In this document: in pieces, positions 1 through 64,000 of the stretch
How the letters are laid out: each line of letters starts with the position of its first letter
How positions within the stretch are numbered: position 1 is the stretch's first letter
Assembly (NCBI GenBank): GCA_963920765.1
Contig: OY987247.1
Span: forward strand, 22,602,471-22,666,470
From: Ulota crispa
Lineage: Eukaryota; Streptophyta; Bryopsida; Orthotrichales; Orthotrichaceae
Reading direction: 5' to 3'
DNA: 64,000 nucleotides
Notes under the pieces: model-generated
Databases searched by the model: none
What the model was told of the DNA's origin: nothing
What the model saw: the letters and a program-made list of their open reading frames with translations, nothing else
Made by a program: the position numbers and the translations under genes

Positions 1-120
1 CCAAGGAATGATACGTGTCATTCTCTAATCCAGGAATCTGTGGACCTCCCTCCTTGTGGCCAAGTCTACCAAAAATAGATCTCAGATCTAAAGATTCTGG
101 ATTTGAGATTCCGAATTGCC

Positions 121-144
121 ACAAAATGACACGTGTCATTTTGT
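121..144. repeat. 24-bp perfect palindrome with G-box core
   Basis: The 24 bases equal their own reverse complement and centre on TGACACGTGTCA, which contains the CACGTG G-box/ABRE core bound by plant bZIP and bHLH factors. A second copy with one mismatched pair lies at 7-22. Both are followed by the similar string TAATCCA. A regulatory role is inference only. Confidence 0.6.
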
Positions 145-186
145 AATCCAAAAAGCAACCCTGGATCTACTCAAAGATCCTCCCAC

Positions 187-600
187 CGGAACTAACTTCT
201 GGTCTGGAATCCGGTTTTTGATTCACCAAAAATTCCTATATCGCCTCGGATAGACTCTTTCGGATCCGGTTCCTTCTTGCTGGTTGACGTCTTGGTGGCG
301 CAGATTTGACTAGCTTTGGTGTGGCACGTGTGTCTGCTTCTTCTCCTTTTGTGCAAGTGTCAAAGCCTGCGAATCTGAGTCTCTCGATTTGTCTTGCAAA
401 TCACCTGAGATGTCTTCATTCTCCAAAAATACTGAGGATGAGTCATCATTGAGGTCGATCTTGACAAGTGAGGTTGTCTTCCGCTTCACCAAGCTTGGGG
501 TCCTTGATTCTCTGTTGTCATTCGGAATTGACTTTTGGTCCGGATTCCGGTTCCTAATTTACCAAAATCCCTGTATTGCCCTGGATAGACTATTCTGGAC
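187..600. repeat. Imperfect direct repeat of about 80 bp
   Basis: The stretch at about 187-266 recurs at about 521-600 in the same orientation. Shared strings include TGGTC, GGAATCCGG/GGATTCCGG, TTCACCAAAA/TTTACCAAAA and GGATAGACT. The offset is about 333 bp. It may be a duplicated piece of a transposon end or an old tandem duplication; no element boundary was found. Confidence 0.5.
310..555 (-). other. Short coding-like open frame, unknown
   Basis: About 80 codons are open on the minus strand. The peptide is hydrophilic, with a basic start (VKRKTTSLVK), an acidic Ser/Asp-rich middle and a basic end (KEKKQTH). It has no ATG near its upstream end and no family I recognise. It could be an exon remnant or a chance open frame. 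It overlaps the second copy of the 80-bp direct repeat. Confidence 0.2.
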
Positions 601-3600
601 AACAGTTTCCACTAAGGGAAGAAATTATTTCCGGTTTAAAAGGAAACTCTTATTTCCTTGTTAACTATATTAAGTACTTAAGGAATTGTCAAATTCCTTG
701 ATTGAGAATTTCAATAAACTTTTCTCCTTTACTATGTAAAAGCAAAAAATTTGCTCAAGGATACATTACATATCCTTATTTATTGTTATAAACACAAAAG
801 TTTAGTTTCCAAATTGCGATAATTGGTATACAAGGTTTGACTGTAATGGCTATCTTAGCTATCCAATCACCTTAACCTTCCTTCCCCAACAAATCACTTC
901 ACTTCCCATTTCTTTGTATACACCGTAAATGAGCATTATATTGCAAAAAATCCTCCACATGCATAACAAGATAAAACTCTCTGTTGTTCATGATAGCAAG
1001 TAAACATAATTATGTGGCTACAATCCATTAGATCATCACAAAGTTTGTAGCTTTTGGGCATTTGCAAAAAAATATGAATCATTCAATATTTGATGGTAAA
1101 TCCCCAACAGCAATTGTTTCTACATATCATGCTAGTACAGATATTATTGTCAATTTCTACACCACAATATCATTAAACATTAGTTTGTGAAAAACTCTAA
1201 ATATGACCACCTCCAAATCTCATATTCTCTATATATACTTTTATTGATTTAAAGAGATTTTTATTATGATATCACTAGAGATTTTTGTTCTACATTTACA
1301 TAGCATGAGAGAATTTACATTAACAAATAATTTTGCATCATACAATACAATGGAAATTGCATAATTTAGTATTCCTAAAATAAGAGATGGAAAACATTTA
1401 TTCTCATTGAACGCAATATTTGTTAAATTGAAAAAAAAAAGGTATCATTTTGTACTCCACCTTAAATCCAAAAAGTTACCTCAATCCATATTTAAAGATA
1501 TCAAATTTAGTCTAAGCCATTAAGAGCATTTCCCTTGCAAAATCATCCATTCATGTGAGAGCACATGTATCAAAAAAATTGCAAAAGATCAGATTAAGAC
1601 GACCACCTTCATTCTTCAAAAGTCCCAAAATGTATTGTTCTTCCCAATTTAAAAATTATGGAGTTATTGCAACTACAATTATCTTCTCAGGCATTTGAAC
1701 ACCTTATGACAATGTCTCACTTAAAAGCACATATTCTATAATTGTGCATTACACTTGATAGCCATAGCAAAGAATGAAGCACGTAGTCATCAACAAACGC
1801 ATAAGTACATCTTTTCTCCACTATTTAGACATCCACAACATGGTACCACAGGAACATACCTTATTCCACTTAAACTTGCTTCCCGTACACTATCACAAAG
1901 TTGATATTATGTACTTCATGACTTTAATATAGGAGACTCACAATTTTGGCCATCCTAATGTGACTCTCAATGCTAGTTACATCCTTGCAGTTCACCTTAA
2001 TGTACCAATATCTACTGTTGTCCCTTGTGCTTGAGTTGTACATATTTCTTCTCGCTTTTTCCTTCATGTGATCGCCTAGCAATTAAGGTCCACCATTTCA
2101 AAGTTACTGCTCTTCCTTTGACCTCCAAATACTTTGGAAGTATTTACGATGACGTTATAGGCCGTTACCACATGGGAGAAATTACACCCTCTCTACTTTG
2201 TCAGCACGGAAGTAGTACATTGAATATACCCTTTTCAAGATAAACAAATACAATGGTTGGTCTTTATATGTTAGACATGGTTTACCCTACAACAACATAC
2301 ACAAGGCGTCACTATTAGCGCAATGACCCCACACTCTTTAATGTCTCCGAGTTACTTAACAATGAATGTGCATGCATTTTTGATTATATAATTTTAAAAC
2401 TACCCACTACCTATTCCACAACTTTCTAACATCCCTAAGCAATTGATTAAAAATACGTTCCACCTTGAACATAACTAGCAACTAATAATAACATCTTTTT
2501 GAAACCTCTACTATCAAGCAATAATTGAACACACTGACCTTAACAATTTGTACACATACCTTTCATCCAGCTGTGTACAAGTATTGATAACATCGTTCAA
2601 CACCATTTTCCTAGTGGCAAGATATGGGCAACCTTTGCCGTCTTAATCCATGTCCTCTACTTGCAAGCTCCCTTTTCTGGTCTACAATAACCAAAAATCA
2701 ACATATTTTGCTATAAAGATAAAGCAAAGAACAGCTACTGAGCATGTCCACTTACATGTTCATATGCAATACAATGGCTTCAATTCTCACTGTTCACGCT
2801 TATCATGCCGTCCATTGAATTGAATTCAGATATTGTTAGCAAATACTTCTCAACTATGAGGAGTATTCATGGTTCATTACATCAAATCTTGTAAATTCAA
2901 AACAAAGATGTCATCTATAATTACATGTTACAGAGCTCTTTAAAACATATATTCTTCATTTTTTATATCTAACAACACTAACATACTTAGGAGACAAAAA
3001 AATGATACTCTGCATAACGACCTTTAAAGAGATACATTACCTATTTCTCTGCATGACATCACATCCAATTACTATGAATGATTGCTGCTGTCCTCCTGCA
3101 AGATACAATAACCATGGCCATAGTAGTGAACAAATTACTTGAATTCCAACCAACATATACTGTATAAAGATGTACAAATGCACATTTTGAAGCACTTGAA
3201 TTTAGTGAACACAACAACAAGCCAGTCTCACAAGAGGTAAATAATACAAAATTAAACCGAGATGCCATTAATAACAAAGAAGTGAAAAGTGGCAGAGGAA
3301 GGACAAAAAAGAAAAGGGTCGCCTCCTAAGTAACAAATGGGGATTCTTCTATGTTTCCCATTTCAACATAGAGCACATCTAATTGAGTGAACGTCATTGA
3401 TCGTTTGATGGCACTAACAAAGTTCATTGGTATCAATAGCCGCCCACAAACACAGCTATTCAATGCTTTGATTGTCCAATGTTTCAATATACTTTGGCTG
3501 CCCTATTGTACTTGGCAAATTCTCTCCCACTGCTTTTGAAATATTTGTCTTGCTTCAAACTTTGCCGCACTTTCTTCCAAAACAAAACGTGGTGACTAAA

Positions 3601-4587
3601 CAGAACCATCTATCTTGACATTGTCCTCTACACATCCACGTACACTGCAAATACAAGCAATTTACAAGGAAGTTTGTTTGAATATCCACACTCTGTTACA
3701 GAGGTGTGGCAGATAACTAACATCACATCAGCCACATGTATTGATTTTTGACGAAACTGTGCACTCACTAAACTCTAACTTTGTCGCCTAAATTTTTGGT
3801 ATAAACTTTTGTTGTTGCTTATTCTGCAATGCATTACATAATGTTCATCACTAAATATTAGGGAGAACTTGACATTTGGGGGATTTCTCAAACACCCCTT
3901 CCTCAACTGGATTCAATGAATTCTTAGCACGGAAGGTAGCACTTGTAATTATGGATCTGTCCTACTCCCACAATTTGATGGATAATTGGTTATACAAAAT
4001 CCAAACTCATTGACTCTTCACTTGAATCTTACAATTAACTTTAGAATGAACAAGTCTCCACTTCTACATTTCTCCAAGACGCTGGAAGGATAGAAATTCA
4101 ATCACACATGTGTAATATTATAAAACTATGCAATACAACAACATATGCCAATGATTCTTATGTTTCTACATTTAAAACAAATTCTTTGCACAACAATAAT
4201 TCAAGTATAAAAACAACATGAGAACCTATGTGAAGGTACACTACAAAAGAGAGGCACATGTCAAAGACATGGACCACCATAACCATAAGCATACACACTT
4301 CTACATAAGATTGTGACTGCTACATCTCACTCTATCTATAAAACAACGCACAATTGACAAACCTTGTGTAGCTAATAACATATCCTACAAACAACATAAA
4401 CAGTTGCAACTCCAAAAAAAAAACATCTGCATATACAAATTCTGCAACAACTTTGAACTAAGGCGGACTGACAACATGGTGTTGTCCTTAAATGTCAATC
4501 TTTGTTTCCTGCAACAAGAATTCACAAAGAGCTAGTGAACGCCCTTCCTTCAAATTGTTGTGCGTCTTTAGCCTTTTCTATTCTTTC
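601..4587. other. AT-rich flank, no gene recognised
   Basis: This is the chromosomal or older-repeat sequence on the left of the CACTA element. Only short, AT-rich open frames occur, and none shows a motif I can name. I looked for retrotransposon reverse transcriptase, integrase and primer-binding sites at about 800-1,900 on both strands and could not support any. Confidence 0.5.
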
Positions 4588-4590
4588 ATT

Positions 4591-4613
4591 CACTACTAGA
4601 AATCCTGCATTTT
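4591..4613 (+). repeat. Left terminal inverted repeat of the 18.1-kb CACTA element
   Basis: The 23 bases starting CACTACTAGAAATCCT pair perfectly with 22704-22726. The target duplication ATT lies immediately outside at 4588-4590. Confidence 0.93.
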
Positions 4614-5039
4614 ACGATTGCCAAAAATGTCTACTTGGAGTTGCTTTTTAGGTGACATGACTGGGGAGGCCTTGCGTCACATTTTCTCAGACCTTACTAA
4701 AAAATGTCATCCATTTTTAGTCCTATTTACGGCAATTGTATAATTCAAACATATACGGTTCACGTAATTTATAGGTACCCAAGGTATACAGCCCCCTTGT
4801 TTTTTTACTTATTTGTGCTTGGGCAGCAGGTCTGGCAAAAATACATACTATCACAAATCTCTAACATGATATCCCGTCAAATCTGACATTACCTTTGACC
4901 TTTTGCAACGTGTAATGTCCTTAGGCTTTTGGCTCTAATATTGACAGACAGAGATGCAGTTTTATATATTTGGTTGGGTGTATTTTGATTGGTTCTAACA
5001 AGCCCTCTGACATGTGCTGACGTGGGCCAATGCTACACC

Positions 5040-5170
5040 ACAATCACATTACACAGCTTGTCACTTGCTATAGTCACAATACATATGATTGGATACAGTC
5101 ATATGTTCTTAACATTGTGTGCATGTGACTGCCATTTTCAAGACTCTGTGGCATGTTTTGCAATTCACAG
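5040..5170. repeat. Left subterminal repeat cluster (TAGTCA/TGACTA family)
   Basis: Within the first 600 bp of the element, strings such as GTCACTTGCTATAGTCAC, CAGTCATATG and CATGTGACTG occur in both orientations. Similar strings recur at about 6966, 7074, 8968, 12590-12665, 13650, 18090, 19600-19660 and 21100-21165, and in the last 260 bp (22466-22726). In known CACTA elements short motifs near the ends bind the TNPA-type protein; the assignment here is by analogy. Confidence 0.55.
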
Positions 5171-6056
5171 CTCCTAGGAGTCACGTTTGCTAGTTTATGC
5201 TTTTCTTTCTGTTTCATTTACATCTCCTTAAAAGTGTTGTGATAGTCACTTCTTGTGAGTACAAAAGATTAGGGTGGATCTCACTATAGTTTTATTCCAT
5301 TTCATTTCCTGAAGAAGACTTTCCTTTAATTTCCATACACTTTGCCTTACCTCAAATTGGTAGCATAGATAGCATGGGCTTGGAGCTTAGGATTTAGGAC
5401 ATGAATGGCTTGCACTCCACACATTCTGAGTAAACTTGCAATTTACCAAAACAATGCACAATATTGGCATAGATGAATGTGGGAATATTCCAAAAAAAAA
5501 CCAGATGTACATGGTTTGCATCGCAATCCTGGCATCCATAACAAAATACTGCATCACTCAATAAGTGTTGCCACACCCTCCATGCACCACTTTGTCACAA
5601 ACTGCAGCGCATCTTTGAGACACTCCATGGGAGGGTCATCTCTAGTGTTCCCCTTGTAGAGAAGCACCTCTTGTTGCCCTGGAATGATCAAGTTGATTGA
5701 CACGGACACATTCCCCTCTCCAATGAGCCTTTCGTGTAGTTGTCCTCTTGCAAGGCTAACTATAGTCCCATGTGCAACCATAGTCTTTGTGGCATTGTTG
5801 TTGTTGTCTATGTCAAATACCTTCACTTTTGCACCCACTGCTAGAGGAATTTGAGGTGCATTTTTGTTTGTTGCAGAGATCCCCTTCGGCGTCGGCGCTT
5901 CCTTGTTCAAGTCTTGCACTTACACGCACAGAAATTGACAACATTGACATAATAAAAAGGGGCAACCACTAAAACATAAGCTTCTCACAACTCACAGTTA
6001 TGCTTGACACAAGTTTGTTATAACTCAAAATGACTAACACCGGTCCTAATTCAGAG

Positions 6057-6929
6057 TCAAAAGATGCCTACTCTGATGTTCAAAACAAGTGGTAGCACAC
6101 ATGGCAACTTCAACATGAAACACACCAGAATGCGGACAATTGCTGCCTTTGTAATTGCCTCTCTTAGATTAATAATGCACAATTCCACATTTGACAAATC
6201 TTGAGCAAAGGCTTGAAATGGTGCGATGGCATTGTCCAAGAATTGATATGCCTCCAGCAAAGGGTTCCAGTTACGTGGATTCATGACAGTTTTGCCAAGA
6301 GACAAGATTGTAGCATCCGTGTCCCAATCCACCTGCAAGACACAAGCCCATCCACTCATAGGGTCCAGAATGGTATGAAAGAGGTTGCACATGTCTTTGA
6401 TGTTGCCACCAACCTCCACACCCCACAAAAAGCACCACTTGATGCCCATCCCCACTCCAACAAAATTTGCTACTTCTTGAATGAGCGCCTGCTCTAATGG
6501 GGACCAAATTCCAACCTCAAAGTTCTTTTGCAATTTAGTGAGGAATGGCTAGCACCCACTCTGTTGCTTTATTCTCACCTTGTGATCATTCTGACAAAGG
6601 GTAGGGAGATCCGGCCCCCAATCCTGTCCATCATGCAAGGGGCGCACATTGCATAAGATTCCTACAATGTTCAAAATAATAATCTTGAGAAGAGGATCTT
6701 TTGAAACCTTTACCACTGGATATGTCGGACTTGGTCTTGATGCCACCTTCTTCTTCTTTATTGCAGGACTAAACCTTGTCGCACACTTCTTACGCGTTCT
6801 CGTCAACGTCAGGCTATTAGTTGTTTCTCTGGCGTGCACTGCAACAATCTTGCAAGAAACCCTGTCCCTCCCATCTTGCAATGATTGTCTCCATTCCATT
6901 TTCAAAGATGGCGTGGCTGCATACGCCAC
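6057..6929 (-). other. Unassigned coding-like frames inside the ORF1 region
   Basis: Two minus-strand frames overlap this interval. The upstream one (6,929-6,549) is basic and contains a run of four lysines (AIKKKKVAS) that could be a nuclear signal. The downstream one (6,533-6,057) is hydrophobic and Trp-rich (GMGIKWCFLWG). They may be further exons of ORF1 or an older insertion. I recognise no domain in either. Confidence 0.25.
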
Positions 6930-8421
6930 TCAAAATATTGAGCCAGACATGAACCACATTATGACTAGCTATAGTCAAAATTATTCTCAGAACACAAATT
7001 GCTTCTCTAACATGCTGGGGTAATAGTTTATAAACATGGTCATATTAAAACATTACATCAGACAATTGTACATATAGTCATATGACTACAAGCTTGAATG
7101 GAGGTATTGGTTTTATGTTCAAGGGAACTAGGAGGCATGTTGACAATACATATGATTGTTATTAGGATACTGACTTGCCATACGTATAGAAAGGGCTTGA
7201 CAAATCTTTGCTTGCGCCTAAATTACCATTGTCTGCTCAGCGGCTCTCTTCCTTGCCAATGCCCCACGTGTTTTAGGGTGATTAGCCTCTATCGTCGGCT
7301 TGTCTAGCACTCCTTTTCTATGTCTGCTCTCTCCTTGTCCATGAGTTGCAAGCAAAGATTTCAATCTTCATATTAATTTAACTAAACTTACAGAGGGGTC
7401 TACATCAACAAACATCAACAAAACAAAGGGATCCAGAAACCCAACCACGTTCCAAATCATGAAAAAACCAAACCTTAGCCAAACTACAAATTAAATTATA
7501 CTTCTACCAACAAGGTGCAAATGTGAGGGTTTCAAATGTCCTAGTGGGAAATCTGCCCCCATCAACTACCACACAATAAATATTATCAAATGAAAGCATT
7601 GGAAGACATAGGTGTAGTTTTTAGTAATAAAAATTTGAGACATAAGGAAAACCTAAAATCAACAGACATGAATGTAAGCAATGCTGCATCCTCTGCATGC
7701 TTGAAGGTGAAAAAACCATAAGTGCAGAGCACTCCTAATCATCAAAAAAAAGCACAACAAAAGTTTAATGCAAACATTTCTACATATTTGGCTTGAAAAC
7801 AAGACACTCAGCAAAGAGAACATCAAATATTGACAATCCTAGTAAAACATTGGTGCATACACTAGTAGAAAACTGTGTTGAAGTCAACGTAATCTACATG
7901 ATGTTTCCATGCTTCTAATGCAAATTTTTGTGTTAGAAGCATGGAAACATCATGTAGTTTATGTTGACTTCAACATAGTTTTCTACTAGTGATACTAGAC
8001 AATCCCTCGCAAATAAATATGAACCTAGCAACCATTTCAATTCACCAAAAATCAACAACAAAGTCTACAATCCTTCATTGTTCTCCCTCTCGCAAAAATT
8101 CTACATCTCACTAACCCTCCTCCTACTACGCAACTAACAGCAAGAAAATATCAATGGCAAATACAATCGTGTCCTTAAAGACAAATGTAATTCTACTCAA
8201 GACTCAAAATCAACTAACACTACCAACAAGAATTCAGAGGCAACTGTTCACCCTATCAAAACATCATTATGAAAAATCAGTGACTCAAACGCAACAAAGA
8301 TCATTAGAAGGCAAACAGGGGCCCACACCACAAAATCTGCTAATCATAATTCACAACATCTACAATAGTCTCAACACAGGAAGTCTAACCCCAGTAGGCA
8401 AAGACACACCGTTCCATTTTT
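6930..8421. other. Non-coding part of the ORF1 region, host to a MITE
   Basis: The stretch is AT-rich with no coding frame I can support apart from short chance ones. It contains TAGTCATATGACTA-type motifs near 7074 and the MITE at 7860-7991. It is most simply read as intron or intergenic sequence of the CACTA element. Confidence 0.45.
7860..7991. mobile_element. CACTA-type foldback MITE, 132 bp, TSD ATA
   Basis: The two halves are near-perfect reverse complements. The left end reads CACTAGTAGAAAACTG and the right end is its near-exact inverse, ending CTACTAGTG. ATA is present at 7857-7859 and again at 7992-7994, a 3-bp target duplication typical of CACTA transposition. It is nested in the 18.1-kb element, so it is younger. 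Its ends differ after CACTA from those of its host element, so another CACTA family mobilised it. Confidence 0.9.
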
Positions 8422-11214
8422 TTAATTCAGAATTGGAAAAGTATACTTTGGAGCGATACCTTCTTCTTTGGAGGAGGTGTCCTTCACACCATCTTTTACT
8501 CCATGACTCTTCCGCAATCCTTTCTGCTTCAACGCTTTATCACACGTCCCATCTTGCAAAATCTCCACGTTAGCAAATGATGGTGCGACAATATCTGAAG
8601 CCAACATGGACAGAGGTGCAACTTTGGAAGTTTCTAAAGTCTTCTCTCTTGCAGTCACTACGCCCATTTTGAAGAAGGAGGTTCCTTGCTAATCGTGGCT
8701 CCATGTCCCACAAATTTCTGAACTATATCAATCAATCCGGAGATTTGAGTGCTCAACTTGTCCCTAAAGGCAGTGAAATCAGTACACAATTGCGCCATTG
8801 CTGGGTCAATTGCCCTTGCATCTAACATCCCGCCTTCATTGCTTCCCCGGCCATGTCCTTTGGACCTTCTAGACTTTGCAACTCCAATTTCTACCTCCAC
8901 TTCCACAAAAGGGCGTGACAGCTCCAGTGCCTGTAGAAGGCAAAACTGCAAATCTTCAAGAGAAGAAGTCATATGACTATAGATTGTTGGGTAAGAATCA
9001 AGCGTCACATGACTGCAAACAACAATGTCACTACAATCCAGTAGTCATAACCTTGATTATGAACATGTACAGGCACTTCTTCAACTTTTGGATGTAAAGT
9101 GCCCTTTCAACCGCATGTTTGGGTTAGAGCACATTCAAATCTCAATTTTTGACCGCAAACACTTTGCACGTACTGACTGAGAAGTGAATACAAGTACAAA
9201 AGAAGAGGAGGAGCGTGGTGCCATAGAAGACTCACCAATCGAGATTGCATAGACCTCTTTGAGGGCCTAGCCTACTTTTTGGACTCTAAGGTCCGCCATG
9301 CGGCCTTCATTTGCTCTGACTGCGCAATCTCCTCTAGTTGAACAATCCTCTTTTTGAAGCTTTTGGCGTGGAAAGGCTTCAGGTACGTTGGAATGATGCT
9401 ACCATCATTAAGGTACTTCCTCATGTTCAACCTCTTTATCTTCATTTGCTTCCTCAAAGTGCTCAAGAAAATCTTCTCTGGCACATCTCCAAAGCCACCT
9501 TGATACTCAAATAGTGCCGCCATCTTCTCTTTAATGGCCAGACGCAGCACCCTGGGATGACTGTCAAAGTCATTGTTGCCCCAATCAAGGTCTCAAGACA
9601 ATCCTTAGAGCTTTGTCAACCACTTGGATTGCTTCCTCCAGACTGGTTTACCATTTCGGTAAACGGTCACCCAATCTAGGTTTTGAGGCGCCCTAACTAG
9701 ATCCAGCACCCCCTTTGCTAGCCTCTCCATCGCATGCAATTCCTTCCACCTTTTGCTCCTCCCTTGATTGGACGCCTCAGCCCCTTTGACTAGCTGTGCA
9801 CGTGCTTCATGACCATGTCCTTTATTCTGCAATCTAGAGTGTGGGCTCACCTCCTTCTCCAATAGGCGCTTCCGGATACAAATTTCCTCCAAGTCTAGCT
9901 GGAGGACTACCTTGCTTTGTTCTTCACTGCCTCTAATGTCGTCATCTTTTGCGCTGCTCTCCATTGCCTCTATCGGCCACTCTTCCACCTGCAAATTTGC
10001 CGAGCTTTTTGTAGGGTGGTCTACCTCCTGCAAGTGTACACGGGGACCCTTTTGCCGAGCTACTCTTCCTCCCTTATCCTCTTGATGCTTGTTCACCCTA
10101 TATTGAACAGCGGCATTGTCCTTTTGGATCTCCTGCAAAATGAATCTTTCATGAACCAGCAAAATTTCTGTGGGAGTGGTACTACAAAAAGAACATTTGC
10201 AATCAAGTAACTCATACTCCGACTCTTTTGTCTATTAGCCAAACCGGGGAAGTTTAACTCTTGATTGCCATGCTATATGAATCTTATATTGGGAGAGTTT
10301 AATGGTAAGTTATCAATAGATCTAGAATCGTCCATGCACACATGAGTATCAGTTGTCTTTTCAAAAAACTTTAGTTTCACAAATTATACGATAAACAAAG
10401 AAATATGTGTGGATTTGTAAAGTGAACCGTTTGTAGAATGTGAATAAAATTTTTAGCTAAGAAAATGGGCATCAAGTACCCCCTAAAATAGAATCAGTCA
10501 AAGGAAAGACTTGTCCTCCACTGCATGCACCGCATAAAGAGGACGTCAACAATACACCAATTCACCATATATTGACCAAACAAATGTACCAAGGAGGATT
10601 CAAATTTCTGTACATACGCATGCGGACTTACACTACAAGACACAAGAAGAGAATATAAGGAGATAAAAATAACAAACTCTTCTTTGAATTTTTGGACAGA
10701 TTGACCTATTGAACACACCAGCTAGGCAAACTAGATCATACACTTAAGTGATGAGAAAGACATGGACCTCTGCATTGACACATGTGAACTTATTGTTTGT
10801 TTAGTGTTTGCTTCCCCTGCACCAAATGTCCAAAACAAAATACTTGAATTGCTTGCATACTTGCGGAGTCACCATGTCTTTGTGGAAGGCCTCTTCCTCC
10901 AAAGATGGCTCCTGAAAGTCTTTTTTGCTTTGGTAATTGGGGTCCTCACTATCCGCACTAGATTCAAACATACACTCTTTCTCTGCCAAATCTTGCTGCA
11001 ATGTCTCTCCTTCTCCTTGCTTTGGGATAGCCTTTGGTTCATTGAAGTGAGAATGCTAACTGCTTCCAAAAACCAATGCAAGCTTGTCAACTATGCGTTG
11101 CAGAACAGGATTTGTAATAGCAGGAAACCTAGCAACTATGTAAAACAAATCTGCTTGCATGTCATCCTATAGATTGGCAATCACCTGCGCCAAATTCTCT
11201 ACTGAGGCTTTCAT

Positions 11215-14200
11215 TTCAAATTTTTTTGAATTAATAATTTAAATTAACACCTGTGCACAGATTGTGGAGAGTTAATATGTTAGTCAAAACTCAAGCATTG
11301 TAGGCTCTACAGTTCAGCGCTAATCACATTGCAAACTAAAGTGATCAGTTGTCATTACAACCAAATGTGGATTGCTGTGTGTAACGGACCTAGTCATGTT
11401 CATAATATGTGACTGCCTTGAGTCATATAACCAGAGGCAATCACTTTTGTAAAAATAAGGTTCTGGAACAATTTTTGAGGTTAGATAATTCAATAAGGCT
11501 TTCCTAAAGAGGTACTTCAACTACACAATTAGGGTTTGGGGTCCCATATACGTAGACCTACTAGCACATAATGATAAGATACACATAGCAATGAAGTTGG
11601 ACTTAGGGGGAGAAAATTGAGATGACAAAATAGCAGTTGGAAGTAACGGCAATATAATGCTCTTGTTTGGATGCATTAGAATCCTAGACTATTGCATTTG
11701 TGAATGGCGAACATGCTTCACATACACATGTCTTCGGGGTACCACAAAAGGGGTGAGGTTGTGGAGGCGGGGGCGAGGAAGTGGTTCCGTGTTCTAGAAC
11801 CCAAAGCTCCGTCTGTATATGCAACCACACTCTTCCAAAACTTCTAAGTTCTAATGTGTAGGTGGGACTCTCAAAAGAGGTTTACTCCTGAAGACCTTTT
11901 CCAAGCTATTTTTCTCATTGTAGTTGCAAATGCCCTTCACCAATGTTAATCCCTTAGCGTGAGCTTTAGTCTACCGTTCTCTTGTCAACATGGTTCTTCT
12001 AATTTAGCATTTCCGCCTTAGGTAAATCATAGGAGACGCCTTGAAAACCTCTTCGACCACTAGACCATACTCCCTAGAGTTGGAGCTTGCTGTCCAGTAG
12101 TTATGTTGTGTACCAAACTCTATACCTCTTACAAACATGTACAAAACTCAATACCAGTTTCGAGCAAACCTATAGCGCCTTGAACTTCCTCCACAAAGGG
12201 TACGCGCAAATCATACATACAACAAAAGGTGGCAATGTGTAGGAGAAGTTCACGTAAATTACGTACCTCCTATGCTACAGCTATATTCCACTTGTACATG
12301 GCAGCAATCCCACATGCTTCTGCTGTGTATTGCGGTCCTCCATTTTTTATTCTCTCACACGTTCAAGCTTTATTGTAGTAAGTTTGTCTTATTCCTTGCA
12401 AATCTTGTGCGTGCAGTCACTAGACACGTGAGAGTGAGAAATGAGAAAGGTGCTGCAAATCTGCAAATGAAGAAGAAGGGTGGCTGGTATTTCAGGGCAG
12501 TTTGCTGACGTGGCAACATCACCGACTTTGTTACACCGACTCAGACATTCAACTTTGTGGCGCCATAAATGCAAGGCGGCGGTGACAAGGTATAGTCATC
12601 TCCATGTCACTAAGAAGAGTATGAACAAATTCAAAATTATATGACTATAGAGAGTAATATGACTAGGTTCAATTTTGTTTGTAAGTGGTTTAGTTTCACA
12701 AGGATTTTAGGATCACAAATTTAGGGTTACAATTTCTTCCTAGTATCAGTGCTTCATGCATGGGCAAGGAGCTTAGTGCTGCCATATTCATGTGCATTCA
12801 AAATACAAAACACTACTAGATAAACCACTACTTTTGTGGACTAACTTGTTTCTAAATACGCACCAACCAAACTAGGGAGACCTAGTGGCAACAATTTTCA
12901 GTTCATTTGGAAATGGACTCTAACATAATTTAAATGCATACACCCCATATGTAAGGTGCTCTTCTAAAATTTAATAGAAAAGCATTATTGCTGATAATGT
13001 CCATGTTCAATATTGCCCTATTTATTTGGGGTATCTAATACTTTTAGTTTTGTGTGTTCAGCGAGTTCTGCTATTCCTTTACAAGGAATAAGAAATATGC
13101 CTTTGCAATCTTGGTGTAAGTCTTTGTCAGTATAATGTCATCTCTATGTTTGAATCTTTCATTTCAAAATTGAATATCCATGTCATCCCCTTTTTAGTTG
13201 TTCTTGTTAGATGGTTTTTGGTGTTCTTGAAAACTATAATTTGTTGTCAAGAATCTGAATTCCATGCCATGCCATCTTCTATGTTGAAGCTTCTTGGTTT
13301 TGAGTCATGCTTATGTAATAATTCAAATGTGCAAAATGAATAAAGACGCTTTGTCTTCCCTTTTGTTGGGGTTCCTTGATTTCTTGCCCTCTTAGTTTGG
13401 GTTTTACATCTTGGAAATTTAAATGGAGGCCTTATGTTTCTATGTATTCATGTAGTTCATGTATGTGCAATGTGTAGGTTCTAGTATTTTATTTCATAGG
13501 TTAATCCCAATACCTTCATATTTTCCCAATTATTTGTTATTTATCCTCTGAAGTGGCTAGATTTGGATTTGTCAATTGAGCAAATGAAATATCTGTGCCT
13601 TTTCGTTTTGTATATTATTGCCTTTGAGTTTCAAAACTGATGGAGCAGTAGTTATATGACTCGTAGATATGACTGCGGTGAGTCATTCTCACCTATATAT
13701 GATTGAGGACTGGAAAAAATGACAGCCATAAAATGCTTAATTTAGGGCACAATCTATGCCTTTTGGCATTCTACATTTTTTCAATAGATACATTTTAACA
13801 GTATACCTTCTCCACAGTAGTTTTAAAAAAGGTTTTGGAGGTGTCACAATGCACTACTATAACCAAGGAATAGGCATCCTGCATTATGTAGAGAGAATGA
13901 AAGTGCAAGACACATTTAGGAACTCTAAATATTCTTTGTGGTTGAGGCTAGACGCATGACTGTACTAGTTGACTCCAACACTGGAATTTTGCAAATGGCA
14001 TGCTTTAAGAGCTATAACTATGACAAAAGCCCTCTTTAGAATGCATTGCCTGTTGTCTATATGCAACGCCCCGAAACATTGGTAATGGATATTACACATG
14101 GTAAACATTTGATTCAATAATAAGATTCCAACACTAACAGATGTCTTCATCTGCATCTCTTGAAAGCTGTATTATTTAGATTGTACTTGGTACATGTACT

Positions 14201-14403
14201 TATCCAACGTTGAATGCTACGTGCTTGTCATAGCAGCTCCACTGGTTTGGGTATTCCATGTTTTTTTTTAGATACAGCATTTGCTAACTTAAAGGAACTA
14301 TTCACCTGCATACTAGTCTTTGGTGGACTCTATAAATCCTCAAATGTTTCATTCATGCTAATGTAATTTAGAAAACATTTTTCTTTATTGTTAACAAGTA
14401 ACG
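11215..14403. other. Central region between the divergent CACTA genes
   Basis: About 3.2 kb separate the first ORF1 piece (minus) and the first tnp2 exon (plus). No coding domain was recognised. It should hold the promoters of both genes, possibly with untranslated exons. Motifs of the TAGTCA/TGACTA family occur near 11,406, 12,590-12,665 and 13,650. The string CACTACTAGATAAACC near 12,807 resembles a CACTA end but has no partner. Confidence 0.4.
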
Positions 14404-14598
14404 GAATTAAAAGAGCTTCAAAGGCTGAAGCACGTGCAGTTATGGCAAGGAGAAGAGAGCCAAGCAAATGCATTAGGCCTAACAAAATATCCTTGTCCGT
14501 GTATGGAGTGCGCTAGAGGGAAGGTCCTCCACCGTTTGACCATTAGAAAGCATCTTTGAAGCAGAAAACTTGACCTAGCTTTTGCGTCTTCTGTTTTG
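14404..14598 (+). pseudogene. tnp2 copy 1 exon: Transposase-associated zinc-finger domain
   Basis: The frame reads ELKELQRLKH, then YPCPCMECARGK and LTIRKHL, the Cys-x-Cys-x2-Cys plus His pattern of the Transpos_assoc domain that starts plant tnp2 proteins. One TGA interrupts it right after IRKHL. The frame runs into GTGAGG at 14,599, a good splice donor. The equivalent exon of tnp2 copy 2 (60,713-about 60,490, minus) ends at GTGAGT at the same place in the protein, which supports the boundary. Confidence 0.7.
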
Positions 14599-14906
14599 GT
14601 GAGGACTTTTGCAATACAATTTCTAATGCACAATGACCATACTTGAGATTTTGCAATTAAATATTCATATACACGTATTTGTTATAGGCTTCTTGTCCGC
14701 AATCTGTCTCGAAAGCATGTATAAGGTCCCTTAAATCATTCCTAAGCACTAAACATACATTGGTGGAAGCCAATTCAAGCCCAATTTTAGCAAGAGCACT
14801 TGCAATTCAAAATTGTAGGTCCACTATTTTCAATGGCCAGTGGTGCAATGGGCACATCTCCAAGCTCACTAAGTTTTCCTATTTCAATAGAATATGGAAA
14901 GTGTAA

Positions 14907-15281
14907 GTGTCAAAGTACCCATTCATGAAGTGGGGGCTCTTTGCATTGCAATCGGCTAGAAAGGAGGAAGACTTGCTTCCATTTGTTGGACCTAAATATA
15001 AAAGCCATGAGTACAAGTTGTTGAACCAAGAAAATCCTTGGGTGAAATTGTACGCAATGGAAGTCGATAAAAACTTCTACATAGATGGCAACGTCACAAG
15101 CAAAAATGTTGTTGGCTTTATTAATAGTTCCATTGGCCAAGAGGGCATTGGAAATGTCATCTGGGAGTTTAGAATGCTCCCTAGACCGTAGAACTCATTG
15201 GAATGGGGGTATGTTATGACATTAGCGTATAGAAACATTCTATCCGGAGAGGAACTCTACGCACTTTATTTGTTAAGTTGA
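14907..15281 (+). pseudogene. SET-domain (histone-lysine methyltransferase-like) fragment inside the CACTA element
   Basis: One reading frame of about 124 codons with a single internal TAG (15,189) covers most of a SET domain. The start, GLFALQSARKEEDLLPFVG, resembles the GLFA...I.kGE entry of the fold. VVGFINSSIGQEGIGNVIWE corresponds to the NxxxFINHSC region. RNILSGEELYALY matches the C-terminal GEEL.xxY motif. The His/Cys of FINHSC are replaced by Ser/Ile, so catalysis is doubtful even before decay. There is no ATG; TAA directly precedes the frame. It lies in sense orientation between the Transpos_assoc exon and the tnp2 core, in what the second tnp2 copy shows to be an intron. Capture of a host gene piece is the simplest reading. 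Confidence 0.75.
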
Positions 15282-16342
15282 TTTTGACTATATACAATAA
15301 CTACCTTGGATGTAATACTTTTGTATGCATTTGGTCCATCCTATACTGCAGGTACTATTTTGGAAGGACCTTCTCTGTCATGAACAACGTGACAAACTGT
15401 AGTTACATTTGCAATTTCATGGTAATAAGAATGTGACTCCCTCATTCAGGAGTCCAAGAGGGTGCATGTTTTTGTTGAGGGCCAAGCATAACAACATATG
15501 TTTAGGGAGATGTTTGTGGTATAGTCACATATGCTCAAAATTCATACGTCAGAACAAAATATATACTGAAATTCCAAAAAAATTATCACTCCAGATAATT
15601 TGAAGTCAGCTTTGGTCACATCTCTAGAGTCACGGAGTGGCTTTTTTGTTAGTGAGTAGCTGCGTAAAGGCGCTATCTTAGGTCAGCAAAGTAGATCACA
15701 AACATAAATAATTAATTTCAGCCCTTCCTTGTCAGGTGTTGGTACCCCTCATAGTACTTTCTTGATGATGCTTGGTAGTTGCGCGTCTACATGGAGATTG
15801 GAATTGCACGAGTCCGACGTGAAAATGTGCAGTTCACTTTGTACTTTAAAATAAATTGTAATTGAAATTCTAAATATTTAATGACACGCGTTAGTTAGAG
15901 TACTAATCACTCTAGTCCTTTGCAGTAGGTTAGAGGACGCACACTAGATTTGATCTTTAAAAAATTCAGCCATACCTACACTTTACTGCAACTTTGACCA
16001 TAACTGTGCCAAGACAAATGCAGTCGCTATTAGGGATGGTGAAGAAGCAATATGAAGTTATGTGCATCATATTGTTGCTTGAATTGAAGCATTCTAGATT
16101 GATCAATGTACACATCTGAAGTAGTCTTGACTGATCATGTGCCATGAACTCTATAGTTGGTGGAGTCTAAATTATGTGAATGTAGTCATTAAGTATAACT
16201 TCAAATGACCGTGACTATCTCCTAGAATTCTAGCAAATTCCTAGTCATATTACTTATTCAACTTACCAATATTGAGTGATATGACCAAATGTAGTTACTT
16301 ACCGCACATTGACTTTGTGCACTTTTGGTATTGAACTTCTAG
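15282..16342 (+). other. Rest of the tnp2 copy 1 intron
   Basis: No domain was recognised. Several short open frames occur. TAGTCA-type motifs occur near 15,522 and 16,140-16,300. The likely 3' splice site is TTGAACTTCTAG ending near 16,342, after which an open frame continues into the tnp2 core with one TGA before MMTECF. Confidence 0.4.
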
Positions 16343-17907
16343 AAGCGCAGGATGTGCATTCCAAATTGGATCTTGAAACTCCTGCACAGAGAAGGCAACG
16401 GCTTCAGTCTGCTGAAACTAAATTAGTCAAGAAGCGCAAAACAGAGACTACTAGGACCGAAACCAGTGGTGAAGTGGACGTACTTTGAATGATGACAGAG
16501 TGTTTCAACCAATACAATAATGTAAACATAGACAATGCAAAGGATAACGTCAACATCCTAGAGGCGTGCTTTAGAGCGGTTTTTGAAGTTGAAGATGTGG
16601 AGGAATGTAATGCAATTCCAGAACCAAGGGAGGTGGAGGACAAGAGAAGAGCATGTACAACCATGAGTAGAGAAGACCCCACAGGAGTGGACATGGAGAA
16701 TTTGCTGCAGGAAGCTAATACGCCCCTATTCCGTGGGAGCGGATCAAATTGCCTCACATCTACGTTAATATTCCTAGTGTGTTGTACTACATTTGGAGTA
16801 CCAAATAGTTTTGTGGAGGAGTTGTTGAAGCTACTACCAGGAAACCTACTGCCAAAGGACAATATTTTGCCGAAGTCTTTCTACAAAGTGAAGATTTTAT
16901 TGGTGCAATTGGGATTATCGTATGATTTCATTCACGCTTGGAGGAACAGATGTTGCTTGTTCAAGAAGGAGTTGCAAAGTGCCATAGAGTGCCTGACATG
17001 CCGAAAATCTTGATATGTTCCCAACTCCAGCACGGTACCTGTGAAAGTGTTGAGACACTTTCCAATGATTCCCAGGTTGTGTAGGATGTACAACTGTACA
17101 TGATTGGCAGAACTCTTATAGTGGCACATATAGGGAGGAAGCAAAGACAAGGTAATGCGCTCCGTGGTGGATTCAAGGGCTTGGAAGCATATCAACAACA
17201 AGTGGCCAAACTTTGCACAAGATAGCCAGATCATTAGGCTTGGCATTGCCCTTGATAGTGTGAATCCATTTAGGAACTAGAGCCTTAGCCACTCCACGTG
17301 GCTTGTGGTGTTGCTCAATTACAACCTCTCCCCTTGGTTAGTGACAAAGAATTTCATCTTGATGCTCACCCTCATCATATCTGGCAAAGAAAGTGTCACC
17401 GACATGAACTTTGACATTTACATGGCTCCATTGATTGAGGAACTTCAAATGCTACGGGAGGGCGTTGAGTATTTAGATGGATCATGTAAGGGAAGTGTGG
17501 ACAAAGCCTTCACACTTTGCGGCATTGTTCTATGAACAATCAATGATTTCCCTCCTTATGGGTTAGTCTTTGGCCAAGTGACAAAGGGTCACAAGGTATG
17601 TCCAGTGTGTAGACCAAATGTTGTTACTTAGCAATCTAAGGCTCTAAAGAAGAATGCGTATTTGGGACACAAGCGGCACCTCCCAATGGAGCATCAGTGG
17701 AGGAGATAAAAAGGTAACTTTGATGGAGGCGTTGATATGAGACCACCACTGAGGAGGATGACTAGACGTGAGCACCTCAGTTATGCAGTTGATTGTGAGG
17801 ACTAGAATAGCAGCCTTGGTGAGAACAACGGCGGATGAACTATTGATCCCGTTCACGCACATGGAGTGAAGCGCAAGACATGTTTGTATAGATTGTTGTA
17901 TTGAAAG

Positions 17908-18567
17908 GTACAGGACAACCATGCATTGTGGAATTTGTAAATCATCTAGAGTTGCGTTGAAAGCAGAAAATCACGTGAGCACCATTGATCAGCTATAGCT
18001 TGTAGCATGGCTATAGTGAATACATTATTGTGTTGGTTTTTGCAATAGTGAACATAAAAGGTGGAGAAAATACATAAGTACTGGCATACGGTCATCATAT
18101 GACTCTTGCTTATGACTACATGGAGTTTTATCTTTAGTAATGTCACTGAGAATGTGACTAGGCGGCTCCACACTCATGTTGGGTGCGTACAAGTTTAGAC
18201 ATTCTTTTAAAGTATGTATTGTATTTGGAGAGGTACACGGTCAAATAAAATACAATGTGAGCTCAATCATATGTACCGGAGTTTGTGCCATAGGTTGAAA
18301 ATAACAGTCTGAGGTGTCACTACCTACCTCATATCACATTTTTAAAGTCATGACATGTATCCTTTGTAGTAGTAATATGATAGGTTTTAGCAATGTTTTT
18401 TTAAAAACATGACATTGCTCTAAGACATCTAAATGGGAACATGGGTGTCACAGGTTTACAAACCCTCAACGTGATGGCACAAAACCTTGTAGTGATCCAC
18501 AACAAGTATAATCATTAATTTGTTGCAAATGTATTTCTAAGAAGTAATATCTCCTTATTTTTTGCAG
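17908..18567 (+). other. Probable intron of tnp2 copy 1
   Basis: The coding match breaks after LYRLLY(stop)K at GTACAG (17,908) and resumes after the polypyrimidine tract and TTTTTTGCAG ending at 18,567. tnp2 copy 2 is interrupted at the same protein position (LPYW in front of HTLDMMH). No other gene was seen inside it. Confidence 0.65.
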
Positions 18568-20658
18568 GATCTCTTAATCCGGCACACTTTGGATGTGATG
18601 CATTGCAAAAAGAACATCTTAGAGAATATAATGAAAACAATATTTGGGGAGAAGGACACCATGGGAGCTCGCTTGGACCTGAAGGAGGCTGGTGTGAAGA
18701 GACATTTGTGGCCAATGGCTGGGCAAAAGGCTAGAACTGCCGTACTCGCAAGAGCGCCTTATGTGTTATCCAAGCAAGAGAGGCACATCTTTGTGGAGCA
18801 AATACAATCATTGAGGACCCCTACACAATATGCTAGTCAGTTGAAGAAGCCCGTGCATGTAGATGGATCTATGAAGGGCCTGAAGTCCCACAACTACCAT
18901 GTCCTGATGCAGCAGGTGTTGCCCTTGTGTATCCGCACCATGATGGAGAAGGAGGTCCGCAGTGCAATCATTATGTTGTTGCATGTGTTTTTGGAAGGTC
19001 TGTGCTAAGAGCATAGCTACAAATGACATGGAGGATCTGAAGTTAGATGTAGTCACTACCCTATGCATGCTTGAGAGAACATTCTTACCCTCATTTTTTG
19101 ATATCATGAGCCACCTGGTTCTCCACATCGTTGAAGAGGTTGAACTTTGTGGAAATGTGCATTCACGGTGGATGTATCCAATTGAGAGGTACCTCAAGAC
19201 ATTGAAAGGGTATGTTCCTAACCAAGCCCAATTGGAGGAGAGCATGGCTGAAGGTTACGCGGTTGTCAAAGCATTAGGATTCTGCACCAAATACATGCAG
19301 GACTACAAGGTGACAACCTGAAAAATATGGGATGAGAAAGAGGATCCATCCATGAATGACAAAATCTTGGAAGGCAATAGTGAACCACGTCAAATGCCAC
19401 AAGAATTCTGAGAATGGATATATGAGTTTGTTCTTAACAATGTAGCACCGCTAGAGAAGTGGAGGAGGTACGGACTAGAACTAAAATCATTGCTGGTCTT
19501 TCACATCTGAACTACAATGTTGATCTTGCAGTACAACATGTGTCCAAGTGAATAATCTTTGTGGTCATGTGGCCATGTCGTTGTGCGGTCATGTTATTGT
19601 GCATGTGTGACTAGTATTAGTCATGTCTGGCTACTTCCGTGACTAAAGTTGGTCATATATAGTCGTAGCACTTACTCCCCAGAAGAGTACAAACCTGCTT
19701 CCTAAAGCAGGCTAGAAAGAAATGGTAGAGGTACAAGGAATCTAGTCTTAGCATGTATGGGTGACATTTGATATTGTGCAAGAAATATGAGGATGACATG
19801 GCAGCTTGTGCTCATAAGCGTTTGGAGTACAAGCGGTGGAAGCAAAAGAGCAAAGTGGTGTATCCAACGGAGTTGCAAGAGGAAGGTTTCCACCTTTGGT
19901 TTTCCAAAACAATGATGACTACCATGGAAACATGGGAAAAGATTGTTGAGGAGGATGTATAGACTCTGATAATGCCACCATCCAATCAAGCAAAGTCCTA
20001 TAGAGCAATGTTCGCATTTGGAAACCACATCAAAGTCCAGAGAGAGGAGGAACACCTGACAACAATGGACTCTAGAGTGGCCACAACGTTTTGTCAGTTA
20101 TATTGATCAAGAGTGAAAGATACCAATCCTAAGACAGTGGACCTAGAGTATGTGGGATGGGTGTAGGATATCTTATTGATAGACTATGGACACTTCCAAG
20201 TAGTTGTCCTACACTACAATTGGGTGGTTGCCAACATAAGAGGCGACAATGCTACTATGACACGCAGTGCATATGGTTTCACAAGTGTCAACCTAGCCAG
20301 GTTGATCCCTCAATCGGCACAATCATTTGCCTTCCCCCTTCACGTGGAGCAAGTTCTCGTCTTGGCAAACATTGCCAAGCCGAGATGGAAAGTTGTGCTT
20401 CAAAAAGAACCTAGGGGCATGAGGATATTTTCAAAGCAACAGGAGACACCAAATGTGGAGTGTATCTTTTTAGGTAAGACAATTGATTTCCACGGCATAG
20501 AAGTTGGTGGCTTTTACAAAGACCCCCCACCAGAGCCAAGCAATTTATGCAACGCAGTGGAAGTGGGGGCAAATGCTATTGCCGAAGCATTCTATTGTTT
20601 GAATGCAGATGAAACTAATGAGAATGATCTGGACTATAGCAATTCAGGTGAAGATTGA

Positions 20659-22703
20659 TCTTTAGCCACGGTATTCAATTTGATACAAAAACCTTCATTA
20701 GACATATGAAACCAGCTTCTATGTGTGTGTGTGCCAAGTGCATAATTGTGAAAGGTTTCCAATATTAAAGAATAAACCTTGCACGGTGTAAAGTGTGAAG
20801 TGTGTGCAGCCCTAGACCTCTAGTCCGCAGTAGTATAAGATGTTGAAGTGGTACGTGCTCATACTAAGTGGCGCATGGCGAGTCATGTGACAATCAACTC
20901 CGAACTAAATTATGAATATATCATACAATTAATCAATTGGAATTGTAGAATGTATCATAACACGATGATAGATTACGGAATTAGTAACAGTGAACACCAA
21001 TACTATAGGCAACAAGCAGAATGTCACAGTACATGCAGGGCAAAGTATGGAAGGGACTATAGACTAATTATGGTAGAATGGGCAATTGATGACTTTGAGT
21101 CATGATTGTCATTAGTCATATTTGCTTGTAGATGACTCACATCTGCTCTAACTAGTAGTCATGATATACCAATTTTGTAGGGTAATGAGAAAGCAATGAT
21201 GCTGAATTGGAATGGTCTGCTGTATACATGCACAATCTAAGAGCGTGACATTGAATGCCTAAATCCAAGTTTTACCACCCTTGGTGTAGCCGAGAAGAAC
21301 AATAGCAAAGTACTTGTGCTAGTAAGGCTTTACTTATTACTAAACAGCAGAAATCCTAAATGTTTACGATGAATTCAGTGGGTTCACATTTCATAACATC
21401 AAAGCACCATGCGTATTAAACAGTTGTGTAGGTGACTATGGAAAACCACGGATTGGACATTTTGTCTTCCATACACCAAAAGTGAATTACATTAGCGTAC
21501 TATGCTGTCAACATCTACAAGTGTTCATTCTTAGAGCACTTGCCTGCTTTCTTGAAAATACTAAGCAGACAATTTATGATTGAATTATCAAGTAATGCCA
21601 AAATGTAGAAAGTTTGATGAAATGGTGGCAAAAAGAATTTGTTTAAACCCTACAGTAATTTGGGTGATTTTCCTAATTTAAACTTACATAAGAGTACCAA
21701 ATCTTAGTTAAGAATTACAAATCTAAGTAATGCACATGCTTGAAACTAATTATGGTCACCCTATGTATATAGCAAATGAAGAATATTTTGTATCATGATC
21801 CTCGTTTCATGGACAGGTGTCCTAGCATGAGAAAATGAAATGTCAAAGAAGAAAACAAGCAATGACTTTGTTCACAAATCCAAGAGGCAGGAAGTGAACA
21901 TGAAGAATTAAAGAATTACCATTGTTGTGACGGTTGTCATAATATTAGCAAACCACTGGATGAATGTAAGCTAAAGCTGATTATCATATTTTGGATGCAA
22001 TGGGGGAGTGCAGTACATCCAATTTGCATTGATTGCCCACCCCTTCCCCTTGCACCATCTAAACCCTTACTCCCCTCGACCAACCCCCTTAGAAGCACAA
22101 TTTTTTGGAAATACCTAATGTATTTAGAATACTTTGAAATTACCCTGAAAGTGATTTTATAATTTTTAGTAGTTATTACAAAATTGAACCTTGAATCCAT
22201 TCAGTAGCTACATGAAACTGGAATCCTAAACCACCCCCCTAAACCAACAACCCCTCTAATCCCTACACCTTGAACCCCACCCTTTGAATCATAATCCCTC
22301 ATTGTATGTCCCCTAAAGCAATTAAACCCATCTAGAAGTGGCAACAAATTAAAATTGCACCCCATAAATGCACTTGCCAAAATATTTGCAAAGTTGACCA
22401 CTTTGCAATAGTCCATAGCTTTTTAGACTGATTGTGAAAAAAAAACTCCAACAACAAATGTACAACTAGCAAAAGTGACTGAAAGGATTTGTTCTACTAT
22501 AGCTGTGACTACACGTTCCACAAGTTTGTTCCCAAATCAAAACCAGCCAAAAAACCACGTTCCCAACAAATTGTCCCATGTACGGATGGAAATTACATTA
22601 GTACTTGTGACTAGCAGTTGTGTTTCCATGACTGAGGGTTTTAGTCCGCAAAAATGAGACTCTGCAAGACACAAATCACTTGTAGTCACTTTTGCAAAGT
22701 TAG
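20659..22703. other. 3' part of the CACTA element after tnp2
   Basis: No coding domain was recognised. It includes a short TG repeat near 20,720 and clusters of TAGTCA/TGACTA motifs at 21,100-21,165 and in the last 260 bp, where a subterminal binding region is expected. Confidence 0.45.
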
Positions 22704-22726
22704 AAAATGCAGGATTTCTAGTAGTG
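22704..22726 (-). repeat. Right terminal inverted repeat of the 18.1-kb CACTA element
   Basis: This is the reverse complement of 4591-4613, ending ...CTAGTAGTG, followed by ATT at 22727-22729. Confidence 0.93.
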
Positions 22727-22729
22727 ATT

Positions 22730-24668
22730 GCAATGCTGCATCAAGTAGTGCAATTTTTTATACTATGTCATATAACCTTTCTAGTTAAAAAAAGCATGTA
22801 TACAGCAAGACCACATGTCACATTGAATAATTGCAATCAAAAACAGACTAAACATAACATACATGTAGTGATTTTGATTTGCACTTTTCACTTATGAGTC
22901 TTAATGTAGGGAGTAGAACATGCAGATTGCAAATGCCAGTTGGCACTAGAGGCAGACCCCTTGCTCTTATTGGCCTTGAGCCGTTGAATGATTGCAACTT
23001 CATAGTACTTTTTTCTTTTTTAGCGTCATCATCTTCAAATTCATTGTACCTCCTTCACAGGCCATTGGCCTTGTTTGTAAACCCAGGCAACCTCTCATCA
23101 TCACTACCCCCTGTTCTTTGAGTTATGTTCCCATATGAAGAATAAACAAATTGCAAAATTAGTTCATTCTTAGGGTATTGGAGTCTCATGCTCTCTCTAC
23201 ACTTGAGCTTTGGTTGAGCTAACATCCCCCTTGTAGTAACCCTTCTAGATAGTGCAAGTTAATAGAATTAGAATATTGTATCATCTTTTCCAAGGCAATT
23301 TTAGTTGCATTAACAATATTACATGTATGCCTAGATGCTTAGATGAACTCCAAAATAGAGAAACACCTTAAGTACCGCTAGGCTTATGAAACTTTTGGAT
23401 GCTAATCTTTTGTTGAACAAAAGTGTGCACTAAGGTTCTTTGTTTGTGGAAATGCAAATGCAGATTTTATTACAAATCAAGGTGTGCTTTGATTCATTGG
23501 GCAAAAAAAAGGGTATACAAAAAACATAATAGGGAACATTTCAATTCCATGGAATTGTATGCAGCAACAATCTTTCATGATACTATTGTCAAACTAAAAA
23601 ATTGATGCCATTATATTCAACCCATATAAATGTTTCAATGTTACTGAAGTATTACATAATCCACATCAATACTATTATCTAGTATTTGCAATGGTCAATG
23701 GTAAATTTGTCAAGATATGGTTACGTATCTTATTTTTAGGTATAAAAAAAAACCAAGAACCTACAATACTGCATGCATATGAGGCAACATACGGAGCGAC
23801 ATATTGGTCACTTTCAAGCAAAACTCAATACAATGAATCCTGGAAGGTAGGAAATTCATTTCCACAAAATGTCCACCAAGTATTTCATACAAAATCATAG
23901 TAAAACAAATGGGATATAGAGACGGTTGTTTGCCATTGCAAACCTTTCCATCTGGTAAATGATCTGCTCTCTCCTACGACTACATTCATAAAACCTTGCT
24001 TCTAGACTAATGCAATGATTGTGCTAACTCATTACAGGTATCAAACACACAACATTTCAAAGAATCAATTGTCTCCATAGTGTATGATGGCCTCACAGTT
24101 TGCCCATGCTTGGTATCACATTTTAGTCATAGATTGACAAACACAGTAGTTACCAAAAACACAAAAGGAGTTGCTAAGAAATCTATATTCCATGCACAAA
24201 TCCTTGATACAAACCTTTGAATTTGTTGAATTCCAAATTTACAATGCATTGAAAAAAAGTGAAGGGTTTAGGGTATGGACTCACAAGCTTTAGATAGTCA
24301 TTATTGCCCTTGCTTCTACTATTCAATTCTCAATCAAAGTAATACTATGAAGTATTTCATCTGATATGTTCCCACTTGACTGGGAATTTGTATCCCTATA
24401 AGACCACATTATCTCTCTACTAATCTGCCCTTTCATAGTAGGTGAAAGGTTAAATTTTTTTTCCCTCCAAAACCTTTATTCCTTTGCATTTCTTTGCCAA
24501 TTTCATCAGGATCTGGTGATCTCTCCAATGTGGAATGCAATTTCTCCTTGATACCGTTAATTCCTGTGGGTCTTGCTCTACTTAAGTTTTTTGACAAGAG
24601 TTGGCGTATCATCCCTGCTTGGATTTCTCTACCATTTCCTTACTGTATGCTAATTTCTCCAAACAACT
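22730..24668. other. Right flank of the CACTA element, no clear gene
   Basis: AT-rich sequence. On the minus strand, about 23,150-22,862 holds an open frame of about 95 codons with one stop and a charged, coding-like composition (GGSDDERLPGF, YNEFEDDDAKKEKS). I cannot assign it to a family. The rest shows nothing I can support. Confidence 0.35.
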
Positions 24669-25241
24669 TCAAATATCATTATCAATGTGCAGTGGTTTCT
24701 CTCCATAAGTTTTGATAAGCTTTATTAGTGCTGACATTTTTTTGGTTACTACCTTACCCATCATACCTCTGAGGTGAGCATCACTCAATCTTCCAAGGTA
24801 ATTAAAAGTGTCATCAAGGTGGTCCTTGAATGTTTGCACGTCTTCATATGTTTGCTTCTTGATGTGCGTGCATGAAGGATCAAATCTTGCTGCCAACTTA
24901 TTCACTTCAACGATTCATGTATTTTGAACACACCCATATGGAATACCGTCCCTGTCCACCGTCAAGGTAAAAGCCTTCTTTCCAGTGTTTTCTTGATATG
25001 CTACCTCCTCTTTGCAAGCAATCCAATGATGTTGACGATGCCTTCTTTCCCTTGATGCAGTTGTACTTGCTCTTCTCTCTTGTTTCAAGAATTTCTTGCC
25101 CCTCCTGTCACCAAAACTGGTATGATACATAGTTCTAGAGTGATGTTGTGGTGAAAGAGAAGACGTTGGACTCCAGCTCCTTGTTTGTTTACGCAATGCA
25201 TAAGAAGAATGAGATCTTCTATGCCACTCTAATGGTGACAC
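24669..25241 (-). pseudogene. En/Spm-like (Ptta-type) ORF fragment
   Basis: A single minus-strand frame of about 190 codons is broken by one TGA at about 24,912. The N-terminal half is basic and Ser/Arg-rich. The C-terminal half reads FTLTVDRDGIPYG, then VNKLAARFD and DVQTFKDHLDDTFNYLG, resembling the VD..G.p.g / DL...F.Y.G pattern of plant Transposase_24 proteins. There is no ATG at the upstream end. Its upstream side carries the GC-rich motif array at 25,643-25,873. The family call is tentative; it is not colinear with the ORF1 of the 18.1-kb element. Confidence 0.4.
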
Positions 25242-25642
25242 TCCTGCTTGTGTGCGTCTTGACGGTGCGCCTCAACGGTGCGCCTTGACGGTCAACGTTT
25301 ACACATTTGAACCAACCTTTGCTTCAAAGCTCTTTCAAGAGAGGGTGTTATGTATTTTCAATGGTGGGGTATATCCTTCACTGCTAAATCTCTATTTGAC
25401 CAATACTTTGCAACAAAGTAAAGGGGAAGTCATCAAGGTTGTCTCGTCTGAGACATTTTGGGCTTTTGTTGTTGTGTTGTTGTCTGATGTTGCATGTTGT
25501 GTCTGAAAAATGTTGATCATTGTAGACAAGGTTGTCAAGTAAGGTTTTAGGATTTCTCGTTTTGTTATCCTTTAGTAAAAACAGTTGTCCTATGTGGCTA
25601 TCTTTGAATTATGACGTGGATTTGGCATGTCCACATCACCAT

Positions 25643-25873
25643 GGGCAACCGCAGGTTGGGGCGCGTGCGGCTCCTCATTGGGCGACCGCCGATTCAAAAT
25701 TGGGGGCAACTGCGGGTCCAAAGCCCGGGCGACTGCGGATATATAGGTTGGGGCGACCATAGGTTTTAGGAGAAGGCAACTTCGGGTATTGGTGTTGAGG
25801 CAACTACAAGTATTAGGGTAGGGGCGACTTTGGGTATCTCATTTCTATAAGGGGACAACTGCAAGTGTTCGGC
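25643..25873 (-). repeat. GC-rich motif array 1 (nine copies)
   Basis: The plus strand shows GGGCAACCGCAGGT and eight variants (GGGCGACTGCGGAT, AGGCAACTACAAGT and so on), spaced about 25 bp apart in an otherwise AT-rich region. Read toward the minus-strand fragment 25,241-24,669 the motif is ACCTGCGGTTGCCC. The same motif type recurs upstream of the other modules between 29 and 47 kb. Confidence 0.75.
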
Positions 25874-27704
25874 CATGGCAGTCGTTTACCCCTAAACGAA
25901 TTCATCCATTTCAAAATGATCAAACCTCATCTCTAATTCCAATTTTACCTTTTAGCCTCTAAAGGAGTTTATCATTTTTGAATATGTCAAACTTCATGTC
26001 TAAGCTGAATTTTGTTTTTTAAACCATGTTTAAACATCAATTTTATATTTTTATTTTGTGAAAATTTGGATGGTATATCATTGCAAGAAATTGCAATCTG
26101 TTGCATGAAAATTTGTAGTGGTTATCATTTTTGTTTCAGAAAATGAACATAAACAAGTTAAAATAGCAGATAAAAACCAAATCACTTCAACTTTTATCAA
26201 GAGGGAGAAGCAGCATCAAAGATCAGTGTGAAAATTAGGGTTCGGTTATTTTATTTCTTACATCCAAAACAGCCACACCAAAGGATTTCAAGTCAGATTT
26301 GACTCTAAAACCAAGTTTGTCCTTCTATTTCATTAATTTATAATTTTTTGATCTATTTTGTATGAAGATACATTCATTTTCTATTTATGCTATTTTTTCA
26401 GCAATTTTGATGGAAACTTTGAAGTAGTATGATTCTATGAAACTAAATGTGGAAATAAAATCATATCAATTAGAATTTACAATATATACTTAAGAACTCT
26501 AAAATTTCTACCATAAATAAACAATACAATGAGAAACATAGTCTTCCAAATTATATGTTCAATGCATTTAAAGAATAAAAAATATGAATGAAGTACACAC
26601 CATATAGGTAGACTATGTTATTTGGATTCAAACACTTGGAGCTTTCAATGGCAACAACTCTTTCAATTTTTGACATTTTTCAATAAAAATCAATGAGATA
26701 GAAAGGATTCTTGGGTCTTCCTTAATTTTCTTAGATTGAACCATGTACCAAAAATATATATTTTCAAATTTACAATCATGGTTGACCAAAACGCATTCAG
26801 TATTTAGAAGCACAGACCTTTAAGAGGTAACTAGTAAATATCCAAAAAAAATTTACAGATCATACAAATCTCCTCTACATCAAGCAAGAAGTCAATATTC
26901 TCAACAATTGTATAAATTGATTGTAAATTGTACACTCTACAAATTCAAACTAGATATGTTAGGGGTCACATAGGAAAAGAAAACACAACAATATCACTTA
27001 GGGATTGAAAGATTTTAATGTTTGATCATGAGGGTGTTAAAACTACAAAAATGCCTTGAAGCCTTTGAATCCTCTTTTCACATGTTTGATCTACAAAAAT
27101 GACTATCCAAAAATTATAAGGTTAAAGAAATAACATACATAACCCTAACCACTTTATAGCTTTTTGAAATCTCTTTTACAAATTTTTCAAATGATTTTCT
27201 TGTGTAAATTTTTCTCCAATATCTAGTGTATTTGAGGTTCATTTCCAAGAGCTCTCAACATTAGAGAAAGTCAAGACCCTTGCCCAAAAGCTTGAATAAA
27301 AAAATCATAATCGATCATTTTCAAAATTAGATTGTTCATCCTACAATTAAACTTCACAAAGAATAAATTCAAATTGTAAGATACTAAAAATAGTAACTTA
27401 CTTAGGTTTATTGAACTTTAGACTATTATAGACACAAAAATTTGGTGTCGCGAGCATTTAGGGATTAGGTGCCTTCAATTTTAATTTATAGTACAACACA
27501 TTCACCAACAATGTCTCCACATACAAAGACACAACTATTCCAATGTCCATAATTCTCAAAACTCAAAGTTTCATATTAAAAATAAAAGGATTTATAATGC
27601 AATTATGAAATTGCTGTAGAACTATTACAACACCCTATAGCACACTCTTGCATGTGCTACAAAACTATACATTATAAGGTATTTCTGTACTACATTACAC
27701 CTTC
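25874..27704. other. AT-rich spacer, no gene recognised
   Basis: Only short, low-complexity frames occur on either strand. No transposon end or repeat structure was noticed. Confidence 0.5.
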
Positions 27705-29389
27705 TCAAAAAACAACTTCAAGGAGCTTCATCAACCACAGTTTACCCATGTGGAGGCGCACCACATTATAACAAGTTGGCCTTCTCTCAACATCAGGCTT
27801 CGTCAGTTTGTGTAACTTCATTAGAAAGTAATCTTGCGTTTTTGAACTGTTGAATAAGTCCTCGTCAAACTTGTGATCATTTCCAAGGTCCATCATTAAC
27901 GCAAACTTCCCAATAGAAAACAAGTTTGATTTCACCGAATATTTGTGTGTTGCTTGCATCATCTCTAGGCTCTTGTCAAGGTTTCCTTCTAAAAATGTAC
28001 ATATTAACTCTAGTGCCACCTACCATTTGCCCTTCAATGTACAATCCATGTCTTCTTAATTTTTATATATGTAATGCAAGGTATACCCTTCTTGAATGCA
28101 ACTAGATATCCTCCAATTACAAATCCCAATGTTGATGACCTCCTTTGAATATGCTGGGAAATAAAAGAGTACGTTTGACGGGGACAAAGCGTTGTGTAGT
28201 ACCCTTGCCTCATGCACAAGACTAGTAACATACACTAGAGCCCACGCCAACTTTGCCTTGTGCCTATGATACAGGCTCACCTTCTTCACCTGCTCTGCTT
28301 CAAATTGCCTCACCAGCTTTATTTCATGCTACTCAGTAGATGACACCACCTTGTCATTTAGTAAAATCATGTCCTTCAAATGACCACCATTCTACCATAA
28401 TGTGTATGCCTCCATTGTCTGGTCATGAACTGCTAGAAACTTGATAATGCCTGGATGATTCAATAAAATCACAAGTGCCTCAATGGAATGCTCAATCTTT
28501 GCTTGACGGAGGATTTTTGTCTTTGGAGATTTTTTTGCAAATTCTATGTGTTCCCCAATTGTACTCATTTCCTTGATGCATAATTTTGAAACCCTTCTTA
28601 TACCTACCAACAAACTATATTCTTGTGAGGTCCTCAAGCTCCCCTTGCTTGGGTATCCAAGTAACACATGATGGACCATCCTTTGTCAATTGAGCCTTCA
28701 AAGCACTAGCTTGCCACCCCATGCTTCTTGTGAGTGTCTTTAACAATCTTCTCACTGCGCTCATCCACCACTCCTCTTGCAAAATTCCCTTGCCTCTTTG
28801 CCCTTGACAAATCTAGGCACTTCAAGGCGTAAGTCAATCATGAGTTTCTTGGTGTTGAAAATGTAGTGCTGCTGACAATTTCCCATCCAAGCCCAAAATT
28901 GATTGCAATACGTCTCTTGCACGTCCATGAATTCTTCATTCTCATTGCACTTTTCCAAAAATACTGCCATCAACTTGTCCTTCAATTTGGTGATGTTGGC
29001 CTCACAAATTCTCAAATACTTCCTCTCCAAATCTTTGGTGCTTTTATTTGCATACCACTCCAACGCCACCTTGTACACAAAGTTTGAATATTTTGGCGAT
29101 GGTAATCTAAATCCTTCTCTTTTGCTGTCCTTGCTTTCTTTGGTTTTGCTAGACTCACATCGCTTACTTCCACAACTACGGGGATTTTTGGAACAAACTC
29201 ATCGGGGTTGTCAGGGTCCCAACTCAAAGGGAGAACATACGGCTGATACAATGAAGTACCACAGCTACAACCTTCTCTTGGACTTGACATGGTTGCCACT
29301 TCGTGCAAATAAGAGCCAAGAGATGGCACTAGCAAAAAAATCAAAAACTCCTCCTCCAAATAAATCACCCCTGGCCCACGTGCATGCAT
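27705..29389 (-). pseudogene. Module E: degenerate protein-kinase-like gene
   Basis: From the first ATG region (MSSPREG, about 29,276) the minus strand reads an N-terminal segment, a helical segment (NITKLKDKLMAVFLEK), then a kinase-like domain held in one frame from 28,679 to 27,705 with several stops. Kinase landmarks are visible in order: HSIEALVILLNHPGIIKFLA (helix C to strand 4), YTLW at the hinge, LHNALSPSNVLF at the catalytic loop, NIGICNWR at the DFG position, VALEL at APE, NLFSIGK at the helix F Asp, and ERRPT near the end. The catalytic Asp is Ala (HNA), DFG reads CNWR and the helix F Asp is Asn, so it would be a pseudokinase. Two frameshifts (near 29,070 and 28,775) break the N-terminal part. 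GC array 2 lies just upstream. Confidence 0.65.
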
Positions 29390-29499
29390 CCAGCAACTTC
29401 AAGGTTGTTGGAAGCCGTTGCGCAGAGCCAAGAGTGGAGACTGCCGGTCAGGGGAGCCCTTAAGTACCTAAGGTCGTGCTGGGGCACATGCCATGTGAC

Positions 29500-29720
29500 G
29501 GGCAACCGCGGGTAAGGGCAATCGTGGGTATAGGTAGAACCAGTGAAGCGGGGTGCGTGCTCGACAAAGGCGGCGTTTAGGATGAATGGGCGCATGCATT
29601 GGGGCGCCCGCGGGTTCACCTGCAACTGCCAGTGCATCGTCGGCTGAGACTAAGAAGGGGCGCGTGCATAGGACGTGAGCGCCTACCAAGGCAACTGCGG
29701 ATGGGGCGACTGCAGGTCCC
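29500..29720 (-). repeat. GC-rich motif array 2
   Basis: The plus strand carries GGGCAACCGCGGGT, GGGCAATCGTGGGT, GGCAACTGCGGAT and GGGCGACTGCAGGT, plus GGGGCGCGTGCAT. It lies upstream of module E and reads ACCCGCGGTTGCCC on E's coding strand. Open frames across it are produced by the repeats and were not called as genes. Confidence 0.7.
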
Positions 29721-29748
29721 AGGGTGGCAAAACCATTCTTTCTTTTTA

Positions 29749-30160
29749 TTGATACACATCCTTCCTGGAGCCTTGGAGGAAGTAGTACAAATTCCAAGTG
29801 ATTCCAACACTTTTTGCTATATGTAATAAATAATCAATCCAATATCCCATTCTTTGGCAAATATTTGAATACATGACCTCCAAAGGGGTCACCTTGATCC
29901 ATATTTCAATTTAATCCCAAAAAATCCCACACGTCACATACCCTTATTGAAGAAAGTGGCCCAAATTACATGTCATTCCAACATTTTTTGCTGTAGGTAA
30001 TAAATAATCAACCCAATATCCCATTCTTTGGCAAGTATTTGAATAAGTGACCCCCAAAAGGGTCATTTTGAACCCTATTTCATTTCAATCCCAAAAAATT
30101 CCCTCACACTCACCCTTCATGGAGGGAATTTCTAGATTCCTAGTAATTCCCAAACGTTTG
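29749..30160 (-). repeat. 175-bp satellite, minor block (two full monomers plus a partial)
   Basis: These monomers are the reverse complement of the tandem repeat at 41,440-43,410. The landmark TTCTTTGGCAA followed by the (G)TGACC...GGGTCA box recurs at 29,873 and 30,047, 174 bp apart. A weaker third copy begins near 30,115 (CCCTTCATGGAGG). The block sits between GC arrays 2 and 3 and between the starts of divergent modules E and B. Confidence 0.85.
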
Positions 30161-30225
30161 AAGTTAGAATTTGAATACCCCCCCATCCTCTCTTCTTTTT
30201 GCGCACAAGGACCCATAGTTGCGTG

Positions 30226-30494
30226 GGAGTTGTGCACGTGCCCCAGGCAACCGGCAATTGCCTTCTCCTATGCATGCGGCTCTTGCGACTGGTGGTCTTG
30301 CCAAAATTAGCCCTATTTGCATGCATTGATAGAAGCACCTCTCTCCACAACCCGCGGTCGCCTACTAGTCCTGCACACCCTTCAAATGTCAATGGCCAAC
30401 CGGCAGTCATCCTATTTGCACGCGCCCTTGAAATTGCAATGGGCGACCAATAGTTGCCCTACTCGCACATGCTCTAGGGCGACTGTAGGTATTT
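30226..30494 (+). repeat. GC-rich motif array 3
   Basis: Copies include CAACCCGCGGTCGCC, AACCGGCAGTCATCC and CCAATAGTTGCCC, with TTTGCACGCGCCC nearby. Orientation is mixed, but the ACCCGCGGTCGCC form dominates on the plus strand, the coding strand of module B, which begins about 250 bp downstream. Confidence 0.6.
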
Positions 30495-30789
30495 GTACAC
30501 GCCTCGCGCTCTTGCACCTCACTCCCTGCATTGCACAACAGCTTCTAAACCCCACACAGCATCTAGATGCATACATGTGTGCAGGGGATACGAGCTTAGT
30601 ACCAAACTATTGCCATTTTTTCCATTGACTTCTTTTTCCCAGCGCCACGAGGGTTTACTTTCAAGAGATTTTATCTCAGATTTAGGATTTTCCTAAACTA
30701 TAAAGATGGATCTGAGCTTGAAGAAGAGGAAACCAAAAGAAGATTGTCACCACAGGCAACTTTTAGTACTTATGGACCTAGCAGCAATG

Positions 30790-32215
30790 GCATTTGCAAA
30801 GTTGGCGCGACATTCAAGGAATTTGGACTCTCACGACTTGCAAGGAATTTATTGGATGGTGCCATGTCAACAAGTTATTCTCTTACCATCGACACAAGTT
30901 CAATTTGAGACATAACCAAGCAAACCTGCATTATTGCAAAGACAACGCATTTGTGCAACAATGTGTTGAGGTGTACAAAGTGCTCTACAATGTGCATAGA
31001 ATTCCACAAAGCAAAGTTGGGCTAAATCTATGTCAGATGGTGCACGCCAAACTCAAGCTACACCAAACAATGGATTGGAAAACCATGAAGGCATCAAAGA
31101 ATATGACAGTGCCAAGAACTCCACACATACCATGTGCAGTACTTTCAAGCAATCTACATGAAGGGTTAGGGCCTTGAAAGAATATCAAAGACACAATGAT
31201 TGATGTTGACTATAAATGGTTAGATTCATCTAACAAACATAGCTTGGATGATGATGTTGGTCCGTTGGAGCCCATGGCTAGGACAGCGGAGCTAGTACTA
31301 CATGTGAATATATCTACAATAGTACCACAAGAGGAGCAAGTCGTGGAGGTGAAAATACCTACAATAGTATTGCAAGTGGAGCCAGTTGTGGAGATGAATA
31401 CACTTGAAGTAGTACCACTAGAGGTGTCAGTACTGGACATGAGTACACTTGTAGTACTACCAAAAGTAGAGACTGTGGGAGGTGGAGAACCCACGTTCAT
31501 GGAGGCAATGGGCATAGTGGAGCAAGTGGGAGGCCCTGAAGGGAATTTGGACATAGCACATGAAGGTGAAGATCCACAAATGCGTACAACTGTAGTGAAC
31601 AAAGTGGAGGGCGATGTTAGGTCTCCAAATATAGTTAATCAGATAAGAGATGATTATAAAAAAATCTTGAAAGGCCTGTTGAAAGATTTGGAGGATATAG
31701 AACTGGAGTGTGAGATTATCCAAGAGCGGATAGGGGTTGGTATTGCGGAGGATGATGTTGCAACTCAAGAAGCACTTATTGAAACGAGAAAAGTTCATTT
31801 GGAGTTCCAACGCAGGCAGATGCAAGAATTGAAGAAGTTCTTTGTGAAGTACAACAAGAGTCAACAGAGGGCTTCCAGCTCAAATGCCAACTCACAAGTA
31901 GATGAGCGCCTTCAACAAATTATGGATGAATGCAATGTGGAAGAAAAACGTGCAAATGAAGCTATGGATCATTTTGAGATAGCTCAAGCTCGTTCAATTA
32001 GAATGTTAGAGATCAAGGACCTTCCTGACATTGACCGAGATTTGTTTTTGGACTATGAGTACAAAGGGTTAAGTGATTTACCTCCATTGGTTATAGAAGA
32101 CTTGAAGTTGAGGTTGTTTATGAGTCTTTCAAATATAGAAGAGAAAACATTTGGTATTAAATGGCAAAAGGAACGGGTAGATGCGCTAGAAAAAAAATGG
32201 CATTTTAGGGGGTAG
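30790..32215 (+). pseudogene. Module B: WC...KLF family protein with coiled coil, nearly intact
   Basis: One frame runs from about 30,790 to 32,215, broken only by a TGA at 31,175-31,177. The N-terminal part carries the family signature TCKEFIGWCHVNKLF and the following HRHKFNL...NQANLHYCKD, aligning with modules C and D. LHEGLG just before the stop matches LHGGLG of D. After the stop come a Val/Glu-rich linker with repeated (T/V)(I/V)VPQ-like units, then long helical heptads (QIRDDYKKILKGLLKDL, RRQMQELKKFFVKY) and an Asp/Leu-rich end. An upstream TAG (about 30,785) and a shifted ATG at 30,706 show the start is damaged. No enzyme motif is visible and I do not recognise the family. Confidence 0.6.
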
Positions 32216-33166
32216 GTGCTCACTTCGGATATGAACTAGAAGCCATGACGATTGTACATAGGAATAGGGAGTGGGTAAGGAAAATAAAGCAATGCATAAC
32301 AAGCACAATAGCGCAACATGGATGTTGCATGATATGAAGGAGTACATTTTATTTTAGAGCTCTATATGTGGTTTCATAAACATACATGTACAAAGTGGAT
32401 TTTCTACATTGTAAAGTTTCAATTGGAATTACTTTGAATTTTGTATTGCTAGTACTTGATTGAATATTTGTAGTATGTGATGCCATCATTGCTATGTTGT
32501 GAAGTGGTGATTAGTTACTTTGATATTTAGTAATTAATTTGGAAAAGAGAGTGAAACCAAAGAAGAGAAAATGGCCTGTTCTAAAAGAGAAGATGGGGTA
32601 CAATGGTCATTTCTCACATACATTATGGCATTTCAATTATATTTAAGCATGTAGGAGATTATCTTGTATTTTTAATTAGCTAAGGAGTAATTTTGATAAT
32701 TTCCCTTTAATCAATATCTATGAATATGAGGATAAGCTTAATTTTGGAAAAGTATAGGTAAGAGCTAACATTATTGTTTAGGTAAATTAACTTATGGTAA
32801 CATTTGCATTGAACTCAAAATCTTATGGGAATTTGATCATTCTCAAAATGATTTTTAGAAGCAATTATGTCATTATGTGTGTGTAGATGTATGTCATAAA
32901 TTCTAATGTCATGAACTATAATCTCAATAATACGTTATCACTCATTTGTAGCCAATTTTCTTGTGAAAGCATAACTTTTATTCTAACAAGGGGATCCATG
33001 GAAATGTGCTTGTTTTTCATAACAAAAACACGGTTCTCATGGTTGTGACTGTTTTAAAAATAATTATAAACAATTTGAATTTATAATTTTTCCCTTTTTA
33101 TGGTGTTCAAACTTGTTAGTATAGAATGTCGTAGCGGGGAATGTGTAATTTGGGAATTCTAACTTA
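32216..33166. other. AT-rich spacer after module B
   Basis: No coding domain, repeat array or transposon end was recognised. Confidence 0.5.
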
Positions 33167-33179
33167 CTATATGCCAAGA

Positions 33180-33376
33180 GCATGTGGTACATGTGGTTGA
33201 ACCTTGTGATGTGCAGGGATTGTAGCAAGTTTTTTTAGGGTTTTCTTACAAATGCTTGGGTGGCAATTTCCTTGAATGGATTGTACCTTGCTGGCCTCGG
33301 CTATAACATTTAGTAGCGCTTGGTAGCACTGCCCTCCCTGCAGATGAAATGGTATGGAATATTCTAGACCGTTCAA
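33180..33376 (-). pseudogene. PAxYxP fragment, copy 2
   Basis: A minus-strand frame reads PARYNPFKEIATQAFVRK, then a stop and KNLLQS. It aligns with PASYKPLSKNATHALVRK...KNL at 38,294-37,992. At DNA level both share AATGC.TG.GTGGCA and TTTGTA.CTTGC. The protein family is not recognised. The two copies have the same orientation and sit on either side of the hAT pseudogene. Confidence 0.45.
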
Positions 33377-33605
33377 TGCACCAGATGAAATAGTGTGGAA
33401 TATTTCACACCCATCTTTAGCTACAAGGACACTACGCTGAATTTGTTAGAGAGTTTATGAAAGAGAGGCTCATTTTATTGCACATACGTCAATGTGGCGG
33501 CCACCCATGTAAGCATAATAAAAATAAAAACAAAACCAAAAAAAATAAAAAATAAAATAACTAGAGCATTACAAAACACTAGCGCCGTTTATGTGGAACT
33601 AGCAG

Positions 33606-33979
33606 TCGCGCTCCATGGAGCTGCAGTCGCCCTCCATGCCCTTGCACTCGCCCTTGTTAAAGCCACAGTCGCTATTTTTGTCTTCACCCTTGCAGTCACC
33701 CCTAGAAGGGCATAATTGGCCCTTTGAAGACTAGAATTGATCCTTTTGAGACCCGATGTTGCCCTTCCAGGACCCGTAGTTGCCTACCCGGACCTGTAGT
33801 CGCCCTTTCTAGACTCGCAATTGCCCTTTTTGGACCCACAGTTGCCCTTCCTGGATCCAAAGTTGCCCTTTTTGGACATACAGTTGCCCCATTGACTTTG
33901 CTTCACAAGGGTCATGTGAGGTTTTTCTAGAACTCATTGGACCCACTCTCCCAAAATTGCTCATTGGGCAACCACGGGT
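33606..33979 (+). repeat. GC-rich motif array 4
   Basis: At least a dozen units of the type GGACCCGTAGTTGCC or CTGCAGTCGCCCT recur about every 21-25 bp, with partner spacers like CTTTTTGGA. They read in the same sense as the hAT pseudogene starting about 240 bp downstream. One inverted unit (GGGCAACCACGGGT) lies at 33,966. Confidence 0.75.
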
Positions 33980-34220
33980 GCCAAGGGGGGAACCATAAAA
34001 CCACAGGTGCAGCTGACCCTAACTTACCTTGGTTTGTTGATGAACTCACGGCTTGAAACTTTGAAAGAGGCTTCATGCGGAACTCAGATATTTGGAGGGC
34101 AACAACCTTGCCTTGTGGGATTTGAGAGAATCTTTCAAGTGGGTTGCTTTGTCTCTACTTCTTTTTACATGACACGTTGCTAGCCATTTTTTAGTTAAGA
34201 ACTTGTGGAAAGTAAAGACC

Positions 34221-37200
34221 ATGGCTAATTGAGCTGCTGGAAAGGCTGCTGCCAACAATACACGGAGGGCCACAAGAGAATGGGATCCTTGGTTGTCTGT
34301 GGAGACTAACCCTAACAAAGGCATGAATTTCAAGATCTTGTGTTTTCTGTGGGTGGAATTGCGTCTTTGTTTGGAAAAGAGATCTCATGCACTTTGGATA
34401 TGGCGGCAATCCCTCTTTGCATTGTTGTAAACATGCTCCGAGGTTGGTGTTGGAAAAGTTCAAGAATTGTTAGAAAGTTGTTCCAACGGAAATGCTATAT
34501 GATGAGATGTGGGGGTTGAGTGAAGACGGCAATGGTTTAGCTCAATCCACAGCCAAGCCCGCATTGGAGGTTACAGAGGCAGCAATGCCTTTGTCAAAAG
34601 AAGGATCTGCAATTCCCGTTAGTTCACAGGAGGTACTACCTTCTAATCTAGATTCATTTGATTCTACTCTAGCATTAGTTGAGAGAAGGAAGTTTACTCC
34701 AAGTAGTTCACGCCAGATGAGTATGGATAAGCATTTTAGGTGGGTCTCAAGCAGAAGTTGGATAATACATGGGCTTTTTTTTCTATGAGGCCAAGGTTGC
34801 TTTCAATGTTGTGCAACATCCAGCTTTTGTGAAGGCAGTGAAGGAAACAACAGCATCTAGATTGATGAATCAGTGGCCATCATATAATGCGGTGCGCAAT
34901 AAAATGATAGTTATGAAGAAGGTTGCAGTGTCAAAAATGGTGACAAAGCAAACAAAGCAATGTATTGAACTGTATGGAGCAATAATTTGTTCCAACGGGC
35001 GGTTAGATACCAATTTACACCCGCTGTTGAACGTGATGCTGGTATGTCCAGCAGGTGATGTGTTTTTGGAATCCGTCAACACCACTGGAGAAAAGTAGGA
35101 CACTGCGTACACAACAAATATGATGGTTAAATACATTGAGGAAGTTGGAGCGCAAAACATTCTTCAACTATGTACGGACAACGCAACAGTGATGACAGGA
35201 ACCCTGGCAAAATTGGAGGAGAAGTACCCGCACATGTTTAGGCAAGGATGTGCTACTCACATTTTGGACTTGCTTATGGAGGATTGAGGTAAGGAGAAGC
35301 GGGTTTCAAAAGTAGTTTCAAGGTGCCTGGCCATCGTGAAGTTCATTAAAAAATACCATCATACATTGGCTCTCTTTCGGAAGTACTTGAAGTTGTCATT
35401 GCGACTACCTGCAGAGACACATTTTGTAATGAGCATTCTCATGATAGACCGCCTAGTGGAATGCAGGCAAGCTTTGTTATCTGTGATTACAAACTCCTCG
35501 TATATTGAGTTTGAGAAGAGGTTACTTAATCGGAGAAACAATTGTACACTCCAAATGCATGCGCGACTTGCTCGAGATGACATCCACTCTGATACATTTT
35601 GGCAAGAATGTGCCAATTATAGTACCTAATGAAACCTAAAATATTGGCCCTTTGAGTGTTTGACACAAAAGAACTAGCGATGCTGAGGGCTTGGATGGTA
35701 ATGCATCAACTGAAGCTTCACGTTTACTCTCTCAAAGAGGAGCCTTTCTTTCTAGATCATGAAACGGCAACAAAATTCAAGAAGCAATTTGAGGCTCAAT
35801 GGAAATTGATGCACACTGATCTCCATTTTGCTGGTGCACTACTAAATCCAAATTTGGTTGACGTACCAATCATTCAACACAATGGAGAAAGCAAGCATGC
35901 ATTGAATTGAGTTACACGGAAGCTCAGTGGGCCATTGGAAGTGTCAAAGGACAATTCAATGAGGGAGTTGATGGAATTTGAAGAGAAGACAGGCCCGTTT
36001 GACCCACTGCAGGAGGCTCCTGATATCAACTGCTGCAAACTATTGCCTCACTAGTGGTGGAATTGTGTGGGCGGGAATGCTCTTCCAAAAAATGCTAAGA
36101 GGATTTTATCTTTGACTTGTTCAGCATCTTCATGTGAAAGGAATTAGAGCATGTACTCATTTGTGCACAGTAAAGTGTGGAACCACTTGACCACATCCAA
36201 GGCGGAGGTGCTGGTTTATATTTACTCCTATAGCAAATTAGGTAGGGAGAAATGTGGGATAAATGTAGCTGCATTTTACAATAAATATTTGGAGGCAATA
36301 GATATGGAAGAAGAGAATGAGGAGCCACTTTCCTTAGGATCAAATTACGAACTTGTAGAAACCCACCAATGCGAGGTATGAAATAATAGGGAGGTGGAGG
36401 AACGTTTGGACAGAAGTGTATGGGCTGGATTGGACCCAACATTTGGGAGGAGACATGTATAATGTTAACAATAGTACACAAACACATTTGTCAGTGACAA
36501 GTATGAAAGAAGATCGTCAAGGGAGGAGAAGGAGAGCTGGAATGACAAACAACATGTGTTTGCTTGGGATGCATTTCCAATCGTACATTCCCCACTGTTG
36601 AGGGCAACAACTCCAAAGGACAACTTAGAAACTGCAGGCATTCCAGTGCCACCAACAAAGGAATATGCTATATCTCCCTCGCCAACTATCCCTTCGTTGA
36701 GCAAACCAATGACTTGCCAAAGCACACCAACAATTGCCACACCAATCACTGCAGAAATAAAAAGGCATGTGGAGGCAATACAAGAAGAAGTGATTGGGCA
36801 TGCAAGGCATCTAGTCTTTGCAGTACGTAGCAATCCAAGAACATGTGGAACGGATGACAAAGATGATTTTCCATTGGGAATTCTACGGCACCTGATGCGG
36901 AAGCAGCATGTCACACCCACCACTCTAGTAGTAGTTATAGTTGATGCTAGCGTTAGAAGGCGTATTCTCACAGCACCAATCACGCTAGAGAGGAACAAAG
37001 GTCCATAGTAGAGCGTTGATGAGGAACTCCGTGGCTCGACACCGCAATCCACTCAGCGTTCTTTGAGGTCTGCCCCCGGTGAATCTTCATTGGATCTGCA
37101 TGCACGTAAATTGAAAAAGCGCATCAATAAAGCAGATGACAAGAGTGGACATACTTCTAAACGCCACAGCCAGGTTGTTCAACCATTTATCATGGGTGAA

Positions 37201-37316
37201 AGTAATTCAACTAAAAACCATGGTCAATCAAGTGGAGGAATTACACAACACCTAAGATCCAACAACAATGGAGTCACAAATATTTTGAGGATAACAAAAA
37301 ATTTGGTGTGCACTTA
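34221..37316 (+). pseudogene. hAT transposase pseudogene (BED-like, DUF659, hAT dimerisation) with C-terminal extension
   Basis: An ATG at 34,221 opens a frame with an early TGA and a degenerate BED-type finger (LCVFCGW, then CCKHAP after a frame change). The frame from 34,769 to 35,629 holds the DUF659 core: YIEEVGAQNILQLCTDNA, then KYPHMFRQGCATHILDLL. Further on come WKLMHTDLHFAGALLNPN and RKLSGPL, then the C-terminal dimerisation motif WWNCVGGNALPKNAKRILS with TCSASSCERN. Lesions include a frameshift near 34,770, stops at about 35,096 and 35,285, and more after 35,630. The frame continues past the hAT domain into a Pro/Ser/Thr-rich, basic tail (36,502-37,316, one stop). hAT ends and an 8-bp target duplication were not found. 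Confidence 0.88.
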
Positions 37317-37991
37317 AGTAGGAGATGGAATAGACACTGAGGTTTGCAACCTAAACTCCAAGGTGGAATAAGAAAAAAAGCAGATTCTAGTACCAAGAGA
37401 AGAGGACAAGAACCAAAGCTCACGCGATTACAATACCACAGATTCTCCCTGTGATGGCACAAATGTTGATGTTGATGAAGTGCCTAGCAATGATACTTTC
37501 ATGTTATAAGTAGCAGAATTATAGCGTTGTAAAGTTGAAGGTAGTAATCATAATAGTAAGCAAAATTTTATTTTTGTTATCTCAATACAGCCTATATATT
37601 TATAGGATAAGTATAGATCCACATAGCATAGGTTGGTTTTTTGTAAAGTCTTCTTATGCAATGAAATCCCTAAATTATGTAGCAATGATTACAGTCCAGT
37701 GTGTATGTGTGTTCGTTTCCAAAAATGTTTAATTCTTTAACCCCTTAATGGCAAGGGCAAGACATTTTGGGGCTAGCAGTACTTTAAACTTCAAGAACAC
37801 ATAACTAAGCTTTCGTTTTAGCAAATTTTGTTTTATATTTATTCTATGTAAAATATAATTTAAGCATCAAATACTCAAGTTTGAGTACTATTAATAAATG
37901 CTTGCAATTGGTACCTTGAAATTCATGCCAATATTTTAAGTTTCTATTCTCTAGCTTACAATTTTTTTTCAAAATTGTTCAATTATTTTAC
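37317..37991. other. Spacer after the hAT pseudogene
   Basis: AT-rich with no gene or transposon end recognised. A hAT terminal repeat was looked for here and not seen. Confidence 0.4.
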
Positions 37992-38294
37992 CTACTCCAA
38001 AACCCATATTTCCATGCTTATGGGTGTGCCTACCTTACATGCACCTACTTTTGCACCTCCATGCACAAGGTTTTTTTTTTGTTTTCTCACTAATGCATGT
38101 GTGGCATTCTTTGAAAGTGGTTTGTAGCTTGCAGGCTGCATTCTATTTTTGGTTGAAGTTGAGGGTGGCCCTTGTGCATGGATTTTTGTAGCATCATAGG
38201 ATTTTTTTGATAGGCAAAAATTATTCATTGACATTCTTTTGGAAATACCCAAAGAACCATTGGCATTACTTAATTGTTGGAGACAACACCTCAT
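37992..38294 (-). pseudogene. PAxYxP fragment, copy 1 (longer)
   Basis: About 100 codons are open on the minus strand. The peptide is basic (MSMNNFCLSKKSYDATK, PASYKPLSKNATHALVRK). The second half aligns with the copy at 33,376-33,180, so it is a dispersed coding repeat and not a chance frame. No domain was recognised. Confidence 0.4.
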
Positions 38295-38519
38295 AAAAAT
38301 TTAAAGTGATGGCATCAATTTTCAGTTTGACAAGAATTTTATGGAAGCCTAGGGTGCAATGCAATTTTCATTATTGCAACCTGGCATTTTTTTAATATTT
38401 TGCACCCATTTTTTTCTATAGGCCTAAAGCTCACATTTTTTTTTGAGGCAACTAAGCCTTAAATTGCCAAAAAAAAAACCATTGTCTACGCGTGTACCCT
38501 CCCCTAGGATAACCTAGAG

Positions 38520-38900
38520 GCCGCCACCCGCAGTTGCCCATTGGCCACTCATAGTTGCCTAATATGCGCGCACCCTTGGAGCGACTAGTAGTTGCCGGAT
38601 GTGCACATGCCCCCGGGCGACCAGCAGTCGCTAGATGTGCACGCGCCCCCGGGGCAACTAGCAGTCGCCGGATGTGCACATGCCCCCGGACGACCAGCAG
38701 TCGCTAGATGTGCACGCGCCCCCGACGCAACTAGCAGTCGCCGGATGTGCACGCGCCCAGTACATGCGATCGGTGTCCCAGATCCGCAAGCGCACCCATG
38801 GGCGATCGCTGGTAGGAGCAACCACACGCGCCCTAGGCAACTTTGCGTGGGTGGACCAGCGCTTGCCCAAGGTGCACATGCGGGTACATAAGGCCCCACT
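38520..38900 (+). repeat. GC-rich motif array 5 with a 36/37-bp tandem repeat
   Basis: It begins with CCACCCGCAGTTGCCC. From 38,581 to about 38,760 five tandem units follow, starting at 38,581, 38,617, 38,654, 38,690 and 38,727. From the second unit on, two variants alternate (GCGACCAGCAGTCGCTAGA and GCAACTAGCAGTCGCCGGA), giving a 73-bp higher-order period; the first unit is a mixed form. Each unit ends GTGCACGCGCCCCC or GTGCACATGCCCCC. The array lies upstream of module C and reads in its sense. Long GC-rich frames across it come from the repeat. Confidence 0.85.
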
Positions 38901-39237
38901 TGCATCGTCGATCTCCATTGCTCCTCCCTGCGCAACGGCTAGCAACCACCTCAAACTGGCCTCTTGTGCACACGCGAAGGGAGTGAATACTCTTTTGGAG
39001 GGGAAGGTTTTGACTTTTTTTCTTGCTTCTCCATCCAATCCTTTAGAATCCCATCTCGAGGCCAACATGTGCATGTGTAATTCTTGTATGATATTTTGGT
39101 TGTAATTGTTTATGATTTGAATGTTTATAAACTCAAATCTTGAGAGGATTATATTTTTCCTCTTCTAGAGCAAGTGCTTTTGCATTGCACAGTTCACTTA
39201 GTGTTTACAATAGCATTGGCCTTCATTAGTGACCATT

Positions 39238-40736
39238 ATGGAGAATGAGGTAGAGGAGTTGCGTCCTCCCGTTTGAAGAGCATTGTTGGCCTCAGAGCAA
39301 AAGGCCATCCGCGACAAGATTCGCGAACAAAGAGGAAAATTGCAAAAGAAGCGTGTGCAAATATTGCTCTATCCAAAGATTAAGGCTTTCAAGGGTTGGC
39401 TAGATGAACCAGAACCTTGGAGTTATGAAACGGTTAATAAATATTTGGATTGGTGCTACTTAGATAAGTTATTTCCTCTGTGTTGCCACAAGCAGCACTT
39501 GAAGCAGAACAAGGTAAATCTTGGATACGCCAAGGATGAAGAATTCAAAGACAAATGCTGCAAGGTGTGGCAAAAATTATATATGGAGCCCTCTACGTGT
39601 TGAAATGATAATTTTGGTTTATTTCTTATGAGAATGGTGTATGCTGAAATTGTATTAAAGAAGGAGGTGAATTGCAAAACAATAAAAGAGGGCCCCATCG
39701 TAGTACGTCTTGAGGAGGCTTCAATATTGCAGGGTAAGGAGCGTAGTATTTGGAAAAAGATGTTGGGATCTATGAAGCCCAGAAATTTTTTTGTTGTAGA
39801 AGCTTTAGTGCAGTGGTCACCTCCTTCTAGCAAAGATGAGCACACGCACAAGTACAATGGGTACTCTTTCCATAGCAACAATGACAACAACGCCAGGACA
39901 GTCGAGATCAAGAGGAGTTGCAAGGTGAGCAAGAGAGGGAAAGGAAAGAGGAGTCAATGGAGGAATTGGGAGTTTACCAAGAGACAAAGAGGGAAGAGCA
40001 ATCAACAAAGGAATTGGCAGCTAAACAAGAGAGGAAGAGGGAAGAGGAATTAATAGATCTTTCCTAGTGCTCCGAGAATATCAAAGAAGATGTGGCCAAT
40101 GTTCTACAGAATCCATGTTTGGAAGAGCAACAAAACATTGGCAGTGAAAGAGATGCAGAGGACAATGAATCTAGGTTGCTCAAAAAAATTGAGAGCACAA
40201 AGATATCTCTGTGTTTGAAGATGGAGTTGGAGAATTTAAAGAAACGTGAAGCAAATTGGAACGCCATGAATGTATTGAAGCAAAAACAAGAGGCTAGGGC
40301 GGACTTCATAAACCAAAGAGAGCAGCACATTAATGAATTGAAGAGGAAACGCAACTTGTGTTGGAAGGGGCTTTGTAATGAGAAAGATTGCACAAAGGAA
40401 GTTTATGCTGAATGGGAATCTAAACTAGATAACACTCTAAGAATGCATGAAGATATTTGATAGAGGAAGGACAACTTCAAGATAGAAGCAAAAGAATTAG
40501 AGCAAAAATATTTTGATGCCACTATTGAACATGCCAAAGAGGTGGATGATGAGAGTAGGGACAAAAGATACGATTGTGATGTTGAGCATGTAATGATGCT
40601 AGAGAAATGTATACATCTTTGTGAGCAAACATTAAAGATAATGAACTATATAGAGATGTGGACAAAAAGATCCATTCCTCATTCAAAACCTTTCCATGTA
40701 ATCAATTCTTCACCAAATCTAAATCCATTGACATAA
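39238..40736 (+). pseudogene. Module C: WC...KLF family protein with coiled coil
   Basis: An ATG at 39,238 (MENEVEELRPPV) opens a frame to 40,053 with two TGA stops (39,274 and 39,601). It contains AFKGWLDEPEPW, KYLDWCYLDKLF and QNKVNLGYAKD, aligned with modules B and D. Next is VYAEIVLKKEVNCKTIK, matching VYAEVSLKKQVDWSTVK of D. The end is very basic (KRGKGKRSQWRN, with repeated RGKxN units). After a frameshift, 40,092-40,736 continues with helical, Lys/Glu-rich heptads (LKMELENLKKREANWN) and one further stop. It parallels the N-terminal domain plus coiled-coil layout of B. Function unknown. Confidence 0.6.
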
Positions 40737-40739
40737 TTT

Positions 40740-41439
40740 AAAAGCATATAAAGGGGGAAAACATGCATTAAAGTTTGAAAAGTGGAGTATTCCAAATTTA
40801 TGCCTTTAATCCATGCCAAGTGCAATTTTGCACTATCAAATATTCTATATTCATCAACTTTTAGAATTCCACCAATAATTTTTTCAACTTTTAACTGCCT
40901 TTTAGAGCTTGAAATTGCCCCAACTCAAGCGAGCATCTTGTAGATAGAAAGAGGGACAAAATGCACTAAAATTTGACATGAATCAAATTACAAGAAGTAT
41001 TAACAAAAAATCATTTAGAAAAAACATCAAATTATAATCAAAATGCTTTTAAAATCATTACAAGTCCACTATCAATCTAAAACCACTACATTCTCACCTC
41101 ATTATTAGAGCTTTCAAAATATGTAATTTTAAATTTTAGATTTAGTGAAGTATTGATTGTGTGAGAGAAGTGTGATTGAGGAATGGATCTTTGTATCCCC
41201 ATCTCTATTTGACAATCTAGCGGCTGAGAATCAATGGCAAGGAGCGGTGTTGAAGTGCAAGAGGGCAACAGTGGGAAAATCAAGTATAGAATTAGAGAAG
41301 GAGGGTCCAAAGCCTCTGCTATATGACTTTCTCCCATGAAAAACCAGAACTTAGAAACCACTGAAGAGAGACATGGGAGACAATTTTGTAGGCTCAATTT
41401 TCACTTTGTAAATAAAAATTTATGTTGTATGTTTGATTT
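40740..41439. other. Spacer between module C and the satellite block
   Basis: AT-rich; a short plus-strand frame at 41,157-41,339 is not supported by any motif. Confidence 0.4.
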
Positions 41440-43410
41440 TACATTACAAGAAGTGTGACATGTGGGAATTTTTTGGGATTAAACCAAAACTTGGTTCAAG
41501 GTAACCCCTTTGAGGGTCACATAGTCAAATGCTTGCCAAAGGATTGGATATTGTGGTGATTATTTAATACCTCTAGCAAAAAGTGTTGGAATGACTTGAA
41601 ATTTATACCACATCCTCTTACATGGATGTGTAACATGTGGGAATTTTTTGGGGTGAAACTATAACTTGCTTCACGGTGACCCATTTGGGGGTCACATATT
41701 TAAACACTTGCCAAAGAATGGAATATTGGGGTGATTATTTGATACCTCTAGCTAAAAGTGTTGGATTGACTTGAAATTTTTACCACATCCTCTTACATGG
41801 GTGTGTGATATGTAGTAAAGTTATGGGGTAAAATTGAAACTTAGTTCATGGTGATTCCTTTGGGGGTCACATATTCAAATATTTGCCAACGAATGGAATA
41901 TTGTGGTGATTATTTAGTACTTATAGCAAAAACTGTTGGATTGACTTGAAATCTATACCACATCCTCTTACATGGGTGTGTGACATGTGGGGAAATTTTT
42001 AAGGTGAAATCAAAACTTGGTTCATGGTGACCCCTTTGGAGGTCACATATCTAAATGCCTGCCAAAGAATGGGATATTGGGGTGATTATTTAGTACCTCT
42101 AGCAAAATGTGTTGAAATTATTAGAAGTTTGTGCCACATCCTCTTACATGGGTGTGTGATATGTGAGAATGTTTTGGGGTGAAATTGAAACCTATTACAT
42201 GTTGATCCCTTTAGGGGTCACATATTCAAATACTTGCCAAAGAATAGGATACTAGGGTGATTAATTAATACCTATAGCAAAAAGTGTTGGATTGACTTGA
42301 GATTTGCACCACTTCTTGCAATAAAGGTGTATTGAACGTATGAATATTTTGGGGTGAAACTGAAACATGGTTCATGGTGACCCCTTTGGGGGTCACATAT
42401 TCAAATGCTTGCCAAAGAATGGAATATTGGGGTGATTATTTGATACCTATAGCAAAAAGTGTTGGAATGACTTGAAATTTGTGCCACATCCTCTTACAAG
42501 GGTGTGTCACATGTGGGAATTCTTTGGGTTGAAATCAAAACTTGGTTCATGGTGACTCTTTTGAGGGTCACATGGTCAAATACTTGCCAAAGAATGGGAT
42601 ACTAGGGTGATTATTTAATACCTATATCAAAGTGTTTATGATTGACTTGAATTTCATGCCACTGCCTCTTACATGGGCATGTGACAAGTGGGAATTTATT
42701 GGGGTGAAATTGAAACTTGGTTCATGGTGACCCCTTTGGAGGTCACATATTCAAATATTTGCCAAAGAATGGGATATTGGGGTGATTATTTAATAATTAT
42801 AGCAAAAGATGTTGGAATGAATTCAAATTTGTAACACTTTTTCCAATAAGGGTGTGTGAATTGTGGGAATTTTTTGGGGTGAAATTGAAACTTGGTTCAT
42901 GGTGATTCCTTTGAAAGTCACATTTTCAAATAATTGCCAAAGAATGGGATATTGGGGTGATAATTTATGGCCTATAGCAAAGAGTTTTGTTATGACTTGA
43001 AATTTGTGCCACATCCTCTTAAATGGGTGTGGGACATGAGGAAATTTTTTAGGGTGAATTTAAACTTGATTCATGATGACCCCTTTGGGGGTCACATATT
43101 CAAATACTTGCCAAAGCATGGGATATTGGGGTGATTAATTAATACCTAAAGCAAAAAGTGTTGGATTGACTTGAATTCTGTACTACATCCTTTTACATGA
43201 GTGTCTGACATGTGGTAATGTTTTGCGTGAAGTTTAAACTTGGTTCATAGTAATCCCTTTGGAGGTCACATATTCAAATACTTGCCAAAGAATGGGATTT
43301 GTTGTGATTATTTAATACTTGTAGCAAAACGTGTTGGATTGACTTGAAATTTGTACCACATCCTCTAACAAAGATGTGTGAAATTTGGAAATTATTTGGG
43401 ATTAAAATGG
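41440..43410 (+). repeat. 175-bp satellite, main block (11 monomers)
   Basis: A diverged tandem repeat. The landmark GGGGGTCAC (or a variant) ends at 41,520, 41,695, 41,870, 42,046, 42,221, 42,396, 42,571, 42,746, 42,921, 43,095 and 43,269, so the period is 174-176 bp throughout. Each monomer also has CTTGCCAAAGAATGGGATA, a TAGCAAAA.TGTTGGA box and CCACATCCTCTTACATGGG. Indels are few although substitutions are common. The minor block at 29,749-30,160 is the same monomer in reverse orientation. Confidence 0.95.
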
Positions 43411-44123
43411 GACATGGAAGTTGACAAATCTTTTAGGATCTTCATAGTTCCATTGGTTTGGTTGTTGTCAACATGACACATTGCCCTTGAGTCATTGAGA
43501 ACATTTCTTTTTTAAAATAATGCGGAAAGCCCTTTTTCAAATGAGGTGTAATTGATATTTATTAAAGTAGATGAGGTTAATCATTTTATTGCCCTAAAGC
43601 CATTACTATTTGATTATTTATGAAAAATGGTCCAAATGATATGAGTCAATGCTTGTGGTGTACAAAATACTAGAATCTATTGGAAGGAAAAGAGTAATTT
43701 TGAGATAAAGTATTGATTAAATTTGATCTTACACCAAAGATGATTTAATATCCTACAAATTGCCTCATGTGGGCATTAATTTTCTCTCCAAACATACATT
43801 GTAATTATCAATATTTTCCTCATAAAATGATGTGTTTGTCCAACTTCAATTTATGAGTGATGAAATATTACAATCTCAATGCTAAATACCTGAATTTGGG
43901 TACGAAAAGTCATGCACTATATTATCAAAATCAAATCAATGTAGATTTGCAATACATCTGTACAACATGAAGCAATAGAATATTTGATTTTCTAAATACT
44001 AACAAAATTCATGGTAATATTGCCTAAACCAAGCGTGGATATGGCAAAACCAAATTGTGGTGGCTTGTCTATAGTACAACCAATACAAGAAGCAACGTCT
44101 GAGTAGCTACAAGGGAAATTTTT
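43411..44123. other. Spacer between the satellite and module D
   Basis: AT-rich; nothing recognised. Confidence 0.45.
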
Positions 44124-46653
44124 CTACTTGATAAAGTTTGGGTTGTTTTGTGTGTCGCTACTACTACCTTTGCCACGTTTGTATGTGAGCGCCTCTTCAA
44201 CCGTAAGCCTCTTCCTTGCACAAGTTTGTGAAGCCGGTCCATCCGCATTCAAAATGGATTGCATAACATGAGAGTCTTGCAAAGCTCGTAGGGTCCTCGT
44301 AGTCCCTGGAGAATGTGCTTCCAACAAATAGTCAAGTGCTTGACTCACGTAACCTGGTCCATAAAAGGCATCACACATTGCCTGGGACACTAATTGGTCC
44401 GTGTTTGTTTCATCGGTGTTGGCCGTCTTGTTAATCTCAAAATCCCAATGGTGCCTTTGGCGATGAGGACCCCATTTGAAAGTGGAGGAGCTGTTATCGT
44501 AATACCTTCCAACGCATTGGAAGAAGAATGCTCTCTTCCCTTTGTTTGAAGGGCCTCTGCCCATAAATTGTGGTGCAACTTCTACAATCTCGTTAGGGTC
44601 AGTTTCTCAATTCAAATGCGTGATATCAATTCCCTTCTCCAAGTCATGTTGGGCGGATCTCTAGCTCCAAAATAGGTCTTTACCCCATAACGCCACCTCA
44701 TCCATGGTACTTGGGTTGTGTTCCCAAGAGATTGGCATGTATGTCAAGAGATTGAACATGACATAGAAATGCTCATGGAGTGGTGCTTTGCAAACAACGC
44801 AATGACGTCTAATCAAGCATTGCGTGATTAGACATTGAAGGTGGTAGACATGGGGACATGTTCCAAGCGCCCAACAACCTTCCGGTCTAAAACCAATTTG
44901 GCAAATGGGGCAAATTTGAGGTCCTTTGATAAAAGAAGCTGGATTCTTCCAAAGCAACGTCCGAGCTTCTGGGTCGTCATGGCACAACTTGTGATTCTTG
45001 TAGTCAAAGCCGTTTTGAGCCCAGTCTATTGCGCTAGGCCCTGTCACCACCATTACCATGTCATCCGGGAACATGTCTTCAAGCAACGCCCATGATGTCA
45101 TCCAATTCTCTCACTTTGGGTGATGAGTGTGAAAGTTATTTGCAACTTTAGCCAATTCTGTTCCAATTTGCTTAGAAAGGTCCACTATAAGAATGCATGC
45201 AACCTTCTAGTGGTAGTCCATTTTCATGACCTCCTCCAAGCGCTTTTTCAATACTTCATTATCATTTAGAAGTTCTTTTTCCTTTGCTGACGGCGTGGAA
45301 TGCTAGAATGCTGGAAAAAAGATAGAGTCTTGTGTGCCATGCACATCACTCATGTCATTTGCAGTGTCTTTCGTAGCAGCAGTGGTAGTAACAATTGGAA
45401 GTAGTGATACATGTCTCATATGCTTGGAAGGTGGAGAACGGTAATCAATGTCAAACGTCAAGTCACCTACAATCTTCTCCAACTACAGTGGATTATGCTC
45501 AACAAATGCGTTGTCCATGTCTTCCAAATTGATAGCCTTGCGCTCTTTCTCTTGAAAGTGCTGCAAGTCTACAGATTGCTCTGAAATGAGGATATTCTTC
45601 TGTTCACACTATAGTTACAGTTTGCTCACGTCAGCTTGAAGAGTGGCGATAATGGCATCCTTCATCTTCAAGAGATCTAGGGCCTTTGCTATGGAAATCT
45701 CTTCATCAGCTGCATATATTTGGGGTTGCTAAGGAGGTCTATGGACAATTGGTTCCCTTGCCATGTCTTTATTGTCCCCAAAATCATAGACGCAACTTGT
45801 GTCTTGTTGTACTGCAACTTGCACTAGATACTCCATTCCAATTGATGTTGGTCCAACATGATTGACTGATCTTTGTCTTGTGGACAACAATATGTTCCGA
45901 CGACCTTGTGAGCTTGATGTAGTTGCAATATTCCCACTTTGAACTGTGGCATGAGGCTCAGGAGCAGGACCCGCAAGACCCGCAAAAACAAGACCCACTA
46001 ACCCATCAACAACAATTCTTGTCTTGGGAATACGCAAGCCATCTGAATCATTGTCCTATATTGATTTTGTGAGTATCATATTTGACTGATTCCTAATTTT
46101 TTGGAGCGCTTTGAGTGATTCCAAGTCCACCATGTAGAAAAGTCAAAACTCCAAACGGTATGGAACCATTATTTGGACGTGTAATATACTTGCTTGGTTT
46201 CACCGTGCTCCAATCAACCTGCTTCTTCAATGACACCTCCGCATAAACTCCTCTTGCCACAAAGAGATTGACTTTGTTTCTATCCACAAACGAGGTTTGG
46301 TAAATGACTTGCACCACCTCAATACATCTCTAAGTGAAATTTGGACTAGCACTGAATTTCAAGTTTGCCTTGTTGCTGTACTGATGACAAGGGTGGCACT
46401 CAGCATGAAATAGCTTGTTGTTGTGGCACCAGTCAATATAATCTTTGCAAATTGGTATTTTCCATGGCTCTGGCTCCTCAACCCACCCTTTGAATGCAAG
46501 GTGATTGGGACTGTTCAACACATGCCAACATTTACGCTGTACGAGGCCTCTACGTGTCCAATTCCTCTCTACCAAAGCCTTTTGTATAGCTCTAGGGGTA
46601 TGTGCATCAAGTGAAACGGGACGAGACCCACTGCTGTTTCTTATGCTAGCCAT
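44124..46653 (-). pseudogene. Module D: WC...KLF protein with coiled coil and RING-H2 finger, broken
   Basis: An ATG at 46,653 (MASIRNSSGSRPV) starts the family domain: AFKGWVEEPEPW, CKDYIDWCHNNKLF, SNKANLKF, then AEVSLKKQVDWSTVK and LHGGLG. Then come a linker, a helical region around 45,720-45,200 (DLLKMKDAIIATLQADVSKL, KELLNDNEVLKKRLEEVMKM) and, at 45,101-44,661, a complete RING-H2 finger: C64-x2-C67-x14-C82-x-H84-x2-H87-x2-C90-x10-C101-x2-C104, numbered from 45,101. The C-terminal part (44,564-44,124) is Trp/His-rich then basic. RING-H2 fingers usually act in E3 ubiquitin ligases; that role here is inference. Several stops and frameshifts break the gene. Confidence 0.65.
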
Positions 46654-46855
46654 GTTAACAATACAAACAGATGGTTTGCCAAAATCCATATATGTAATCG
46701 TAGATAGTATAAAAAGTGAGTTTTCCTCACTAAAGTTATCGCAAGTAGCCACAAATGGTTACAAATTGTATAGCCGTAGTGAGGAAGAAAGCATCAAAAA
46801 GGGCATGGGCAACAGGCTTATATGGAGCAACTGGAGCTGGGAGTTGCAGGGATGG

Positions 46856-47270
46856 TGCAACCACGGGTACCAAGGCAATTGCGGGTCCGCAAGGCCCGCT
46901 CAAGTTGAGGGGCGCGTGCACATGGAGGTCTGGAGAGGGCGCGTGCGGGTGTGGAAGGGCACAAGGAGCTCTAGGGGGCAATTGGAGGACCGCAAATTGC
47001 GACTAAGGGTCGTGGAGGGCGCGTGCACATGGAGGTCTGGGGAGGGTGCGTGCGGATTTGGAAGGGCGCATGGAGCTCCGCGGGGCAATTGGAGGACCGC
47101 AAATTGCAACTGAGGGTCGTGGAGGGCGCTTGCGAGCTCGGGACCAACCACAAGTTTGCAGGTGACTGCGGTCTGAAGTTGCTTCAATGCAAGAGTTGCT
47201 CTCAACAACGGTCGCCCCTTACGTGAAGTCGCCCTACACCTCTAATTGCCCCCACCTAAGGTTGCCCTCA
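46856..47270 (-). repeat. GC-rich motif array 6 with a 107-bp direct duplication
   Basis: It includes GCAACCACGGGT and GGCAATTGCGGGT, then a 107-bp unit beginning GGCGCGTGCACATGGAGG at 46,911, repeated at 47,018, with a third partial copy from 47,125. It lies upstream of module D and reads ACCCGCAATTGCC on D's coding strand. A few units in the opposite sense (GTCGCCC, GTTGCCC) follow at 47,207-47,270. Confidence 0.8.
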
Positions 47271-50200
47271 TCTCAATGTCCCACTAAATCTACATGCGCA
47301 CCCCAACTATGCCACTTGGACACGACATGGTGTCCACCTAAGCTAATTTAAAGGAGGGGGAATTTTCAAACAGTCAAGGGTAACAATTTACCCTACTAGA
47401 TGGACGAAGGGCCTCATGTCCGTCTATAACATCAAGTTTGTTGAGTTGTTGACGTGTTGGGGAAGACAACCCTGCTTGTGAGGGTCAGTTAGAGGAATGT
47501 GGTAGTCATATTTTGTGTCATCTCAAAGTTTACAAGTCGTTTGTAATATGTTTACCAAGAGAATTATAGATGGAGATACTCAATCCTTCACACAAAATGG
47601 GAAGTTTGTAAGAAAGAAAAGGGGATGCATAGCAAATAAAATAATATGGAAGAAACAGAACAAGTAGTGTTTATCAGTCTACAATATTATTTGCAGTCCA
47701 TGTCCAGGGGGTCATTTGTTATCTATTATTGCGGCCATTGCTTTATGATGTTGAGTAGTGAATTACTAGCTCACTTGCACCTCCAATGAAATGGTGTAGA
47801 ACAGGTGATTGTGATTGTGGGGGAGAGAGGAACATAATCTAGAATGGAAATTCTATAAATGACACTTGCATAATTGTTTGTTATGCTTCTATAGTCATAC
47901 ATCTGGTACAATTTGGAGTGGACATGTGTATAAGTGAAGTGAAGTAGATATTACAATGGAAAACCTTGGCAGAACAATAACACAGAAATTGTTTAATGAT
48001 GAACGAACAAATTATGTTGTTGACATTGACAAGGTGCAAGCGTGGAGTATGTAATTGGCTATTTTTTGTCTATAATCTTTGCAAAAGAATCATTGTATGA
48101 TTTGTTGCTGCATTTCTGAAATTTTTAGAGGTATGTCATTGTTTATTGTAATTCAAGGTTTATTGCAAAGCTTGTTCAATGAATGGGACCTTGTAGGAGT
48201 AGTACTGGTTCCCTTAAAAATAATTACTTGCATTAGATTGACCTTTGCATAGAAATATGTCTTGTTGATAAAAAATGGGTAGACATTCTAAATTTGCTGT
48301 ATTCACTTTGACAAAGGAGGCCGTAATAGGATTTTGGGGGAAGACAAATTTATCAACCTTGTTGCGTTATCACTAAAGTGGGAGTATGTATTCCTCGTGA
48401 AGGAGTATTGTTTACTACGACTAATTTTATGGTGAAGGACAAGGAGTGGGAATTAATGGGAGCGTCTGCTTGCAATTAATTTGTGTAATAACTGTGGCAT
48501 GTGTAGTAATTGTCAGGTACTTTTAGATGACAAGTGTATGGCACAAAAAATGTATCATGTTTAGATTCCAAGTTCTATGAAATGCCTTGTGTTTCTTTGT
48601 GCACAAAGTACAAGAATATAGCATGTATTTTTGACGTTTTTGTTATGGTTTCTTTGGGCAGGCATCGAAAGGAATTGGAAGGCTGTTGTGGGCACTTTGT
48701 AGAAAATGGAGGTAGTGTATTTGCTCCATTTAAAAGCACCTAGAAGTTGGAAAAACGATGTTATGAGATTTTGAAAATGGTGATGACCTTGTCATGCTTT
48801 GGTTTTAGAGCATATTACATATGAACTTTTTTAGGAACACGTGTGTTAGTCAAGCATTGAATGTCATTGATCAATGTTTTGTAATTGTATGTGTAGGTTG
48901 TAAGTGAATGACATGATGAACTTACTCAGAACATGAGAGATAGAAACATTCAAATGTGAATATGAGTAACAGACAAGCTTGCTCAGTAAATATAATGAGG
49001 AGGAGGAGGAATTGATTTGAAAAAGTTTTTTGTGAGGGCAAAGTTGCTGTTGTTATGTTGTTGCATAGCAGAGTGCAACAAGTATTTGTCAATATTGTTG
49101 AATACTACTGAACGGCTTGGTCTCCAAAGGTTTATTGCTTTATCTGTGAAACATGGTTCAAATGTTTATAAATGTAATGAGTGTTGGGTAGGCAATTTTC
49201 TACATGGAGTGGTCATATACAATGCACATGTTAAACAAAGGATTGCTTGTATGACGTGGTACATGTTAATTACTCAATTGCTTGAAGGAAGAACGCAGGA
49301 GCCTGACATGTTTATGTGCTAACTATGTCTTAGTGCTAGTAGTGAAAATAGGCGTAATTGAGATTGCTCCAAAAAACAACCCTACAAAGCTCAGTTTCTT
49401 CAAATAATTCCATAGTCAGTAGTGGAAAAAGGAGATGCTGCAAAACCAATTCTTTTTAAATAACAATGTCCATATTCCAAATAAGAAGGTAAATTCTCCT
49501 GTGATAAAGTTGTAATATGATACAATTTAGTTGACAGTAATCAGGTACATGAGATGTGAATTCTATTTGTGTAGTGCAGACGTTTGGCTTTGTAGTAATT
49601 GACAATCAGATCTGCAATGAAGAGGGTATGCGTAAATACAGAAAATCAATTCAAGGAGGGTTTTTTATTTGGTTGTACATAATGGTCGCATTTGAGAGTT
49701 AAATGTGAGGTGAATGTGGACTATGCCATGAGAGGTGGAGGGCACAACATGCTTGACATGCCATTTCTTAACAAAGAAATACGCAACTAGGAATTTGTAT
49801 GCAATGCCAGTATTACGGAAGTATTGTTAAAGAGTTGGCAGAAAGGAAATGTGATATAGACTACTGAGAATGTTTTGTAAAAAGTGGACGTACATGTTTT
49901 CTTGACTTCAAAAATGGTGGAGTTGCAGGTATGGCCACATTTGTGTAGTAGTTATAGTTGTGGGTGATTGCAAGAACCACCAATCCTATTTGGTGTCCCC
50001 TTCACCTCTCGCAAGTGCTATTTGGCTTGTAACTTTTGCGCAACAAGTTCTTTTGAGCTGAATTTTAGAGGAAGGTACATGTCATAGTTACGTACATTCT
50101 ATGATTTTGCAGTTTTTTAAAGTTATTTACTATTTTGAAATAGCCCCCAAGTAGGTGTCTACCTTTGCCATTTTGGGGGTTTTTAGTACTATTTTGGGTC

Positions 50201-52989
50201 TAAAAAAGCTTTTCTAGGGCTATAAATCAAGGATGTTGTTTATGGAGCATGTTTACATGCATTTGTAAAAGAGTTTTGCAAAATTATAAATTCCATGGCA
50301 TCTACATTGTCTCAAAGTAGGCATCCTATCTCCCTTCATTGGCAAAATACAAAGAAATTACTCAAACAAAGCAATTGTGCCATGTGAATGAGTTTAATGG
50401 GTTCTCAAATGGCTAGTTTTTATTTAATTTTTTTGAATTATTTAACTATTTTCTAAAAAGCAAGAAAGAAATTGGCTTTTTGCTAGTGATTTTGTTTTGC
50501 GCATAACTTTTAGAATAAAACATTTCTAGGTCGGAATTTTCACAAGTATGCTATTTTAAGTGCTTTACAAAATGCCCATATTTTATTTTATTTTAAAAAA
50601 ATTATTCCAAAAGCTTGGTAGTACTACTAGTACTACCAGTACTATTGGTTTTTGAGACAAAATTGTTAAGTATTTCTTGCAATCACCTTTGTATGCTTTC
50701 AAGTTTGTCTGAAAGGTGCATCTAATCATGAGTATGCCAAGAATTAAGGAACCGCACTATTTTGGTGAGTTGACACAATTAGAAATTCTAGAAATTGAGG
50801 TTGCACTCGTATTGCAAAACTAAAGTATGAGAATTGGATAAATATTCCACAAATTTTTATGCAAGATTATATAGAATTTGGCTTAGCATTATTGGTGTAA
50901 GAAAAAAACAAAAAGTACAAGAAGGTAATTTCACTGATGTAGACATGAAGGCGTGTCTAAATTTGAGAAATCGTGTACCCTAAAGTACGTGGAGGAAAAT
51001 AATGTAACCCCTAAGCAGTTCCTCTCCTAACAAGGCCAATACAATTGTTCCTGGTGAATTATGTGGCAGGTGATTTGGGAATGTTGTTTCTTTAGTGATT
51101 TTTGTTTATCTTTATGCTCATGTTTTGTATTTGCAGAAATTGAGAAGGAGGAGATTCTTCTTGGGTAGAAATTTGGGAGTCTCAGTCACACGTGTAACGT
51201 ATTGTGAGTGTGACAAATTGAGGTATGAATATCATCATCACTCTCTATAGCAACTAAATGCTACATCAAATTTAGAGTGCTATGAAAGATTGCAATGTGC
51301 TTTAATGATGTATTGGCACAAAAGGTTGAGATGTTCTTGCCAAATTTCTAATAGTGTCATCAAGGAAGTAGGTGTGCTTATAGAAGTTGTTAGCATATTT
51401 ATGAGCCAATGTACATCATCAATGATCATAATGGATATTTGGAAGGAACATGTGAAGCAATCCTACAAATACATCGTTTTACAACAACTCCCAATTTTAG
51501 AGCACAATATCGGACATTGCTACTTGTCGGCATGTCATATTAGAACATGAAAACCTTCTAAAAGGTTAAAGTTCAATGAGTTCAACCTTCACAATGCAAG
51601 TAGGCTGCAACTGCAGCTATTTTATTATGTGTCTGTTTTAATTTTTGGTTTGCGTGTTTTGTATAGTGCAATGGAAAGGAAGAAGTGACATATTACAAGT
51701 AGACGTTGTTCTTATCATGTTGATAAAGTTTGTATTGCGTGTTAAGGTATAGGTCCATGGAGAGAGGAATGGAGTGAAGCACAGCAATTTGATGTGCACA
51801 TGCAGGTACTCTTATTCATTTCATGTACACCAGTAACCTAAACAATGTTGTTTAAACAACCATTTGCTTCCTAAATCGTAAATTGTAAAGGTGGTTGTAC
51901 GTTTGTAAATTCCATATATCATATGGAATATTGGTATTTTTTGTACCATTGCATTTTTTAGCATTGAAAGTTATAGTAAAGTCTTAAAAGGAGTGATCCC
52001 ATTTCTTTTATAAAGCCTTATTCAGTACGTTGTAGTATAGCAGTGTCTCCAAATGCATTTTGTAAATATTGATCTCTATAGTACCAAAAATGTGGTCTAC
52101 TTTGGAAATAATGTTTTTAAGTACTCATGGGATTTGGTACATCATTCATGTAAGCACATGAACAAATGAGCAATATATTTAATCTTTACAAGGTCAACCT
52201 GTCCTAATTTGGTAAATCAAAGCACCCAATATGTAAGTTTTTTCCCACATTGAGTAATAATGAATTCACTACAATTAAAAAGTTGTACTTCAAAACATTG
52301 AAGTAATGCTCTTTATAATCTTGTTTTGCTATTGAATCCCAAAAAGTAGTGGAGTAGGACAATCTAGAGAGAAACCATCTTCAAGCTTACGATGGTGTTA
52401 TAAGAAGCGGCAGTTTGTCTGTTATTGTGAGCGGAAAAGTTAGGCACATTTGCGGAGATGTTCATATGCATGATGAGGTAATATTCAAAAGTGTAGTGTA
52501 GATCCAGTGCTTCTAAACTTTATAGCTGCAATTGCTACACTAATTTTAGTATTCATGCATTTCCTAAAGTATGGTGTCAAATCTGTTATTGATGGAACTC
52601 TGTATTTGACTTTGAAGTGGATGTTCTGGCACCCAAAATTTTAAGCAGAGGCACAACGTACCTGTGCCACAAGTTTGCATGGGCTGAAGAATTAGCAAAA
52701 AAATATTATAGCTACATAGTTTACATATTGTCCCATAACTTTTAATATCCAAACCAACAGACAGAGACCACCGGCTGGTAAAGCCAATATAGAAGTCAGT
52801 TGAAATACTAACCATTGGAATCTCGCTGCTCTAAATAACAGAAACCTATTCATTTTCTATTCTTTTTATTGTCATATTCTACTAGTGTTTGAAGAGATGT
52901 TGACACTATCATCATTATCATCAAACTCAATTTTCCCCTCTTCTAGATTCAAGTACTCTGCAGTTGTGCAGTGACTTTGGAGAGCACAA
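47271..52989. other. AT-rich region, no gene recognised
   Basis: This 5.7-kb stretch has only short frames without motifs. It includes a perfect 21-bp hairpin-forming palindrome with an odd centre at 50,617-50,637 (GGTAGTACTACTAGTACTAC and one more base). The stretch 51,405-51,465 resembles one arm of the foldback at 54,619-54,886. Two CACTA-end-like strings (49,337 and 52,878) have no partners. Confidence 0.45.
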
Positions 52990-54618
52990 CGCTAAGAATC
53001 TGCATTTCCACTCCAAGATCTAGTGGGTTGTGTTTCATCAACAACATCTCGAACTTGTACCTTTGATTTGTCTTCTCCTTCATAATAGTTCCTCATATGT
53101 TCTCCTATGTTAGGCATTTCATGGACGTGAATTGCAAGACAATTCTTTCGCTGTTTAGCATGAGCATCTCTCTTAATCCCCGTCCCCATGTTGTCTTCTC
53201 GTGTGTTGTCCAATGTGCGTCCCACCCAAGCACTATACTCTAGAAGGCCTAATCCTTCCTGCCATTACAACTCCACAAATGAAGAAAATTTGTCCAGTTA
53301 ATGAGGCTTCTATTAGGCCCTCTCCAACCTCCCAATTAGGCTGTAGGCCTTTGAAATTAAATTTTGCTCCCATTTCAAATATTGGTTTGTTTGGCTCTTC
53401 TTCATCATTTGGCAACACATCACTCGACAACACTTGCTTCTTGCGCACGTCTTTCCTCATCACAACTCTCCAAGTAGACCCTTTGCTTGCTTTGGCATGA
53501 TAAATTTATTCACATTGGTTTGGAAAACAGAAACTATCACAACAAATACGTCCAAATTGTCTACCATAATTGGCTAAAATGAACCTCCACTTGTCCTTCT
53601 TAATTGTAGCATTCCCCTCAATGTAATTGGCCTTAACAAAATCACAAACAAAAACTATGAAATTGAGATGTCCATAATCTAGTTCTAATATTTCCTCTAT
53701 CTGCTCCACATACTCTACATTTGCATTAATGCGGTTAGAATCATGCCTTCCATTCTGGCAAACCTGTCTGAACGTAGCTGCAATACCACTATCTAAGGTT
53801 TTCAAGCTGTGCTCTGCACTCATTGCACGGTAATGGTTGCCAAAGGCACATAATGACTTACACAAGATAGCTACAGGTAATGGGCCCCTAGTAGTGTCAG
53901 CAATAGCTAGATCCACAACCACACCAAATTCTTGTTCTTGTCTAATCTCATTAATTGCGTAGTTTGCAAAATCAAGCAAGACTTGCAGCTCTGCTAGGAA
54001 TGTGAAGCATGCAATCCTTCCTTTTCTGGCCTATTGTCTTCTGAAATTATCCCTGTCAACATATTGTTTTTGAACAGCAGCTTCATATCTCTTGATTCAT
54101 CACAAAAATATATTAATTAGACTATACATGCTACTTTAGCACAACAACACAATCCATCAACGTCCTACTATAAACTGTTAAAATGACCCTATCTAAGACT
54201 AAGGCTTGTTCACAATGAGAGAAGCTATGCACTTCAATACTCATCATCCACACAATAATAGTCTCATATTTTTCAAGCATAAAAAAATTGTTTGGACTAC
54301 CTTGATTTGAGCATGGGCTCTTCACCTGCTATCTATTAGATAGCTCAGCTTATGGACCCTTCTAACGTCATTTTTTTCAAGACATTTATACATTCTCATT
54401 GTTTTCTCCCCCACCATTACAAAAATCAATTAAATCCAGCTACTTAAGCACCTACCACATTAACCCTTACTACAGTAATTTACTATGTTCTGGCAATCTA
54501 AAAAAATAATGCCAAACATTTGTCTACTGTTAGAAAATGGTCATGTATGTGAATAGTATAGAAAACATTTCATTACTTCAATATGTATACAACAACCTTG
54601 ACATCTCTCAGTCTTCTA

Positions 54619-54886
54619 AAATGGAGCAGAATTTAAGGTGGGAGGCTTTAATTTGAACCAAGGTTCTAATTTGGATCACTTCTAGGAAAGGTTGACATGT
54701 TCCTTCAAATATCTATTAGTGTCGTTGATGAGTTAGTTGGGCTTAGAGAATAACTTGTTGAGCCCAACTACCTCATCAATGACTTTAATAGATATTTGAA
54801 GAAACATGTCAACCCTTCCTAGAAGTGATCTGAATTACAACCCTGGTTCACAATAAAGCCTCCTACCTTACTAGTGTTCCATTCTC
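54619..54886. repeat. 265-bp foldback (inverted repeat, arms about 105-125 bp)
   Basis: The arms, from about 54,619 and ending about 54,886, are roughly 85-90% reverse-complementary by eye. They share GGAGGCTTTA, GATCACTTCTAGGAA, GTTGACATGTT and TTCAAATATCTATTA. The loop is short (around 54,745). It lies in the gap between the DUF4218 and DUF4216 parts of tnp2 copy 2, likely an intron. It could be a foldback MITE or a hairpin RNA precursor. No target duplication was resolved. Confidence 0.8.
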
Positions 54887-57800
54887 AATTCAAAAAGTTA
54901 AAGTGGTTTCTTACCAAAAAAAAGTTGGCATATGCATGTGATAAACATGAGTATGAACTATACAATTGCATGCAGTGTTGCAGTTAACCAATCAATTATC
55001 AACTACTCAGCTATCAACCACTCACATATTCTTCATTTATTAACTTCCATCACAAAATTTCCAAGAGCAATTTTCAACAATAAAAGGCTCTAAAGTAGGA
55101 GCACCCATAAGCGTCAAACTAAAGGTTTTGAACATGATAACTATTAATAAACATCTAGCAAATTATAAGATCCTATTAGCAACAAAAAATAATGAGTTTG
55201 CACATTTGAATGAATTATTTTGATATTGTGAGAGTAAGTTGTGAATTTTCAAAGAGCAAACTGCCATTGAAAAACCAACACCAAGGCATGATCACATGTT
55301 GTACATCCTTGTAACTACATCTATTTACTTCCACAAATTTTCCAACATTCTAAAGGTGATGGTTATGGAGATACTAACGCTTATGGGTGTTTCTACCTTA
55401 ACAAATAACCCCTACTATCAACCACCCCTACAATCAGTCAAAGACAAGGATCATACTATTGCAGTATCATTTTTTGATACTACCAGACTAATAAGATAAC
55501 AGACTATTCCAAACTATAAGCAAATAGTAGATAGGCCACTTCACCACAAGAATACACAACTCACAACCTTATGCAAGGAAAATGGAGTAACTGCCATCAT
55601 TATTAGATTGTACTTACTCCATTTAGAGAACACTAATACATACACATGACTTCTTAAAACATAGATGGAACTTTTTTTTAAAAGTAGTATAATATTGTTG
55701 TTTCACTAGCTGTGAACCAGTATACCTTCACCCATTGAGATATATATTTCTTATTCATTACACGTCCAACATACCTAGTACCAAACTTCAATATAAAAGC
55801 CACTTAGGAAAGAATCCTACAATTGCTGAAATCACAAGACAAAAATTACAAGTTCATGCCTTTTTGCCCTATTTGCATTACCTTCTTCTGAAAAATATTT
55901 GTACATACAATACAAAAAATCACTTTGCTAGTTTAAATATCTAAAGCATTGTACTACATAGATGCCTTGCAAATTGCAATGTAGTAATGCTAAGAGCGTG
56001 CCAAATAGCACAAATGAATGGAAACAAGAGCAACATACCTTTTGAAAGGCTCCATGTGGAAAGTGTTCTCTAGCACAAACTCGTGGATCAATTTTATGAA
56101 TGCAAGTGTCATTGAATGGTTGCGTTTCCCACATTGCATAACTTTGTCAACCATTATAGGCTCTTCTTTATTGTCCCAAGCCCTTTTTGTGGTGGGGGTG
56201 TATCAAGACAAAAACTTGATCAAAAATCCTATTGACTCTTCTCTATTGTAGCCAAATGCCATACTTTTTTGGATTTGGCTTTATTTTTAACATATCCTTA
56301 AAGAACTTTCATGTACCGTTCAAACGGATACATCTAATGAAAATGAACAAGACCACAAATAAACATTTTTTGGACTTAGTGGATAGGTAAATTCAACATT
56401 ATCACAAACATAGAGGGTTGGAGCTCTTTTACTAAAGCGCAGATTGTTTTTGCTACATTCTCTATGAGTTGCTCTTTCTGAGACACATCAACTACTTTTG
56501 CATACAACCTTCTAAACAATCTATTGACCCAAATTATTGCGCCAACAACTCCCTCATTTTCTATGTTTCTAAGGCAAAGAGGTAATACTTGCTGCATTAG
56601 AATGTAGTAGTCGTGAGTTTTGAGTCCTTTCAGCTTTCCATCTTTAATCCTCTAACTCAATGATGACACAAAATGTGAAGGAAGACCAACTTTGTCAAAG
56701 TCTTCACAAATTGGTCTTGTTGTTGCTTTTTAAGAATGTAAGGTGCATCAAGCATAAAATAGGTGTGCCCATCTCTAGTCTCTTGCAAATGTAGATGATG
56801 ACAAATGTTTTGTGCTTGCATGTCTTCACACAACTTAACTCCGTTTGTCTCTCCAAACAAAGTTTTAATCAAGATCTTGCAAATGTTCTACTTGTAATGC
56901 ATCATGTCTAGAGTATGTTGCATTGGAAGCTCTTGAAATTATAAATATATTCAATAACAAAACCGTGTTAGAATCCAAACATTTTCCTACACTACTTTAG
57001 ACATTCACATTTCAATTTACCACACATAACCAATATGGTATATTTAGTATCTTTGCATCCTCCTCCAGCATTAACTTTACTACAAGTCTCCCCTTCTCTA
57101 CAATATAAATAATACACATTATTGCCAAAAGTTTAATTGCATGTTTTTGAAATATAAAACTTCTTGTTAGTGAATAAGTCCATGCTGTAGAAGCAAAATA
57201 TATGAAACTTCAACCATAATCTTCTCCATAGAAAGAGTTCATTTATAGTCTCTCCTATGGTATGACCATACAATATAATATCATTCTTTAAACAAGTAGC
57301 ACAATACACACTAGCAATGCCATTGAAAATTTTCATTGTAAGCAAAAAGGCTCATATAATAGTGATATGCAAGTAACTGCCCAATACGGTAGATTGTAAA
57401 ATATACTCACTCTCTTCACACGATATTTCTTCACATGATCATGTTGAGCATTTGCAGGCCCTCCAAATTGCAAATATGACTCTTGCATTGCACCATGCTG
57501 TGCTATAGTAAGGTCGGATTGGCAAGGAGGAGCACTGTCATGATTAGGATACCCATTGAAAACAGCGCGAGCGCTTCTCCATTGGTGATCTTCACTCAAC
57601 CATTGACGATTTCCTAGGAACATAGTTTTGTTAGCCTCTCTTGAAAGCTTGGCATAAGTGCACTCCCCACAAACTAGACACCCTGCAAATCCTTTGCTGA
57701 CTTGTCTAAATATTAGTGTGTAGGCCAGAAAGTTGTTCACTATCCAAATCAGCATGCCCCTCAATCTAAAATTCCAACTTGGGCCAAGATCTTGCGACAT

Positions 57801-59932
57801 ATCTGCTGCCAATACTCCACTCCACAATTTTTTTAGTTTGTGCACTAATGGCAAAAAGTAAGTATTAATAGAATTCTCTGATGGAGAATTAGGTCCAGGT
57901 ATTATTGTGGTAAGAGACATGAAAAAGTTTTTTAGAAACTAGATAAGGAGGTAAATTGTATAGGACCATAAGCACCGACCAAACTGAGTGTTTAGACAAT
58001 TGCATGCTATATGGATTCACCTCGTCCAATGAAAGGCTCATCCTAACGTTTCTCGCATCAACATTAAAGCTAGAGTATGTTTCTTCTATGTAACGCCATT
58101 GCTTGCTGTCAATGATTGATCTCATCTTCTCGTCTTTTGAGTGGTTTACGGCATGCCATTGCAATAATCTTGCAACTTCTGGACTTCTATACAGTCTACG
58201 CAGCCTATTTATTATTGAAAAGTATCTCAGCACACGGACCGATATTGTCCTAGATCCTTCCACATACCTTGACTTATTACAGTCAAGACACTTTTCTAAC
58301 TTTGAGTTATCTTTCCAATATAGCATTCTCCCGCACGTACAGCAATGGATTGTCTCTTGTGACAACCCTAGTTTACTCAAAAGGGATTTAAGGTGTAAGA
58401 ATTCCTTGGGCATCTATTGTTACTAGGCAGAACATCTTGTTTGAGGAAAGTAAGAAATTTGTCAAGAAAGGTGTGACTGACTGAATATAATGTGCATAGG
58501 AACATGAATACTATGCTGAATTTGAGTGAATTTGTTGTAGAGCCTAGAAATAGTGGTTCTGCTGATTGCTAGATTAACATTTTCATGAATGCCGTCCGAT
58601 CCACATTGTTGTTTGCAAAAGACAAGTTATCAAAGTCCACCACCATATTGTCCTTCTGTCCAACCTCGTACTGTATCTCATCTGCCCGCAAGAAGTAACT
58701 GTGTGCCATCTCCTCTAAGTTCATTATTGTGTTTGGTTGCTCTTCCAAGTTCATTGACATATTTGGTTCTTCATCAGCAATACTATCATCACCTTCTCTA
58801 GGCATGTCTATTTGATCTATAGGTATGTTGCCATGTCTTTTGGAATTGTCAACTGTAGCAGAAGCTACGTTGTTTCCATTTCCTTGCATGGTACACAAAA
58901 CACTCATAAGCCTACTTACTGTATAGAATTCTCACACTCTTTTGGAGCAATTGACATTGAGATTGGACTTGGAACCCTGGTAATTGCAAGGTACAACTTT
59001 GTTAACTTCATTATGAACGTGAAAAATTTACTAGTATATTTACCATAGCTGTTGGTGTAATTAAACATTGTATACTGCCTTTTATTCATTTATGTAAAAA
59101 AAGCCTAACAAGAATCAATCTCTTGGTTGTTGTAAACGTTTTTTTCCACATGTGGTACGCTAATCTGCTTACATGGGACATTGATATGTATTGTGTTCTT
59201 ACATTCCCAAACACCATATAGGTAAATTGGGAAAAATCAAGGTACCATTATATAATCCACTTTAATCTCATATACAATAAATGTAGGCATAGCTATAGCT
59301 CAAACTTGAAAATTATTTGAAACTCTTGTAGGCCATCACTGAGACTTTAATATAATTCAAGAAATTGCATTTTTTTCTTCTGTAATATGCTGACATTTAC
59401 ATAATGACAAAAATAGTCAAAGTCCTAGAATGTACTCTTTTTCCCAATTTACCTAATATGGTCTTTGAACACTCTCACATTACAAGCCTAGTATCGCGCT
59501 ATCACTGTCAATGCTACATGAATATGATAATTTTGAAGTAAGTAACTTTAGCATGTTCAAGGTGTGGTTCATGCTTGAACAAAAGTTTCAATTATGTTGA
59601 ATTGCACTACAAATCATGCTAGATCAATATGCTATTCTTATCACAAGAACGGCAATGCCGAATTAGTTTATATGTTGACCTTCTATTTTACAATGTTCTT
59701 ACTGTATATTTAAAAAGATATGTTCACTCCAATCCTACTAGGAATACTTTGCTACTCTTTCCTCCCACGTGTTTTTATTGTTAGGTAAATGCCTATGCTA
59801 CTCTAGAGTGCAAAGCATAAATGACAACTTAAAATCAATTGCCTTTGCGGCATTCTTTTGTTTTGTATTCAACAAGTTAGTGCTAACAATAAGCATGGGC
59901 TCTCAAAGGTTGCCAAAATTGCATACATAATA

Positions 59933-60048
59933 CTAGCCCTTTTTTTTTGGTACCAAAGTGCCACTTGTCCCCTCCACATTAGAGCAAAATGGGAGGGACG
60001 GAAGTCTAGTGGTGGAAACTAGCACTCTAGTGCCAAAAAAAAGGGCTG
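59933..60048. mobile_element. Small MITE, 116 bp, flanked by CATAATA
   Basis: The ends are inverted: CTAGCCCTTTTTTTTTGG on the left and CCAAAAAAAAGGGCTG on the right, with further pairing inside. CATAATA is found at 59,926-59,932 and at 60,049-60,055, probably a 7-8 bp target duplication, which would suit a hAT-like family. It lies in the probable first intron of tnp2 copy 2. Confidence 0.65.
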
Positions 60049-60713
60049 CATAATATTTCCTTTGTCCCTTCACAAATATCAAGAAAGTCTCCTTACAAAG
60101 GATTCACTGTGTTTTTAGTCTTTGTGCTAGTAACACATGCATTGCAGAATTAATAAAACATTTACCAAATGTATGCAAAATCTCCAACTTTCATGTCACC
60201 ATTTGGGCACCCACATTCAATGCAAAAAGCACTATACTTGTGCATGTTGTAAACTCCTCATTCTGAATGAATTAAAAATTAGTAGCAACAATGGTACTTC
60301 ATGGGCATGGCCAAGCTAGCTAAGAGAGGAATGCTCTCTAAATGCTTAACTTGCCCCCATAAGATCATTGAACATGGAAAATGCTTTCTCAATGTTTGAA
60401 ATCAGCAAAAGGGAGTTTTTTAGTAGTGCAAGAAATGTGTTTGAATTGGAGCTCTTTAGAGGACAAAGGGAGTATTGAAAAGTATAATAAGATACTCACA
60501 ATAAGAAGATTCCGTAAGTATGTGTCCTTGCCAAATTTTTGATGCTACCCTTCCACCCACCATTTGCAAAGATTGAATCTTCAATCCATGGCACATTACG
60601 CATGCATATGGATACCGTTCTATACCTTCATGAGCTGCAATGGATCTCTCAATGTGGTAAGCCTTATTTTGTTCCCCCAACTCCATGTTTTTGAGAATAT
60701 AGCAATGTATCAC

Positions 60714-61148
60714 TTGTTATAGTTACTTAGTATGTAGAAGTTGTACTTAATTTATAGTATAGGCTCCACAGTATGAAGTGCACGCCAACTTTCACGGACA
60801 ATAATGACCACAACTAAACTTGCATAAATCTTTGATGCATTTCTTCACATTCTCCTTAAGCCATATTGAGACAACACTATTATACTCGCCTTCAATATGA
60901 TCAAGTGCATTGTATTCAAAACATCTTCTTTTTTTTTAAAGAAAATTGTTACATACTCACCATTGCATGAACATAATATTTCGTGGACAGTAAGGGACAA
61001 GCATTTATTCTACTACTTCAAACATCTCCAATGACATATAGAATGAATGAAAACCTTGGCCACAATTCTCCAAAACCGCAAATAATTATCTTTAGTTTCA
61101 TCTACAAAAAAAAGAATTCTATTTCTGAATAGCTCTTTCATTTCTCTT
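60714..61148. other. Spacer between tnp2 copy 2 and the second CACTA MITE
   Basis: AT-rich; nothing recognised. If tnp2 copy 2 belongs to an element with divergent genes like the 18.1-kb one, its promoter region would be here. Confidence 0.35.
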
Positions 61149-61365
61149 CACTAGTAGAAAACTGCGTTGAAACCCACTAAATTATGTCTAGTTGTTTTTG
61201 TTGAGTTCTTTGTTTCCAACGCAAAATTCAGCAGAACAACGCAAAATTTTGCAAAATTTCAATGCAAAAACTTATTCCAACTCAAAAATTTGCATTGGAA
61301 ACAAGGAACTCAACAAGAACAACTAGACATAATTTAGTGGGTTTCAACACAGTTTTCTACTAGTG
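61149..61365. mobile_element. CACTA-type foldback MITE, 217 bp, TSD CTT
   Basis: It begins CACTAGTAGAAAACTG and ends with the inverse ...TTTTCTACTAGTG. Long arms pair across it, sharing AACTAGACATAATTTAGTGG and its complement. CTT lies at 61,146-61,148 and again at 61,366-61,368. The first 15 bp are the same as those of the MITE at 7,860-7,991 but the inner sequence differs, so both belong to one CACTA end-type with different interiors. Confidence 0.9.
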
Positions 61366-61501
61366 CTTTGAATTAGCGCATGTCTTAATCTATTTGTGTA
61401 TAAGTAGGTTCATTCAACAAAAACTTTGCTCAAAGTATGCAACACATAATGCTCTATCAAAACAAGTGCATAACCCTAACAATGTTGAAATGTGAAAATC
61501 A

Positions 61502-61660
61502 CCTGGAGATATGTCACCAACGTTGACAAGCCTGTGCTCTGGCAGCCTTGATGAAAACTTCCTCTCTTTATTGTTTGCCAGCAAGAGATACATCACCAAC
61601 ATTGAGAAGCTCATGCTCAAGCAACCTTGATGAAAACTTTTGTCTCCTTTTTGTGCTCAC
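61502..61660 (-). repeat. 79-bp tandem duplication with exon-like content
   Basis: On the minus strand TTTTCATCAAGG and what follows recur 79 bp apart (plus-strand anchors at 61,546 and 61,625). The two copies read KFSSRLLEHELLNVGDVS and KFSSRLPEHRLVNVGDIS. One is preceded by TTTTTGCTGGCAG, a good 3' splice site, and the other is followed by CCAG/GTGATT, a possible donor. It looks like a duplicated exon of an unknown gene. Confidence 0.45.
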
Positions 61661-61680
61661 AGCACGTCTGCCAGCAAAAA

Positions 61681-62578
61681 TAAAACATGAAATTCTATGA
61701 GCTATTCCTAGTTCTATGAAAGTAATGGCTTGAATGCTTTGTCATTCACTACTATACGGTATCCTACATCGTTTATGGTATTGACTGGCTACCTCAAAAA
61801 ATTGCCTCAGAAGTATTGTGCACTAAGTTTCCATGAAGTAAGCAACAAAATATGTTAGAAAACAATGTAGCAATTCAGATGGCATTAGAGAATTTGTACC
61901 ATTATGCAAGTACAACTATACGGTCATCATCATTGTGAAAGTAGTAAATGCACTATATACATATTCACGTTTTCAAACAATTGTACAATTGTTGTCTTAA
62001 TTGGATGACACATAAGTTTTCATGATGATGGACTCAAGCCCTAGACTGAAATGATAAGATTTAGTTTAATAAAGATTACCTCTTCACTGCACAGATGCAA
62101 ACTAAAGAGTCACATTCAGCTGCACCTTGAATTTAAGAACAGTCACCTATTTGAGCCCAAAATCAAGATCCAATCTCCAAGCTCTTTGCCACTAGAGCTA
62201 TACCAATTTAGTCACTTTTTGTAATACATAAGTACAGATGATGCAAGAGTAGGACAAAAGAGAGCTTATAAGCAATTGAAATCAATGTTGAATGTCTAGG
62301 ATTACAAGATTCCACCAGCACAAAATGGTAGTTCATGTATAAGTAGCATTAAGGATGCTTACAAGTGTTCATAACTAGGTAGAAGTTTAAGACCTCTCAT
62401 CTGCAAGCTTCATTGCATCGGCAATTGTTTCTTGTTGACAATACTGTAGGTTTTTATAAAATAATAGCTAAGAATAGACAAACTATGAAATAATAACTTT
62501 GGCAAAAGTAGACATATAAATAGCCGTTGCCCTAGGGTACTTGCTTTCCCAAGTTTAAAGCTAAAATGAGAATGCGCA
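61681..62578. other. AT-rich stretch, no gene recognised
   Basis: No motif was seen. It would be intron if the exon-like pieces on either side belong to one gene. Confidence 0.35.
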
Positions 62579-62632
62579 TTAAATGGAAGATTTTGCCAAT
62601 GTGGCACAATGAGGGGCTTGAAAAGGACTTAC

Positions 62633-62806
62633 CAGCTTTAGGTTTTCTGTCGATGACTTACTTGACTCGTCCACAAAAGTGAAGGCACGTACATCAATGA
62701 ATGATATTGTTTTGTCATCTTCCTTTTCATGTGGAAACCATGGCCGTTTAGTGGTGCATATGTTTTTCAACTGGCGTGAGGAGTGGTGGCAATCGCCTTG
62801 GGTCAT
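62633..62806 (-). other. Possible first exon of an unknown gene
   Basis: About 58 codons are open on the minus strand (TQGDCHHSSRQLK, ISFIDVRAFTFVDESSKSS) and end at GCTG/GTAAGTCC, a strong splice donor, at 62,632. With the exon-like repeats at 61,502-61,660 on the same strand it could form part of a host gene. No family was recognised. Confidence 0.3.
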
Positions 62807-64000
62807 ATTGTTTTGTGAGGTATCACCTTCACCCCTTGCATATCATTGACACTAGTTTGGATTCATGTAGTTTTTGAAAATGTTGAATGTTTTCATCGTT
62901 GTTGATAACACCTGATTTGCACAGTATGGCATGTTTTGTTCATTGTGGTGTTACCGCTAGTGTGTTAGAAATTGCACACTAGATAGTTTGCTCAAAACAC
63001 TGAAGTGATTAATGGCCATTTTCTAAGGGAGGTTCAAACTTTGTTTGAGGAGAAAGCATGGACATGTTAGTCATACAAACAAAGTTTCATTGATTATGAT
63101 TCTCGCACTGTAGGTGTGGCAACATGAACTACAGCGGCTAGTGCATGCAAAAAGTACACAATAAGCGTTGGGGTGAGAATTTGCTGAAACTGCAGAAAGT
63201 CGGAGTAGGAGAAGGAACATAATGGATCTAGGAGATTGAAGTCTTTGTGAAATTAGTCTTTTGAGGAAGGAATACCCACTACCTCAAAAGGGAAGCACTA
63301 CCTCAAAAGGGAAGCAAGTAGTTATAAAACTCTTTTCATGCAATATAAGACACTGCCACCAACGGCAATACCTCAGGTTTTTTAAGATTCCTGTCAAAGA
63401 GAACATCACAATTCAAGCATCAAGGAGTACTTCAGACTGTTGCTTTGTAGAAGGAGAGCTGAACTCTGGTTGCATTTGGGTTTACGGCAAAGAAAATACG
63501 GCAGTAAGTATATCTCTCTCAAAGTTTATGATCTCATAGCAATCATTCTTCTTGAAATGAAAATCATCGTCTACTTTGTATAAGACTATGAGCCAAATAA
63601 CAATATATTTTAGAAAAATGGCAAGAGAGTGATTGTGCACATATATCCGCAAGATTATAGACAGAAGAGCATTGCATTCTTCTGGTAGTGAGGAGGGGGT
63701 AAGACCTTAACAGTGTATAACATAGTTGAAGGGTACTTATTGCTAAAGAATTTTACCACAACTACTGAGCTTATTGTAAATGTACCAACTACATTTAAAA
63801 GGGAATAGGTTCCTATAAATTAATACAAGAAATTCACTTGTTCACTTAATGTAAAATGTTGTGCTAAGAGTTTATAACAAACTTCTTGTTTATGTATTCA
63901 TAGTAGGAGCTTTCCATAACTTAGAACTATAGGAATTTGTTTTGTAAAATATTTGGAAAGCATAACACTACAATTTGGCCCAACACAATGCTCAAAATGC
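62807..64000. other. Window end, no clear gene
   Basis: It contains a 19-bp tandem duplication (ACTACCTCAAAAGGGAAGC at 63,279 and 63,298) inside a plus-strand open frame at 63,261-63,539 that I cannot assign. The rest is AT-rich. Confidence 0.4.

Follow-up and report, generated by a model that had tools for sequence, protein, structure and literature searches.

Background

hAT transposons are normally regarded as one-gene elements: ordinary members are a few kb long and carry a single transposase gene, and simple hATs move without helper proteins. Plant hATs with DUF659, together with Ac/Tam3, are taken here to be the closest known hATs. Richer gene contents have been described in other DNA transposons. 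Extracts of PMC10398659 and PMC5735166 describe the VANDAL Mutator-like elements as carrying several genes besides the transposase, including those for the VANC anti-silencing proteins, and report the targets of VANC as rapidly diverging. According to extracts of PMC12730594, the fungal DNA transposons that carry TET/JBP genes include hAT7 and the alpha-kinase-carrying IS3EU.

Here we describe a locus of Ulota crispa, studied in a window (the whole stretch of DNA analysed) of 64,000 nucleotides, where a hAT transposase, a kinase-like gene and three genes (B, C and D) sharing a new domain, the WC domain, very probably form one hAT-superfamily DNA transposon of ~22 kb with this gene set. It resembles the plant hATs with DUF659 in its transposase domains, short terminal inverted repeats (TIRs) starting with CAAGG and 8-bp target duplications, but differs from ordinary hATs in its size of 22 kb and its four extra genes, some of them under past selection. 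The domains were recognised in the C4 and C2 copies and the duplications in copies other than that of the window. With the VANDAL elements (extracts of PMC10398659 and PMC5735166) it has in common the extra genes, an element-specific protein family and noncoding tandem repeats of varying copy number, yet it is a hAT and not a Mutator, and its 175-bp unit has been retained across types that have diverged. VANC-type anti-silencing acts through binding to noncoding tandem repeats and demethylation; the features seen here are the tandem repeats and the past methylation-type decay. The fungal elements are likewise DNA transposons, hATs among them, with accessory enzymes, and in IS3EU a kinase lies beside the transposase; however, these are fungal, hAT7 makes 7-bp duplications, and a TET/JBP dioxygenase stands where we find WC-RING proteins (extracts of PMC12730594). 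Instead of a Mutator transposase and about 9-bp duplications, or of the CACTA termini, 3-bp duplications and tnp2 of CACTA (En/Spm) elements, we found a hAT transposase, 8-bp duplications and CAAGG termini. Among the titles listed from the open-access (PMC) literature, none concerned a hAT that carries kinase and RING genes besides its transposase.

Results and discussion

Genes of the element

BLAST comparison with copies on C8, C2 and C4 placed the whole element at 25434..47474 of the window, with no strand assigned. It extends on both sides past the 30790..46653 interval covered by the initial annotation. A separate tnp2 gene lies outside it, at 57.3-58.4 kb of the window.

Gene B (30788..32215, + strand) consists of a WC domain (30788-31174) followed by a tail that looks coiled-coil by eye (31178-32215), and gene C (39238..40652, +) has the same organisation, with its WC domain at 39328-39780 and the tail also assigned by eye. 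Gene D (44127..46653, -) encodes a WC domain (46096-46554), a coiled-coil-like part, a RING-H2 (44787-44915) and a C-terminal part. The domain of ~110 aa is indeed common to the three, as had been noticed from the sequence alone: D is 38% identical to C and 38% to B, and 24 of 155 alignment columns are invariant. The motifs attributed to it held in part. C and D contain EPEPW; the final LHxGLG occurs in B and D, C having WKKMLG instead; and WA replaces WC in the one type III copy read, so that the motif giving the family its name is not family-wide. Stops or frameshifts break all three window genes.

The initial annotation could not name a family for this domain, and neither could we. Eleven members compared with Pfam at E <= 10 gave five families, one member each, with a best E of 0.084, and the PDB at E <= 10 gave no match. 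A BEN or SAM-like identity was considered and rejected (1/11 members matches SAM_PNT with E 0.12; nothing in the PDB). Since there is no structural match and the only fold attempted had a mean pLDDT of 45, DNA binding by the WC domain is a guess. A match to a known transposase, regarded in the annotation as telling against an undescribed family, was found for the element (hAT) and not for the WC proteins.

The RING-H2 of window gene D has all eight ligands in order, in agreement with its first description, although its zf-RING_2 match (E 0.0074) is under the Pfam cut-off. The pattern C-x2-C-x(9-39)-C-x-H-x2-H-x2-C-x(4-48)-C-x2-C is present in 4/5 sequences, window D included; in L042 the first ligand is missing. 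Against the Pfam RING cut-off of 27.3, L045 scores 32.0 and L052 barely more than the threshold (27.4), and L042, the C2 copy and the window copy fall under it. The eight-ligand pattern is that of RING-H2 ubiquitin ligases, but D is transposon-encoded and fuses its RING to the new WC domain, and its ligase activity is putative.

The decayed kinase-like gene (27705..29398, -) was recognised from its open reading frames, the Pfam match of the C2 copy and the genome search. The C2 copy scores 31.2 bits against Pkinase, just under the cut-off of 31.7, and for L052 no match to Pkinase was obtained at E <= 0.1. The catalytic motifs read HND in the C8 and C4 copies, YND and DWG in C2, HNA in the window and HNN in L052; judging from these motifs, the loss of the catalytic Asp in the last two may reflect a pseudokinase or decay. 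The hAT transposase (34321..36381, +), also decayed, is 68-73% identical to the C4 transposase at 34321-35557, and 36148-36381 was assigned by eye to the dimerisation region. In sister copies the transposase matches DUF659 (1.5e-29, C4) and Dimer_Tnp_hAT (3.4e-7, C2). At its 3' side a reading frame without family (36475..37317, +) is present in sister copies too.

A large clan in the genome

Genome searches at E <= 0.001 returned at least 133 matches to the WC domain of D (150 of 162 candidates scored) and at least 148 to that of C (150 of 174). These were merged by hand into 145 loci, and in the same way 101 kinase matches gave 90 loci, 126 RING matches 114 and 99 hAT matches 87. The lists omit fragments of listed loci and, for no good reason, the WC matches C2:3473026 and C2:116516 as well as a pair of kinase matches on C11 (2.796-2.798 Mb); all locus counts are lower bounds (best candidates scored: 98 of 154 in the hAT search, 40 of 87 in the array search). 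For comparison loci were placed uniformly at random on the same contig, a model that does not include clustering near contig ends.

Among the loci listed, a WC gene lies no more than 10 kb from the kinase in 65/90 cases (random mean 2.2), the nearest one being head to head with the kinase in 59 of these 65. A kinase was found near 58 of the 87 hAT loci listed (random 1.5) and a WC gene within 15 kb of 60 of them (random 2.8). A same-strand WC domain lies at most 5 kb upstream, at a median of 1322 bp, of 78/114 RING loci listed (random 0.4). This association, together with the restriction of the RING end to D in elements of type I, speaks against the earlier suggestion that the WC gene swaps C-terminal partners. 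All four parts were present in 44 of the 151 clusters listed, and 107 were incomplete.

Five other loci repeat the order and orientation of B, C and D, and one more set, on C11, is dispersed over 42 kb. We reject WC genes that are mobile separately, as first proposed, since the three genes come back together in the same order and are enclosed by the shared borders: the mobile unit is the entire ~22 kb hAT element. That they are transposon-borne and multi-copy has stood, given the common borders and the number of domain matches. The window copy is a decayed member of a large multi-gene hAT clan in the U. crispa genome, the core of which is a hAT transposase, a kinase-like gene and from one to three proteins with the WC domain, of which at least one carries a RING-H2 end.

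Tandem arrays and a possible mechanism

Two tandem arrays of a 175-bp unit lie within the window element, a left one of about 2 units between the kinase and B (29773..30125, -) and a right one of about 11 units (41453..43417, +), inverted with respect to the first. We found at least 40 arrays (the best 40 of 87 candidates), 33 of them at most 12 kb from a kinase or hAT match and the remaining 7 at most 12 kb from a WC or RING match. Tandem Repeats Finder detected no array in the type III copy L052, which has less than 2 units. Its unit is 76% identical to that of the window over 169 bp, whereas the pS of the RING coding sequence, compared between L052 and a type I copy, is saturated at 0.82. 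The conservation of arrays between types could come from homogenisation or from exchange between elements. The majority unit contains a palindrome with 8-bp arms, reached by 19 of 1000 shuffles; its conservation does not exceed that of the other positions in the unit.

We propose that the transposase would cut and paste the whole element, and that the WC proteins, as coiled-coil dimers, would bind the palindrome of the arrays adjoining the element genes. The RING form would be a ubiquitin ligase whose target is a host protein of silencing or chromatin, and it would be tuned by the element's own kinase, the outcome being an escape from methylation long enough for the element to move. More generally, we infer that WC proteins attach to the repeats and act together with RING and kinase, either against host silencing or in favour of transposition. 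To the whole explanation, the multi-gene hAT element plus this mechanism, we assign a probability of about 0.6. Taken by itself, array binding with anti-silencing is a tentative proposal, and it is somewhat more doubtful that a hAT lineage evolved its own host-control module, the WC family reading a 175-bp palindromic repeat and the self-encoded RING ligase and kinase removing or blocking silencing.

Similarly doubtful, although possible, is that the WC proteins are transposition helpers which bind the arrays and join the ends of a very long element, with kinase and RING regulating the transposase. Arrays in the left and right parts of the type I element, oppositely oriented in 4/4 copies, are what such a role would lead one to expect, as is the WC gene near 60 of the 87 hAT loci listed. 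However, the arrays are located about 4-6 kb inside the element ends and not at the ends, their placement relative to kinase and hAT varies between element types, and simple hATs are mobile without helpers.

Selection and decay

Past selection bears on whether the accessory genes matter to the element at all. By Nei-Gojobori counts with Jukes-Cantor correction (own script), dN/dS between subfamilies was 0.34 and 0.25 for two pairs of C genes and 0.27 for one type II pair of D genes; in these three pairs the WC genes were formerly under purifying selection. The values of 0.35-0.62 between the closest copies are partly neutral decay. Among four close type I copies, a scan by codon position yielded no clear coding signal, as expected if neutral decay followed amplification, selection being visible between subfamilies. 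C-to-T changes specific to the window copy, counted on both strands, affect 31/124 CG, 32/132 CHG and 168/3123 CHH sites. C-to-T change at CG/CHG marks the decay of the window copy, which was therefore methylated.

It is improbable, in view of this selection, that the kinase and WC-RING genes are captured host passengers that do nothing for the element. Plant DNA transposons are well known to capture genes, which lends the idea some plausibility, but the gene set is retained in diverged elements with altered gene order. Of the 151 clusters listed, 9 are kinase-only and 11 WC-domain-only, and some of these may be host genes. A term search in the available text of the review PMC13317346 gave no mention of hAT or kinase.

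Borders of a single element

The BLAST alignments with the C8, C2 and C4 copies all start at 25434 and stop at 47474, 47478 and 47469, respectively, so that the borders are common to 3/3 fetched copies, which are ~78-89% identical to the window copy in long aligned pieces. The left TIR CAAGGTTGTCT (25434..25444, +) and the right one (47464..47474, -), which reads CAGGGTTGTCT inward and ends at the right border, agree at 10 of 11 positions. The C8 copy has CAAGGTTGTCT on both ends and other copies have one to three differences. The TIR pattern matches 63+61 times in the genome, versus 3+5 for the reversed pattern, and many of the matches carry a TIR that is related but different. With the borders set by eye, the 8-bp target duplication matches at 8/8 bases in C4, 7/8 in C6:19.17 Mb and 6/8 in C2 and C8 (chance of a 6/8 match 0.004 each; 2 of 5 copies tested). 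Thus both marks of a mobile unit named in the initial annotation, conserved borders and target duplications, were found among the copies; the duplication is absent from the window copy (3/8 matching bases). Type III elements were searched for borders and none were found.

That the cluster arose by chance nesting of transposon genes or by segmental duplication, and is not one element, is very improbable. The region is repeat-rich, the type Ib copies on C8, C3 and C1 have sequence in common beyond the left TIR, and the window holds an inverted near-identical partner tract, all of which would fit such an origin; against it, flanks differ at C8, C2, C4 and C6:19.17 Mb despite common borders and TIRs, with duplications of 6-8/8. 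The shared type Ib sequence indicates that some copies spread together with their flank. Least credible is an origin from a large DNA virus that became endogenous, or from a Maverick-like element, since for all the element's 22 kb and the kinase and RING genes that large DNA viruses commonly carry, it has a hAT transposase, short TIRs and 8-bp duplications, no polymerase, capsid or packaging ATPase match among 28 reading frames scanned and no relative among viral contigs (0/28 pattern matches confirmed).

Conclusions

The single hAT element with its own accessory genes thus represents a clan of four or five genes in which ligase-like and kinase-like genes have been kept through deep divergence and changing gene order. 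This is strong indirect evidence that the helper genes pay for themselves, and it points to transposons equipped with a host-control kit of their own. The 175-bp unit provides an immediate testable target for the WC domain. If the anti-silencing role is true, ubiquitin signalling would join the short list of ways in which transposons act against methylation, and the clan would be a ubiquitin-based counterpart of the VANC and TET-carrying transposons.

Structure and borders of the element

The three genes B, C and D, with a common "WC...KLF" domain of about 110 amino acids (WC domain), were found where the initial annotation had placed them, and they are homologous, D sharing 38% identity with both B and C in this domain and 24 columns being invariant. 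All three are decayed in the window. The suggestion of a mobile gene holds in that they are transposon-borne, but the mobile unit is one element with common borders and not three separate ones. The D domain had at least 133 matches in the genome. The order and orientation of D, C and B were the same at five other loci, on contigs C8, C2, C4, C10 and C6 (at 19.17 Mb; C6 also carries the window), and a sixth set on C11 was spread across ~42 kb. When the window was compared with 60-kb stretches around the C8, C2 and C4 loci, all three alignments started at window position 25434 and they ended at 47474, 47478 and 47469, with ~78-89% identity in the long aligned pieces. The termini are a short inverted repeat (TIR), CAAGGTTGTCT, the ends of the window copy differing at one position. 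An 8-bp target duplication was complete in C4 (8/8) and partial in C6 at 19.17 Mb (7/8), C2 (6/8) and C8 (6/8), and none was found at the window copy (3/8 bases match).

This kind of element, which we call type I (the labels type I, II and III were coined for the present analysis), contains a kinase-like gene (minus strand), B (plus), a hAT transposase (plus), C (plus) and D (minus). An additional nameless frame located 3' of the transposase (window ~36475-37317) is shared with the sister copies on C8, C2 and C4. In these copies the transposase matched the Pfam families DUF659 (1.5e-29) and Dimer_Tnp_hAT (3.4e-7), D matched zf-RING_2 (E 0.0013) and the kinase-like gene reached 31.2 bits with Pkinase versus a cut-off of 31.7. 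The RING-H2 of the window D retains all eight ligands.

A dispersed repeat in the left part of the element (window 26885-27433) has at least 24 places elsewhere at 87-91% identity, among the best 40 of 4106 candidates; as the C8, C2 and C4 alignments cross it, it probably predates the amplification. Inverted pairs of TIR-pattern matches ~360 bp apart (C1:18095361-18095721, C3:13196463-13196825 and C4:6015595-6015955) probably represent short non-autonomous elements whose TIR resembles that of the giant one. Beyond the element, a CACTA-type tnp2 transposase is found at window 57336-58413 on the minus strand (Transposase_21, 9.2e-25). Another tnp2 match is located at 2290-3000 of L049, a stretch with a type Ib copy (Transposase_21, 7.7e-19), and similar reading frames were seen by eye at window 18541-19321 and in L049, adjoining the D gene.

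A clan of multi-gene elements

The clan was searched within this one genome, using as queries the C domain (at least 148 matches), the kinase (101), the RING end of D (126) and the transposase (at least 99), besides the D domain. Merging the matches by hand left at least 145 WC, 90 kinase, 114 RING and at least 87 hAT loci, and loci placed randomly on the same contig served as control. A WC gene was located within 10 kb of 65 of the 90 kinase loci (random 2.2), the kinase and the nearest WC gene being head to head in 59 of these 65. Similarly, 78 of the 114 RING loci had a WC domain on the same strand within 5 kb upstream (random 0.4), and 58 of the 87 hAT loci had a kinase within 10 kb (random 1.5). 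All four parts were present in 44 of 151 clusters; single parts made up others (hAT 17, RING 14, WC 11, kinase 9) and the remainder were other partial sets. The genome contains a clan of such multi-gene elements, and their gene order varies with the type. Type II contains hAT, kinase and two WC-RING genes, and type III, for which a search for borders gave none, has the order hAT (plus), kinase (minus), WC-RING (plus); elements intermediate to the three types are also present. Three type Ib copies, on C8, C3 and C1 (L048, L050 and L051), have in common ~50 near-identical bp beyond the left TIR, indicating that they spread along with flanking DNA, via duplication or within another mobile unit.

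Noncoding 175-bp arrays

All four type I copies examined carry arrays of a noncoding 175-bp unit on both sides and in opposite orientation, the left one between kinase and B and the right one between C and D. The left and right units number 2 and 11 in the window, 11 and 3 in C8, 3 and 2 in C2, and 5 (partly incomplete, in two blocks) and 3 in C4. Searching the genome with the unit gave at least 120 matches forming at least 40 arrays; among the 40 listed, 33 had a kinase or hAT match no more than 12 kb away, and the remaining 7 had a WC or RING match within that distance. The type III copy L052 has fewer than two units between kinase and WC gene, and Tandem Repeats Finder reported no array there. 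Its unit is 76% identical to that of the window over 169 bp, despite synonymous divergence between its RING coding sequence and that of a type I copy being saturated (pS 0.82). Exchange between elements could also explain this similarity between types. Unit matches at 175-bp steps (C4:25144758, 25144933 and 25145108) suggest that type III copies may carry a longer array. The majority unit contains a palindrome, GTGACCCC-TTTG-GGGGTCAC, with arms as long in 19 of 1000 shuffles. Conservation is no higher in the palindrome than elsewhere in the unit, which counts against this being the sole constrained site.

WC subfamilies and selection

No Pfam family was found for the WC domain, a PDB search with a profile of 11 sequences gave no match at E <= 10, and its predicted fold had a pLDDT of 45. 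The initial annotation had proposed a gene swapping C-terminal partners; the tree of 14 WC domains shows instead that B, C and D are paralogues. Strongly supported branches set apart B (2 rows, type I only), C (3) and type II (3), and a branch with 91/95 support set apart D (5). The single type III row had a long branch, and its placement, like that of the neighbouring C, is unsure. Since C and D each include type I and Ib rows, their split is older than that between I and Ib.

Selection was assessed in 14 pairs. Between subfamilies dN/dS was 0.34 and 0.25 for two C-gene pairs and 0.27 for one type II D pair; in seven deeper pairs synonymous sites were saturated (pS 0.78-0.93, dN 0.42-0.78). 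The values of four close type I pairs (0.35-0.62) reflect partly neutral decay. This pattern indicates that the genes were maintained while the elements multiplied and were afterwards lost copy by copy.

Genomic distribution and an inverted partner

Less than 2 Mb from a contig end were 89 of the 145 WC loci versus 16% expected, and 45 of 82 versus 15% when C6 and C11 were excluded (positions rounded to 0.1 Mb). The elements are strongly concentrated on distal C6 (19-22.9 Mb) and on C11, a 6.3-Mb contig that was the densest, with 11.4 WC, kinase and RING matches per Mb versus 0.5-3.4 on the others. One might guess that C11 is a sex or accessory chromosome.

The right part of the element has a partner ~80-90 kb upstream, L009 (C6:22558879-22566027), which is inverted and nearly identical. 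The corresponding tract in the window covers 44596-46968 and probably reaches 39328. Identity is 99.75% over 2373 bp downward from 46968 and 82% from there to the TIR, and the C domain and array scores are equal in both copies. The left flank of the window copy, GAAGTCAT, matches the flank of the partner's right end at 7 of 8 positions, as if flanks had been swapped through an inversion between the two, although a misassembly would look alike.

Silencing and the possible role of the helper genes

At positions where the three sister copies agree, and counting both strands, window-specific C-to-T changes affected 31 of 124 CG, 32 of 132 CHG and 168 of 3123 CHH sites. This decay at CG and CHG sites shows that the window copy was methylated and was a target of silencing. 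Many in-frame TAG and TGA stops were also seen, untallied, in the lists of WC matches; these can derive from CAG and CGA and so fit C-to-T decay.

Transposases of hAT elements are established to move them, and from its domains, the TIRs and the target duplications the one described here would move elements of the window type. The helper genes most likely benefit the element, because selection kept them. That they serve transposition is the main alternative to an anti-silencing role; we regard both readings as tentative, the anti-silencing one as only slightly the likelier. The methylation-type decay, the arrays beside the genes and the ligase-like RING fusion hint at anti-silencing, for which we take VANDAL elements as the model: their VANC proteins are described as binding noncoding tandem repeats and stripping silent marks (PMC10398659; PMC5735166). 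TET/JBP genes in fungal hAT7 elements and an alpha-kinase in IS3EU elements have also been described (PMC12730594). The RING-bearing WC protein could be a reader of the arrays.
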